Part shown: piece after piece, positions 1-64,000 of the stretch
Position numbering within the stretch: the first letter of the stretch is position 1
How the letters are laid out: the number at the start of each line of letters is the position of its first letter
Translations under genes and position numbers: made by a program
DNA from: Capitulum mitella
Taxonomy: Eukaryota; Arthropoda; Thecostraca; Pollicipedomorpha; Pollicipedidae
DNA length: 64,000 nt
NCBI GenBank assembly: GCA_030062745.1
Contig: CP099845.1
Coordinates: 18,888,903 to 18,952,902 of the forward strand
Direction: 5' to 3'
Notes under the pieces: model-generated
Seen by the model: only the letters and a program-made list of their open reading frames with translations
Told to the model about the DNA's origin: nothing
The model's database searches: none

Positions 1-1576
1 ACTTATAAATCGTTGTATTTCCTGGCAAAATGAGCTGCCAAGATAACTGGCATGACACGCCATAAGCCTTGGTATCGAAACAGGCTTAATGCAGCCACCG
101 GCGTGCAGGTCCGTTTGCGCAATGCGCAGTGTGGATGTGGTGATGGCTGCCCGTCCTCATTGCTCGCCCTGGCCTCTTCCCCGTTTCTGACCGGGTTCCA
201 TCTTCCGTCTCAGTCGTCTGTCTTCTTTCCTGTTCCAGTTCTAGTCCAGGTCCTCACTCGTGATTCATCACTCCCGTTCCCTGTCTGGTGTTCTCCATGC
301 CTTTCTCCTAAGCAGTAATCCTCCTCCAGGCCCTAGTTTTCTGTTACGTTCCCCGCTCGAGTTGCGTTGTCGCTTTTTCCTGTCGTGCTTCCCAATCCTG
401 GTTCCCTATCTAAGTTCTTGTCTCTTATCTCGGTCCCGTAACGTTCCCCTCGACTGGTCCACGGTCTGGTCATGGTTCTGCTCTCGCCTGTTGAGTTCTT
501 TGCCTAACTTTGTTTATTTCCGGCGACATCTGTCTGGATTTGTCTTCAGCGCCACAATTAGCGACAGTTCTTTTTCAGCGGTTTTGAAATCCTGGAATCG
601 GAGGTTGCCTTAAATTGCAGCACGGTTGTATAATTTTATTTTCAGCTATGAACAAAACGAGTGATTTCGTATCAGGACAGCAAAAGAATGCGCTTGACGT
701 CGGCTACGATTTCGTCTCAGAAATGCATTCCTTTGCTTTCGAAATTGCAGTGCAAACGGAAACAGTGCGGCATTCACCAATATTCTCACTATGATCACGT
801 GCCGTGGCCACCCCGTCCGGTGGACGGGGTCGGACCTTCAACACGATTCGCGGTCGGTACTTTGCTGCGTCTGATGGCGTGGCCGCCGATTTCGTATTGC
901 CACCGGTTTCCGAGATCGGCACCTAGTTAGCCTTGTAGAGCGGTAGTTTTTGCCGTTGGCGCGAGAGACACACGCCACGTGCCGTTCTCAGCACGCATCG
1001 TTTGACGCACGATACGATTCTCCGATCGATTATCTGTCTATTGCTCCCGGTTTCACCTCGGTGAGACGCGGCTTCACCGAGATGGAACGCCTCAAAGCGG
1101 ACCCAGTCGATCGCGCGAGAAATTTTTTCGTGTTTTCCGAGTTAACGTGTTAACCCTATGGGAAACGTTTGTGCATGCCACGTGCCGCTACGGCGTCGCA
1201 CGCACACCACATTTTGGCAAAATTTAAGTTCGCACGAAACTAGTCACATGATCAAACTTCGGCCACGTGCCACAGATCATCTCTGTGCACCAGCTCGTCA
1301 AAAAGTGGCGGACACGTGCCATCTCATGTTTCATATTGCGGATTTATCAAATAACAAACTTTGTTTCCTGTTTCCCACATTGAAACTGGTTGACAGAATT
1401 CGGGGAGCTAAATTCAGCTTTGGAGGGGCCAAGATCCAAATTGGCAGGGTATGGCCCTCGCAAAAGAATACAGTTCTACACCCCTGCTTCTTACTAACGA
1501 AGTACAACTGTCGTAAAACGACGCAAACTCTGGAAGATGCTGATTTTGAAAAACGATGCTTCGCTTGCTGGGCACT

Positions 1577-1617
1577 CTCAGCTGCTGTTTTTCCTACCAG
1601 GAAAAACAGCAGCTGAG
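1577..1617. repeat. Perfect 19-bp hairpin, only in copy 1
   Basis: The arms CTCAGCTGCTGTTTTTCCT (1577-1595) and its exact reverse complement (1599-1617) are separated by the 3-nt loop ACC. The paralogous position in copy 2 (about 32235-32280) keeps most of the left arm but has unrelated sequence for the right arm and is shorter there. The hairpin therefore arose in copy 1, most simply by template switching. Confidence 0.85.
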
Positions 1618-1668
1618 TATGTCAAAAAACTACAAAAAAATGCTATGTAGCAGCCTGCGCTCATTTCT

Positions 1669-1672
1669 TTAA
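1669..1672. other. Empty TTAA target site of MITE family B
   Basis: The flanks CATTTCT and AAGAGTCG around this TTAA correspond to the sequences flanking the family B element at 32298-33520 in the paralogous block. This is a natural pre-insertion site. Confidence 0.85.
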
Positions 1673-2707
1673 AAGAGTCGTCACAGTTGTCACTGTTCGT
1701 TGTTCACTGTTAGGGGCTCACTCTAGTTCACTTCCGCGCCGCGTAAATGACCAGGCAAAAATCGCAATATTCACAGCTGCAAAACTCCCACAACGCTGAC
1801 AGGATCATCCGCGTCCGGGAAGACAAGACAGCTCCGTCAGGAGAAGCCACATTTTGGATCACATCAACACGTGCAGTCATTGCAAAAGGCTTCTGCCCCC
1901 ATAAGTTCGGGAGAAGCTATTTGTGTCAGCGATTCCAGCAGGGCGGTCGCGGCTCCAGCTTCTCCACTTCCAACAGACATTTCGGCGCCAAGATCAGCGT
2001 TTCAACGGCGCTACGTCGACTGTCCATTTCGATGACATCGCCGAAGCTGAGGTCATGCAAACTTGCAATGCAGCTGCCGTGAAATCAGCCGTGGTGGTCG
2101 TCTGCTCCTTGTTCCGGCCGCGCAGCCTCCCTCGTCGCGCCGACCATCGGCTGCCATGTTTGCGAGTCCGGAGCTGGCCTGCGCACCAAGTGCAATTCGA
2201 GGCCCAACGCTGCCCTACGCGAGCGTGCCAGAGTCTGCCAAATACCACTGAAGGACAGCCGGCCAGCCGGCCATCTGGTCGCCAGCGCCAACTGTGGCGC
2301 ACAGTGGGCAGTAGCAGTTTGAGTTTGAACGCCAGATGTCTCTAGCAGGTCTGGTCATCGTGGCCTTCGGGACTTTGACCCGTCTCTGGAAAGAGAAGAA
2401 AGCAAGCTATTTACTAGCTGTAGAGTAAACGGGATGTGCAAACATGATGCCGCTGCCCTGCCCTGCCTGGTTTTGTAACAGACTCGCAGAAAAACAGCTC
2501 TAACAGAAAAGAGAAATGAATAATACTTTCGTGCAACTGCTACTCCACCAGTTTCGGAAAATCCAAATCAGTTATGTCCTGAAACCGGAGGATTCAGTCC
2601 AACGTTTTCTTCTCGGATACTGCCATTTCATGCGCCACGAAGACAAGGCTAGACAGATTACGCCAAGAGGCTGACCGACATCCGCGATTTCCATCCGGAT
2701 TTCAAGC

Positions 2708-2907
2708 TCAGCCCCGGAGACGCTCTGCCGGCTCTCTGCGAACGGCGGCAGCGTCGGCGGCCGGAACTGCCGCAGCTCTCGCACCTCTCTTGCCCGTGTA
2801 GGCGTGCTTCCTGAGCCGGTCGTAGAGCTCGTCCTGCCGCTGCTGGCCGCTGTACTGGCTGGCGTTGGAATGCGGCAGCGTGTTCAACTTGCCCGACGGC
2901 AACGTGT
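2708..2907 (-). pseudogene. Duplicated last exon of the uif-like gene
   Basis: The minus strand has an acceptor (CCCACCCAG before 2907), then the same reading frame as the terminal exon at 34521-34771: DTLPSGK, the [20 protein letters not shown] stretch, then KHAYTGKRG. It differs from that exon at about four bases up to KRG (two synonymous, P to S, M to L). A candidate donor GTGCGA follows at 2779-2784, giving a 123-nt phase 1-1 exon (2785-2907). Read through, the frame ends at a stop at 2708-2710, in a different frame from the other copy because of a one-base indel. It lies about 32 kb downstream of the gene on the same strand, so it could be a dead copy or an alternative terminal exon; the sequence alone cannot decide. 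Confidence 0.7.
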
Positions 2908-3257
2908 CTGGGTGGGCGTTACGGAACGGTCAGTAGGGGGAGTTGGCAGGCGACACGTAGGACGATCGGAGACCAAGTAACGCACTGTACGACCCCTATG
3001 GGTTCCATGTGTGTATTCTGTCTTCTGGGTTATCAGTCAGTCGTTGAATGCTGATCATCACACGATAAGCACTTCTTCGATCACACGCGTGTACGTCACA
3101 AAATCAGCATGCCACGCTTTTGGCTTAGTTCCAAAAACAGGGAACAGCATCCCCGGAAAGGACAGCACCAGCCTTGCGAAATTTTATTAGAGGCCAACGT
3201 CCCTGCAGTGTGGAGGAAACGATGGGACTGGTACAATACAGCTTTAAAACAGGACAC

Positions 3258-3305
3258 GACATGAGGTGGGAGGTTGGTGATGAGCAGACTGGACACCATC
3301 ACACA
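3258..3305. repeat. Solitary minisatellite unit at duplication junction
   Basis: The stretch reading GAGGTGGGAGGTTGGTGATG followed by AGCAGACTGGACACCATC matches the 52-bp unit tandemly repeated at 38641-38825, inside an intron of the uif-like gene. It starts exactly where homology between the duplicated blocks ends. Confidence 0.75.
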
Positions 3306-3718
3306 CATTTTGACCTTGACATCACACCTTAACGTCAATTTCGGGGATGACCCACTTATATCTTAATGCGTTCTATCTGTTGACGTCCATCACTTAGTGT
3401 CAGGTGGCGCCACCTACTCGTAAAAATATGCCTAAATTTCCAATACCCTTGTGTTCTCTGACATAACTATTCGTACCTACACATACCCATAAAAGGTACG
3501 TAGTTTTCCATCGCTCATTTTTACCCTCACCTTTGAACCTAGGGTCAATTTCGGCGGATGACGCCCGTAGTTTTCCATGTGTTGCCTATTGTTACCCATC
3601 ACGTGGTAGCACGTGGCACCACCTTCTGTTAAAAAGATACGTAAATATCCAATATTGGATTCGATCTTGACGTCTGACCTTGAGGTAAATTTCGGCGGAT
3701 GACTCACCTAGACTTTTG
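3306..3718. repeat. Imperfect tandem units with AATTTCGG..GGATGAC
   Basis: Three partial units begin near 3336, 3546 and 3684 with a shared AATTTCGGCGGATGAC-like core. The first two continue into a shared segment (GTGGCGCCACC / GTGGCACCACC, then TAAAAA, then AATATCC-like). Spacing is about 210 and 138 bp, so the units are unequal. No coding potential is evident. Confidence 0.55.
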
Positions 3719-3815
3719 TGTAGAGATGCACCGGATCGGGGTTTTTGTGATCCGGCCAGATACCGCATATGCCGGATTGGGGTGCCGGATATCCGGCTGG
3801 ATACCGGATATTATG
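3719..3815. repeat. CCGGATA-rich hAT-type MITE end
   Basis: The segment opens TAGAGATGCACCGGAT, a start typical of many hAT-like MITEs, and then repeats the motif CCGGATA/TCCGG. A related segment in inverted orientation lies at 20930-21005 next to an AT microsatellite. Confidence 0.5.
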
Positions 3816-5320
3816 CTTACATGTTCTTATTTACTATTTCTATTGAAAGAATGAAACCGAAAACTGAATAAAAAAGAATGTGGGAAACTGAAAAAAATTA
3901 GTGAAAAATGTCGACAGTTTGTGAGTCATTCCCTAGTGCATAAACCTACTGCGAGGTTTCCATAGGTTTCCTTGTAATAAATAAACCGATGAGCAAAGAA
4001 CACAACAATAATAGCGGAGCTCACTATCTCCCACTGCAGGCAAAGGTATTGGTGTAGCCACGATTCCAGAAATAGGGGGGGGGGGGAGAAGCTGGCTGCA
4101 ATCCACCAAGAACATATAGGGCGAGGGGTAGAAATGACTTTTTCTGGCGTTGCATGACAATCTACGGTTGAAAGTCCTTTTGTTGGATTGTTGAGTGCAA
4201 GAAATTGTGTCTTCAATGGGAACTTCCTATTTCATACCTTACAAATAAGAGGGACAAATCGTCACTTCTGGAAAACCGCAGGTGACATGGGCACCCATAG
4301 GCAAATACCATTACAGCACCTTCGGAGAACTAGAATACCTGACTTCACAAGCTTTCTTTACGGTTACTTAAGTATGCCTCTTGAAGTAACGAGTGGGTAC
4401 CAAGACACGAAGAAATGAAAACTTTTTGACTACAGATATTTTTTTAATATTACATGTTTCACCACTGGTATCTGGCTCGTGCATGTTAACCACAGTTGGC
4501 CTTAAAATCGTGCAAAATGTGGGAGAAATTTCAATTTATCTGCAGTCAGAAGGCAATATCAAAGCAAGGTGGCAGGGCGATTGTCGCGAGACTTGCCCGT
4601 GAGAACCCGGAACGGCCCAAATGATTTATCTGGAGGCGCAGTGAGCCCTTTGGGACCCACGGCAACTGTTAACAGAACGCTGGCAACCCTCTAGAGTCGT
4701 GGAAATGTTTCCCATGTTGGCAATCACCATCAAACAACCAGACTGAGCATTAACCCACGCAGTGGAAGGGTGTTTCGCACTAACGAGCACTGGAAGGGGG
4801 TCTAAAAGTGCCCTCTCCGATCTCGGCAACAGAAAGGGCTAGAAACATGAAATTTTATGGACAGGGTGGGGACGAAAACGATTTACGTTGTGTGCAATTT
4901 TCCTGACCCTACGTCAATATCTTCAGGTTCAAATGGGGGAAAAGGTCAATTTTGGACACTTTTTCGACCCGTACAGGTCGTTTTGTACAACTTTTCGAAC
5001 AAAACGGAATGTTTGTTGGGCCGTTAAAACGTGGAATACAACAACGTCCATTCATTTGGCGTCTTGACTGGGATTTTGGGTCCAGGTCATGTTAGGTCAT
5101 TGACCTATGACGTCATTTTTTCATCTTCTACAGATCAGATTTCGAACAACACGTAGCTGTTTGAGAGTAAATGAGGGCGCAACATGTATCTTTTGGCGTA
5201 TTTTCAGTGAAGGTAGCCAACATCGGTACATCTGGTCATTTCCAGCGTTTATGTTTCTGTATGTATGTATGTATATTTATATATGTATATGCATGTGAAT
5301 ATCACTGTGCCAAATGTGTT
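3816..5320. other. No gene seen
   Basis: I see no supportable exon. There is a run of 12 G at 4075-4086. The part from 4860 to 5120 contains AGGTCA and TGACCT half-sites (for example around 5085-5110) reminiscent of the interiors of MITE families A and B, so it is probably derived from an older mobile element. Confidence 0.4.
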
Positions 5321-5549
5321 TTAAAAAAGTAGGGCCTTTGAATGCGTGTTTCGCACAAATCGATGTATTGCAAAGCAAATCTGGACCAGGTCACAAAAAA
5401 CTGCCCTTGACCTTTGATAACCTTAACCTGAAATGACTGGTATATATGTATGTGTATCCAAGTGCACACACTTGTCTTTTTTAGGGTCTTTGAATGCATA
5501 TTTCATACAAATCGACATGTCGCAGAACAAATCTGAGATAGGTTACAAG
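5321..5549. repeat. Two direct repeats, about 153-bp period
   Basis: The segment 5321-5394 (GGCCTTTGAATGCGTGTTTC and onward) is repeated with divergence at 5474-5549 (GGTCTTTGAATGCATATTTC). The DNA between them holds TATATGTATGTGTAT repeats. It is non-coding, just upstream of the transposase relic, and may belong to that or another mobile element. Confidence 0.6.
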
Positions 5550-5892
5550 ATTATTCAGTTGCCAAGTTATTGCCAATTGGCAAGTCATTCAATTGCCATA
5601 AACGTCACAAAGCAACAGCAACCAACTCCGATCCGTTCTCAAGATATTCAAGGAAAACAGTTTGCGGGGGGGGGCACAAAAAGACCCCCTTCCAGCGCGC
5701 GTGTTAAAAGACAGCTGCAGCTGATTCGAGCTGTAAAAACAACGGGTGTCATAACGCTTTCTGGCTGAAAGGTTTGGAATCTCTAGAACGTACGTGGCAA
5801 AAATAATTGGTGGCCAACAGGGTTCAGTACCGCAAGAGCAAGAGGTCACTCCAGGTCACCCAAAAACAAGAGGTCACCCAAAAGACCCGCAT

Positions 5893-6521
5893 TTGGAAAC
5901 TGTCGCGCGCATCATACGAAATCGGAAAGAATATGGCATCGCCATGGACGACGAAAGCTACTTCACCTTTCACCAGAGCCATATGCCAGGAAACCTTGGG
6001 TACTCTGTTGGAGCACGTGGAGAGTGCCCAGCAGAAGTACAACTGAGGCCAGACAGCAAGTTTCCACGTAATCTTTTCGTGTGGCCCGCCATCTTTCCAA
6101 GGGGTGTGACAAGTCCGGTTATCATGCCGAGTATGGGTAATGTTGATGGCAACGTGTACCGTGGGAAGTGAGTGGGAGATGTGCTCATCCCATATTTGGA
6201 TGAGAACTGTTTGGACAGGGACATGTTGATCTGGCCAGACTTGGCCAGCGCTCGTTATGCGAAGAAAACGCTCAAGTTTCTGGAAGAGGCCAGAGTGCTG
6301 TATGTAGTGCGTGACAGCAATCTCCCTGTGTGCCCTATGTGCGCCCTCCTGAAGACATCTGGGGCATCATTACGCAGAGGATGTATCAGGGAGACTGGTG
6401 CGCAACATCCAAAGTCGCCCTAAAGCACTGGATGAGCCAGGTGATCGCTGCTCTGGACCTAGAAGTACCGCGTAAAATGCTGGTACGCGTGCCCAGTCGC
6501 GTGCGTGTTGCCGACAGATGA
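5893..6521 (+). pseudogene. Broken Tc1/mariner-type transposase
   Basis: The plus-strand reading matches the catalytic half of a Tc1/mariner-superfamily transposase of the kind with MDDESYF and WPDLASAHYAK signatures. Here I read IAMDDESYFTF (first catalytic Asp), FVWPAIFPRG, NVDGNVYRG, then MLIWPDLASARYAKKT (second Asp) and, in a shifted frame, VRPPEDIWGI (third acidic residue). The frame is interrupted by an in-frame TGA at 6169-6171 and by a frameshift near 6330. The N-terminal DNA-binding half is not recognisable upstream. It is a non-functional fossil; I could not define terminal inverted repeats. An AATAAA lies downstream near 6604. Confidence 0.75.
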
Positions 6522-7169
6522 GAGGTAATGGAGATGATCCATTAGGCAAGAACTGACCGCAACGTCGATGGCTACATTTCTGCAACGTTTAATGTTCATA
6601 CAGTAATAAACGTGCTTACATTATGACTTTAAATACTGTCTGATTTCCCAGTGCCCACACGTTATAATTTCCCTTAATGCATTTGTGTCAGAGAATTTGG
6701 GAAGGATAAGAAGTATTTGGAAAAAAGGAAGATAATAAATCATAAGATGGACTGCTGACCGGATGCTGGCTATTGTTTCACAGCTTTGAACCTGAGTCCC
6801 ATTCTTGCAAAATATGTCCGAACCCTCCCGGACCAATACAGGAAAGTACTGGTTCCATGGTCTCCAGACCAACCTGGAACTGCCAGTTACATTGACCATC
6901 TAATACAACATCCGTTTACATCCTTTTTACATCCTTACATCCTTTTTTTAATACATCCTTTTCACATTCAACGCAAATGAACTGCATCACGTCGAAGTGG
7001 TTGTACTCTTGTTAGCCGCAAATGGAGAGCAGTTCAAGGCATGATCCGTTGCATATATATACTTATATATATTATATTATATTTTATATATTATATACAT
7101 ATAGCACCAACCACGACTAAGTACAGCAACCCTTACAAAATACTGAATTTGCCAGCCTTGGGCGCCGAC
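6522..7169. other. Intergenic, tetraspanin 3' flank
   Basis: There is no gene here. It contains a small tandem run of CATCCTTTTTA-like units (6907-6965), a candidate minus-strand poly(A) signal ATTAAA (6947-6952) for the tetraspanin, and a TA-rich microsatellite-like stretch at 7050-7102. Confidence 0.4.
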
Positions 7170-7487
7170 TTAACTCAATCGAAGCAGAGCTGAGTATTGT
7201 GGTGCCGCACTGATCGAGCCCCACGATTCGGCTGTGGTAGTATGACGCTGGATGGAACTCCTGATGGCGCAAGAAAAGATCATGGACAGGAAGAGGAATG
7301 ACACTACTCCGACAGCGACCCAACCGACCACTTTGCCGTGCTTGTCTATCGTGTCTTCCACGTGAGACAGGCATCCGGTTCCGAAGAGTTCACCGGGCGT
7401 CCCACTGTTGTTCTTGTAGCAGGAGTCCGGTTTCCGTTTGTTGTGCAAGCCCCAGTCATTTGGACTATACACTCCACAGCATTCAAG
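7170..7487 (-). CDS. Tetraspanin exon 3 (large loop, TM4, tail)
   Basis: The acceptor TTGTCATTGCAG precedes LECCGVYSPNDW. The exon encodes the rest of the large loop, TM4 (VVGWVAVGVVSFLFLSMIF) and a 30-residue cytoplasmic tail rich in S and T, ending at the stop at 7170-7172. A further intron in the tail cannot be excluded. Confidence 0.9.
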   Translation of the reverse strand, partial: LECCGVYSPNDWGLHNKRKPDSCYKNNSGTPGELFGTGCLSHVEDTIDKHGKVVGWVAVGVVSFLFLSMIFSCAIRSSIQRHTTTAESWGSISAAPQYSALLRLS

Positions 7488-9632
7488 CTGCAATGACAAG
7501 CACCACATTAATGCTGTGGTTACCAAATATTATATATTAAATAAATACCAAAAAACCTGACATTTCCCCATTTGCTGCAAAAGGTGGATAGGGCATTTTC
7601 ATTGAGCTTCCTCCATGCAATATATTTAGAACGGCAATACCAAGCGCTGACTGTCAAGCCTGAGGTTCACCTTCATCCGTCGTCTGCCGGTGCACAGCTC
7701 ATCAAAAGTTTGCCATACAGTAACGGATGCATACCAGGTATGCATAATTGCTGCTTGCGCAGACGTTGCACCAGGGGCGGCTCTGAGGGTGTGAGAGAGA
7801 TAATGCACATGGGTTGGCCCGAGATATGGGATGAAGGTGGAAAATACTGATGGAATGCATCGCATTCGAACTTCGTATTCCACGCTTAACCCTCTTCCGG
7901 CAAGGGGGCTGAATCCGCCCCCTCGAGTTTTTTGCTTGCCAATTTCAGGGTTTTTGACGCAGCTTCAGGAAACTTGGTCACTTTCCTAGCTATGTTTTCT
8001 ACGTACTATGACAAAATTTTGTAATCCTATTTTGCTCAGGGGCGGAGCCAGGTAACGTTTTTGGGAGGCACCTCAGGCCATTTTTGGCCCTGTTGAGGAT
8101 AAAAATAAAATACATGCCAAAAACAGCGTTTTTAAGACAGAACTTAAGACTTCATATGGGTCTACAGCTAAATAGTTGGGCAACACACAAATATAAATTT
8201 GTCCATCTGACAGATAGACCGAGGCCTCCTGTAGATGGTTGAAACGTTGCGTCATTGTGCGTAAACACATGCTTTTCCTCCGGTATAAAGAAGGCTGTCT
8301 GTAATTATTTTCATGATCATATTTGCGCATAGTGCTGACAGGAAGCAATTTTTGCACTTTCAAGTGTCCCCCTTAGCGTCTGGCTCGCCATTCAGAAATG
8401 AAAGTGAGGTAGCTGAGGGAAAGGAAGCGCGGAATCCCTCACGTTTTGCTGCGTGAAGTCCCACGCGGCGGTGAAGGCGCCGTCAGTGCCATAATCGGCC
8501 ATGGTCTTGTTCATTTCGTTGCCGATACCGTCCAGGATTGCGTCCGTCCCCAGGATGAAACCGGCCGCCGCCCCGGCCGCCGTCAGCACGAACATGATGG
8601 CAACGAGGCAGAAGAACGTGCCCAGTAGGCATTTGCTCTCCTGAAAGAAACGCGAGAGTTGTCATCGATCAGGTCACAGGTGACCTCAGTGCTGTGCAGA
8701 TTTGTTCCTTCCACCAATGCGCACTCAGTGGATGGTCCCGACATCCCCTCGAAGGTTCAATGCAGCCGTCAGTCACGAGGCTGACGTCCTCGAAATGTTA
8801 GAAACAGCCTCCCCAGCTTCTTAAGACTGAGCATGCTCATGCTGTCCGTTATCGACGTCTGTGGACAGTGCACGAGTTTGCTAGCAGCGATCGTTGCGGC
8901 ATCAAACGTCGGATGGAAAACTTTGATTTGTTTTGCGGGATAGTATGAAGTGCCGATGTCTTTCCGATTAAGTTCAAGCCGGGATACACTTAAAAACATC
9001 TCGCGGTACCTCGATTTCGTATGATGGGAACTTCCGCAAAAATAATTGAAATCCATTTCATCCATCGGCATGCAATCTGCATGGATATTATCTTAGGCAA
9101 TCTTATATTCTATAAGCCGATGGCGACATTTCCAGTTTCCAAACAGCCCAATAGGAAGCCCGGGGGACAAAGGACATCCCCACATGCCCAAAAAGACCCC
9201 GAGCAAAACGCGAATGCAGCACATACGTACGAACCCGTCTTCCGAGCAGCGAGCCAGTTAATTCGCCTTACGTTGAGCCTGACGAGTTCCTCAAGGCTAT
9301 AGCTTGTGTTTCCAGAGATGACAAGAGGCCAGGTACCTGTTGGCACAGCCTGCCTGTCGGAGGGAGGCGGGCGGCGGCCCACTGCCCTCTGATGAACCTA
9401 CCCTGAGTGCTCTGCAGCAGCCGAGAAAGCTGATGATGACGATGATGGAGCCCGCCGCAATGATGAGGATGGCCGTGCCGCGATACAGTTCCGTCGAGAG
9501 CAGGCTGATTAACCTGGAGTTGCCGTCGACCAGCGTGGTGATGCCGATGGCCAGCAGCCCGGCGCCGCCGACTAGGATAGCGAAGTTGACGAGGGCGAAG
9601 ATGTATTTCATGAACCTGCCGCAGCAGTCCAT
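7170..9632 (-). CDS. Tetraspanin, three coding exons
   Basis: A complete tetraspanin of 248 aa, in the usual 220-300 aa range: four-pass membrane organisers of protein microdomains. Exons 9402-9632, 8443-8640 and 7170-7487 join in phase 0. TM1 is about residues 12-34, TM2 53-74 followed by the conserved GCC motif, TM3 82-108 and TM4 196-218. The large extracellular loop has the CCG motif (146-148), PDSC (163-166) and GC (181-182), so four cysteines for two disulfides. Juxtamembrane cysteines in MDCC, SKC and SC could be palmitoylated. The start at 9630-9632 has a good context (ACCATGG). Intron 2 carries a truncated MITE. Orthology to a named member cannot be assigned by eye. Confidence 0.92.
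7886..8215 (+). mobile_element. MITE family A, truncated copy A1
   Basis: It starts TTAACCCTCTTCCGGCAAGG and follows family A through CAGGGGCGGAGCCAGG and AAATAGTTGGGCAA, then loses similarity near 8215. It lies in intron 2 of the tetraspanin. Confidence 0.75.
8443..8640 (-). CDS. Tetraspanin exon 2 (TM3, start of large loop)
   Basis: The acceptor TTTCTTTCAG precedes ESKCLLGTFF at residue 78. The exon encodes TM3 and the first helix of the loop, and ends AWDFTQQN before the donor GTGAGG. Its length of 198 nt is 66 whole codons. The W-D-x-x-Q pattern continues into LECCG in exon 3, as in the family. Confidence 0.92.
9402..9632 (-). CDS. Tetraspanin exon 1 (TM1-TM2)
   Basis: It encodes residues 1-77, from MDCCGRFMKY to SFLGCCRALR. 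The 3' end is the donor AGG|GTAGGT. In-frame codons extend upstream of the ATG to about 9722, but ACCATGG and the family's short N-terminus favour this start. Any 5' UTR intron was not identified. Confidence 0.9.
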
Positions 9633-9924
9633 GGTGAAGGCAGGAAGGGAAAAGAGTTGCAGGTAACGACCACGACGCGGCAGCCGTCGAGGGAGCTTTG
9701 GGTTGCAAAGCACGTGGCTCACTGTTAGAAGGTTTCTGTATCACTGTGTTATCAGAGCCCTGATGACCCTCACAGATAAAGCCTACGAATCAGAGCATTA
9801 GTCAGCACACAACTATCGTGTCGCTGGGGTGTGACCAGCATGTCGCCAAGAGCGGGCCGGAACAAACTAAGTCTCCCTCGGAATGGAAAACTCCTTGGCT
9901 TCATTTCTGGTTCGTAAAGAAATG

Positions 9925-11146
9925 TTAACCTTATTCCCGGAGGGCTAGATATGGCCGATTCCTGGCAAGGGGGGCGGATTCGTCCCCCCCCCTCCACCCT
10001 CCTGAGGGTAGAGGGGGAACTACACTTCCGATTTCTTCGCAACAAACGGCAATAGATTTTCCATGCGGTAAACTACATTTTGGCAAAAATAGGTTTTCGA
10101 AACATTAAAAGGGGCGGATCCTGGGGAGGGGGGAAAGTAAAAATGGGGATATTCTTGGATTTAGTATCACTCTCTTATTTATCGACCAATTTTGATTCAA
10201 TTGGCATGAATCGAGAGGCTATGAATAAGGAACTTTTACCATTGCTCGACATATTTGGAATTTTTAGAAAATTCGTTGGCGTTCACGGAGTTTCAAAAAT
10301 AGAATTAGTTTTTTTCAAAAACTGAATTAAGAAAACAGTTAAAAGCCTTTTTCAGTTTCTACTGGTCATATTGTGCTGAAAAGGTACAAATCGTATGACA
10401 ATGTTTGTAAAATGCTAGCATAGACGGTGCAAGGGACATGCAAAAAAGGGGGAACTGGCATGGTCACATGTTCTTCAGATCAGTTTTCGACCTTTCGCCT
10501 TAAATGGCCTCCAGTGACCTAAGAGTCACTTGGAATGATCTCGTGTGCATTTGATACCATTTGAAAACGTTTCCAGTCAACTGAATTTACTTTGCTTTTT
10601 TTATTTCATTTACGGTTGATGTGATATAAGGTACGCGAACTGAAATTTTAGGCCATAACTCCGTGACCCGACCTGACATCAAGCTAAAACCTGGTACACA
10701 ACCAGAGGGCAGCCTTACACTTCATATATGTTCCGGGTTTCGCATTTGAAAAAACAGCTTCAAAATTACTGTTATGGAATCAGATTTTGGCTTTTGACCT
10801 AGACCTGACAATGTGATGTCACCTCGCATGAACAAAATTGTATTTGTATCCTTTCCTATTATTTACTTGTACATTCATATAAAGTTTTAAGTTCTATCTC
10901 AAGGACGCTATTTTTGGCAGCCATTTTCCTTTTACATTCCAGGGGGACAAAAATGGCCTGGGGTGCCTCCCAAAAACGTTGCCTGACTCCGCCCCTGAGC
11001 AAAACAGAATTACGAGTTTTTCACAGTACGTAGGAAGAAAAGCTGGGAAACGCCAGCATGTTTCGTGAAACTGCGTCAAAAAGCCTGGAATTGGCAAGCA
11101 AAAACCCGAGGAAGGGCGGATTCACCCCTGCCGAGAATAGGCTTAA
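9925..11146 (-). mobile_element. MITE family A, full-length copy A2
   Basis: A 1222-bp copy in reverse orientation, flanked by TTAA (9925-9928 and 11143-11146). The terminal inverted repeats read TTAACCTTATTCCCGG and, at the far end, CCGAGAATAGGCTTAA. Each end has a G-run/C-run palindrome around GGCGGATTCG. The interior has AGGTCA half-sites and no intact ORF of transposase type. TTAA flanks and CCC-starting termini are typical of piggyBac-type non-autonomous elements. Confidence 0.85.
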
Positions 11147-12104
11147 GTTTTCAACTCCAAGGAAGAGGTTATAGCCCCTTCGCCTCTCCCTGGCTACGTC
11201 ACTGCCAGGTCGCCAGCCGCAAATCCACAGGCGAGGGGATCCATGTGGTTCGAAAGCTTCTGGTATGCGTGATTAAATATGATAAAAATGTTTAAAATAT
11301 ATGACGTCAGTAACAAGAGAAACCATGCGTTCTTCGGCAGAGATATTGATCATAAGCCACAGACGAACAAGTTCAAATGACATAAGCTGTGACTTGTTTT
11401 GTCCTGCCTCACCCTCCCTATCTCCTCTCCCTATTCCTACCCCCTTTCCTCAAAAAGATATATGAACTTTGTAACTGCAAACTGTATTCACGAAAAAAAG
11501 AATGATCCCGAACCTCACGCCGCGGCGGCGCAGCGGAGAGTGCCACGATCGCAATGGTAACACGACACTCTGCGGTTGATCGACCGCCGCCCGTCTGCGC
11601 CGGTCAACTCCGTTCGCGTTGCCCTGGCGCTGGCGTCTGGCCTCACGCTGCAGACTTATTAGCGTTCATTACCTTTCTTGTCCTGGGTGGTAATTTTCTG
11701 GCTGCGCCGTCTTTCCACGAGTATTGGTCAATTGCCATCGTCAGTGAAGCAGACAGAGGGATAACAAATTTCATATTTTTGAGTTGTTCGGCAGAACGGC
11801 AGCTATTCGCTTCATCTAGGTTTTCATTTCCCGTATATCGTTATTTTCTTCGTTATTTAAACATTGTCATTCCGGTCAAAAAATGCAAGCTTGGTTTAGA
11901 AGCAGTTTCAAACCGCGTCGCGGGTGTCCTATTTTGCGAGCATGACATACGATTTTACCCACTAGCGCCAACAGGTGGCTGCCGGCCGAAATGTTTCGTA
12001 ACGTTTCCACCCATAAGCGGGTCACGTTGCTGCCAGATGCACGGCCTGGAAAATTATTCCAAATTTGCCAGAAAGCCTTCATGCGTAGTTAACATCTCGT
12101 CAAA
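11147..12104. other. No recognised gene
   Basis: An open frame of 184 codons runs from 11554 into the first bases of MITE B1 on the plus strand, but it resembles no family I know and its stop lies in the transposon. A fragment CCCTGGCTACGTCACTG near 11188-11204 resembles a hAT-type terminus. Confidence 0.35.
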
Positions 12105-13329
12105 TTAACCCGTCCCCGACTGGGGGGGGGCAGTTGACTGCCCCCCCTGAGGTTTTTCTGGGATTGCGAGAGAACCAACAAACACAGAGTCACAAAACTT
12201 TGTGTACCTTTTGCTCCATCAATTTTACGTCTCGTGTCAAAATTTTGACCTCAGGTCAGGTCAGGTGCTTGACCTAGACCAGGTCAAACAGACCTAAGTC
12301 CAAAAAAGTTTAGCTCCCTCTAACTTTTTCGCAAAACAAGATATCTCAATAATACTTTCAGGGATTAGTGATCGTGATAGATGCAACAAATCTGCTATCT
12401 TGGATTTTTCGGAATTTTCCGGGTCATTGACCTAAGGTCAAGCCCATTTTTAAGACATATCGCCGTTTTTTCTGAAATTGACGGAATATTTCATCACATT
12501 TTTGGTGTGGAGTGAAGCAGACATCTAGTTACCGTCATTGGGCAAAGTATCAGTGACTTCCAGCCATTGACCTGAGGTCAGGTCACGAATAACTGAAGTG
12601 GGCCAAAATGTACCACCGTCAAAATCGACGATAAATTACTCAGAATGGGTAGAAAATGGCACAACTAGCTTGCACAGATGTCAGTAATACCAGGAACCTC
12701 AAAAAGTTTAAAAAAGTAGCATGTTTTGGAAATAAACAGGCTCTCGCGAATAAAGCTCCGCCAACTTTGTAGATTGGCAACTAATCAATTTTTTAAAATA
12801 TAAGCATGAGAAACCATCACAAGAACCACAAAGATCAATAAAATTGACATAGATTGTCTTTTTCGCGAAAATAAAGGAACGCTAAAATTAGTTCCCGTCA
12901 ATTTGGTACCGCATACGGCAGCGGCGCACAGTGACGCCTGACGGGAGAATTACGGTGTCTTTAACTCAACGTTTCGGCGTATATATTAAACAAATCTGAG
13001 GAAATTAGACGTGTATCGGCATCCGCGGACATTTACTTATGCGCTGGTGCCTTTACCTATGCGTTATTAGTCACAGCCCTTGAGATTCAGGCCATTTCTC
13101 GGTCTCATGCAGTCGGCTATGAGAAAACATATATAGGGCGTAAATTGGCTTACATGTTATCTAAAACTAAAAATGAGACCAGTTTCGAGCTCTACTCGTG
13201 ACGGGCTTTCCAACGGTATGCTTATTTTTATCGTGCGACCAACTGTTCGTGAGTTAGAGGGGGGGGCAGTCAACTGCCCCCCCCCAGCCGACGGTGTTCG
13301 GGACGGACCGACGGTCGTGCGCGGGTTAA
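12105..13329 (+). mobile_element. MITE family B, full-length copy B1
   Basis: A 1225-bp element with TTAA at both ends. It begins TTAACCCGTCCCCGACTGGG, continues with a GGGGG..CAGTTGACTG..CCCCC hairpin, and ends in the inverted counterpart (GTGCGCGGGTTAA). The interior carries clustered AGGTCA/TGACCT half-sites, including 12246-12263 and 12568-12585. There is no transposase. It is probably mobilised by a TTAA-specific (piggyBac-type) enzyme. Confidence 0.85.
12568..12585. promoter_or_regulatory. Nuclear-receptor-like everted/direct repeat
   Basis: TGACCTGAGGTCAGGTCA contains an everted pair of AGGTCA half-sites (one-base spacer) followed by an overlapping direct copy. The same arrangement recurs in B2, B3 and B4. 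Function is inferred only from the motif. Confidence 0.45.
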
Positions 13330-13812
13330 TATAGGTAGGAGAATTTTCAACATTTTTTTGCATATTTATGAAATTAACGGCAGTTAAGTTTTTGTTTTCG
13401 AGAACACCTACTGATGTACAAGTGATGCAGTACCTCCATTTCACTGGGTGGCAACATGCGTCCAAAACCAGTCTGGTTATTGCACTGCGTGAATCACGGG
13501 TCCCGCCTCCGTGGTCTGTGCAGGTATCCTTCCGATTTTGATAAGGAGCTGGACCGGACAACGGAACTGAACTGAACTGAACTGAACCGAACTGAACCGC
13601 CTCTGGTGGCGTTATCGCCACCAGCGGCGGCTCAGTTCGGTCATTTGGTTAGGGCTCTTTCGACCGGCAGAAGACATTTCAGTGCCGTGGAATTAAGGAA
13701 GCACGTAATGGATGACGGACTTTATCGGGGGCATGGATGGAGGCCCTGAAGGGAGGAGATGATGAAAGGCCCTCCCAACTGTGGGTGGTTCCCCCGCCCT
13801 CGTCCTAACATA
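13330..13812. repeat. Spacer with a GAACT pentamer repeat
   Basis: There is no gene. A short run of GAACT/GAACC pentamers occupies about 13563-13598. The rest is unremarkable and leads into the compound microsatellite. Confidence 0.6.
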
Positions 13813-13842
13813 TATCTATCTATCTATCTATCTATCTATCTG

Positions 13843-13919
<77 letters not shown>

Positions 13920-13920
13920 G

Positions 13921-13981
<61 letters not shown>
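13813..13981. repeat. Compound (ATCT)n(CT)n(AT)n microsatellite
   Basis: About 37 bp of ATCT units, about 55 bp of CT and about 75 bp of AT/GT. The AT tract resumes after the adjacent MITE (15194-15210), so the MITE sits inside it. Confidence 0.95.
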
Positions 13982-13984
<3 letters not shown>

Positions 13985-15193
13985 GCGCACGACCGTCGGT
14001 CGGCGAAGATCACGCCCGGTTGGGGGGGCGGTTGACCGCCCCCCTAACTCACGAACGGTTGGTCGCACGATAAAAATAAGCATGCCGCTGGGAAGCCTGT
14101 GACGAGTAAAGTTCAAAACTAGTCTCATTTTTAGTTTTAGATAAAATGTAAGCCGTTTACGTCCTATCTATGTTTTCTCATCGCCGACTGCATGGGACCG
14201 AAAAACAGCCTGAATCTCAATGGCTGTGACTAATAACGCATAGGTAAAGGTACCAACGCACAAGTAAAGGTCCGCAGATGCCGATACACGCCTAATTTCT
14301 CGCATTTGTTCAATATATGCGCCGAAACGTTGAGTCAAAGATACGGTATATTTTCACGCCGGTTGTCGGCGGGCACTGCAGCCGTACGCAGGAAGAAATT
14401 AACGGGAATTAATTTTGGCGTTCCTTTATTCTCGCGACATAACACTAGCCATGTAAATTTTACTGATTTTGCTGGTTCTTGTGATGCTTTCTCATGCTTA
14501 AATTTTTCAAAATATCACTAGTTATCAGTCTACACAATTGGCGGAGCTTTTTTCGAGAGAGCCTGTTTATTTCCAAAATATGCAACTTTTTAAAACTTTT
14601 TGAGGTTCCTGGTGTCAATAACGTCTGCGTAAGCCAGTTCTGCCATTTTCTACCCATTCTGAGTAATTCATCGCTGATTTTGACGGTGGTACGTTTTGAC
14701 TCACAACAGTTATTCGCGACCTGACCTCAGGTCAATGGCTGGAAATCATTGATACTTTGCCCACTGGCAGAAATTAGATGACTGCTTCACTTCACACTAG
14801 AAATGTCCTGAAAAATTTTTCCAATGTCCGAAAAAACATTTTTATGTCTTAAAAATGGGTTTGAACTTAGGTCAATGACCCAGAAGATTCCGAAAAGTCC
14901 GAGATAGCAGATTTTTTCCATATGTGAAGATAACTAATCCCTGAAAGCATTATTGTGATATCTTGTTTTCCGAAAAAGTTACAAGGCGCTTAACATTTTT
15001 GGACATAGGCTCCGTTTGACCCGACCTAGGTCAGACACCTCACCTAACCTGAGGTCAAAACTTTAACGCAAGATGTAAAAATGATCAAGCAAAAGGTGCA
15101 CAAAGATTCATGGTACTGTGGTTGTTTGTTCTCACGCAATCCTAGAAAAACCTCAGGGGGGAGCGGTCAACCGTCCCCTCCAGTCGAGGCGGG
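13982..15193 (-). mobile_element. MITE family B copy B2, inside an AT repeat
   Basis: A reverse-orientation copy running from CCCGCGCACGACCGTCGG to GTCGAGGCGGG. Unlike the others it is bounded not by TTAA but by TATA from a split (AT)n microsatellite. The interior matches B1 closely, including TGACCTCAGGTCAATGG near 14721. Confidence 0.8.
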
Positions 15194-15199
15194 ATATAT

Positions 15200-16080
15200 A
15201 TATATATATGTACGAAGCTTTAGCTTAGAAGACTCTGAGCCATGTAGCCACACTTGTGTTTTATGGGAAGGATGGCACCAAAATCTCAGCCTCATTTGTC
15301 ACCACCACATTGCGAGGCTCTTACACCTCCATGAACCAGGAATGAGATCGTAGAGGAGCGATCGCGGCTGCCTGTTGACGTTTTGTGAGGTCGGATGAAA
15401 TTCGCTGCGTGAACGGAAATGGGAACGTGACGAATGGTCAGCGTGCGAATGGTTAACGCGGGGCCCGCACTTTCCTCCCGTCCAGATATGGAAAATAATG
15501 TAATTTTGCTTTTTGCCACATAAAATTACCAAAAGAATTAAAACGCGCCATCTTATTCAAAAAAAAAAAAAATTATGCGTTTTGTCCCATAACAAAGTGG
15601 CCGAAATATGACAAAAATGGCGAGATGTTAGGCGGTTCCGTCCTTCCCTCTATTTGAAATGTCGTGTCTGTATCTAGTTCATGAGCCCGTCCATCCCCTC
15701 CTCCATCCCGTAGCTTCTGGGATTTTTTTGTCAGTTTAGTTTAGGTTCCCTCTTGCAGTTACAGGGACATTTTTGGTGGTCTCGGGCCGTCTGCCGTGCC
15801 AGGACCCTCTGGTGGTCTCAAGTTCCTTTTACAGTTTCACGCGTCCCGCGAGACGTCTCAGGCACTCCTTTGGCAGTTTCAGGGGCACCTCGGACAGTTT
15901 TAGGCCCCATCTGGCAGTTTCAGAGACGCTTAAGCGTACTCGGGTTCCCTCCTGTCGTCCCTGGGACGTTTTGCCGTCTAAGAAGCCCCTCAGGTACTAA
16001 AAAAGCTCGATAAGTCCCTCTGTGCCGTGTCAGAGGCGCATCTCGCCATCCTCTAGGTCGCTTAGCAGTTTCTAGAGCAG
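15200..16080 (-). mobile_element. Relic of the hAT-like repeat-built element
   Basis: 15420-16080 matches 25300-25900 in inverted orientation: first the segment ending in CGGGGCCCGCAC, then TTTGAAATGTCGTGTCTGTA, then the CAGTTTCAGGGGC-type short repeats. It is an incomplete, diverged copy of the element at 23423-26024. It has a run of 14 A near 15559. Confidence 0.7.
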
Positions 16081-16567
16081 TCTGGTTGTCTCAAGGTCTA
16101 GTAATTTCAGGGGCCTCTCTGTCTTGCGCGTAGCTGTAGTGTAATTGCGCTCTGCGTTTGCTCTTTGGGTTGACAGTGTAGTCTGTGGTTCCAATGTGCG
16201 GATAAGTTTATCCAGCATGACATTTACTCCCGGGCCAGAGCGTTGCACGCGTTTATATCTCAGAATCCTCGACGTGCATATACGGTGAATACAAATATTT
16301 CGCGACATTTTTATTATGAGGCACGTTCAGCGACCTCCAGGAACCACATGAGTGGAGAACTCAATAATAGGGCGGCGCCCAAACGCTCAGCAACTCAGCT
16401 GATATGTGGTACCGTCCATGTGCTGTTCCGTTCAGTCAAAAAGTTTCTTCACAGCGTTAGCCGTCTTTACAGCAAGCTTGCCCCCTCTCCCTATATGCTT
16501 AGATCATACTTATACTTCGTAACAACAAAGTGCCTCATCTGGGGTTCGGCAAAATGTTGGTTAAAAC

Positions 16568-16780
16568 CTGAGAACGATGCCGCCCAGGTCAGGATATGGG
16601 TAACCAAGTCGTCGCCAGGGCCAAGCGAAATGGCCGTATCTTCCAAGTGAAGCTGAACTTCTTCATCCTTTCCCTTTGTCAAGACAGGTTGTTGGACCAC
16701 TGCAGTGACTTTGTCGAAGAAAAGATCCTTTAAGAAGCTGCTGTCCAGCAGCCCCATCAGACCGTCGCACAGCTCGGTAT
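16568..16780 (-). CDS. Candidate exon of an unrecognised gene
   Basis: The minus strand shows a good acceptor (GCTCTTCTTCAG before 16780), 70 whole codons starting DTELCDGLMGLLDSSFLKDL and ending HILTWAASFS, then a weak donor (TCTCAG|GTTTTA). It is phase 1-1 and 213 nt long. The composition (amphipathic, LED and GPGDD acidic turns, aromatic-rich helices) looks like real protein rather than chance translation, and the open frame continues beyond the donor to a stop at 16491. I do not recognise the family and found no neighbouring exon, so it may be an isolated exon, a fragment or a chance ORF. It lies between the tetraspanin and the duplicated uif-like exon. Confidence 0.35.
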
Positions 16781-17245
16781 CTGAAGAAGAGCTGTCCTAA
16801 CATAAGAATGATACACACGTCGAATCGCACCGGTGTAGGCGTAGCCACGTCTCAGAGACTGGGGGTGGGGGTGGGCGCGGCGAAACCAGAATCTGCGAGG
16901 AGGTATCTAACTTCAAATTCTGAATTTAGCGAGAGCTGATGTGAATAACGTATATTTTACGCCCTAAATCGGGGAAAAAATGCATTTTGGAAAAAGTGAG
17001 TAAACATTCCTAACTCGTCGTCGCCCTTCTCTTCCAGTGGTAACACTCATGGAGACACCCGATGACATTTAGATTAAAATTACCTTTCGTGAGCCCGCAG
17101 ACTCACAAGACGTGGGCTGAAAAGGTCCCGTTTCTTGTGGGCTTTCCTGGCCATTCAGGAGGGACAAAATGCTAAAGCTGCACAAAAACGTTTAAAAATT
17201 TGTGTCTTGCCTTATGCTAATGGCCTACGTACTTCATACAAGTCC
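16781..17245. other. No gene seen
   Basis: Unremarkable sequence with a short GGGGGTGGGGGTGGG run near 16860. Confidence 0.4.
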
Positions 17246-18465
17246 TTAAATCTCGCACGACCATCGGTCGGTTTCGAACACGGACGACTGAGGGGGGGGA
17301 CAGTTGGCGGCCCCTCCTCTAACTCACGAACGGTTGGTCGCACGATAAAAATAAGCATACCGTTGGAAAGCTTGTGACGAGTAGGGCTCGAACTGGTCTC
17401 ATTTTTTTAGTTTTAGATAATATGTAAGCCGATTTACGCCCTATATATGTTTTCTCATACCCGGCTGCATGAGACCGAGGAATGACCTGAATCTCAAGGG
17501 CTGTGACTAATAACGCATAGGTAAAGGCACCAGCGCACAAGTAAAGGTCCGCGGATGCCGATACACGTCTAATGTCCCAGATTTGTTCAATATATACGCC
17601 GAAACGTTGAGTTCAAGACACGGCAATTCTCGTGGCAGATGTAGGCGTGCGCCGCTGCCGTATGCAGTAACAAATTGACGGGAACTAATTTTACCCTTCC
17701 TTTATTTTCGCCAAAGACGATCTTTGTATATTTATTGATCTTTGTGGTTCTTGTGATGGTTTTTCATGCTTAAATTTTGGAAAAATCCATTAGTTACCAA
17801 TCTACACAATTGGCGGAGCTTTTTCACGAGAGCTTGTTTATTTCCAAAATATGCTACTTTATCAAACGTTTTGAGGTTCCTGGTATTGCCTACGTTTGTG
17901 CAAGCTAGTTCTGCCATTTTCTACCCATTCCGAGTAATTCACCACCGATTTTGACGGTGGTGCATTTTGGCTCACTACAGTTTTTCGTGACCTGACCTCA
18001 GGTCAATGGCTGGAAGTCATTGATACTTTGCCAAGTGACGGTAACTAGATGTCTGCTTGATTCCACACTAAAAACGTTATGAAATATTCCATCAATTTCC
18101 GAAAAAACGACGACATGTCTTAAAAATGGGCTTGACCTTAGGTCAATGACCCGGAAAATTCCAAAAAATCTGAGATAGCAGCCTTGTTGCATCTATCACG
18201 ATCACTAATCCCCAAAAGTATTATTGAGATATCTTGTTTTGCGAAAAAGTTAGATGGCGTTAAACGTTTTTGGACATAGGTCTGTTTGACCTGACGTAGG
18301 TCAGGCACCTGACCTGACCTGAGGTCAAAATTTTGACACGACATGTAAAATTGATGAAGCAAACGGTATACAAAGTTTCGTGATTCTGTGTTTGTTTGTT
18401 CTCTCGCAATCCCAGAAAAACCTCAGGGGTGCAGTCAACTGCTCCCCCAGTCGGGGACTGGTTAA
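17246..18465 (-). mobile_element. MITE family B, full-length copy B3
   Basis: A 1220-bp reverse copy with TTAA at 17246-17249 and 18462-18465. The right terminus reads CAGTCGGGGACTGGTTAA; the left one is degenerate (TTAAATCTCGCACGACC). The interior has the same AGGTCA clusters as B1 (for example 17990-18005 and 18293-18330). Confidence 0.85.
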
Positions 18466-19109
18466 AACTACCTGGAAGAGTAAGCCGCTGTTGTTTAGGA
18501 CTGGAAGGTAAAGTTATGTCTCTAACCTACTGGCTGTTGTTTTTCCTTTCAAATTTTCCATGGAGACCAGCGGGTGAGGCCTTTCGGATTCAGGTCGTAG
18601 GGCGGGGCGGGGTTTCATAATTATATAAGTGTCCTCTCGAACTGCACATGCCGCCCTTATCAATCGCTAGAAATGCGCAGATACGTCCAGGGTGTCGGTA
18701 AATTTTACCGGATGTCATTCTCGATATGAGCTGTCGTCGAGAACAAGCCGATGGCTCTTTTACCCGAGGTCAGATATATTCGGGATCTTCAGAAAACCTC
18801 AACAATGGACGAAAATATACTTAAGCGAAAAAAATTGTGCCAACATAATAACCAATGTTAACCGCATCACTCGATGCACTTCAACGGTATCATTCCAAAG
18901 TTGGCCGGAGGGCATCCCGTACCCATGCTGGATTCTTGTGCAACCAACACTGCTGCCGAAAAATTAACCTTTAACCCTTGCCTCTCCCGCATGTGTGACT
19001 GTGCGAACACGCTCAAAAAGCCTAGCCAGCCCTTCTTGAGCGCGTTCATACAAGAAGCGTGTCCGCCCTTCACCAACGCGTGTTCAAGTAGTGCTGCCAG
19101 CCCTTATTC

Positions 19110-19300
19110 CGTGCTGAGGGGAGGCAGATTCTGATGCCCCCTCCCCGGTTTTCCGCTCGCCGTTTCCGAGCTTTTGGGAGCTGCTTCACGAAACTTTTTG
19201 ATTTCCTGAGTGTAGTATTTTTTCATCTTGTGGCGAAATTTCAGAAATTTCATCTCCTCCAGAAGTGGTCCCAGGACATGTTGTTGGAAGGCATGTTTGA
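19110..19300 (+). mobile_element. Degenerate fragment of MITE family A
   Basis: CCCCTCCCCGGTTTTCCGCT, then GAGCTGCTTCACGAAACTTT, then TGTGGCGAAATTTC follow the first about 130 bp of family A with heavy divergence. It is an old truncated copy. Confidence 0.5.
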
Positions 19301-20841
19301 GAAATGTCGTGCTTTCTGGAGACTGCGCCACTTCGACATGGCCAAGTATTATTTGACATCTTTTATAACATCATGGACAGTTCAAATTATTGAAATAATT
19401 GCAACCTTCGCACTTAAAAGTGTTTTCAAAAAACATGTTGGCCAGTGGGGGATACATGGACATGCGAAATGGGGTTTTTATATTTTCTTATTAACAAGGA
19501 TTTATAACTCACTGTAAGAATAAAACAAAGCTTACGTGTTCTACATGCCAGGGGCGTCTCCAGGTATCGGTTTTCGGGCGAATATTTCTTCCAATCACAG
19601 TCAGCAATTTTGCTTGGGGCCAGACCTGGCTTTGGTCCGGCCCGCTCTGGCTCTCCTGTTTGGGCTGAGCTATGACGATGGTCGGATTTCCACTGGCAGT
19701 TGACACTGGAAACCCAACCATTGCTGCAGTAACACCCAACCTTACCCCAGTGGAGCTAGCCTGTCCTTAGCCCGAGCAGATGACGATCCCCAAGTTGAGC
19801 CAGAGCAGGGCCCATTTTATGAAGAGAGTAGCCAGAAGATTGTGCTGGCGATTACTAGGTCATGATCGTTGATCGTTTGGGCACGATCGGGCTCCATCCC
19901 CCTCTGCCAACTTTGTCCAGAGCGCTAATAAGCCAGAGGAGTGTACCAGCGAATACTATGCGGTGATCCTTGGAGCCTGATTGGAGACTCTGACCCGGCT
20001 GGGTCTCAACTAGCTCATTCACTCATTCATTACATTCGACTAACTTTTTACAGTACAATGTCTTTATACCTGTTATCCATCAGTTTAGTTTTAAATTGTT
20101 CGACCAGAAAGGCGAAAGTTACGAGTCATGAAAAATCAACGATTTTCGCAGACATTGCATGATTCAAATGCCCACAGTTCGGTGACGGATTCGCAAAGCC
20201 ATTCGAAAGAGAAATGTTTCATCTTTTAAAAGCAAGTTTACTTTTTCGGTGAGTTCGTTGACGTTCCATTTGTTTACGTCAAATGGAACACATTCGGTTT
20301 TCATCATGTTTGCCCACCGTGATGTTTGCAGAAATGTAGCACGATATGTCCCCAAGTGTCTGCAATAAACGTAGCAGAAAACATTTCTAGGCAAATTCAA
20401 ACCTTATTAGACATCTTAAGTGCTGACAAGACTTAAGTGCTGCAATGTGGCCTTGACAAATATGCCATGAGACTATGTGAGGAATATTGATTCATTTCGT
20501 GCTTTTCGTTTGCCTGGTTTTCTACAGTTTGATGCGTACAAAGTCTTTGTGCCTGCTATACATCAGTTTAGTATTAAATTGTTCAACCAGAAAGGTCAAA
20601 GGTCATGACACCCCACCACCAAACGATCTCTGTCATCCAGATTTGAAGTAACCGCTCTTCACATTTCCACGGCAATGAGTCTGCCGGCTGTTCTTAGTCT
20701 TTTACGCCAACTGAGGCAATCTTAGTTGCGCATCGAGACCTTTCGAAGGTCAACCGAATTCATTCGCCTCGACTGACCTTGGACAACTTATTGGCCATGG
20801 ACAATTCATAGCTCTTCTAGGGCACTCATTCCGAATAACAC

Positions 20842-20898
<57 letters not shown>

Positions 20899-22000
20899 AT
20901 GTATATATACATATATATATATATATAGCACGGCCGGATGCCGGATACCGGATAATCTCTCGTATCCGGCCAAATGTCCCATCGGGCCGGATATCTGATG
21001 CATCCCTTCCTCTTACTAAATGCCACCAGTAGACCTGATGCCATGATTCTGAGACTATTGGGGGTGCTCTGCTCCCCACATACAAAAAGATTCCCAGCCT
21101 TTAAGGTCGCCTGATGCATGTGTATAGGTATATCTGCTAGTCCTTGCACAGAAATGCACAGAAATACAGAAACGCCACATTAATGCATGGTGAATGGCGA
21201 TCTTTTGAATGGCTATGTTTGGAGCACTGCACGACGACATCTCACTTTACTGCATAACAAGGCAGGCACAAGTCGTAAACCTAAAATCCAACAAGAGAAC
21301 ACAATGTAACCCATACTGTAGCATGATACTTACCTCTGCTCGATTTTGCGTCATAAGCGACACCAACGAAGCGAAGAGACAGAGACGGACGCGAGCGAAC
21401 GACGAAACAGCGTCAAGAAAATGGCGCCTGCCCTAAGACGGAAGTTCAATGACAGCTCTGTGTCCGTGCGAAGCATAGCCTTGTTGGTACTTTTGGTACA
21501 AGCCAAGTGCTCGGTACGAACGATTTATTTTTTGCTAACAGCTCTCATGCAGTGCATTGACTTGTCGTCTGAGACCAATACACGCTGATTATTGGTTAGC
21601 CGACACTCACCTAACGGATCAGAAAGCTGGTACCATGAACAAAGGATGCCCTCAGAGCTTTTTCCCAAAACATCCGTTCCCTACTACGTATACAAAGACT
21701 TCGTGTGTACTTTTCATCTCACCATCCAGCTACTACTGTGCTCGTTGTCTCTTTGTAGCAGCAGATAGTGATCGCACTAGGCTACGGCTATTCACCATAT
21801 GCAAGACTTGTCAATTTGGTTTACAGTGCAGACGAAGACGAGAGTCGGAAGAAATCCTCCATCCGTAAGACGAGGCTGATACTAGAGTCTGATGCGCCTA
21901 TTGACTCATCTGCTCCACTCTAACTTTGCCCAACCGCCGACCGCCCGAGCGAGGGCGTCTCCTTCCGGGCCCCCGTTCCGGACGTTTGACGATCGTTTGA
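19300..22000. other. No gene; weak repeats
   Basis: There is no supportable exon. About 90 bp at 20045-20130 (CAGTTTAGTTTTAAATTGTTC core) recurs in diverged form at 20521-20610, a direct repeat about 475 bp apart. CAGGGGCGTCTCCAGG at 19549-19564 looks like a transposon terminus. At 21421 an ATGGCGCCTGCC start heads a 55-codon ORF with a hydrophobic stretch, which I cannot support as a gene. Confidence 0.4.
20846..21005. repeat. (AT)n/(GT)n microsatellite plus CCGGATA block
   Basis: About 85 bp of AT with a short GT interruption, directly followed by a CCGGATACCGGATA-type segment that mirrors 3719-3815 in inverted orientation. Confidence 0.85.
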
Positions 22001-23378
22001 CACGTCAGTCGTTCGTCAACGCTGCTACGGGAAGATGACTCGTGTCGTGGCGATGCTGCTCGCTGCTCGCTGAGCCGCGACTTTACGCTCTCAAGAAGAG
22101 ATATCCCAATGTCTTTGATCGGGTCCTCGAGACGAGCGTGACATCACCGGCGAGCGCGTCACGCTAGTGACGAACGCGTCTCCGGAGGCAGTCCGACAGC
22201 GACGCCTGCACGCCGGAGATGGGCATCACAGGAGATGACCAGCGACGAATTATCCGGTGATACTGGGAGCCGCGTGCTGCCTGGCGCAGCGGCAGGTGAG
22301 ACCAGTCTGCGGTGCGATCTGCTGCCCGGTGCCCTGATGGACCCCGCCAACACTGTGGAAGACGGAAACGTGGCTTATTTGTTCCCTATGGCTGCTGCTG
22401 TCAGCTGCGGTATAGGCTGAGAAAGCGGGAGTCCGCCGTTCCCCTTGAGAACAGCAGTTTGATGTGGTGATGTGAAATGACCCTCCCAATATCCGCCACC
22501 GTGTCCAGGTGTCAGCGCTGGTGTGTCTGTCAGGCACGGGCGACGCGGACCCAGTGTCTCCCCTATCGACGGCCGCTATCCCTGTCGCCGCTGTGAAGTG
22601 GCGCCGTGGCGAGCTCCGCGGCCGTCGTTGCCATTTCCCTCGCTCTCAGGTCGATCGGACCCGGCTGCGGTGTCCGACGTTTGACGACTGATGGTCTCGA
22701 TTCCCGACCACTTCAGCCGTGCGGCACCCCGTTGGGCACGGCGGGAGGTCCCAAAAATTATTGGAAGGTTCACGTAGGACTTCAGACCATTCCCTTCCAG
22801 TCATAGGCCTCATGTTAAAATTCTTGTATGTTGGGAGGGGGAGGTCATGCCTGTCATACCTGTCCCCTGCGATCGCCTGACGCACCTGTCGGCACGGCTG
22901 GAAGACCATGGGAGGCATTTCGCTTCGTCTTCAACGGCCTCTGGAAGACGGCACCACGTACGTCGGGAGAGCTCAGATCTTCAAACCGTCCTTCGCGGGT
23001 GACGAAGGCGAACTGCCGCTGCCCGTCTGTCGTCGCCTGCAGCGACATCTGTTAGGTGTACAGAAACCGCTGCTACAGGGTGTCCGTTCGGTTCACTTTC
23101 TGACAGTCGGTCAATGCCATGATCGCTGCGCTGCCATGAACTAGCCATCATGAGTGTCGTGCACCTGTCGCGAGCCGGTGCCATGAAGCTGTCGTCCAGT
23201 GGGGGTCGTTCGGGACTGGTCGACCGGCTCGCAGATTCCTGCCAGCGTATGACGGCGCGTCCTGTAGGCCGCCAGCCGTGACTCAGATAGCCACATCAGC
23301 ACCTCCGTCCCAGTGACCGAACGCGGTCTGATACGGAGCATCAAGGCGTTCCAGGATACACAGGCCAGTGTTATATGA
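22001..23378. other. GC-richer stretch, no gene recognised
   Basis: CpG-containing sequence with short open frames on both strands (for example 22908-23144 plus). None shows a known domain, and I found no convincing exon pair. Confidence 0.35.
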
Positions 23379-23379
23379 C

Positions 23380-23408
23380 ACACTGAACGCTTGTGAGGCG
23401 TTCAGTGT
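23380..23408. repeat. Perfect 11-bp hairpin
   Basis: ACACTGAACGC and GCGTTCAGTGT are separated by the 7-nt loop TTGTGAG. It lies 6 bp before the target-site duplication of the large hAT-like element. Confidence 0.8.
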
Positions 23409-23422
23409 AGGCTATATTCGAG

Positions 23423-26024
23423 CAGTGGCGTAGCCAAAGGGGCCACGGCCCCCTCCCCCTGGAGGCCAAGCGGGGCCCCTGGGGCCAAAGGCCCCAGTTC
23501 TTTGGATAGCGTGAGGCACCTGTAGCGCGTCCCACACTGTCGGAAATAGAGAATTAAAGAAAATAAGAATATTTGAAGCATTGAAGAAGGTTTACGAACC
23601 TAAAGAAAACGTACTCCGAATATACAAGAAGACTTTGTGGGCTATGAAGAGAGGCCAGTGGCCTGAAGGAGCGTTTAGGGGCCCTGCTAGTTTGCAGGGG
23701 AGTTCACTGCTTGTCTGGGGAATGCCCCTGTCGGCCCATAAAAAGCTCCTGATACCCTCTCGTTTCGGTCTGGAAGAGGGCCTTGCCCCTGCCTTCAGAG
23801 GTCGACAGGGGCCCTTTACAGGCGGATAGGGTGCCCTCTACAGACAGGCAGTGACCCCCCGGCCAACAGGGGCCTCCCAAACGATCCCTGCTTTCCTGTA
23901 AAGGTATCCCTACCGACCTGTAAGAGGCACCCGCCAGGTCGGCTGGAACGTTTTTACAGGTGAGCATGGGCCCCTTTGCACTTTAGCCGGACCCTTTTAC
24001 AAGCCGATAGCAATTTTAACCATCCGGGGCCCAAAGGGGAGCAATTAGGGCGATTGCTCTCTCCCCCCTGAGGCCTAAGAAGGGGCCATGTCAGATTTAA
24101 AAGCAGCCCCGGAGGGCCCCGTATAAGCTACACGGGGTCTCTATAAGAACATGACGGGCCCTTGATGCAGCCAGGGGGGGGGGGCCTCCTGAAGGGTTAG
24201 ATGACCTCTGAGACGCACAGAGGGTCCCTGAAGCTCCCAAAGGGTCCATGAGACCACAACAGTGCCCCAACACGGCAGAGTGTCCCTGAGACTGCCAGAT
24301 GGCTCATAGGGGCCCTGTGACGGCCAAGATAAGGACTGAAACCCTAGTGGGAGCCTGTGGGGAAAAGCTGAAGGTTCTTGATGTAATCAGAGGGCCTCCG
24401 GGAGGGCTAATGAGACCCTGACACGGTAAGATGGCCTCTAAGATGGAAAGAAGGGCCCTTGAAACTCTTCAAGAGCCCCTGGGACCGCAAGGGTCTCTAA
24501 CACGGCAAAGGGGGCACCTGAGACGGAAAGAACTTAAGAGGGTGCCTAGCACGGCATAAGGAGACCCTGGCGAGCCAGAGGGTCTCCTGAATAGAGATTG
24601 GTCGGTGACCTTCTCAGCCTCGAGAGGAGGCACAAATTGGCTACACTGGCCCCTTTGAAACCTTGAGGGGTTCTTGATGCTTTCAGGGGCCCCGAGTAAG
24701 ATCAGGTGGTTTCTGAGTTGGGCCCGTACACCGCAGATGACCCCTGAAACCGTCGTAAGGGTCGAAGGGCCCCTGCGAAGCAAATACGCTAAGAGGGCCT
24801 CTGAGACGGTGTTTGGATTTTATGGTGGCGCTGGGCGGCCAGAGGTCCCCGAGTGTAACAAGCAGGCTCCTGGCACAAGTAAGCTCCCCCTGAGACTGCC
24901 AGTGAGGTCCCTGAAGCGCCAACTTGTTACGCTACTTGTTACGGCTAGAGGAGCCCCAAAAGACCTCCAGATATACCTCATGTAACAGCGGAAGATCCGT
25001 GATACAGTCATGGGGACCACCGGAGACGTTCAGAGGGCCCATGACACTGCACATGGGCCCTGAAATTACCAAAAGGTTGTTTTTAACTGCCAGAAGGCCC
25101 CTTCAGATGACAAAAAATGTTTTCCAGAGACGATAAGAGGGGTACCCAGGACCACAGCGGGTCAACTGAGACTGCTAGAGAGGGACGTTTGAGACTGCTA
25201 ACTAGAAGTTTGTACCAATAGGGGTCCCTGCGATGAACAGAGAGGCCCCTGAAATTACTAGACCTTGAGACGTCCAGACTGCTCTTGAAACGGCCAAAGG
25301 ACCTAGAGGATTGCCAGAGGCGCCTCTGTCGCGGCGGAGAGAGACTTATGGAGAGCCTTTTTAGTGTCTGAGGGGCTTCTTAGACGGCAAAAACGTCCCA
25401 GGGACGACAGGGGAAACCCGAGATGGCTTAAGCGTCCTTGAAACTGCCAGATGGGGCCCAAAACTGTCCGAAGTGCCCCTAAAACTGCCAAAGGAGCGAA
25501 TGAGCTGTCCCGCGGGACACGTGAAACTGTAAAAGGAACCTGAGACCATTAGAGGGTCCCAGCACGGCAAACGGCCCGAGACCACTAAAAGTGCCCCTGT
25601 AACTGCAAGAGGGAACCAAAACTACGCTGACAAAGAAAAATCCCCAGAAGTTACGGGATGTGGGGGACAGACGGACTCCTGGACCAGATACAGACACGAC
25701 ATTTCAAATGGAGGAAGGAACGGAACCGCCTGAAATCTCGCCGTTTTTGTCATATTTCGCTCACTTTTTCCAGGAATAAAACGGATAAGTTTCTCAAATA
25801 AGGTGGTGCGTTTGAATTCTTGGGGTTATTTTGTTTTTTTAACAGAACTACATAATTTTTCATATCTAAAGGGCAAAAACTGGGGGCCCCGCGCTGACCA
25901 TTGGTCTCCATCCCCCCCGCCTTGGCGAAATCTTGGATCCGCCCTTGGCGAGGGCCCCCATTGGTTACGACGACCCCCTTAATCCAGTGTGGGCCCCCTG
26001 GGCGGAATCCTGGCCACGCCCCTG
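23423..26024. mobile_element. hAT-like non-autonomous element of short repeats
   Basis: The left end reads CAGTGGCGTAGCCAAAGG and the right end, reverse-complemented, CAGGGGCGTGGCCAGGAT; these are short inverted termini of hAT type. The 8-bp flanks TATTCGAG (23415-23422) and TGTTCGAC (26025-26032) agree at 6 of 8 positions, as an aged target-site duplication would. The interior from about 23440 to 25650 is a degenerate tandem array of roughly 20-26-bp G/C-rich units of the type AGGGTCCCTGAGACTGCCAG. No transposase is present. A relic copy lies at 15200-16080. Confidence 0.7.
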
Positions 26025-27737
26025 TGTTCGACTGTGTGCCGTGAGATGCATTAGTGCAAGTGAGCGGTTTTCGTTGTTTTAGGAGAGAAAAGAGACTATA
26101 CGTGTCTGTTTCCTTTGGACTCATTCGTTTGTTATATTTGTCTGTTTACTTTGACAGGTATGACAAATCTGTGTCAGGTCCCCAACAAGACCGGCAGATC
26201 CAGAAGCGAACAGGCGACAAATGAAGAAGTCATATATTGGAAGAAGATATATTAAATACTTTTGGGTGAGATGTTCACCAGGACCTTACTCCTCGCTCCG
26301 AAAAACACCGAGGGATCTTAATCAGGCGGGATATGGTAGTATTGCCGACATCGCCTATCACGCCGTCTGCCGCGTTCACCCCCTCATGCTCTGACTAGAA
26401 ATGTGGGTAGGGGGTTTGGGTTTGGGGAATGACGTGTAAGTGTGAATAGCTGTGAGATTGTAGATGGCAGATTGTCGGTATGGGATGGGAGGGGGGAGAA
26501 GAGGTGTCGCTCCACCACTTGCGTCAATGCCGCTGAATCCTTGCATCAGAGGGCAGCATTGCCACTCGCTCCGTGGCCGAGACTATTGTGGGTGGCGGTA
26601 GAAGGTGGTTGTTTGTGTTGTGGTGATCTGATTGTTTCGTAAATGGTTGGAGCCGTTTTCGGCGGGTTGTTGGTTGGTGGTTTGGGCCTAGAGCTGTAGG
26701 AAATCGGGGGGGGGGTGGCAAGGGAACCATGGCTGCCGTGCGGGGCTGGAAATTTAACGTTATTTATTGGTCGCAAATGAGCATCAATAAAAATTTTCGA
26801 AATTCCGAAATGAAGTGGGCGAAATCCAAGGAGTTTCGGTTTTGACGAGGGTTGCACTCATCGCAGCCTCTTCCGTGGTGAAATCATGGCTACGCACCTG
26901 CTTGGGTATGAGTGAGTGAGTAACCCCCGACTGGCCACGCTCGGTCCACAGGACCGTAAAGCGTGGCCTGTCGAGGGTATCGTGGATTTGGCTTGGGCTC
27001 AAGGCGGCGTCGGCCCGACGGCGTTCAAGTGTCTGCATACAGGACGTTTCCGAGTGGGCGCTGTCACGGCGCCGTGCGATGCAGACGGTCATCAAGCGGA
27101 GGTGCTTTTCTGTTGACGTCAGACACTTATGGAGATTGGCTGCACGCGTTTTAGGCAGGAGCGTTGGAGGATCAAGAAAAAGCGTGTGGTGGTGATGATG
27201 GTGGGAGGGGATGGGAGATAAGGCGCAGGGACGTTCTTTCCCATCGGTCTAACGATAAATGTCCCAAAAAGCGTAGGGTGGGGAGGCATGGACGCGCGAC
27301 CCTGCAGTTCCTACGCCCATAGTTTTAACAAGAAGGTTCTGTTATCTTGCCCGGATTATGAGGTTGAGATTATGAGATTGGGGATGTTGCGCCAGCATAG
27401 TTTAGTCATGACTAAGCCATCCGCCATGAGGTCACAACATTTAGCCTCTTAAGTGGATCATAATTTCCTGTTCGGTACATCGTTTTATTTAGATAGATAC
27501 ACAGTATCTCGTGGTTAGTCAGTGGGTGATTCAAAGAAAGACACGTGCAGCCGTAAATTTTACGTGGACTCGGGGGCATGTGTCAAAGCCCGGAAAACAG
27601 CCGCCTTCAGTACACAGCAGAAAACGCCGGAAATCACCGGTTTTCATTCAGCAAACACCAGAAATAATCACCAGGGGATGCATGCTGATATGACGACACC
27701 CGCCGGATTCTCTCCTTGACGTCAGTTCGGCGCCAAT
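26025..27737. other. No gene seen
   Basis: G-rich plus strand with GGGTTTGGG-like runs at 26404-26430 and GATGGTGGGAGGGG at 27198. A motif ATGGCTACGCACCTG near 26886-26900 resembles a hAT-type terminus without a visible partner. Confidence 0.4.
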
Positions 27738-27981
27738 CAGGCACGTAGCCAGGATTTTCCTCAAGGAAGAGGGTCGGGGGTATACGAAAAACCTGCATTT
27801 TTTGTAATTGGCCTCATGTTTAGCGCGCAAAAAACAACATATCATATTTGTTTTTGCAGCATATATGATCACTGCTGCGCATTATGATCACATGCTGCGA
27901 AATCGCCTAATATCTAGTGCAGGTCACTAGCAGGCATGAAAAGGGACATGACCCCCATGACTCCCCTTGGCTACGTCCCTG
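27738..27981. mobile_element. Small hAT-like MITE
   Basis: A 244-bp element starting CAGGCACGTAGCCAGGATTT and ending CCCCTTGGCTACGTCCCTG, its imperfect inverted counterpart. The 8-bp flanks GCGCCAAT and GCGTCACT agree at 6 of 8 positions. No coding capacity. Confidence 0.65.
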
Positions 27982-28245
27982 GCGTCACTGGAGGCCACAA
28001 AAGCATTTTTTACACATCTGCGTTCACACAACAACGGATCACTAGTGGCGACCTTCGCATCTTCACGCAGCACCGGGTGGTCATCTAACCTCACGCACCA
28101 GCAGATTGCCAGGGAAGATCTTTTAATTCTCATACCCAGACTGGTGTCCGCATTCCAACGCACAAACCGTCAATCAACGACGATGAACAAGACAGCAGCG
28201 AACATCGATAGGACGTGGCTAAACAATACTCGTGTTTACGAGTCC

Positions 28246-29459
28246 TTAACCCTATTCCCGGCAGGGGGGCCTGAATCCGCCCCTACTCGGGTTTTTTGCT
28301 TGCCAATTCCAGGCTTTTTAACGCAGCTTCACGAAACTTGGTCACTTTTCCTAGCTATTCTTTCTACGTGCCGTGACAAAATTTCAAAATTCCTTTTTGC
28401 TCAGGGGCGGAATCAGGTAAAGTTTTTGGGAGGCACCTCACGCCATTTTTGGCCATGTTCAGGGTAAAAGGAAAATGCCTGCCAAAAACAGAGTTTTAAA
28501 GCTAGAACTTAAAACTTTATATGGATGTATAGCTAAATAGTTGGGCAATGTGCATACGAAGTTTTGTTTATCTGAGGTCACTTTACAAGGCCAGGTCAAG
28601 GTCAAACATTAAAATTTGTTTTTTTGCAATAATTTCGGCGCCGTTTTTTCCAATGCCAAACCCGGAATACATATGACGTAGAAGGGTGCCTTCTACTTGC
28701 GTAGCAAGTTTCAGCTTGATATCAGGTCGGGTCACAGAGCTATGACTTAAAATGTCAGTGCGCGTACCCTATATCGCAATAGCCATAAAATGAAATTTTT
28801 GAAATAGAGTGAATTCAAATGATTGAAAACGTTTACAGATAATATTAAATTCACACAAGATCATTCCAAGTGACCCCAAGGTCACTGGAGGTCATTTAAG
28901 GTCAAAGGTTACAAGTTGATCTGAGAAACGTGTGACCATGACAGTTCCCCCTTTTTCATGTCCTTGGCGCCGCTTATGCTAACATTATACAAACATTGTA
29001 ATGCGATTTTTACTTCTTTAGTATAACATGACTAGCAGAAGCCAAAAAAGGGTGTTTGCCTCTTTTGTTCATTCAGTTGCTAGAAAACTAATCCTCCTAT
29101 TTTTAAATCGCTGTGAACGCCCATGAATTTTCTCAAAATTTCAGATTTGCGGACCCATGGTAAAAGCTATATCCATAATCTCTCGATTCATGCCAGTTTC
29201 ATCGAAATCGGTCCATAAACAACGGAGTTATAAGAAGTCCAAAAGTACCCCCATTTTGACATTTTTGTCCTCCCGTATCCACAAATTTCAAAATTTTGAA
29301 AATTTCTTTTTACAGAAATATAGTTTACGTCACGGCAAATCGATTGCCGTTTGTTGCGATAAAATCGGACGTGTAGTTCTCGAGATCTCAGGGGGGGGGC
29401 GAATCCGCCCCCCTGCCGGGAATCGACCATACCGTCTAGCCCTTCGGGAATAGGGTTAA
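28246..29459 (+). mobile_element. MITE family A, full-length copy A3
   Basis: A 1214-bp copy with exact TTAACCCTATTCCCGG at the left and GGGAATAGGGTTAA at the right. Interior half-sites include TCAAGGTCA at 28596-28604, the extended half-site preferred by monomeric orphan nuclear receptors such as FTZ-F1 and ERR types. Confidence 0.9.
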
Positions 29460-29649
29460 GTAGCAGTCTGCAAAACACTATCAGCAAGGGGGATACTGGA
29501 TACAGGGATATCGGTAGCATCGTCGATATCTTTTTTGATAACTGTGATCCGAGTGATAGCGGGATGATGTGGTGGATCATAGCTCGTGCTAAGCGTAGCT
29601 TGTTGATGGGACTCCGATTCCTTTGCCCGACTGAGCAATTCCGGGTAAG

Positions 29650-29821
29650 GTCTGGTTTTGTGGCGGTAGTGAAATGTGTCGCCAGGGGTGCAGCGCGGCC
29701 GTATGGCAGTCGGCTAGACCGTATGCTGACCAGTTGCCAGCTGGCCAAACATCGAAGTGACACGAACCCGTGTTGCCAGGACGGGAAGCCCAGTGCTCTA
29801 ATCAACTGAACTATCGACAAC
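29650..29821 (-). repeat. tRNA-derived SINE head
   Basis: The minus strand from 29821 reads GTTGTCGATAGTTCAG, with an A-box-like TAGTTCAGTTGATTAGAGCA (29794-29813) and a B-box-like GGGTTCGTGTCAC (29757-29769) at normal pol III promoter spacing. The anticodon stem does not pair well, so it is not a functional tRNA. The body continues leftward toward MITE A3; its far end is not defined. Confidence 0.6.
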
Positions 29822-30152
29822 GTTTACAGTAAATATTATGATGTTATCAGAAATTTCATGGGGTATAAGACTCTGGAGTTCCACGGCACCAGCGCCGTCG
29901 ACACCTAAACTGTTTTTTTTTCCTTTTTCATGGGCCAGACACCAATTTCCATAACATGGAAGCGTTCACAGGCCACTCATCTTCGCTCGCCACTTCACAA
30001 TCGAAAGTATCCGGGCGCAGTGGAGCGGCTGTCCCTGTTGGCTTCTTTGTGACGTCCGAGAACCTCTGCTTTTCTCAGAGATCAGGGCTATGAACTTGGT
30101 GACGTCAGTCAGGTTCACAGGGTCTTGTAGATCGCATAAAATTCTAAGACAG

Positions 30153-30215
30153 ATTATATATATATATATATATATAAGACATATATATAAGTCATATATA
30201 TATATATATATGTGT

Positions 30216-30253
<38 letters not shown>

Positions 30254-30255
30254 AC
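30153..30255. repeat. AT microsatellite with GTCTT/AAGAC interruptions
   Basis: Three AT tracts are separated by AAGAC, AAGTC and GTGTCTT. The interruptions are in both orientations, so the whole tract is self-complementary. Confidence 0.9.
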
Positions 30256-32297
30256 AATAAAGCTGACGAATGTGGCTTGTGGGGTGGCACGGCTGCGTAA
30301 CTGGTCGCCTGGCCACGTCCGAAAAATAACATGGATCAGGATACCTTGTTTGCCCAAAACAGCAACATGGAGCAAGGCCGCTTTCTACAAAGATGTCAAC
30401 CGCAAAGCAGCCTGGCTGCAAAAGGCACTTGCTGGACAGGAAGTATCCGTTAAGAGCACTTTGAAGGGCCCAGGGCACACCCGGCTGGGACGGAGGCAGC
30501 GTTTTGCATGGCGTTCCCGCTCACGTCGCCACTGCACGCGGGCGGGACCTGCACTTCTTCCACCGTGTGCTGACTCCGCCACCTGTAGTACAAGTGAAAA
30601 ACTCGGGGTTGCAAGAAAGGCCGTGCTTGAAAGTTAGTCTTGTGAGGATAGAAATATTGCCGCCAACACCCTTAAATCATTGCATGTCCTGGCAAAATGA
30701 CCTAGAAAGATGACTGCCATGACACTCTATAAGTCCTGGTATCGAAGCAGGTTTAGTGCAGCTACCCGCGTGCTGGTCCGTTTCCGCGATGCGCAGTTTG
30801 AATGTGTTAAAGACTGCCCGTCCTAATTGCTCACCCTGGCCTCTTCCCCGTTTCTGACCGGGTTCCATCCTCCGTTTCAGTCGTCTGTCTTCTTTCTTGT
30901 TCCAGTTCTAGTCCAGGTCCTCACTCGTGATTCATCACTCCCGTTTCCTGCCTGGTGTTCTCCATTTATTTTTGCGAACCAGTAATCCTCCTCCAGGCCC
31001 TAGTTTTCTGTTACGTTCCCCGCTCGAGTTGCGTTGTCCCTTTTTCCTGTCGTGCTTCTCAATCCTGGTTCCTTATCTAGATTCCTGTCTCTTATCTCGG
31101 TCCCGCAACGTTCCCCTCGACTGGTCCATGATCTGGTCATGGTTCTGCTCTCGTGTGGTGGTCTCTGTCTCATTTTGTTCTTCTCTGGCGACGTCTGTCT
31201 GGATTTGTCTTCAGTGCCACGATTAGCGACAGATCTTTTTCAACGTCTTTGGAATCCCGAAATCGGTGGGTGCTTCAAATTTCAGCACGGTGGAACAATT
31301 TCATTTTCAGCTATAAACAAAAAGACTGGTTTCGCATCAGGACGGCAAAATATTGTGCTTGACGTCGGTACCGATTTCGTCCCAGAAATGCACTCCTTTG
31401 CCTTCGAAATTGCAGTGCGAACGGAAACGGTGCAGCATTTGCAAATATTCTCACTATGATCACGTGCCGTGGCCACCCTGTCCGGCGGACGGGCTCGGAC
31501 CTTCAACACGATTCGCGGTCGGTACTGTGCTGCGTCGGATGGCGTGGTCGCCGATTTCGTATTGCCACCGGCTTCCGAGATCGGCACCTAGTTAGCCCTG
31601 CAGAGCGGGGGTTTCTGCTGTTGGCGCGAGAGGCACGCGCCACGTGCCAATATGCAAGCGTCGTTTGTCGCACAATGTGATTGCTCAGTCGATTATCTGT
31701 CGACTGCTCTCGGTTTCGTCTCGGTGAGACGCGGCTTCACCGAGATGGGGCGCCACAAAGCGGACTGAGTCGATAACGCGAGAAATTCGTGTTTTCCGAG
31801 TTAACGTGCTAACCCTATGGGAAACGCATGTGCATATTGCGTGCCGCCACGCCGTCGCACGCACACCTCATTTTGGCAAAATTGGAACTCGCACGGAACT
31901 GGTCACATGACCAAACTTCGGCCACGTGCAACACACCATCTCGGTGCGCCAGCTCGCCAAAACGTGACGGACACGTGCCATTTTATGTTTAATAATGCAG
32001 ATTTATCAAATAAAAAAAACTTTGTTTCCCTTATCAAAACTACCGGAAAATATTAGGGGTGAGCCAAATCTACCTTTGGAGGGGCCAAGACACACATTGG
32101 GGAACGTGGCCCCGCAAAACAATACAACTCCACTCCCCTGCTTCTTACTACCGAAGTACAACTGTCGTAAAACGACGCAAACTCTGGAAGATGCTGATTT
32201 TGAACAAAAAATGGTACTTCGCTTGCTGGGCACTCTCAGCTGATGTTTTTCCCACCAGGACACAATGCATGCCATGTAGCAGATTACGCTCATTTGT

Positions 32298-33520
32298 TTA
32301 ACCCGTCCCCGACTGGGGGGCAGCTGACTGCCCCCCCCCCCGAGGTTTTTCTGGGATTGCGAGAGAACCAACAAACACAGAGTCATGAAACTCTGTGTAC
32401 CTTTTTCTTAGTCATTTTTACACCTTGTGTCAAAGTTTTCATCTCAGGTCAAGTCAGGTTTCTGACCTAGGTCAGGTCAAACAGACCTATGTCAAAAAAA
32501 GTTAAGCGCCTTGTAACTTGTTTGGAAAACAAGGTATCGCAATAATATTTTCAAGGATTAGTAATCTTGACAGATGCAACAAATCTGCTACCTCACATTT
32601 TTCGGAATTTTCCGGGTCATTGATTTACGGTCAAGCCCATTTTTTAAAACGTCGTCGTTTTTCTCAAATTGACGGAATATTTCATAACATTTTTAGCGTG
32701 GAGTCAAGCAGACATTTAGTTACAGTCATTGGGAAGAGTATCAATGACTTCCAGCTATTGACCTGAGGTCAGGTCACGAATAACTGTAGTGAGCCAAAAT
32801 GTACCACTGTCAAAATCGGCGATGGATTACTCAGAATGGGTAGGAAAAGGCAGAACTAGCTTGCACAGACGTAAGTAATACTGGGAACCTTAAAAAGTTT
32901 GAAAAAATTGCATATTTTAGAAGTAAACAGGCTCTCGCGAATAAAGCTCCTCCAACTTTGTGGATTGGTGACTAATCAATGTTTCCAAAATTTAAGCATG
33001 ACAAACAATCACAAGAATCACTAAAATCAACAAAATTTACATAGATCGTCTTTCTTCACAAAAATAAAGGAACGGCTAAATTAGTTCCCGTTAATTTGTT
33101 AGTGCATACGGCAGCGGCGCACGCCTACAGCTGGCGCGAGACTTGTCGTGTCTTTAACTCAACGTTTCGATGCATATATTGAACAAATCTGGGAAATTAG
33201 ACGTGTATCGGCATCCGCGGACCATTACTTGTGCGCTGATGCCTTTACCTATGCGTTATTAGTCACAGCCCTTGAGATTCAGGCTATTTCTCGGTCTGAT
33301 GCAGTCGGCTATGAGAAAACATATATAGGGCGTAAATTGCTTACATAGTAGCTAAAACTAAAAATGAGACCAGTTTCGAGCTCTAGTCGTCACGAGCTTT
33401 CCAACGGTATGCTTATTTTTATCGTGTAACCAACCGTTCGTGAGTTAGAGAGGGGGCGGCCAACTGCCTTTCCCCCAGTCGCGCATGTTCGAAACTGACC
33501 GACATTCGTGCGCGGGGTAA
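32298..33520 (+). mobile_element. MITE family B copy B4, with known empty site
   Basis: It begins TTAACCCGTCCCCGACTGGG and ends GTGCGCGGGGTAA; the right TTAA has mutated to GTAA. The paralogous position in copy 1 has a single TTAA (1669-1672), which fixes the element's boundaries to the base. Confidence 0.9.
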
Positions 33521-34520
33521 AAGAGCCATCACAGTTGTCACTGTTCATTGTTCACTGTTAGGGACTCACTCTAGTTCATTTCCGCGCCGCGTAAATGACC
33601 AGGCAAAAATCGCAATAGGTGTGACAAGTTGTAGAACTCTCACAACGCTGACCGAATCGTCCGAGTCCGTAGAGACAAGAAAATTCCGTCAGGAGCAGCC
33701 ACATTCCGAACCACACCAGCACTCACAGTTATTGCAAAGTACTTCTGCCCCATAAGTTCGGGAGAAGGTATTTGTGTCAGCGATTCCAGCAGCGCGGTCG
33801 CGGCTCCAGTTTCTCCACTTCCAACAGACATTTCGGCGCCGAGATCAGCGTTTCAACGGCGCTAAGTCGACTGTCCATTTCGATGGCATCACCGAAGTTG
33901 AGGTCATGCAAACTTGCAATGCAGCTGCCATGAAATCAGCCGTGTTGGTCGCCTGCTCCTTGTTCCGGCCGCGCAGCCTCCCACGTCGCGCCGACCATCG
34001 GCCGCCATGTTTGCGAGTCCGGAGCTGGCCTGCGCACCAAGTGCAATTCGAGGCCCAACCCTGCCCGCCTCGAGCGTGCCAGAGTCTGCCAAATACCACT
34101 GAAGGACAGCCGGCCAGCCGGCCAGCCGGCCATCTGGTCACCAGCGCCAACTGTGGCGCACAGTGGGCAGTAGCAGTTTGAGTTTGAACGCCAGATGTCT
34201 CTAGCAGGCCTGGTCATCGTGACCTTCGGGACTTTCACCCGTCTCTGGAAAGAGAAGAAAGCAAGTTATTTACCAGCTGTAGAATAAATGGGGTGTGCAA
34301 ACAACAAAAAAACCGCTGCCCTGTGGTGCCTGATTTTACAACAGACTCACAGAAAACCAGCTCTAACGGAAAAAAGAAATGAATGATTCTTTCGTGCAAC
34401 TGCTACTTGACCAGTTTCGGAACAGCCAAATCAGTTATGTCTTGAAAACGGAGGATTCAGCCAAACGTTGTCTTCTCGGATACTGCCATTTCATGCACCA
34501 CGAAGACAAGGCTAGTCAGA

Positions 34521-34771
34521 TTACGCCAAGAGGCTGACTGACATCCGCGATTTCCATCCGGATTTCAAGCTCAGCCCCGGAGACGCTCTGCCGGCTCGCA
34601 GCGAGCGGCGGCAGCGTCGGCGGCCGGAGCCGGCCTCAGCGCTCGCACCTCTCTTGCCCGTGTAGGCGTGCTTCCTGAGCCGGTCGTAGAGCTCGTCCTG
34701 CCGCTGCTGGCCGCTGTACTGGCTGGCGTTGGAGTGCGGCAGCGTGTTCATCTTGCCCGGCGGCAGCGTGT
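34521..34771 (-). CDS. uif-like exon 12: terminal tail exon
   Basis: Acceptor CCGCCCACCCAG. It encodes [20 protein letters not shown], then [18 protein letters not shown], and runs to a stop at 34521-34523. After KRG the reading becomes Arg/Ser-rich and is not matched in frame by the duplicate at 2708-2907. A candidate phase 1 donor (G|GTGCGA, 34643-34648) would end the exon at 34649 and place the true C-terminus in another exon, perhaps outside the window. Confidence 0.75.
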
Positions 34772-34885
34772 CTGGGTGGGCGGTGTGGAGCGGTCAGTAG
34801 GGGGAGTCAGTAGGCGACACGTGGGACGGTCCGGTCGGAGGCCGGGTAACACACCACATGGCTGGTGGCCCCTCTATGTTCTGTA

Positions 34886-34923
<38 letters not shown>

Positions 34924-37900
34924 GTGTTTTGGATTATTAGTCAGTCGTCGCACGTTGATCATCACACGACGAGCACTTCTTCGATCACACGTGTGTGCGT
35001 CACAAAATCAGCATGCCACGCTTTGGACTTAGTTTCAAAAACAAGAAAGCAGCATCCCCGGAAAGGACAGCACCGGCCTTGCGGAATCTTATTAGAGGCG
35101 GACGTCCTTGCAGTGTAAAGGAAACTATGGGACTGGTACAGCATACCTTTAAAACAGGACACGTTGCACGGTACGTAACGAATATCAGACACACCAGACT
35201 GCATCACAAAGGGAGCCCGAATGCCTGACGCCGGCCCGCGGATCCACGTACCCCTGAGGAAGGCCTCGTTGTAGAAGTTGGGCATTTCCCAGGCCTCGTC
35301 CTCCTCGTCGTAGTAGTGGGCGTAGTTGGAGTGGTGCGAGGGAGCAATGCTCTCGGCGTAGGGGGCCGGCGCGCCGTAGTAGAAGTTCACCTGGCGCAGT
35401 CACCGAACGGTAAGCTTTTGCATGTCGCGTTGGTGCACGCCAGGCGTTGCATCCGCTTGAAATGGCATGGCTGCAGCGAGCTAAAATACAGCGAGCATGA
35501 AAGACGCACCAGCCCGAGCTGTATGCAAAGCACGTTGATGTGCACCGCTTTGGTGCAATTAGTTCTACACAGTATATGACTTCCATACATCGTTGGCATC
35601 CCGCATAATAATTTTTAATCACTCCAGGCCTTCCTCATTGGGACTTAACCCTGACAGCACAATCGTTCGAAATCACGTGGTTTTGCGAGGCTCGGCGCTA
35701 CGGCTCAGCCTACAGCACCTGAGAAGCCGCGTCCGGTGGCAGCGTCATGGCCTTCTGCACCGGCTCCTGCTGCTTCTTCTTCTTGTTGGCTCTGGCGCAG
35801 ATCATCCAGACGAAGAGCACACATATGATGGCCACCAGCACGAAACCGGCTACGCCGCCGGCGATGTAAGCGAACTTGGACTTTTCGGCACAGTGCTCCC
35901 CTGCAGGCAAGCGACGGTGTCAGATGGAACGAGGCTTGTGTCACCAGGTGTCAGATAGTATGCAGCGGTATCTGATGGAGCCAGGCGGCGTCAAGGGGTG
36001 TCAGTGCGTGTTTGGCAGCGTCAGATGGTGTCGGGAAGTGGCCAGCAATGACAGACGGTGTTACAAAACGTCAGACAATCGTAGGTGGTGTAGATGAAGT
36101 CAGGGGGTGTCAGGTGAAATTTGATGGCGGGATCAACCGGCGATGTGCTTAGGTTAGGCCTAAAAGAAGGGATGAATAATGGAATGGCTCAGTGGAGGAA
36201 TATTAAGCCTGATGCATTAGCATTTGCCTTTATTTATTTCCGCTCCAGCCTGTGGGTGAGCCCATGCCTGCAGCCGCTGACCTGTGAACGAGCCCGTGCA
36301 GGTGCAGGACGGCAGGCCGGTCCGCTCGTCCTTGCTGCAGGCGCCGCCGTTGTCGCAGAAGTCGTGACAGCGGTCGGTGCAGTTGAAGCCGTCGCCGCTG
36401 AAGCCCAGCTTGCACTCGCAGTGGAACGTGCTGCTCGCCGCGTTGATGAGGCAGATGGCGTGCGCGTCGCACGTGGTCCGGTTGCCGGCGCCGTCGCACG
36501 GGTTCGTGCACTGCTCTTCGGAGGAGGCTCCCACCTGGCGGGCCCGGCCGTGGTCAGAACGCAGTCGGACCACCGTCTACGCTGTGGTCCCGGAGAAGAA
36601 CCGGTATGCATGGTCCTGTGTGTCGGGAACCACGCCCGGACACTCGGCGCGGAAGGACGTCAGGTGCGAAACGAGAACAGTTTCTGCACCTGGGCCAAAT
36701 GAGCGTTTAGCTGCTCCTCCGAATAAAACTCAGTTTTAATATCGTTGCGCCACTCGAACCTCTACCATTCTCCTTTAACCCTATTCCCAGCAGGGGGGGG
36801 GAATCCGCCCCCCCTCGGGTTTTTTGCTTGCCAATTCCAGGCTTTTTGACGCAGCTTCACGAAACTTGGTGACTTTTCCTAGCTATTCCTTCTACGCGCC
36901 GTGACAAAATTTCGAAATTCTATTTTGCTCAGGGGCGGAGCCAGGCAACGTTTTTGGGGGGCACCTCAGGTCATTTTTGGCCATGTTGAGGGTAAAAGGA
37001 AAATGTCTGCCAAAAACAGAGTTCTTAAGATAGAACTTAAAACTTTATATGAACATATAGCTAAATAGTTGGGCAATGTGCATATGTAATTTTGTTTATC
37101 TGAGGTCACTTTACAAGGTCAGGTCAAGGTCAAAAGTCAAAATTTGTTTTTTTAGAATAATTTCGGCGCCGTTTTTTCAAATGCCGAACCCGGAATATAT
37201 ACGACGTCGAATGGTGCCCTCTATTTGTGTATCAAGTTTCAGCTTGATATCAGGTCGGGTCACAGAGCTATGACCTAAAATGTCAGTGCACGTACCCTAT
37301 ATCGCAAAAGCCAAAAAATGAATTTTTTGAAATAGAGTGAATTTAATTGATTACAAACGTTTACAGATAATATTGAATGCACACGATATCATTCCAGGTG
37401 ACCCCAAGGTCACTGGAGGTCATTTAAGGTCAAAGGTCACAAGTTGATCTGAGAAACGTGTGACCATGACAGTTCCCCCTTTTTTATGTCCCTGGCACCG
37501 CCTATGCTAACATTATACAAACATTGTAATGCGATTTGTACTTCTTTAGCATAACATGACTAGCAGAAGCTAAAAAAGTGTTTTGGCCTCTTTTGTTCAT
37601 TCCGTTACTAGAAAATTAATCCCCCTATTTTTGAAACCCTGTGAACGCCCATGAAGTTTCTCAAAATTTCAAATTTGCATACCCGTGGTAAAAGCCCTAT
37701 CCATAATCTCTCGATTGATGCCAGTTTCATCGAAATCGGTCCATAAACAACGGAGTTATAAGAAGTCAAAAAGTACCCCCCATTTTGACATTTTTGCCCC
37801 CCTGTATTCACAAATTTCAAAATTTTGAAAATTTCTTTTTATCAAAATGTAGTTCACGTCACGGCAAATCGATTGCCGTTTGTTGCGATGAAATCGGATA

Positions 37901-40900
37901 AGTAGTTCTCGAGATCTCAGGGGGGGGGGCCGAATCCGCCCCTCCCTGCCGGGAATCGGCCATACCGTCTAGCCCTCCGGGAATAGGGTTAACCAATAAA
38001 CGTCTGGCTCATTACACAATGCCTATTTTTCCTGAATCATTCCCTTCCCCACACCCTGTATCGCAGCAGGAAACTTTGACCAACCCGCCCTGTCTTTGCC
38101 CGTCCCGTCTCCACACCCTGTCCCGGGAGAGAGTCGCCGGCGGCTGACCTCTTCTGTGGTGGTGTCCGGCGGGCACTCCACGCAGCTGGTCTGCAGCGAC
38201 TCGGGCTGGTACGTGGCCAGCGGGCACGGCTGGCACCGGTTCCCGTCCGTGCTGTTCAGGAACGTCCCTAAAGCAGGGAAACACGCGATCATGGAGCTCT
38301 CGCTCACGAGCTGGCCATCCTCAGACCAGCGTTTTCCTCAGGACGATCAACATTCGCCCCAAAGTCTCTCAGGATGCAGATTTGATCCTCAGATGAGCAA
38401 GGAGCAGTCGTCCAGCGCCGCCACAAGGTACGTACCCGGTCCGCACACGGGCAGTGAGCAATCGTCCGACACGGTGGCGCCCGTTCCTGACGTGGTGGCG
38501 CCCTCCGGACAGGGCTGGCACGTCTGCTGCGCCTGCTCCGATCGGTACGTGCCACGTGGGCACGGCTGGCACGTGTTGTCCTCGGCCAGCTGCTGCCCGC
38601 TGCCGCAGGCGGCCGTGCAGTCCTGGGGTGGGAAGCCGGTGATGAACTGACTGAATACCACCTCACAGGGAGGCCTGAGGTGGGAGGTCGGTGATGAATC
38701 TGAGTGAAGGCCACCCCACAGGCAGGACTGGGGAGGGAGGGAGGCGATGAGCTGACTGGACACCACCTCACAGGGAGGCCTGCGGTGGGAGGCTGGTGAT
38801 GAGCTACCTGGACACCACCGCACATGGATTTCGCATGGTAAAACTTCGCTGATCACGATCACAGCTCAGAGCTTACAACAGAAATGTGTGATGACGCTGG
38901 AAATGTGACATGTTTGTGTTGTTTTTTTTTTTGTTTTTTTAACAAATTAGTTTGCTCCTATCATTGTTCTGTTCATCCTATCCTATCCTGTGACGTCACC
39001 AGCAGTCAGCCCAGTGACGGTGACTGCACCGTATCGCGATCGTAACTCCGTCCCGCCTGCCGATGAGAACTGTGGCCTGCTCCGTGGCCGCGACCGCTAC
39101 TGCACCCCCGGCGGTGCCCGCGGGCCCCGCCGACCGCCGCCGCGGGCCTCACCTTCGACGACGTGCTCTTGGCGCTCCGCGTGGTCAGCCCCGGGTCGCA
39201 CGGGTAGCAGGAGAACTGGCCGGCGCGGCTCTGGTACAGGCCGACCCCGCACGGCTTGCACAGTTCCAGCTGGCTGTCGAAGTAGTGGCCGGCCAGACAG
39301 CGTTCTGCGGGCAGGGTGAGATTCGGGTCGGCTCGGGTCGGGGCAGGCCAGGTGGCGGCCTGTCTTGACGATAGGATCGACATGCTATGCTAACGGGGCA
39401 GAACAATGCAGGCATGCGTCAGTTTGCGGGAAGCAGTCGTGTTCGTCACGATTGTTGCTGTTGTTGCGGCTGTTACTAAGCGACGCGGCTTAGAAGCTTG
39501 ACTTGGGCTTATAGTAGCATGGTAAAGAGACAATGTAGACATGAAAAAACGGCTGAGGGGGATAAAACACGTTGTACACAAGTCATGCAGCTATATGCTG
39601 ACAACCATGTGGTATGCCGATGCAGAGGTCCAGCTCATAGGTGGTACGGTGAAAGCTGAAACCATGATCTACGGCCAGGTGGCATGCTGAAGTAGGCTAC
39701 GCCGAAGTGGCACAATGAGGCAAAGTTTTGCAACTACTTGGTGAACTGGGACAGGCGTCTAAAGCCAGGTGGTTTGTTGGAACACCGGTCTGCAGCTGCA
39801 TTTCATGTTTAGGAACGAGGTGACAACCATGGTGCCCCAAGACAGAGGGCTACGCAACTATTATGTTGAGATTAAGACTTTAAGGCCGGATGGCGATCAG
39901 GAAGGTCTACAGCCGTGCAGTGAGTCAAGGAGTGGGCCTACGTTCGGGAGATGAACTGAGACATATCCTCATTAGGCACAGCGGGCCACTACAGTCCGAA
40001 CGGGGGTGAACCACCCGGGGAAGAGCAGTGATCACGTTTACGCCGAACATGTCTGTGTGCTCCGGGTTGGCGGCGAACTGTTATGAAGTCGGCCGAACGA
40101 CTTTGTTTGCTCGAGTGCTGATGCGCGTTGTTTGAAACCTGAACGCCGAATTGTTTTGTTCAGTTGAATTGTCAACCACTTTTTCCAGCCATTCTTATCG
40201 GCCCAGCCAGCGCGAAAAGCTGAAACGCTTAACGAACGCGACAACGGCACCCAGGAAACAATCGGAAAAGAACGCAAAAGCGTCAGTGTAGAGATCCCTT
40301 ATCGCGGGTGCAAATTCCTTACCTGCACTAAACAGCGCTATCCCATCGGACACTGCAAATGACAATGACAATGCACTGACATACGAGATGCAATTGATAA
40401 CCACGCGATCAACACGCGATTATTTTCCGGAAACCGGGAAATGCCGTCACACGAAACCGACTCAGACCTCCAAAACAGATCCGTGAAATCCCCCATAAGG
40501 GGACCGGCAAAACACTTAAATATCCTTTCCACAACAAAAATAACACCGAAGGCATACCACTGATTCCGCGAATGACAGGACGTAAATGGACCAGGGGTGT
40601 CACCAGGAAGTCGGTGCCAGAAGCCCGACTTCCGTGGGGCGTTGCCATTGGTACTGGGTAACTGCCAAGTGAATGAAAAGGGACAGCGGAGACATCGTCC
40701 TCCGCACAGGAACAGTACCCATTTCCACTTCGACAAAAGACGACCGTGCTAAGGCAATCGGCATAGGTCTAGATTTCTGTTCTTCTGTGGGTGCTTCGTC
40801 GCCCTCAATGTTCGCTGGGTACGATCAAAGATTTGTGAATTTAACACGGGACTTCATGAAGTTAGCACCCATAGTGGTCTGGTGTCCCCAATGTAATGCG

Positions 40901-43900
40901 TCAGCGAGCACTCCCAGTCCGTTCCAGAAAGTTACATTCCTGGTGGTCGGACGACTTTCCAGACCGACTGTCCATCAGCTTCAGTCTGCCAATGCTGGTG
41001 GGTGGGCTCACGAGACGATTATCCGGCACCAACACACGGCGCGTTTCGGCGAACGCCAAAGATTGTTAAGAGGCTTGTGGTGCTGGATTTGGCTAGCGAA
41101 GAGCCCACTATCCGATATTTTGGTTTTATGTTGCAGCATCTTCTCACGGTTTCGTTTTACTTGCGACGGCACAGTTCTCCTGATATGCTGGAGTTCATGG
41201 TCACCCTAGCTGAAAAGCCGTAAAAGTTACGAGACGTCCACTTTAGGTCCTACGACTGTTGTCTGTTCACTTAACAACTGGACCAGCTCATCCGCCGTGT
41301 TAACAAGTGGATCGCATCGGTTACAACTGACCACAGATTCCACAGCATGGGCATCAGGACATCTGATTCGCTCGCTCCCCACTATCGGTCGATCGTCTGG
41401 ATGCGCCTCTCGCTTTTCCTTGCTTACCCTTGCACAGCTGATCCCCTCGGCACCCCGATCCGTCTCCTTGCTCACCATCACCTTCGCCTGACATTCTCTC
41501 ACCAGAACCCTCACTCTCACTCTCACCCTCGCGCGTGCAGTTGGACGGTCTGGTATACCCGTCCCGTTGCTTCTCTCACCCTCGTCCATCTAGATGCCCT
41601 CGGCGCGTCTCGCGCGCCCCTCGCTCACCCTTGCAGAGCTCGACCGTCTGGGCGCCGCGCATGGCCGTCGTCGACTGTTTGCCGGAGATCCGAGGACAGG
41701 GCGTGCAGCTGGACTGCCCCTGGCCGCTCTGGTACGTGCCGATCGCGCACTTGCGGCACGTTCGAGACTCCGTGTCGAAGTAGGTGCCGGCGGCGCAGGC
41801 CACTGCGGGCGGGTCGGGGCAGGTCAGGTCAGGTCGGCGGCATCGAGCCCTGAGGACGATCGTGCGTCGGTCGTTCGGAGCACGGAGCAACACCTGCTGA
41901 CGACCGGCTGTAATAGCCCTGGGAAGACGACGCGTGAAACTAGGAAGATGCGCTGTTTGTCTGAAGCATAGGTGCATGAGAACGATTTTGACACCTGAAA
42001 GCGCCGTCTTGCCCACTTTTCAGTGACTGAACTGCGCGTGGGAGCCAACTGAAGCTGGGTATTCTCGCCTCGGACCACGATGCATCCTCCACCCGGCCTC
42101 CTTCCCGTCCCACGTGCGCCCGCCTCGTCGCACGCGATCGCCCTCAGCACCCGCGCCCGGCGGCGTGACGCCCGACACAGGCGGTGAGAAAGTGAGAGTG
42201 GCTTACCGCACCAACGGTCGACCAGCACCTTGCCCTCGGCGCAGACGTACTCCGAGTCAAGCTGCAGCGAGGCGGGGTCCGACTCGACGTTCGGCAGCTG
42301 GGACTGCACGTCGAACTCGCCCTGCGGCCGAGTCACGAGTCACGGACCGCTCCGGAGTCGTGCCGGACTCACGGGTCACGGCTCACGGGCCAGGACGGGC
42401 GGCGCTTTGTGCTTTGTCCCCGGCACAGCGAAGCGCGACAGCCGGTGGCCGTCCATGGCCCACGGTAAACAAGCGAAGGAAACGCAGAAATCAGTGCTGA
42501 CGTGTTTTTTTCGGTTCACCTGTGTTGAAAGGCAGACTGGGATGCAGCAGCACAACATACATAAACATTCGAACAAAGAAGCAAAGCAACATTTTGTCTG
42601 ACGAGTTACGAACAAGTCTGTGGTCTGCATTGTGTGTAAAGGTCGTTTTCCTACGATAGTATGCTTGACTCGATGTGTGTAGTGTGTACTCAGACACACA
42701 CTGTATATATTACAGTAAAGCCTTGCATAAGTCCAAGATGAATACGACTGCATCGCGCCCAAATGTGGAAGGGAATGTTCACACTGGTCATACGTGCTCG
42801 TCAGAGTACATGCTGTTGGCGGATGCACTGCGCGCAAAGTACGCAAACAAGTATCATTAGTCATTCTTCTATTTGATGTATGCAGAGTGTCGCACATTAG
42901 TTTTAGTAACTCTTCCACCAACTGGAAGGCTAACTAAAATATCAGGGAAAAATAAAAACTGTTCAGTTGTGTGTAAAGGGCCACCATTCAGACTATGGTG
43001 ACTTTCACCTCACCAACCCTCCTAAAACATGACAAGCAAACAACAAACAACACGCGCCGCTCTCAGAACAGCTTCAGCCGAATAGGGTCGGCCAAAGAAG
43101 GCGAGACATCCAGGTGTCGGAGCCAGACATGTGCCGGGACCCCGATGGAATGCAGGGCATCCTCGTTTTGGGTCCGATTCTAAGCTGACCGGGCTAAGTG
43201 TTGCGTTACCTGGGCACCGCTTTGCTCCGGAGGAACACGATCTTTCCGAGATGACGCAATGACCCGCTCAGGTCAACGAGGCGTTGCATACAACCCGGGG
43301 ATAACCTGCATTCCATCGGGATCCTGGCACATGTGTGGTCATAACCATGCACTCGATACACTCCAAAGCGCTGTGCCCACAATGTCGAGGCGCGCCTACC
43401 ACAAAGCCCTGCCCCTATCGCGTTCCCACACCCAGCTGCATGCTCACATGTTCGAGGATGATGTCCTTGATGAGCTTCTGCACGTCAGCCGCCTGTTTGG
43501 TGTCCTCATTGGTCACCGGGCCGCTGCAACAGCGGCGACAGGTCAGTCACGGCCTGCGACGCCAGCCCGGGGCCTCTCGATGCCGGGCGTCTCCGCGCCC
43601 GCGCCGGAGCGGCGCCGGCCATGAACCGACCGCGGCCGGCCGGCGCCGACGGCTGCCGACGGTCCGGCCGGCCGACGCGTCGGCGGCGGCGGCGACGCTG
43701 AGGCCCGCCGCGCGAGCTGGGCAATGGTGGTCGATGGGCCGCTCGCGAGCAGAGCCGCCGTCTCGCGGCCAGGAGGGTGGGGGCGCGTGAGAGGTGTGAG
43801 GACTCGCAGCCACGCCAGGTTTGTCCCAGCAGCCCTCCCCAGTCCCACCGGGACTGTCTGAGTCAGAAAAAGCGCCCGATGACTGAGGGACAGCGTGGAA

Positions 43901-46900
43901 GCCAATCCAAAGAAATGGTTGTTTTTCATACTCTTTTGCTTGGGGGCAAGTATGACATATATAAACGATATGGCTGATGTCATTTCACGTGAGCGCCGCT
44001 AGTATCTTCACGCACAAGAAAAGCGATCGCAGTTTTTGTGACAACATCAGCGCAATGTGCTTGAAAGAGCCGCCTTAGCATTAGACTTTAGACCAGAACT
44101 GAAGTTACCCCGTGACACTGAGAGCACCTTTATTGCAAAATATCTCATGCACGAAAGAAAACCAAGCTCTGACACGCATCGAAGGACGCCCATATCCACC
44201 AGCTGAGGAGCACAGTCCCTCAGTCCGGCAGCAGGGTCAGGCCAGAACGGCAGCGACGCGTCCGTCACCCGATGCAGCCCACCGAGGGCCGGCGGGTACG
44301 GCTCCGAGCGCCGGTCTCGGTGGCCGGTCTGCCGCCGGCGGCTGCGGCGAGCGCGGGACAGGTGCGGGACTTTCGCTACCCGGCGTCCACAGAGCCCGCA
44401 GAGCCATATCGGTCCCGAAGAAGCCGCGGGAGCGCCACTGCAGCCTGCACGCCGGAGCGGTTCAAGGACAGGGGACGGCGGAGCTGCAGCCGGTCGACCG
44501 TGGGCGCTGAATAGATCAGAGAGATGCAGGACTGGATCTCCCTGGCTTTGGACATGAATGTGCAGGGTCGCAGGGGATCAGGGTTTTTCGGTTTGGCCGA
44601 TTTCTAAATGCGAACGTTGCGTAACAGCTTTGACGCAACGCGTAAAAATGGCCGAAATCCCCCGTTCTGTGTCAATCTCCTCACCCCTCGGATGAGACAA
44701 CTTCACGCGCCGCTGTTTCCTGACGGAATTCTTTCCTCCGACCTCGATGGAACCATCTATATTCGACACACCGCGGTACATTCGCGTCACAAAGGCCCAG
44801 GTGGCCGGACCACCGCCGGCAGCGGACGACATTCAGCCGAAAATAACGGGCCGGGTCCTCTTTAGGCGGCGGTGGCGTGCGCGCGCCGTGGTTTCCCGTG
44901 GCGGCCGGGAGCCGCGCCGGGTCCGCCGGCGGGCGGCCGGCCGCCGGCGGAGCGCTGGGCTGCCGGGAGGCCGCCGCAGCGGGCCGTACCAGGCCGCGCC
45001 GCGCCCGCGCCGTAATCCCGGCTGATCCGTCCCGGAGACCGGCCCGGCCGGCCGCCGCAGCTCGCTCCTGCCGCGCGTCTGCCGCGGCCGGCCGCTCTCG
45101 GCGGCGACGGAGGTCTCTCTCTCACCCTCTCTTTCCTTCTCTGTCCTTCTCATTTTTTCACTCCCTCTCTACCTCTGTCTCCTCCCCTTTCCGGTTCTTC
45201 CTTCTCTTTCTTCACCTCTCTTCTTCCGTGCCTATTTTTCCTTTCTCTTCTTTCTCTCGCGCCACCAAAGACGGACAGTGGTGTTCTCTGCCGCGGCAGA
45301 CCAAGTCTCTGGGAACCCATCCTTCTCGCGTGGAGCTGGGAGCTGGATCTACTCTGCAAATTCCTGGAAAGTGAGTTCGTGGGCCTCGTGAGGGTGCGGT
45401 CTCTGTGTAGGCGAGTCGTCTCGACCGTGAGTCACCACAGGAACAGTGTTTAGGAGCCAGAAAACGGCTGACCGCAATCATGGCTCCCGGAATTCGGTTG
45501 CTTACGGCTTCGCAGAACTGAAGGAAGTGCAGCAATTAGTTCTGTCATTCGTTTTGGTTCCGAAAGCAAGTCGACGGAATGCAATAGCATCCAGCAGCCC
45601 CATCGTGATTCATGACTGGGCCATCCACAGCCGTATTGTGAAAAAGGTTGGTGGCCTCGACAAGAGGTCCTGAAAACCTAGGTTTCCTTCAAATGTGAGT
45701 TTCTTAACGAATTTCTCCCCTTCATTTAAAGGTAGCAATTTTTTTCTTTCTATTTGTTTCTAATGTGGCGAATAAAAAGCCGAAGTAACTCAGTCATCAG
45801 TAACAAGTCATATTTAACACTTAGGATAAAAAGTTGAGGAGACAGCATTAATGATAAACTGTAGGACATGGGTATAGTTTTCTATGTCTCTGTGAGTATT
45901 TTTGCACCCAGTAATTTTGGCTAAGTAACCGCAGAGATTTGTGATTTTAACATGCGATCGTATCAGCTGGGCACTGACAATGAACCGGAGTCCCAAGACT
46001 TGATGGGCACTTCCAGCTGATTTTACAAGATTCCACGCCTGATGTAGGAAACTGTTGTTTAGCCGACACGTAACACGCGATACACACCTCGAAACGCTGA
46101 ACGCGACAGGCAGGAAAACATGAGTTGTCAGTGGCGCGCCAGCATTCATCCTTTTCGCTTTGAAATTAGGGGGAATGGGGAGGATGCTGATCTCACTGAC
46201 GAAGGCAAATCAAGCCGTACCGAGATATCTGAACGTTTGTTACATCAAAGTCGTCTTGTATACACCGATAAAAACTTATCAACAACTGAGTAAAGTGTCA
46301 TTGTGGACTAATAAAATCTGAGATCTTGATGCGTTTATTTCATATTTTTGATTTAGCCCTAGTTTCTGTAAGTGGGTGGAGTTGGCATCAGAGTCCATGT
46401 TAAGGCTAGCTTGCTGCACGAACCCTGACCCTGCTATTGACTCTGACCCACGTTATTCCAAATGGAACAATTTTGCCCATCGCCATTTTGGATTTGGTAT
46501 CGAATCAGATAGCACTGGAGAGCTTGTATCGTGCTGTGAAGCCTACGACACGGCCACTCATGACCGACTGACCCTTTCGGTCTCCGGCATAAGACAAAGA
46601 TATTTTCCTCGGACTAGCGCCGAGCTCCTTCCTCACATCGGTCACGTTGTCCGGCTCATTATCTGCCTGACTTCAATTTTCATATCAAATGCTGTCTTCG
46701 CACTTTGCATGGCTAGGTAATCACCTGCCCAAGAATAGGATATAATTGTCTGTACTCTGCTGCATAAAATTCCTGATTCCAGGTTCTTTTTTTGTTCCAT
46801 CCACCCTTCTACATACATATGTCATTTAAAATATTAAAAAAGAAACATTGGTAAGGCTCACAGAAACACTGGTAGGGGTTGAGCACCACCAGATTTATTA

Positions 46901-49900
46901 AAGACGAAATCCATGGCCATCCATGAAGTTCAGCTTCTGGGTTCCCGCAGAGGGTGACCCCTCTGTCGCCGCCCGGAAGACCGTCACGCCCGACTCCCTC
47001 GGTTGCTCCCCCCTCCCTGTCTCCTTTATGGAGGCTCTTTCACCGAGGACTCCCACGGCCATGGAGTCGGCTGCATGTAACGGGGAAGATCGAAGGCCAG
47101 ATTGGTGCCGAAAACCGGTATTCTGCCGTTCAGTAGCAGCGACAAATCAGCTGCATTGATTTATGTTCTTTAGTGCTGCATTTTTCTTCAAAACACGAAC
47201 CATTGAGAAGAGATGAGTACAAGAGTCACTGCCATGAACATAGAAACCTCGAAGGCTGGTGGCCGGCAACAACTTGAATACAAAAAGAAAAAAACGGTGG
47301 ACCAGGTATCTGGTGAATTCTAGACAAATCCAGAAAAGATTACAAATATGGCCAGTCTCTACTTCGCGTCCGAGCACAAAACGGCTTCTGATGGAGAGCC
47401 TCGAGCTTGTCTAAATAGTTACAATTCTCAGCTATGCCTAGATAGATGCATAACAAAGAAGCAATTAAATGAAGCATTCTGCGCTGAAATGAATTTTGCC
47501 ATTCATCCAGTAACTGTGTTTTCGAAACAATTCCATGTCGTTCCTTTTCTGGGAATTTTTCCTAACATATCACACACAAGAGCCATATGTAATTATCCCT
47601 TCCTGAGTCAACAACGTCCGTTTCACCCCTAAATCATAGTTGCTTCAAATTTTCGTGTTACTGAATGGCTGTATTTGCTAGCAGTCCCGGCACACACCGG
47701 CGTGAAGTTAACTGCACATAACCAGTAACGTAGCCAGGAAGTTTTTAAGTTCACAATAGGGCTAAAAGAAAAGTTTCGGAGGACTTGCGATGGGTGTCAA
47801 TTATCCCTTTTTCGTAGACTCGGGCTTTTTCATTAATAATAAGTAGATGTTAATCGTGACTTTGCAAGTTTATTCAACCCGTTATCTAACTTCCTATGTG
47901 TGATTTGAAGACGGCTGAAGTTGTATGGGTGAAACCGTCAAGTTGTGACCAGCGAAAGAGTCTAAACTTTCCTTTGCCACGAAAGCTTTGTTAATGATAA
48001 GGAAACGATGAAAAACTAAGGGGTCCATGGGTTCGTTAGGCTCTCTCTCGGCTGTAGCATGGTTCATTACCGATGTCTGATGAACAAAGCAGTCAGCAAA
48101 ATCGCAGACAAAAATGGTAACATATAGAAACTTCGAAAACATTTCAAAGTTATAGGAAAGCTGTGATTGCTTCAAAGTCATTGTTTGAAATGCTTATCTT
48201 TAAACGACGACGTTCTACCTGTCTGTACGTCGAGCTACGGCAGATCTAAATAGATCGCATGAGGCGGATTGACTTAGACAAAGAAATGGTGATGTCCAGG
48301 CGACCTTGCAAAGACTATACACGAACGCATGCTGCCAAACGGTATCCGCACGATTGTCATGCAGAATCCATTCAAGGTTATGCGCTGGATTCAGCTGTCT
48401 AGTTCTGCGCAGCTTCATGTTAGCGTGCTTGAGCGTTCAAGCGATATCAGTGGAAATTCCCGCCACCGTCCACGTTAAATCAGTCATGCACGTATAGCCT
48501 CTCGCTAACATATTGCGATGTGTTTTTCGACATTCACAAAACCGGCTTGCTCAATGGCAGTTCCGACATGCTGATAAATTTCAAATGACTTTTTGGTCGC
48601 TTCTCAGTTTGGGGCAGATGGTTTGAACTGCCGAAGAAGAACACGGCAAACTGGATGGTGCTAACATCTGTTCAGTTCACGTCCTCACTCACTGGACCAA
48701 AAATAATGACTTGCTGTTCTAAAACGATGTTTGACGCTATTTTCTCGTAAATTACTTGACACAGCAGCTCAAATCTATCGATATTACTGTTGACGGTTGC
48801 AAATTGCCAAGCAATTTTCCTCGAACCTGATGGCGCCGGCAAGATCTGAGTCATTTACGCTTAATCGGAGCCCCGTCCCCTGACCCGTGCCTAGTGGACG
48901 TAACGCTGCCAATCAAGTGGACTGGACTGGAGTGAGCGGTTTTAAAGAGCATTCCACCTTTTCCTTTATCGCATCGGTTTTAAAAGTCACGTCACTGAGC
49001 GACATTGAGAAGCGAAAGACCTAAGCCATCAACGATGTATCCTTCTTCCAGCGCCTGCGTCCGTCACGAAGAACTCCGGAACAAAACGGCAGCGGGTTTG
49101 GTCATTCACGCTCATTGCACCTGTCGTCGCACGCCGCTGCGTTTCGTGCGGCCTCTGCAGCTACGGCAACGCGTCAACCCTTTTTCGGTTGGAAGGGCTC
49201 GCACCTTTGTGCCGGGAAGCTGATCTCCACCTGGTACACGCCGTCCGGGTCAGTTGCTTGGCGTCTGGCACGGAGCTGGCTGCGGGCTCTGCCGGCGTCG
49301 CGGTCACCTGCGGCACAGACAGGCATACCGCCACTCAGAAGTGCGTCACTGTCCGCTGTCCCGCGCCGCCTTTGCGAGAAGCTCTTCCATTGTGACCGCG
49401 AAGAGCAGGAATTGTGGCTGAGACAGGCGCAGTCGTAGCGCTTGTCGATCTTTGTGGACGGCCGGAACTTTGGCCGCACAAAAAGCGTTCAGTTTCCTTC
49501 GGAAAACATTGGTTTAAATTGAGGAAAAGGAAGATCCACAGGACTGGATCTTGCACATCGGCAATGAAAAAAAAACGAGGAAGCGCGGAACAGCCCTAAA
49601 AAATCGATAGCTTTCTAAGTGCGATGGCCAAAGGACAGTGACACTGCCTCTGCACGCGATGGGTAAGTTTCATGAGCATGCATGTAGCGAAAAAGAAGCG
49701 TTGCGTTGGTCAGTTGGACGGCTTCAATACAAAGCATCCGGAACTACCAAGTGTTTGGCAGTGTACAGCCACAGAGTTCAAACAAACTGGGCTTATGATT
49801 AGCAGCATGGATGTAATCTCTGCGAGGACTGCGGGGACATGTTCCCCACAGTTTTCCCAAAATAGTGATATGTCCCCCCTAATTTCTAACGTATCAAGTA

Positions 49901-52900
49901 GATATTTCCCAATAATGTCTTGAACTTTGAAATCTTACGAAACGAGTTTGAACTGTAATTTGTCATGAAACCTAGAAAAAAGCGATCTGACCCCCCCCCG
50001 TCCTGCCTAATCTTGGTGGACTGCAGTCAGCTCGTCATTCCCCCCCCAATTTCTGAACCGTGACTACACCCATGGTTAGCAAAGTCTTTCTGTAATCAGC
50101 CGACTTTATGGAGCACCAGCAAGTCACTTCTAGCATTAGATCGAAACGTTTCTTCGTATTTCATTTTCATACATGTGGTCCGAGTGTGTTTTTTTATGTT
50201 CGAGTCCGGTATTGTTTGACATCACAGCCCATGCGAAACATAAGTGGCTGCGGACGAGCCTTAAACCCTACACCGAAGCGTGCAATGCCAGTAGCAGTTG
50301 ATTTAATGGCAATAGCTCAACGTGTCGTCAAAGGTACAACACGATCGTGTGGTAGTCAGCTCGACCCTCTACTGCGCCGTTGCCGGGTGACAAGCAGGCC
50401 AAATGAAAGCGCTGAAATAATTAGAGTGTGGTCTGCCAGGACAATGAGATCAGCATAATCCCAGTTGTCGCCACACTCGATGAACTGTTAAAACAGCACG
50501 CTCCGTATTTTCTTTTTGAGAGAGGGCAAATATGTAAAAAACATCGCGAACAGTTCGTCAATGTTATTGTCGTCTGCAAAAATTTTATCAGCATTTTTCC
50601 AATCCAATTCAGTTCTCATGAATATTTTTTATCTGAGCAACCTAGATGCGTAAAAGAACTAAAATGATCCAAGCTTGGCGCATTGGTCAGCGTTGTTCCC
50701 ACACACAGATTAGTGCCCCATCCATTTGCCAGTGGTTTGCAAGGGGCAGAAATACAACTCCCTCATAATAAATACAATTCCACTCTGCAACAGTGTGCCT
50801 ATCAATTACGCTGTCATGAGAACTCCTGACAGTCACAAACATTTTCCGTTTCTGCACGCCTCGTAGTTCCCCATCCTTGCGAAGGGCAGATTCAAAGGTT
50901 ATCACCCACGGGCCTTCAAGGGTCAGAGGCTGCCACCTGGATATTGCATAGGGCTGGTCTTTTGGCTGTTGTGAGGCTAAACATGCCGCTGCCCTTCTGT
51001 TCTGGCGGACGCGACTGGAGGCGGTACGGAAACATGGCTTGGAGAGAGGCTGAGAGGCGGCAGAAGGACAGACAGACAGGCAGACAAACGGACGGACAGA
51101 GAGAGAGAGAGAGAGAATGGGAAAGGGGTGGGAACACAGAGTAAGGCACGGATAACTGTAACATCATGTTATTTATTTAACGTTATTTTAGCTTTATTTC
51201 TCTGCTAAGCTCTAATGTACTTTCAGTAAAAATCTGCAATTTTCGTTTAAATGGTAGGACGTATTTGAAATCCTTACACTACTAACGCAACAACACGGCT
51301 GCAGAGAAAGGCGGATGTCACAAAAAAACGTAGAGTAAAAAAGAATGTACCGCGAGAGAGGTCTTGCAAAACAGGAAAATCTCGCTCACCAGCTTGCTGG
51401 CTAAAAATTTAATCCACGTGCGACGGGCTATTTGTGTCACTCTTTTGCAAGACAGCACCACCTGAGCATTTCCAGGCTCTTGGTTTCAAAATCTAGTTCA
51501 CGTCGCTTCTTTCAAGTAGTTCCGTAAGTTTATGTTCAGAGTTGTCAGCCTGTCAGGAAAGCTGCCCTGCAGTCCAGCCTCTTCCCTTCACCGTCCACAA
51601 TCCCTCCCCCAATTACTGAGCACTATTGTTCATTGTTTTCCATTGTTTTCTGTAAGAACGTCATCGTTACAGTACCTTTCCACCATGAAAGCAAGCTTGA
51701 AAGTAGTGATCAAACGCCCAGGGCATACACGAAAATCGAAAGTAACTCTCAACTTCTGTAACACGAGCTTCAGACAAGCACTGACGCGAGACACCAGGTA
51801 ACTGCATGTGCGGAGAGGCGACAGCACCGGAAACTGTAGCTGTGCACACAAGGCTAGCACCAGCGTCTCGCACTGGCGCAGTCTGCACTTGGCTAGAGCC
51901 AGGTTCTATGAATGCAGCAATGGGAACGAAACTGTGAGGAATGCGAGGACAAGGCCAGTGAAGTTTAATAAAGTGCCGTGAGTTCCTCTCCGAGTCGGCC
52001 GCGCGATGGACAAAGGATCTGCTTTGCAAGCCACCAGGGGGAACAGCTGGGCAGATTAGCTCGGAGTCGCCAGTTGACGTGGCCTTCGTGTGTTTGGCCT
52101 CTGGTCAACATCTCAACGGGAGCCACTTTTTACCGCTGAGAAGGTTGAGTGGCGCACAGTTAGATGGCATGTCTGCCGTCGAAGCTGTCTACGCAAAGGC
52201 ATGAGAACAAGTGTTTTCAAAAACCGCTGAGTGTTGAAAACCCTTGGCAGCAGAATGTGTTGGCATTTAACAGCGCTTTGAAAAAGAAATTATAAGCAGA
52301 GGGAAATAACCGCATTTCTTGATTTGCCTGCACTATGAGGTGCACGCACACATGCTTTACACGAACGCCGGCAGAGCTTCAGCTGGCGGGGGCGGCGCGC
52401 GATCGAGGTGAGCAATCTCGTTCAGCCTTGGAGCCCGGCTCCTGTGACTCACGTGTGGACACCCTCCCCCCTTCCGCGCCAGTCACGCGGCCCAGTCCCA
52501 CGTGCAGCCGAGAACCGGTCCGACGCTGCGCGGCCGCCCCGACCGGCCGGAGACGAGCGCTGACCGCCCGCTAATCGGACGAGGTGTGGTCGAGGTGGGC
52601 CGGGTGCCGCCGGAGCTGGCCGGCAACACCGGCCCGCGCGCCGACCGTGTTGACTCCGAGCGGGGCGGGGCTGCTCACGGAGCCGGGCTGCCCGGCCGTT
52701 TGCACGTGGCCGGGAAGGGGTGCCCCGCTTACAGGCCCAACCATATCGGAGGTTTGAGATTAGACCTTTAGCATAGTGCGGCAATACTTTCTATACGTAT
52801 GACGCTGAAGGCGAATGCACACTGAACACATCAACGTATTTTCCGTTGACCTGTTGTTTTTATGAATGGTCTAAGACAATAATCTGAACGTTGACAGTAT

Positions 52901-55900
52901 AACATACGAGAGTACTGGCTACTCGGCCAATCGCAGCACTTGCGAGTGGCAGATTCCCCTTCAGATTATGAAAAAATGACCACAGAACCTTTCATGCCTC
53001 AGACAAAGAGTCGAAATGGTAACAATGTACGGTAAGATTTATTGACTTCCGCAAAGTGAACGTAAAAGTTCCATTAGCTGTTTTCCATTAGGATTTAACG
53101 TAGCAAAGCTCTATTTTTAGAATTCATATTATCCAACCATGCGAAGAATCCGCTGTGCGATAATTTACATACATTGTCAGTGGATTTCACTGACATGATA
53201 GGATACTATTGGAGGGCATAAAATTCCACCGTCTTCTTTGCTAACGGGGTACTCTGTAATGCGATTGCGGACGAATGTCCGTCCGCCCACATAGCGCAGA
53301 AGTGAAAGTGAAATCCATCATGGGGATTGACGAGTCCGTGTGAGGGCACCACGGCGGCTTTCTAAGAAAGAAGCAAAGAATTGCTCATCAAATGGCTATC
53401 CACATCTGTGGTATTGGCCGACGCTTGTGAAATGAAAAGTTCCAGGATAAGCGTGTCCATGACCTTTGGTTCCGTACGGCTATAATACTTACCTGGCCGT
53501 GCAGTCCACGTGTTCCGTGCGGTTTTTGTCTTTGTCGCACAAGCAGAGCAAAAATCCGTGATTTCGGCAAACGAGAACAGGACAATCCGCTGAACCAGAC
53601 GTCGTAGACAACTGATGTCAGGTGGTTGTCAAGGACAACTTGATGATGACGCAACAGGCGCATCGATGCTTCTCCGGCAGGAGCGCCTCCAGTTCAGGCC
53701 TCAGGTGGGGAGGAGAGGACAGGGGTAATTCCTATCGGAGCATGAGGAAATTCAGTTGAAAACATATGAATATTCATTTGCTGTTCGCGCATGGAATATC
53801 AAGCAATACTTGATGTTTAGAAGGGTGTTTAAAAGAAGATATCAATGCCACTTACCGAAGAATTACGAAGCCACTGGTTTTTATACTGAAATGTACAGTT
53901 AACATTGCAAGGACTACCACCAATTTTCTCAGCCCGAAGAATGGTACGTACTCTATATGCTCAGCCCTAAAAAGCATACTTTTACTCACAATGTTTCAGA
54001 GTTTACGGAAGTAACTGCAAGCTAAAAGGTTACAAAAGCTTCAGAAACAAAGGATAGCTTTGAGTTACTTTCTCCATAATTGAAATAACTACGAACAAAA
54101 ATAACTACCTTCCACATTCGTTGGTCGTTTTCCTCCTTTCCTCTGTTTTTGGCACATTTGTCACGACTTCTGTGTCATAACATTAACTTGGAAGAGGTGG
54201 CAATGCTCCTTCCTGTATCCTACGTTTTAAAGCAGTTGTTCTGGCACAAGCGATTATCCTTCGCTATAGTCGGACTCCGTCAACATTCTAGTTTTTTTCA
54301 TGACGGGAAGACCTAGGCAGGCACTGACTGCATAACTCTAGGATGGACGGAGACGGCGTCTGGCGGTAACCGCTGCTGGGGACTGGAACAGTTCCTGATC
54401 GTACTGCTCTGAGTAATAAACTAACATGCTAAACCGCAACAATGCAGACAAACTTTGGTGTGACGGAACGTAATGCAGCAGGGTTGTTGACTGGCTCAAC
54501 TTAAGCGTGCCCAGACAAAAAGATAACTCTTCAGGACTCGCCTCGAACAGTAACAGGGAACGAGGGAGTGAAGACGACCATTTGCACGTCTCACCGCAGA
54601 CAGACAGGAGACATACCACATCAAACGACGGGAGACGCGAACGGGCAGTGGAATCCGAATTTCAAGTGCAGATGTGTCTGTTCGTGGTCTCCGACTGGAG
54701 GCAGCAGCAGACTGAGGCGACGTGTGGTCACGCCAACGCTGGGAAGACTGAGCCTGTTCCCCGCGCATGCATCCCCAGAAAGACCGAGACACGGCCTGTC
54801 TGTTCAAACCGCTGGCCGCGAGAACGGGGCAAAACTCCGACCGCGACGCTGGTCCAGCTCTCCGGCCCGCCTTCGCTGCGACCCGGTCCGGCCGGCGACC
54901 GCAGCGGAGTGTGGAGACGCGCCCCCTCCCACAGAGGACCCCGGCGCTGGCGCCGCATCACCGTGCACGGGCCGACCCGGTCCGAGCCGCCCGCCGCCCA
55001 GGGTCGTGGGAACATCCGAGACTGGCGTGGGAGGGCCGGACAGCCGGAATATCGGGGACGGAGACGCGATTGACCCTGGCGGCGCCGCGGTGCGGGAGGA
55101 GGGGACGAGATGGGGCGGGGGAGTTCGGCCCAGCACGCGACGCGGAGGCTCCGCGCCCAGCTGAGTTCAGTCGGCCCGCCGATGTGACACCGAAGCTGGA
55201 CGAATGTATCCAGTGGGACGCATGGACGTACTGACTTCTGTGAAGGTATCTGAATCGCTTGGAAAAATGTCTAGCACATTTTAACGCGTGAATTACGGTG
55301 CGCAACAGGACAGACGAAAGTTCCATACCGTCTACATGGAATCATGACACTATGGTTCAGTTCATTATTCATCATTTATCATCCATCATCGCAGAAAGTA
55401 ACAGGCGTTTTGAAGCTGGATCAAAAACCATTCTGGATGTACCATTTCTCCACGATTATTCTGGCCGCATGCCGCTTACAAACAACCAGGATAACGGATG
55501 GATGCACGCAGTTAAAGTCCAGACAAACACAGTCACATCTCACAACCGTGACATCCCTCATTGTCAAAGCATCACGGTAACCGAAAATGACATGGGATGA
55601 CCCATTCCGGTTCCGTGGCATGATTCTGTGAGCGGAGTCTACCTAGTGACGCTAGATGCCTGTTCAGCCCTCGGAGTCAGCCATTTTACAGGCCACTGGA
55701 GCAAACAGTAATGACTGAGTTTCACCGGCCGTTCAGACCGGTCCGCGTGTCGGCGTCCAGGGGCTGGCTGCATTTGCGGCACCGGCAGGGCGGTTATGAG
55801 CTGACCTGATGCTGTACGTGATGGTGAGTCCCTGGCCCGGCTATGAGGCTGACCTTGTCTTGATAGTGGCCTGATCAGGCATAAATATATGCACAGAACT

Positions 55901-58900
55901 ACGCGATTGTCGTGGTTTCCAGTCCAGTGTGCGGTTCTGTATAAGATAATACGATAAGATCGGACGTGGTCATGCATGATTTAATGATGGTATCTAATGA
56001 CGAAAGTTCTGATATGTCCGATGTTCGCCCCTGACCTGGCTGTGAAACGGATCTGCTCCCTGCGCAACGGCACCGTTCGCCGCTCCAACCAGCCACGTCA
56101 GCCGTTACAGAGCCACCTGTTCCCAGGGCGTGTATCCCACTGTCCCGAGACTGTGTCCCGCCGCCAGCGTCCAGTCCCGGCACTGCGTCCCGCCGTCCCG
56201 GGACCGTGTTCCACCGCCAGCGTCCAGTCCCGGGACCGTGTCCCACCGCCAGCGTCTAGTCCCGGGACCGTGTTCCACCGCCAGCGTCCAGTCCCGGGAC
56301 CGTGTTCCACCGCCAGCGTCCAGTCCCGGGACCGTGTTCCACCGCCAGCGTCCAGTCCCGGGACCGTGTTCCACCGCCAGCGTCTAGTCCCGGAATCGTG
56401 TCCGGCCGCCAGCGCCCAGTCCGGGGACCGTGTCCCGGCGCCAGCGCCCGGTCCCGGGACCGTGTCCCGCCGTCAGGCTCCTGGCCAGGAGCTGTTCCGC
56501 CGCTCGGCCGCCGGCGGAGCGCCGCCGGCGGCCGAGCGGCGTTTCGTAACCGGGTCGGATGACGGACCGGTTTGGAGAGTGGTCTGGCCGCGGCGCTCGA
56601 GCCCCCCGTCGACCGGCAGCGCTTGGAGGAGGCGGGAAGCAGGCGGACCCCTCCTGCTGGACGTTAACGGTACTCTGAAGGCTAGTGGTTGTAAGTAAAG
56701 GGGAGAGTGCGGACGAAGAGCCAGAGTGAAGTGGTGAGCGACATGATGTGTGTTTCTCTGAAAAAGCGCGGTTTCGGTAGGCTCGTAGCGATTGTCTCAG
56801 TGGAGTCTCGATAACGTCGTCTCGACAATGTCGTGCCGCATAGTTTTCAGAGACAGACCCATTCAGCCATATCGAAAGATCGAGGTTAAGCATACCGGAA
56901 TTATAGATGATGGCGGTGATATGCGGTCCACCGGACTTCTTCGCTACATGACTCATTCATGCTTTCCGACTCTATGATGGTATGATTATATTTAGCGTAT
57001 ACGATAACAATAATTTATATTTCTCGGTGACGCTATTGCCCGCCTGGTTCTGAACCGGGCAAGGGGTGGAGGAGCTTTCACTGACGGGATGTATCGTGCC
57101 ATCAATCCAGCCCTCGGGCGATTTTTCTGTCTCATCGAAACAGCTGGACACCCCACCAAATCCGGCGAACAGCGTCGCTCGCCGGAAATGTCCCGTGATT
57201 CATCGGAGACAGCTGGACGTCAGGCGACACCTGGAAGGCTGCACCCGTCCCGACAACAGCTGGACGTCCGCTCGCCCTCCGATTCTCCGCCCTGCTGGAG
57301 CCGGACGAGGCGCGGGAGCCGCAGCCCGGCCGGCCGCCGGCCGCCGGTCGCCAATGGAGGTCAGCAGGAGTGCTGGCTCAGCCGGCCGGCAGTGCACGGC
57401 GCGTTGGCCTTGGGCCGGCGCGCCGGTCCGGCCGGCGCGCCTTTTCACCGGGCGCCGGCGGCGGCGCGGCGACCCGCGCCGCCCCCGATCAGCTGGCGGT
57501 GTTGCCGCGGCGCCGCGGCGGGCCCGGCCGGCTTGTAAAACATCCTTTGTGGCCCGTTTTCCGGTCGCCGCTCGGCCAAGGTCAGGCCGGCGCAGGTATG
57601 CTGTCGTCGCCGCCCCGGCCTGGGAGTGGTTCCGGCCGACGCGCTCAGCGAGCGCTCTGATTTCGTGACAGGCCGTCGATTTTTGGAGTTGGCTTCTTCG
57701 CGGGCTATTTTCGAACCGTAAAAGTTCGCAGTGCAGGAACTTCTATAGGTTTCACCGTCGGGGCATGTTATGCCAGCACAGGGCGAGCATCCGTCATGTC
57801 GTAGCAGACAAGGTTAATACCTCAGACATGTCGAGCGGAGTAGCACTGACAAGCATTGCGTGTGCAGTAAAAGGAGAGAAACGGCCAGCGTGTCCGACAT
57901 TCTTCCGTAATGAAAGAATCGAAGTCATGGCATTTGTGAACGCGGTAAGGAAAACCATCCGTCTGATCAAAGACGTTTTTCTGTGTCAAACGATGACGGA
58001 GACGTTGGCGTCCAGTCAGCGGTGGTCGCGTGCGCTTAGGATGGGACGGGACGAGACAGCAGTTCTACTTTTCCCCGTGCATCGCCATCGAAATGCCACT
58101 GACTTCCATGCTTACGTGGAATCATCTCCCTCACCCCCTCTCCCACACTTCGTGAGTTCGGAATCCAAACGTCAGCCAATGCAACTCACATCTCATTTGT
58201 CTTTGCCGTAGCTTTTGCAGCGCTCCGTTTTGGTGGTTAGCATGCAATTAGCGGTGGCATTGCCAAAGATCATGACTTTTTAACTGGAACTTTTCAGCTT
58301 TACCTGGAACATGACAACTTTTTAAAGGGACGAAGCCTTCTTAAAATAGACACGCTTTTTTCAGAAGTAACTTCGAGCTGCCAAAACTGGAATGCTGTCG
58401 ACGTAAACGACACTAGAAGTTATTTGGGGTAAGACACCGAATAGACCACTACCAGAAACTGAGACGCGTCGACAAAGAATCTAGTCAGAACAGAATAGGC
58501 CGAGGCTCGTAAAGGTTCAGAGCGACTCCAGGCGAGCCACAATACGCCTGTTTTGTTGCACGCCTATTACGTAAGTAAAAGTTTGCTCGCCCAATTAGTT
58601 TGAACAAAGAGACGCAAGAGACATGGATTGTTATTCAGGGCGAGCTGTACAAGGTGATAACTGTGTGACTGAGGGAAATCAACGTAATTTCTTTTGGCGC
58701 CTACCATGGACCATATCATAAGAACGCCAGTTCTACACAACGAAGAGTTTAAAAACATAAGGACCCTTGCAAACACATAGCGCACTATGTTGCACAATGC
58801 CGCAAATAGGCGGCGGAACGGGGGAGGGGGTCTCGGGGCACCGTGCCACCCATTAGCTGGCGAAATTTAGCCTTAACCCTATGGCGTTAGATGGAAACCG

Positions 58901-60930
58901 GTGCCCCCTCGTCGCAATACGGTCTGTCCCTAGTGGTTCTACAGCAAGTTACGATGGAAACAGATGCATCTTTCTTGGTTTGGCTAAGAAAACCACAAAT
59001 ATGAGAATGTAGCTGGGAATTAAAAGGCTTTAACCCTATTCCAGGTAGGGGGACTGAATCCATCCCCTTTGGGTTTTTTTGCTCGCCAATTTCAGAGTTT
59101 TGACGCAACTTGATGAAACTTGTTCACTTTTCCTACCTATCTTTTTTACGCACTGCAACAAAATTTGGTAGTTCTATACTCCTCAGGGGCGGAGCCAGAC
59201 AACGGTTTTTGGGAGGAACCTCAGGCCATTTTTGGCTCCGTGGAAGGTAAAAGGAAAAGGACTGTCAAAAATAGCGTTTTTAAAATAGAACTTAAAACTT
59301 TTTCTAGGTGTATAGGTAAACAATTGGGCAAGAACACAAATATAATTTTGTTAATCTGAGAGCACTTTGCAGGGTCGTCAAGGTCGAAATTCAAAATTTG
59401 CCTTTGCGGTAATAATTTGATACTTTCTTCCAAATGCCAAACCCGAAATATATATGACGTAGAGGAGTCCTTCTACTTGTTTACGAAGTTCCAGGTTGAT
59501 ATCAGGAGCTATGACATAAAGTGTCTCTGCGCGTACCCTAGATCACGACAGCCGTGAGATGGAATTTTAGAAATAGAGTAAATTCAAATAATTGGAAACG
59601 TTTTCAAACAATATGAAATGCAATCAAGATCATTCCAGGTGATTCTAAGGTCATTAGAAGTCATTTTAAGTCAAAGGGCGTAGGCTGACCTCATGAGCAT
59701 GTGACCATGACAGTTCCCATTTTTCACGTTCTTGTTACCGGCTATGCTAACATTATACAAACACTGTAATAAGGTTTGTACTTTTTGAACATAACATTAC
59801 TAGTAGAAGCTAAAACAGAGTTTATTTTTTTGTTAACTCAGTTATTAAAAAAAAACAATCCTGCCACTTTTAAAACCCTGTGAACGCCTACGAATTTTCT
59901 CAAAATTTCAAATGTGTGGACCTAGGGTAAGAGTCCCATCCATAAGCTCTCGGTTCACAGCAGTTTCATCAAAATCGGTCAATAGCCAGCGGAGCTACCT
60001 ACAGCAAGCCCAAAAATCCCCCGAACTGACTTTCTGTCCCTGTGCCGACCCCTTTCAAAATTTTAAACTTCTTTTAGTAAAAAAATAGTTTACGTCATGA
60101 CAAATCGATTGCTGTTTGTTGCGATGGAATTGGATGTGTGGTTTTTGAGATCCGGGATCCGATGAGGGGACCGAATCCCCCCTGCCGGGAATCGGCCATA
60201 CCGCGCAACTCTCTGGGAATTGGGTTAAATAGATATCAAAAGTCCCCTTATACGGTTTATGCCGCCCATTACAGCCTACAGCCTAAGGATGATAACCATA
60301 GCGAGTTGATCATGCATCAGAAAGAACACAGCTGGTAATATGTCTTCAATCCACCTCAATGGGCAATGGGTAGCTTGGCCAGTAAATTAGATAAATTAAA
60401 TGCATACATAGTTCCAAGAGGAACGCCGTCTTCTGGGAAAGAGAGCAGTGGCTTGCAAAGCTCTGATGATGCAAATCAGACAAAAGGTACTCTTCTTTTG
60501 CATGTTGTGGGCGTCTTAAGGCAATGATAGGCATAAAATGTACTGGTTTAACGTCTACCACGAGGGCTCAACATGCGTACTGTTGACTTGTGTAGCTGTG
60601 CGACGTGCGGCCTGTGAAAAGGCATCGACGCCATCCTTCACAGGAGCGACGGGTGAAAATCCTGGGAAACTGCCGCTGTCGCGACAAATTACGGGGTTTC
60701 CGCAAGACTCGGTCCTTGGTTGCCGACACACCCTGCAGCCATCAATGCGGCACAGGCCATGAGCACCATTACGCTACGAGTCGCGAGATCTTTATCTGCT
60801 CGGCATGACTTCGCTTCAGTCTCGTTCGACTCGGCGGCGGCGACTCACCGGCGTGCTGCGCCGCGCCCGTCGTCCGCAGCTGCAGCAGCAGAGTCAGAGT
60901 CAGAGTCAGCAGCGCCGCCCGAGGCGCCAT
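34521..60930 (-). CDS. uif: Uninflatable-like type I membrane protein (12 exons)
   Basis: Twelve exons joined by canonical sites and matching phases give 1833 nt, 610 aa plus stop. Order: signal peptide (1-27); N-terminal region (28-114); four ephrin-receptor-like GCC2/GCC3 cysteine-rich modules (115-336); two EGF modules (345-424); one TM helix (about 431-455) with a KKKK stop-transfer signal (460-463); cytoplasmic tail (456-610) rich in Tyr and acidic residues. It should be an apical or surface single-pass receptor. The modules and tail resemble the C-terminal part of Drosophila Uninflatable, an apical epithelial protein linked to tracheal growth and Notch signalling. Fly Uif is several thousand residues long, so this is a short form, a truncated model or a related family. 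The exon 1 to 2 link and the C-terminus past KRG are the least certain parts. Confidence 0.65.
34883..34921. repeat. (GT)n microsatellite
   Basis: About 39 bp of mostly GT. The paralogous position in copy 1 has only TGTGTGT, so it expanded after the duplication. It lies in intron 11. Confidence 0.9.
35252..35390 (-). CDS. uif-like exon 11: tyrosine-rich tail
   Basis: Phase 0 to 1, 139 nt. It encodes [14 protein letters not shown], then [20 protein letters not shown] and NFYNEAF. Acceptor GCGCCAG, donor G|GTACGT. The many tyrosines in acidic context suggest phosphotyrosine docking sites; this is inferred. This tail was my strongest reason for the Uninflatable comparison. Confidence 0.85.
35719..35900 (-). 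CDS. uif-like exon 10: transmembrane helix
   Basis: Phase 1 to 0, 182 nt. It encodes GEHCAEKSK (last EGF cysteine), the helix [20 protein letters not shown], then KKKKQQEP and a linker. Acceptor TTGCCTGCAG. The donor TCTCAG|GTGCTG is weak; without splicing a stop follows two codons later, which would give a short-tailed isoform. Confidence 0.87.
36282..36534 (-). CDS. uif-like exon 9: two EGF modules
   Basis: Phase 0 to 1, 253 nt. EGF 1: C..PC......TTCDAHAIC......[19 protein letters not shown] 2: [20 protein letters not shown] then [11 protein letters not shown], whose sixth cysteine comes from exon 10. Acceptor GCCCGCCAG, donor GTCAGC. Confidence 0.88.
36775..37992 (+). mobile_element. MITE family A, full-length copy A4
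   Basis: A 1218-bp copy with TTAACCCTATTCCCAG and GGGAATAGGGTTAA ends, wholly inside intron 8 of the uif-like gene. It carries TCAAGGTCA (37124-37132) and a perfect DR1 element (37427-37439). Confidence 0.9.
37427..37439. promoter_or_regulatory. Perfect DR1 nuclear-receptor motif in MITE A4
   Basis: AGGTCAAAGGTCA is two AGGTCA half-sites in direct repeat with one spacer base, the preferred site of HNF4 and RXR/USP-type receptors. Copy A3 has the near-identical AGGTCAAAGGTTA. Binding is inferred. Confidence 0.5.
38149..38267 (-). CDS. uif-like exon 8: GCC2/GCC3 module 4
   Basis: Phase 1 to 0, 119 nt. It encodes [20 protein letters not shown] then [20 protein letters not shown]. Acceptor CCCTGCTTTAG; the donor GTCAGC is less common but keeps phase with exon 9. 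Confidence 0.83.
38436..38622 (-). CDS. uif-like exon 7: GCC2/GCC3 module 3
   Basis: Phase 0 to 1, 187 nt. It encodes [20 protein letters not shown] then [20 protein letters not shown]. Donor G|GTACGT. The acceptor CCCACCCCAG is the innermost unit of the 52-bp minisatellite just upstream, whose other units carry similar pyrimidine-AG sequences. Confidence 0.87.
38636..38825. repeat. 52-53-bp minisatellite of acceptor-like units
   Basis: Units start at GATGA near 38641, 38693, 38746 and 38798, about 3.5 copies. On the minus strand each reads CAGCTCATCACC-like, then CCTCCCACC, then AG, so each unit ends in a pyrimidine-AG resembling the exon 7 acceptor. A solitary unit occurs at 3258-3305. Confidence 0.85.
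39153..39304 (-). CDS. uif-like exon 6: GCC2/GCC3 module 2
   Basis: Phase 1 to 0, 152 nt. It encodes [20 protein letters not shown] then [19 protein letters not shown]. Acceptor CTGCCCGCAG, donor AAG|GTGAGG. Confidence 0.88.
39305..41628. other. Intron 5 of the uif-like gene
   Basis: No additional minus-strand exon was found. Overlapping plus-strand frames at 40673-41223 are fairly long (178 and 73 codons) but I recognise no domain. Confidence 0.4.
41629..41802 (-). CDS. uif-like exon 5: GCC2/GCC3 module 1
   Basis: Phase 1-1, 174 nt. It encodes [20 protein letters not shown] then [17 protein letters not shown], the classic C..G.Y.....C..C..G.YQ....Q..C..CP pattern. Acceptor GCCCGCAG, donor GTGAGC. 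Confidence 0.88.
42207..42321 (-). CDS. uif-like exon 4
   Basis: Acceptor CGGCCGCAG, 38 codons from [16 protein letters not shown] to VDRWC, donor GTAAGC, phase 0 to 1. The [11 protein letters not shown] part is the start of the first cysteine-rich module, completed by exon 5. Confidence 0.75.
43127..43334. repeat. Inverted repeat with 30-bp arms
   Basis: 43127-43156 and 43305-43334 are reverse complements at 28 of 30 positions (ATGGAATGCAGG core) around a 148-bp spacer. It lies in intron 3 of the uif-like gene. It could be a small hairpin MITE. Confidence 0.75.
43448..43523 (-). CDS. uif-like exon 3 (N-terminal region)
   Basis: Acceptor CTGTTGCAG and donor CAT|GTGAGC; 76 nt, phase 2 to 0. 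It encodes [20 protein letters not shown] then IILEH, a helix-forming segment. Phases fit both neighbours. Confidence 0.7.
43524..49204. other. Intron 2 of the uif-like gene
   Basis: CpG-rich blocks rich in CCGGCC lie at about 43530-43790, 44230-44510 and 44860-45110. The last is followed by a pure pyrimidine-type tract (45108-45260). The remainder to 49204 is AT-richer with no exon I can support. Confidence 0.45.
45108..45260. repeat. 150-bp polypyrimidine tract
   Basis: The plus strand is almost entirely C and T (CTCTCTCTCACCCTCTCTTT and onward). It is a potential triplex (H-DNA) former next to a CpG island. Confidence 0.8.
49205..49307 (-). CDS. uif-like exon 2 (N-terminal region)
   Basis: Acceptor CTGTGCCGCAG, phase 1 start, phase 2 end at donor AAAG|GTGCGA; 103 nt. 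The readable part is [16 protein letters not shown]. It splices in frame to exon 3 (AG plus C gives Ser). The first half is low-complexity and basic. Confidence 0.5.
56152..56480. repeat. 32-bp GC-rich minisatellite
   Basis: Units of the type GTCCCGGGACCGTGTTCCAC then CGCCAGCGTCCA are repeated about ten times with variants. The period is not a multiple of 3, so it is not a coding repeat. Confidence 0.9.
56498..56541. repeat. Perfect 20-bp GC palindrome
   Basis: The arms CGCCGCTCGGCCGCCGGCGG and its exact complement are separated by the 4-nt loop AGCG, directly after the minisatellite. A stable cruciform candidate. Confidence 0.9.
59030..60228 (+). mobile_element. MITE family A, full-length copy A5
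   Basis: A 1199-bp diverged copy with TTAACCCTATTCCAGG and GGGAATTGGGTTAA ends, located in intron 1 of the uif-like gene 0.6 kb below exon 1. Its AGGTCA sites are more eroded than in A3 and A4. Confidence 0.88.
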
Positions 60931-61330
60931 GGCCGGTGCCGTCACCACCACCCGCGTGCGTCCTCGCCACTCCCACCAGGCACACTGGCGGCGGTCGGCC
61001 GGCCGCCGGCGTCCCCCCCACCGGGCCCCCGGAGGGGGGGGGGGCAACAGGGCCGGCCACAGCCGGCTTTCCTGCGGGCCACGGAGGCCGGCCGGTTGCG
61101 GCGGCCGGCTCACCGCCTCTCGACTCACGGAGGCGGCCCATCGCGTCACGACAGGTCAGGTGGCCGGACCGCGGAGTACACAGATCACGAAACGGTTCAT
61201 CAGCGCGCGGAGCCCGCTCCCCGGGCAGCGCACGGAACGGGTTCGCTTCATCGCGACAGGTCACGGAGCGGGCGCCTGCGTTACGACAGTTCGTGAAACC
61301 GACTGAAGGCATGACGATAGTCTAACGATT
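60800..61330. promoter_or_regulatory. CpG-rich 5' region of the uif-like gene
   Basis: Dense CpG and CCGGCC surround and precede the signal-peptide exon, a plausible promoter for the minus-strand gene. No TATA box was identified, and the transcription start cannot be placed by eye. Confidence 0.4.
60849..60930 (-). CDS. uif-like exon 1: signal peptide
   Basis: ATG at 60928-60930 in good context (GGCCATGG), encoding [18 protein letters not shown] and on to a donor G|GTGAGT (phase 1). It is a typical n-region plus hydrophobic core. The core is written as a CTGACT hexanucleotide repeat (LTLTLT). It sits in a CpG-rich region. Its link to exon 2 rests on strand and phase only. Confidence 0.6.
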
Positions 61331-61701
61331 CGGCTCAGGGCACCCAAAAACCCGCCGAATTTCATTGTCACGCACGGCAAGTCGTGGGGCAGACCGCTGG
61401 CACAAAAGGCCGACCGCGCTGGCCCATTATATCACGGTTGCCCACTAAGATTTGGCCTGCTGGGTCACGACCACTGCCGGATTTTTGCTTATGCTGACTG
61501 TCGAGTCGAGTCGTGTCGAGTCGTGTCGTGTTTCAAGCGTGTTTGATAATTTCCGCGGAAAGAAGGGTGCGATGCATTTGGTGTGATGCGACGACTTACC
61601 ATTCGTACAAAAATTGTCTCATCACTTTGTATCGGACCATAAGAACTCTAAAAGTTGCTTAAGGCTAGCTTTGAGATGCAGTCTAACGGGAGCTATCTTG
61701 G

Positions 61702-61735
<34 letters not shown>

Positions 61736-62408
61736 TTAATAACCAACTATCCAGGGTTTTAAAAAGGGGTGTGTGGCTCAGAAAGCGATACGTCGCCATA
61801 ATGTACAACTGACCTTTTTGTCTATTTTTGCACAGAAAAGTCGGAAAATTGATAACGGTTCCGCTACAAAACTTTCCTTGGGCCCGGAACTACTCCTGTG
61901 CAGATTAGACCGTAATTGGGTACCGTTGTCTCATTGATTTTTTCAGGTTTTTAACAAAAGGAGACAGGCCTTCTTCCCGCCATAAGAAACTCGTTCGATG
62001 ACGAGGTAGTTTGATGACATATTCTTTTGTCTTGATATTTCAAGCATTTCATCGTCCTTTATCGTCACATTGCCAGAAAAACTTTGATTCAAGTTTAATG
62101 TAGGAACTGAAAGGAACGTTAGGACTCATAGTTTGCTTTTTCAACTCCATCTCTTTGGTGGAAAGGGAAGGGAAGAATTGGCCGGGAACCTACCGACTGA
62201 TGTAAGAAAATCTGAAATCAGAGTCGCTGATTTTTTATTCACGGGGCCAGAGTGCGGTGCACACAGATCACGAAACATACCAGCGTTGAACGGGACCCCC
62301 TCTCCGGGCAATTCACGGAATTGGTCCACTTCATCACGATAAGTCATGGAATAAGCACCTGCCTTACGACAGTTCGTGGAACTGAATGAGCACCTGTTGA
62401 CAGTTAAG
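61163..62408. repeat. Diverged direct repeats upstream of exon 1
   Basis: 61163-61330 and 62245-62408 share CACAGATCACGAAAC, CTCCCCGGGCA/CTCTCCGGGCA and TTACGACAGTTCGTG in order, roughly 70% identical, about 1.08 kb apart. Each also contains internal TCATCGCGACAGGTCACGGA-like subrepeats. Confidence 0.65.
61498..61740. repeat. GTCGA/GTCGT pentamers and an (AT)n tract
   Basis: A short pentamer array at 61498-61533 and an AT/TATA microsatellite at 61701-61740. Confidence 0.85.
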
Positions 62409-64000
62409 CGACACGGTTGATAACCAACATGCAATGGGCGATGTTAGCATTTCTCGGACTGTCGTCTTCGTCAGATATGTCGTTATGTGCACCACGTTTT
62501 GGCTGCTCTAGTCTCCAGCCATCATGTGGCAGGGTGGTTGCTCCTGTGGTATGGCAGACTAACCTCCGCCTGTTCAGCAGGGGTTGGTCTGCTTTACTGG
62601 CCGAAACGTAAAGTACGTAACAATACATGTGACGGGGTGATAGTCCAAAAAATGATAACATCAGCTTTACTTCATTAATAACATTTCGTATAGAGCCATA
62701 TGCATCGGTTACCGGCCGATAGATACGAACCCATGATTATCATGTCGAACGGCGTTCAAGAATGACGTTGAGAAGTACCAAGTGCTCCCACGCTAACTGC
62801 TGCGAGACAATGCCCTCTCGTGTATACAGGGATCAGTGGCAGACATGGGCATTCTGATGTCTTGACAGTGTGTTTCTTGACCAATAGTTCGTATTGGTAG
62901 GAGGAAGATCGACCTAAATCAGCCTAAATGCTGTCGCAGTATTTTCATTGCAACAATATGAGATGAAACTTAACTACTACGGTGTGTAAACTATGGGAAA
63001 AACTGAACTAAAAAAGAAAATATTATTACCTTTCGCTAGTATAACATTTCGTATTTTCTATGAATTTAGAACAGCATAGAAAGGACACGCAACGGTGATA
63101 TCATTAACTCCATGGTGTTGAATTATCTAAAAATTCGTAATAGCGAATACACGCTTCTTCTACGTTCATATGTGCATGAAATACGAAATGCAAGCTATGA
63201 TTCAAACGTCATGTCGCCACTGAAATTTGAAGCACGACTTCCCTAGAGATGTTGCAGAGAACAGTCGGAATTGGTTGACTCATCCGACATTCGTGGCTGA
63301 TGAATGCATGAACAATGCTCAGGTGAATCACAGTTCCTGCGGCTGCCGAGATGTCATGCAGAGGATGGCGTCATCTTCTTTTCATGTAAACAACAGTGGT
63401 CTGTGCCATTGTTTATTGAGCCATGCTCTTTGAGTATGTAGACGAATCTTTTCTGTGGTGTTCCCAGAAAGTCCTCCTTGTCTAACTCCTGAAATTTTTA
63501 GACGTGTGGCAATAGCCTGCCGCTTTTAAGTTTCTTTTTTTAGCTGAATGGAGTGGTCGGGTTATGTAAGAAAGCAGCACTCATTGTCCGTAGGCACAGC
63601 CTCTTACTCGCTACACTGCAGTTCGGAAAAGAACAGGGACTTGATGGTTAGTTCACTGCATTTGTCTAACCTGTGCCCTGATTTAACTAGGTACAGGCCA
63701 GTGCCTTCGGCTGAGTGAAATGCACTGACCATAACGCGATAGCCGCCGTCATTGTTGACATGTCACGTGGCCATCTATTCACACGCATTGTCCAATGATG
63801 CATGTACCGGCATAAATGCGTATGTATACTGGGGTCCCGTCAGACGGAAATTCTGCCTGTGGCTCATAAAACAGGAAGAACGTTTTACATCGTTCACCGG
63901 AGGATCTGAATGTTTCCTTTGACCTTAACCCTCGGTTATTTGCAGTACTACTTTTCTTCGATGCGGGAGGTCTGTCAATGGTCGCTTGTCAGTGAAATCA
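62409..64000. other. No gene seen
   Basis: AT-rich sequence without a supportable exon, repeat or transposon terminus. Confidence 0.4.

Follow-up and report, generated by a model that had tools for sequence, protein, structure and literature searches.

The 3' end of a uif-like gene is present twice in the 64-kb window of the Capitulum mitella genome that was analyzed here, meaning the whole stretch of 64,000 nucleotides at C7:18888903-18952902. The duplication is real, but its anatomy differs from an earlier sequence-only reading, which had described the copying of a lone exon: the terminal coding exon was copied too, and both exons are a small part of a block of ~7.3 kb. We refer to the copy attached to the uif-like gene as R and to the left copy as L. 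R and L are on the same strand with an offset of 31,864, which agrees with the downstream position at 32 kb given before. Judging from the sequence, L is probably not spliced to uif. Three accounts fit the observations, in which L is an unused copy, serves as an alternative tail or results from an assembly artefact, and sequence alone cannot choose among them.

Anatomy of the duplicated block

Self-comparison of the 64-kb window with blastn returned two co-linear matches, 6-1602 with 85.6% to 30673-32260 and 1670-3258 with 87.2% to 33518-35163. When flanking DNA was added, the block extended to -4078..3258 on the left and 26252-35163 on the right, in a co-linear alignment of ~7.3 kb. A similarity that runs co-linearly over thousands of bases is far beyond chance. 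L comprises an intron fragment, the final two coding exons, the 3'UTR and downstream DNA, and the copied sequence breaks 88 nt short of the donor of tail exon 1. Neither the transmembrane exon nor tail exon 1 was found in L. The right flank of L does not continue into uif, and left of -4078 there was no match to the left flank of R, down to 9700. The features of both copies are as follows:

L block: 1..3258 and on leftwards past the window edge to about -4078, minus strand; uif 3' end and downstream DNA, from blastn and the extension with flanking DNA
R block: 26252..35163, minus strand; attached to the uif-like gene, with 1.2-kb repeat insertions at ~28249-29458 and ~32302-33517, L being without both
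EGF exon: 36534-36280, minus strand; PF12947
Transmembrane exon: 35719..35900, minus strand; 42 protein letters given and more following, read by eye
Tail exon 1: 35252..35390, minus strand; VNFYYGAP..., donor CAGGG/gtacgt
Penultimate coding exon of R (tail 2): 34649..34771, minus strand; 73% amino acid identity to the homologous exon of a gene on C15
Terminal coding exon of R: 34201..34244, minus strand; ETGESPEGHDDQAC and stop, then 3'UTR; C15 counterpart DKNDTTDDSDDQAR and stop
Penultimate coding exon of L: 2785..2907, minus strand; 123 nt, phase 1-1, 41 residues, splice signals kept
Terminal coding exon of L: 2342..2385, minus strand; ETGQSPEGHDDQTC and stop, acceptor with 17/18 pyrimidines at 2385
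Proximal 3'UTR segment of L: 1900..2341, minus strand; a putative UTR assigned from the stop, its far end not fixed

On the minus strand, R forms the 3' end of a receptor-like gene with Ephrin_rec_like repeats, the EGF exon, the transmembrane exon, tail exon 1 and the 123-nt exon. The latter had been called the terminal exon. It has, however, a plausible donor and is in phase 1-1. Another acceptor follows, cttgctttcttctctttccag, with its last base at 34245; in-phase reading past this acceptor yields ETGESPEGHDDQAC and a stop at 34201. The terminal exon starts at 34244 in R and at 2385 in L, in both cases after ctttcttctctttccag. The 17 of 18 pyrimidines in front of the CAG are the highest count seen and occur at only 3 of the 3621 AGs on that strand (34244, 2385 and 10120). 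Because this acceptor is strong and the terminal exon of the gene on C15 agrees in length and phase, we take 34244 and 2385 as the starts of the true last coding exon, which makes the 123-nt exon the penultimate one. Read-through of the 123-nt exon as the coding end was rejected: R stays open to 34521, but at that place L shows a gap of one base and encodes a different peptide.

Other parts of the earlier description stood up to direct comparison, including the donor at 35252 and the retention of acceptor, reading frame and donor in the copy. From the interval 2708..2907, by contrast, only 2785-2907 is exon and 2708-2784 belongs to the intron. The splice elements kept in L are the acceptor, the frame, the donor AGAGAG/gtgcgag, the second acceptor and the stop, and the donor at 35252 fits the phase of the acceptors at 34771 and 2907 alike. 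None of 11 polyadenylation hexamers was found in 1500-2341 of L; in R, the region 33400-34200 holds one, GATAAA at 33423, which lies within a repeat insertion. AATAAA or ATTAAA motifs are located farther downstream, at 640 and 518 for L and at 31993 and 30970 for R. A search against Rfam gave no match at gathering scores.

Whole-genome DNA searches (477 Mb, 16 contigs) with the exon region recovered L, R and the gene on C15 (74%; 3/3 candidates scored), and those with the UTR exon recovered L and R (2/2 candidates scored). No further close copy of the block was found in these searches beyond L and R, and they lent no support to the idea that the exons are a high-copy repeat. Since R carries two repeat insertions which are absent from L, the two copies have had separate histories. 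The second insertion (~32302-33517) is flanked by TAA on both sides, with an empty site at the matching place in L. The 1.2-kb repeat family of this insertion occurs in both orientations in the window (12105-13329, 13973-15196, 17246-18465 and 32298-33520, the last one being the R insertion). Another 1.2-kb family is found at 9924-11146, 28246-29459 (in R, with an empty site in L), 36775-37992 (in the uif-like gene) and 59028-60228.

The uif-like gene and its relative on C15

In flies, Uif is a large transmembrane protein which can antagonise Notch, and its reported domains comprise 18 EGF domains together with CLECT, CUB, CCP, FA58C and HYR (PMC3340373). The window gene shares with Drosophila uif the EGF-type extracellular modules in front of a single transmembrane segment, as seen by Pfam and by-eye reading. 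CLECT, CUB, CCP, FA58C and HYR were not seen in 37.9-43.3 kb and 48.5-52.7 kb (three frames) or in ten ORFs; the N-terminal part of the gene may lie beyond the window. The assignment as Uif-like is supported by the predicted tail and not by the full domain set. A fly guide RNA described in PMC12867482 targets the Uif cytoplasmic domain and, when translated here, reads YNETYM. The gene on C15 has this tail motif of Drosophila uif exactly (FYNETYMR), and the window gene matches it in part (FYNEAFLR).

The second uif-like gene, on C15 at ~8941.8-8944.2 kb, has its EGF, transmembrane, tail 1, tail 2 and terminal exons in the same order as the window gene, and its terminal exon DKNDTTDDSDDQAR is equal in length and phase. 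Within the genome, tail 1 was found in the window gene and on C15. The barnacle genome duplication described in PMC11331182 may have left the two uif-like genes, on C7 and on C15, as relics (ohnologues). In PMC3340373, a fly construct made from genomic DNA coding for Uif-PA stops ten residues short of the end predicted for the full-length protein, which would fit a short last coding segment. In contrast to Drosophila uif, a second copy of the last two exons is a feature of the window gene. Relatives elsewhere were not confirmed in viral contigs, and there were none in plasmids; a genome-contig match of 16 residues in an Anaerolineae bin was judged to be chance.

Divergence between the two copies

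The 123-nt exons (2785-2907 and 34649-34771) differ at 4/123 positions, two of which change an amino acid, as had been stated before; these are P to S and M to L. Between L and R, we counted 3/44 differences in the terminal coding exon and 18/442 in the proximal UTR. In total, the coding sequence differs by 4.2% and the proximal 3'UTR by 4.1%, while the surrounding non-coding DNA differs by 14-16%. Inside the window, the non-exonic differences amount to 40/399 in the intron between the exons, 56/351 in the upstream intron and 256/1816 downstream (352/2566 altogether, 13.7%). For the whole block the value is 866/5420 (16.0%), a count that leaves out -1400 to -495, which is in effect unalignable (79 mismatches in 133 aligned columns), as well as gapped columns and R 32261-32297. 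A stretch of intron after the 123-nt exon (2619-2738 and 34482-34601) has 5 differences in 120 and is nearly as conserved as the exons.

One constrained and one free copy are expected to differ at half the non-exonic rate. Exons and UTR fall below this level with 25/609 differences (binomial P 0.003 for the in-window rate and 9e-5 for the whole-block rate), also when overdispersion is allowed for (P 0.036 and 0.009). For the coding part only, the corresponding values are 0.11 and 0.04, and 0.18 and 0.11 with overdispersion. The coding sequence alone is therefore not decisive, and the UTR holds most of the signal. The non-coding divergence is patchy, with a variance of 10.6 versus an expected 4.7 per 40 nt, as gene conversion would produce; a gradient of divergence with distance from the exons was not clear (Spearman -0.32, P 0.09).

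A comparison of exon dN/dS with the flanking divergence had been suggested as a check. Across 55 codons we counted 3 synonymous and 4 non-synonymous differences (pS 0.085, pN 0.031). With 3 + 4 changes, these values give no sign of strong protein-level selection. Five of the seven coding differences could be polarised against the gene on C15. Four of these are derived on the L side, among them each of the three amino-acid changes that could be polarised; at one synonymous site L matches C15, so this site changed in R or twice.

The possibility that L is a dead copy, raised in the sequence-only reading, agrees with the polarised changes, which lie mostly in L (4/5), but a plain neutral relic would seldom have exons and UTR so alike. 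In a neutral simulation with half of the divergence placed in L, the frame and the splice sites remained intact in a fraction of 0.21, and they remained intact with at most 7 changes in 0.010. With all divergence placed in L, the values dropped to 0.05 and 0/20,000. Preservation of this kind is poorly explained by a plain neutral relic, unless gene conversion took place, a divergent allele was copied recently, or the copy has a function.

Origin and possible use of the left copy

Partial segmental gene duplications are known to leave a truncated copy, a breakpoint inside an intron and later insertions that differ between the copies. L and R share the truncation, one intron breakpoint and the differing later insertions, but they depart from the general case in that their similarity is higher in the exons and proximal UTR than in the rest of the block. 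We propose that a block of ~7.3 kb with the uif-like 3' end may have been copied and placed ~32 kb downstream between tetraspanin genes. Without the transmembrane exon and tail 1, L would be an orphan 3' cassette left by a partial duplication. The source of the copy would have been a divergent allele that was under selection until recently, hence the high similarity of the exons, or patchy gene conversion would have re-matched the exons of L to the gene. We judge the chances to be even that L is such an orphan cassette, with a divergent allele as its source or with conversion having homogenised it, and otherwise unused.

How far alleles can diverge in a barnacle is illustrated by Balanus improvisus, for which PMC8270832 gives a rough estimate of ~4% coding difference and ~20% at fourfold sites between alleles, and a neutral diversity of 6-12% for the OctA gene, which was studied in depth. 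Both our preferred reading and an assembly artefact gain from these values. In the latter case, L would be the uif 3' end of the other haplotype, joined in by a haplotype switch. The divergence profile of L and R is similar to that of the B. improvisus alleles reported there, a species that need not be representative, and low exon divergence combined with high non-coding divergence is the look of two alleles of one working gene. The uncollapsed haplotype suggested by the sequence-only reading is plausible in the size of the divergence; the right flank of L, with no continuation into uif, is a point against it. Also against an artefact, neither the window nor the adjoining 50 kb on its left contains an N, the region 3259-12000 matched those 50 kb in exons and repeats only, and the tetraspanins next to the two copies resemble old paralogues instead of alleles. 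A haplotype switch exactly at the block ends is possible, and overall we consider this origin of L unlikely, though a serious contender.

The neighbourhood contains the following features:

tetA, a complete tetraspanin gene of three exons: 7170..9632, minus strand; between R and L on the same strand, from PF00335 matches together with ATG, stop and GT-AG edges by eye
Single minisatellite unit: 3262..3305, plus strand; at the right breakpoint of L, 84% over 44 nt (E 9e-8) to an array at 38617-38824

The last exon of tetA matches PF00335 with 55.9 bits and the first exon with 31.4 bits, just below the cut-off of 32.1. Two more tetraspanins, 94-98% alike, are located left of L on C7, at distances of ~9.0-14.4 kb and ~25.3-36.3 kb from the first window position; they form a recent tandem pair, with tetA probably an older paralogue. 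A simple tandem duplication with one tetraspanin per tail would fit the order of the genes, but was rejected: the first-exon dS between tetA and its left neighbour (tetB) is 0.42, compared to 16% for the non-coding DNA of L and R. As this exceeds the divergence of L and R, the tetraspanins probably split earlier, and the block was probably not simply copied with them.

The sequence-only reading had also proposed that the copy serves as a mutually exclusive or extra tail exon. The picture of a single internal exon is wrong, whereas an alternative tail as such is compatible with the low divergence of exons and UTR. Since the copy consists of the penultimate and terminal exons together with the 3'UTR, alternative use would be a choice between two 3' cassettes. 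In such a case, the uif-like pre-mRNA would sometimes splice from 35252 to 2907 and use the two exons and the UTR of L, which involves a 32,344-nt intron across tetA and changes 4 tail residues and the 3'UTR. The two acceptors, the pyrimidine tract of the second, the donor, the frame and the stop are all intact and phase-matched to 35252, coding and UTR divergence is 4% against 14-16% around, and the simulated neutral chance of such preservation is ~0.01. Furthermore, mutually exclusive terminal exons that are reported to be alternatively used occur in tandem clusters in Drosophila pip and in the 3' variable regions of PGRP-LC, as described in PMC9013439. As in these cases, the terminal exons of L and R are homologous and follow one another on a single strand, and their phases and splice signals are compatible; as a candidate case, L and R differ in being 32 kb apart with a tetraspanin gene between them.

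Arguments against this splicing are the complete tetraspanin gene inside the would-be intron and the four amino-acid changes, of which the three that could be polarised are each derived on the L side. In addition, the tail-1 region and the two upstream introns pair less than most shuffled controls do, with 0.935 (R) and 0.995 (L) of 200 shuffles as low or lower in energy. This is a crude test with mononucleotide shuffles and one pair of regions, and competing pairing is reported for some cases but not for all. Occasional splicing to L therefore appears unlikely to us, though well worth considering, and we are similarly doubtful that L is a working alternative 3' cassette, with the R exons skipped and both tails kept by selection. 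If L is used, Uif would gain a second tail and 3'UTR via an unusually distant choice of terminal exons. If it is not, as in our preferred reading, the case calls for caution in species with alleles many per cent apart: exon-specific similarity can be a legacy of allelic constraint, so it does not necessarily show that the two copies both function.

A further candidate is a captured tail, with tetA transcripts reading on and splicing to the L exons to give a tetraspanin with a Uif-type tail. Order and strand would permit this (tetA at 9632-7170, then L at 2907), and tetA is 4.3 kb upstream of L, but the last exon of tetA has its own stop at 7170 and the GTs after TM4 are poor donors by eye, which leaves such a fusion highly improbable.

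The array at 38617-38824, which is related to the single minisatellite unit at the breakpoint, consists of four units in a uif intron. With at most 3 mismatches, the minisatellite core occurs 6 times in the window at an expectation of 0.15, and 5/6 of these are at 3262-3305 and in the array. A genome search with 38600-38900 reported only the array itself; this search is blind to single units, and the unit at 3262 went unreported too. A repeat at 3720-6910 starts ~460 nt from the breakpoint; it recurs in inverted orientation, 89% alike, at 44-50 kb to the left of the window. A search with its segment 4163-5551 gave hits at dozens of sites across the genome (at least 54 matches, from 40 of 3835 candidates scored), and a mariner-like nature guessed for 5589-6427 was dropped, as there was no Pfam match. 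A tandem array with a 32-nt unit is located at 56131-56514, for which the repeat finder listed nine overlapping registers.
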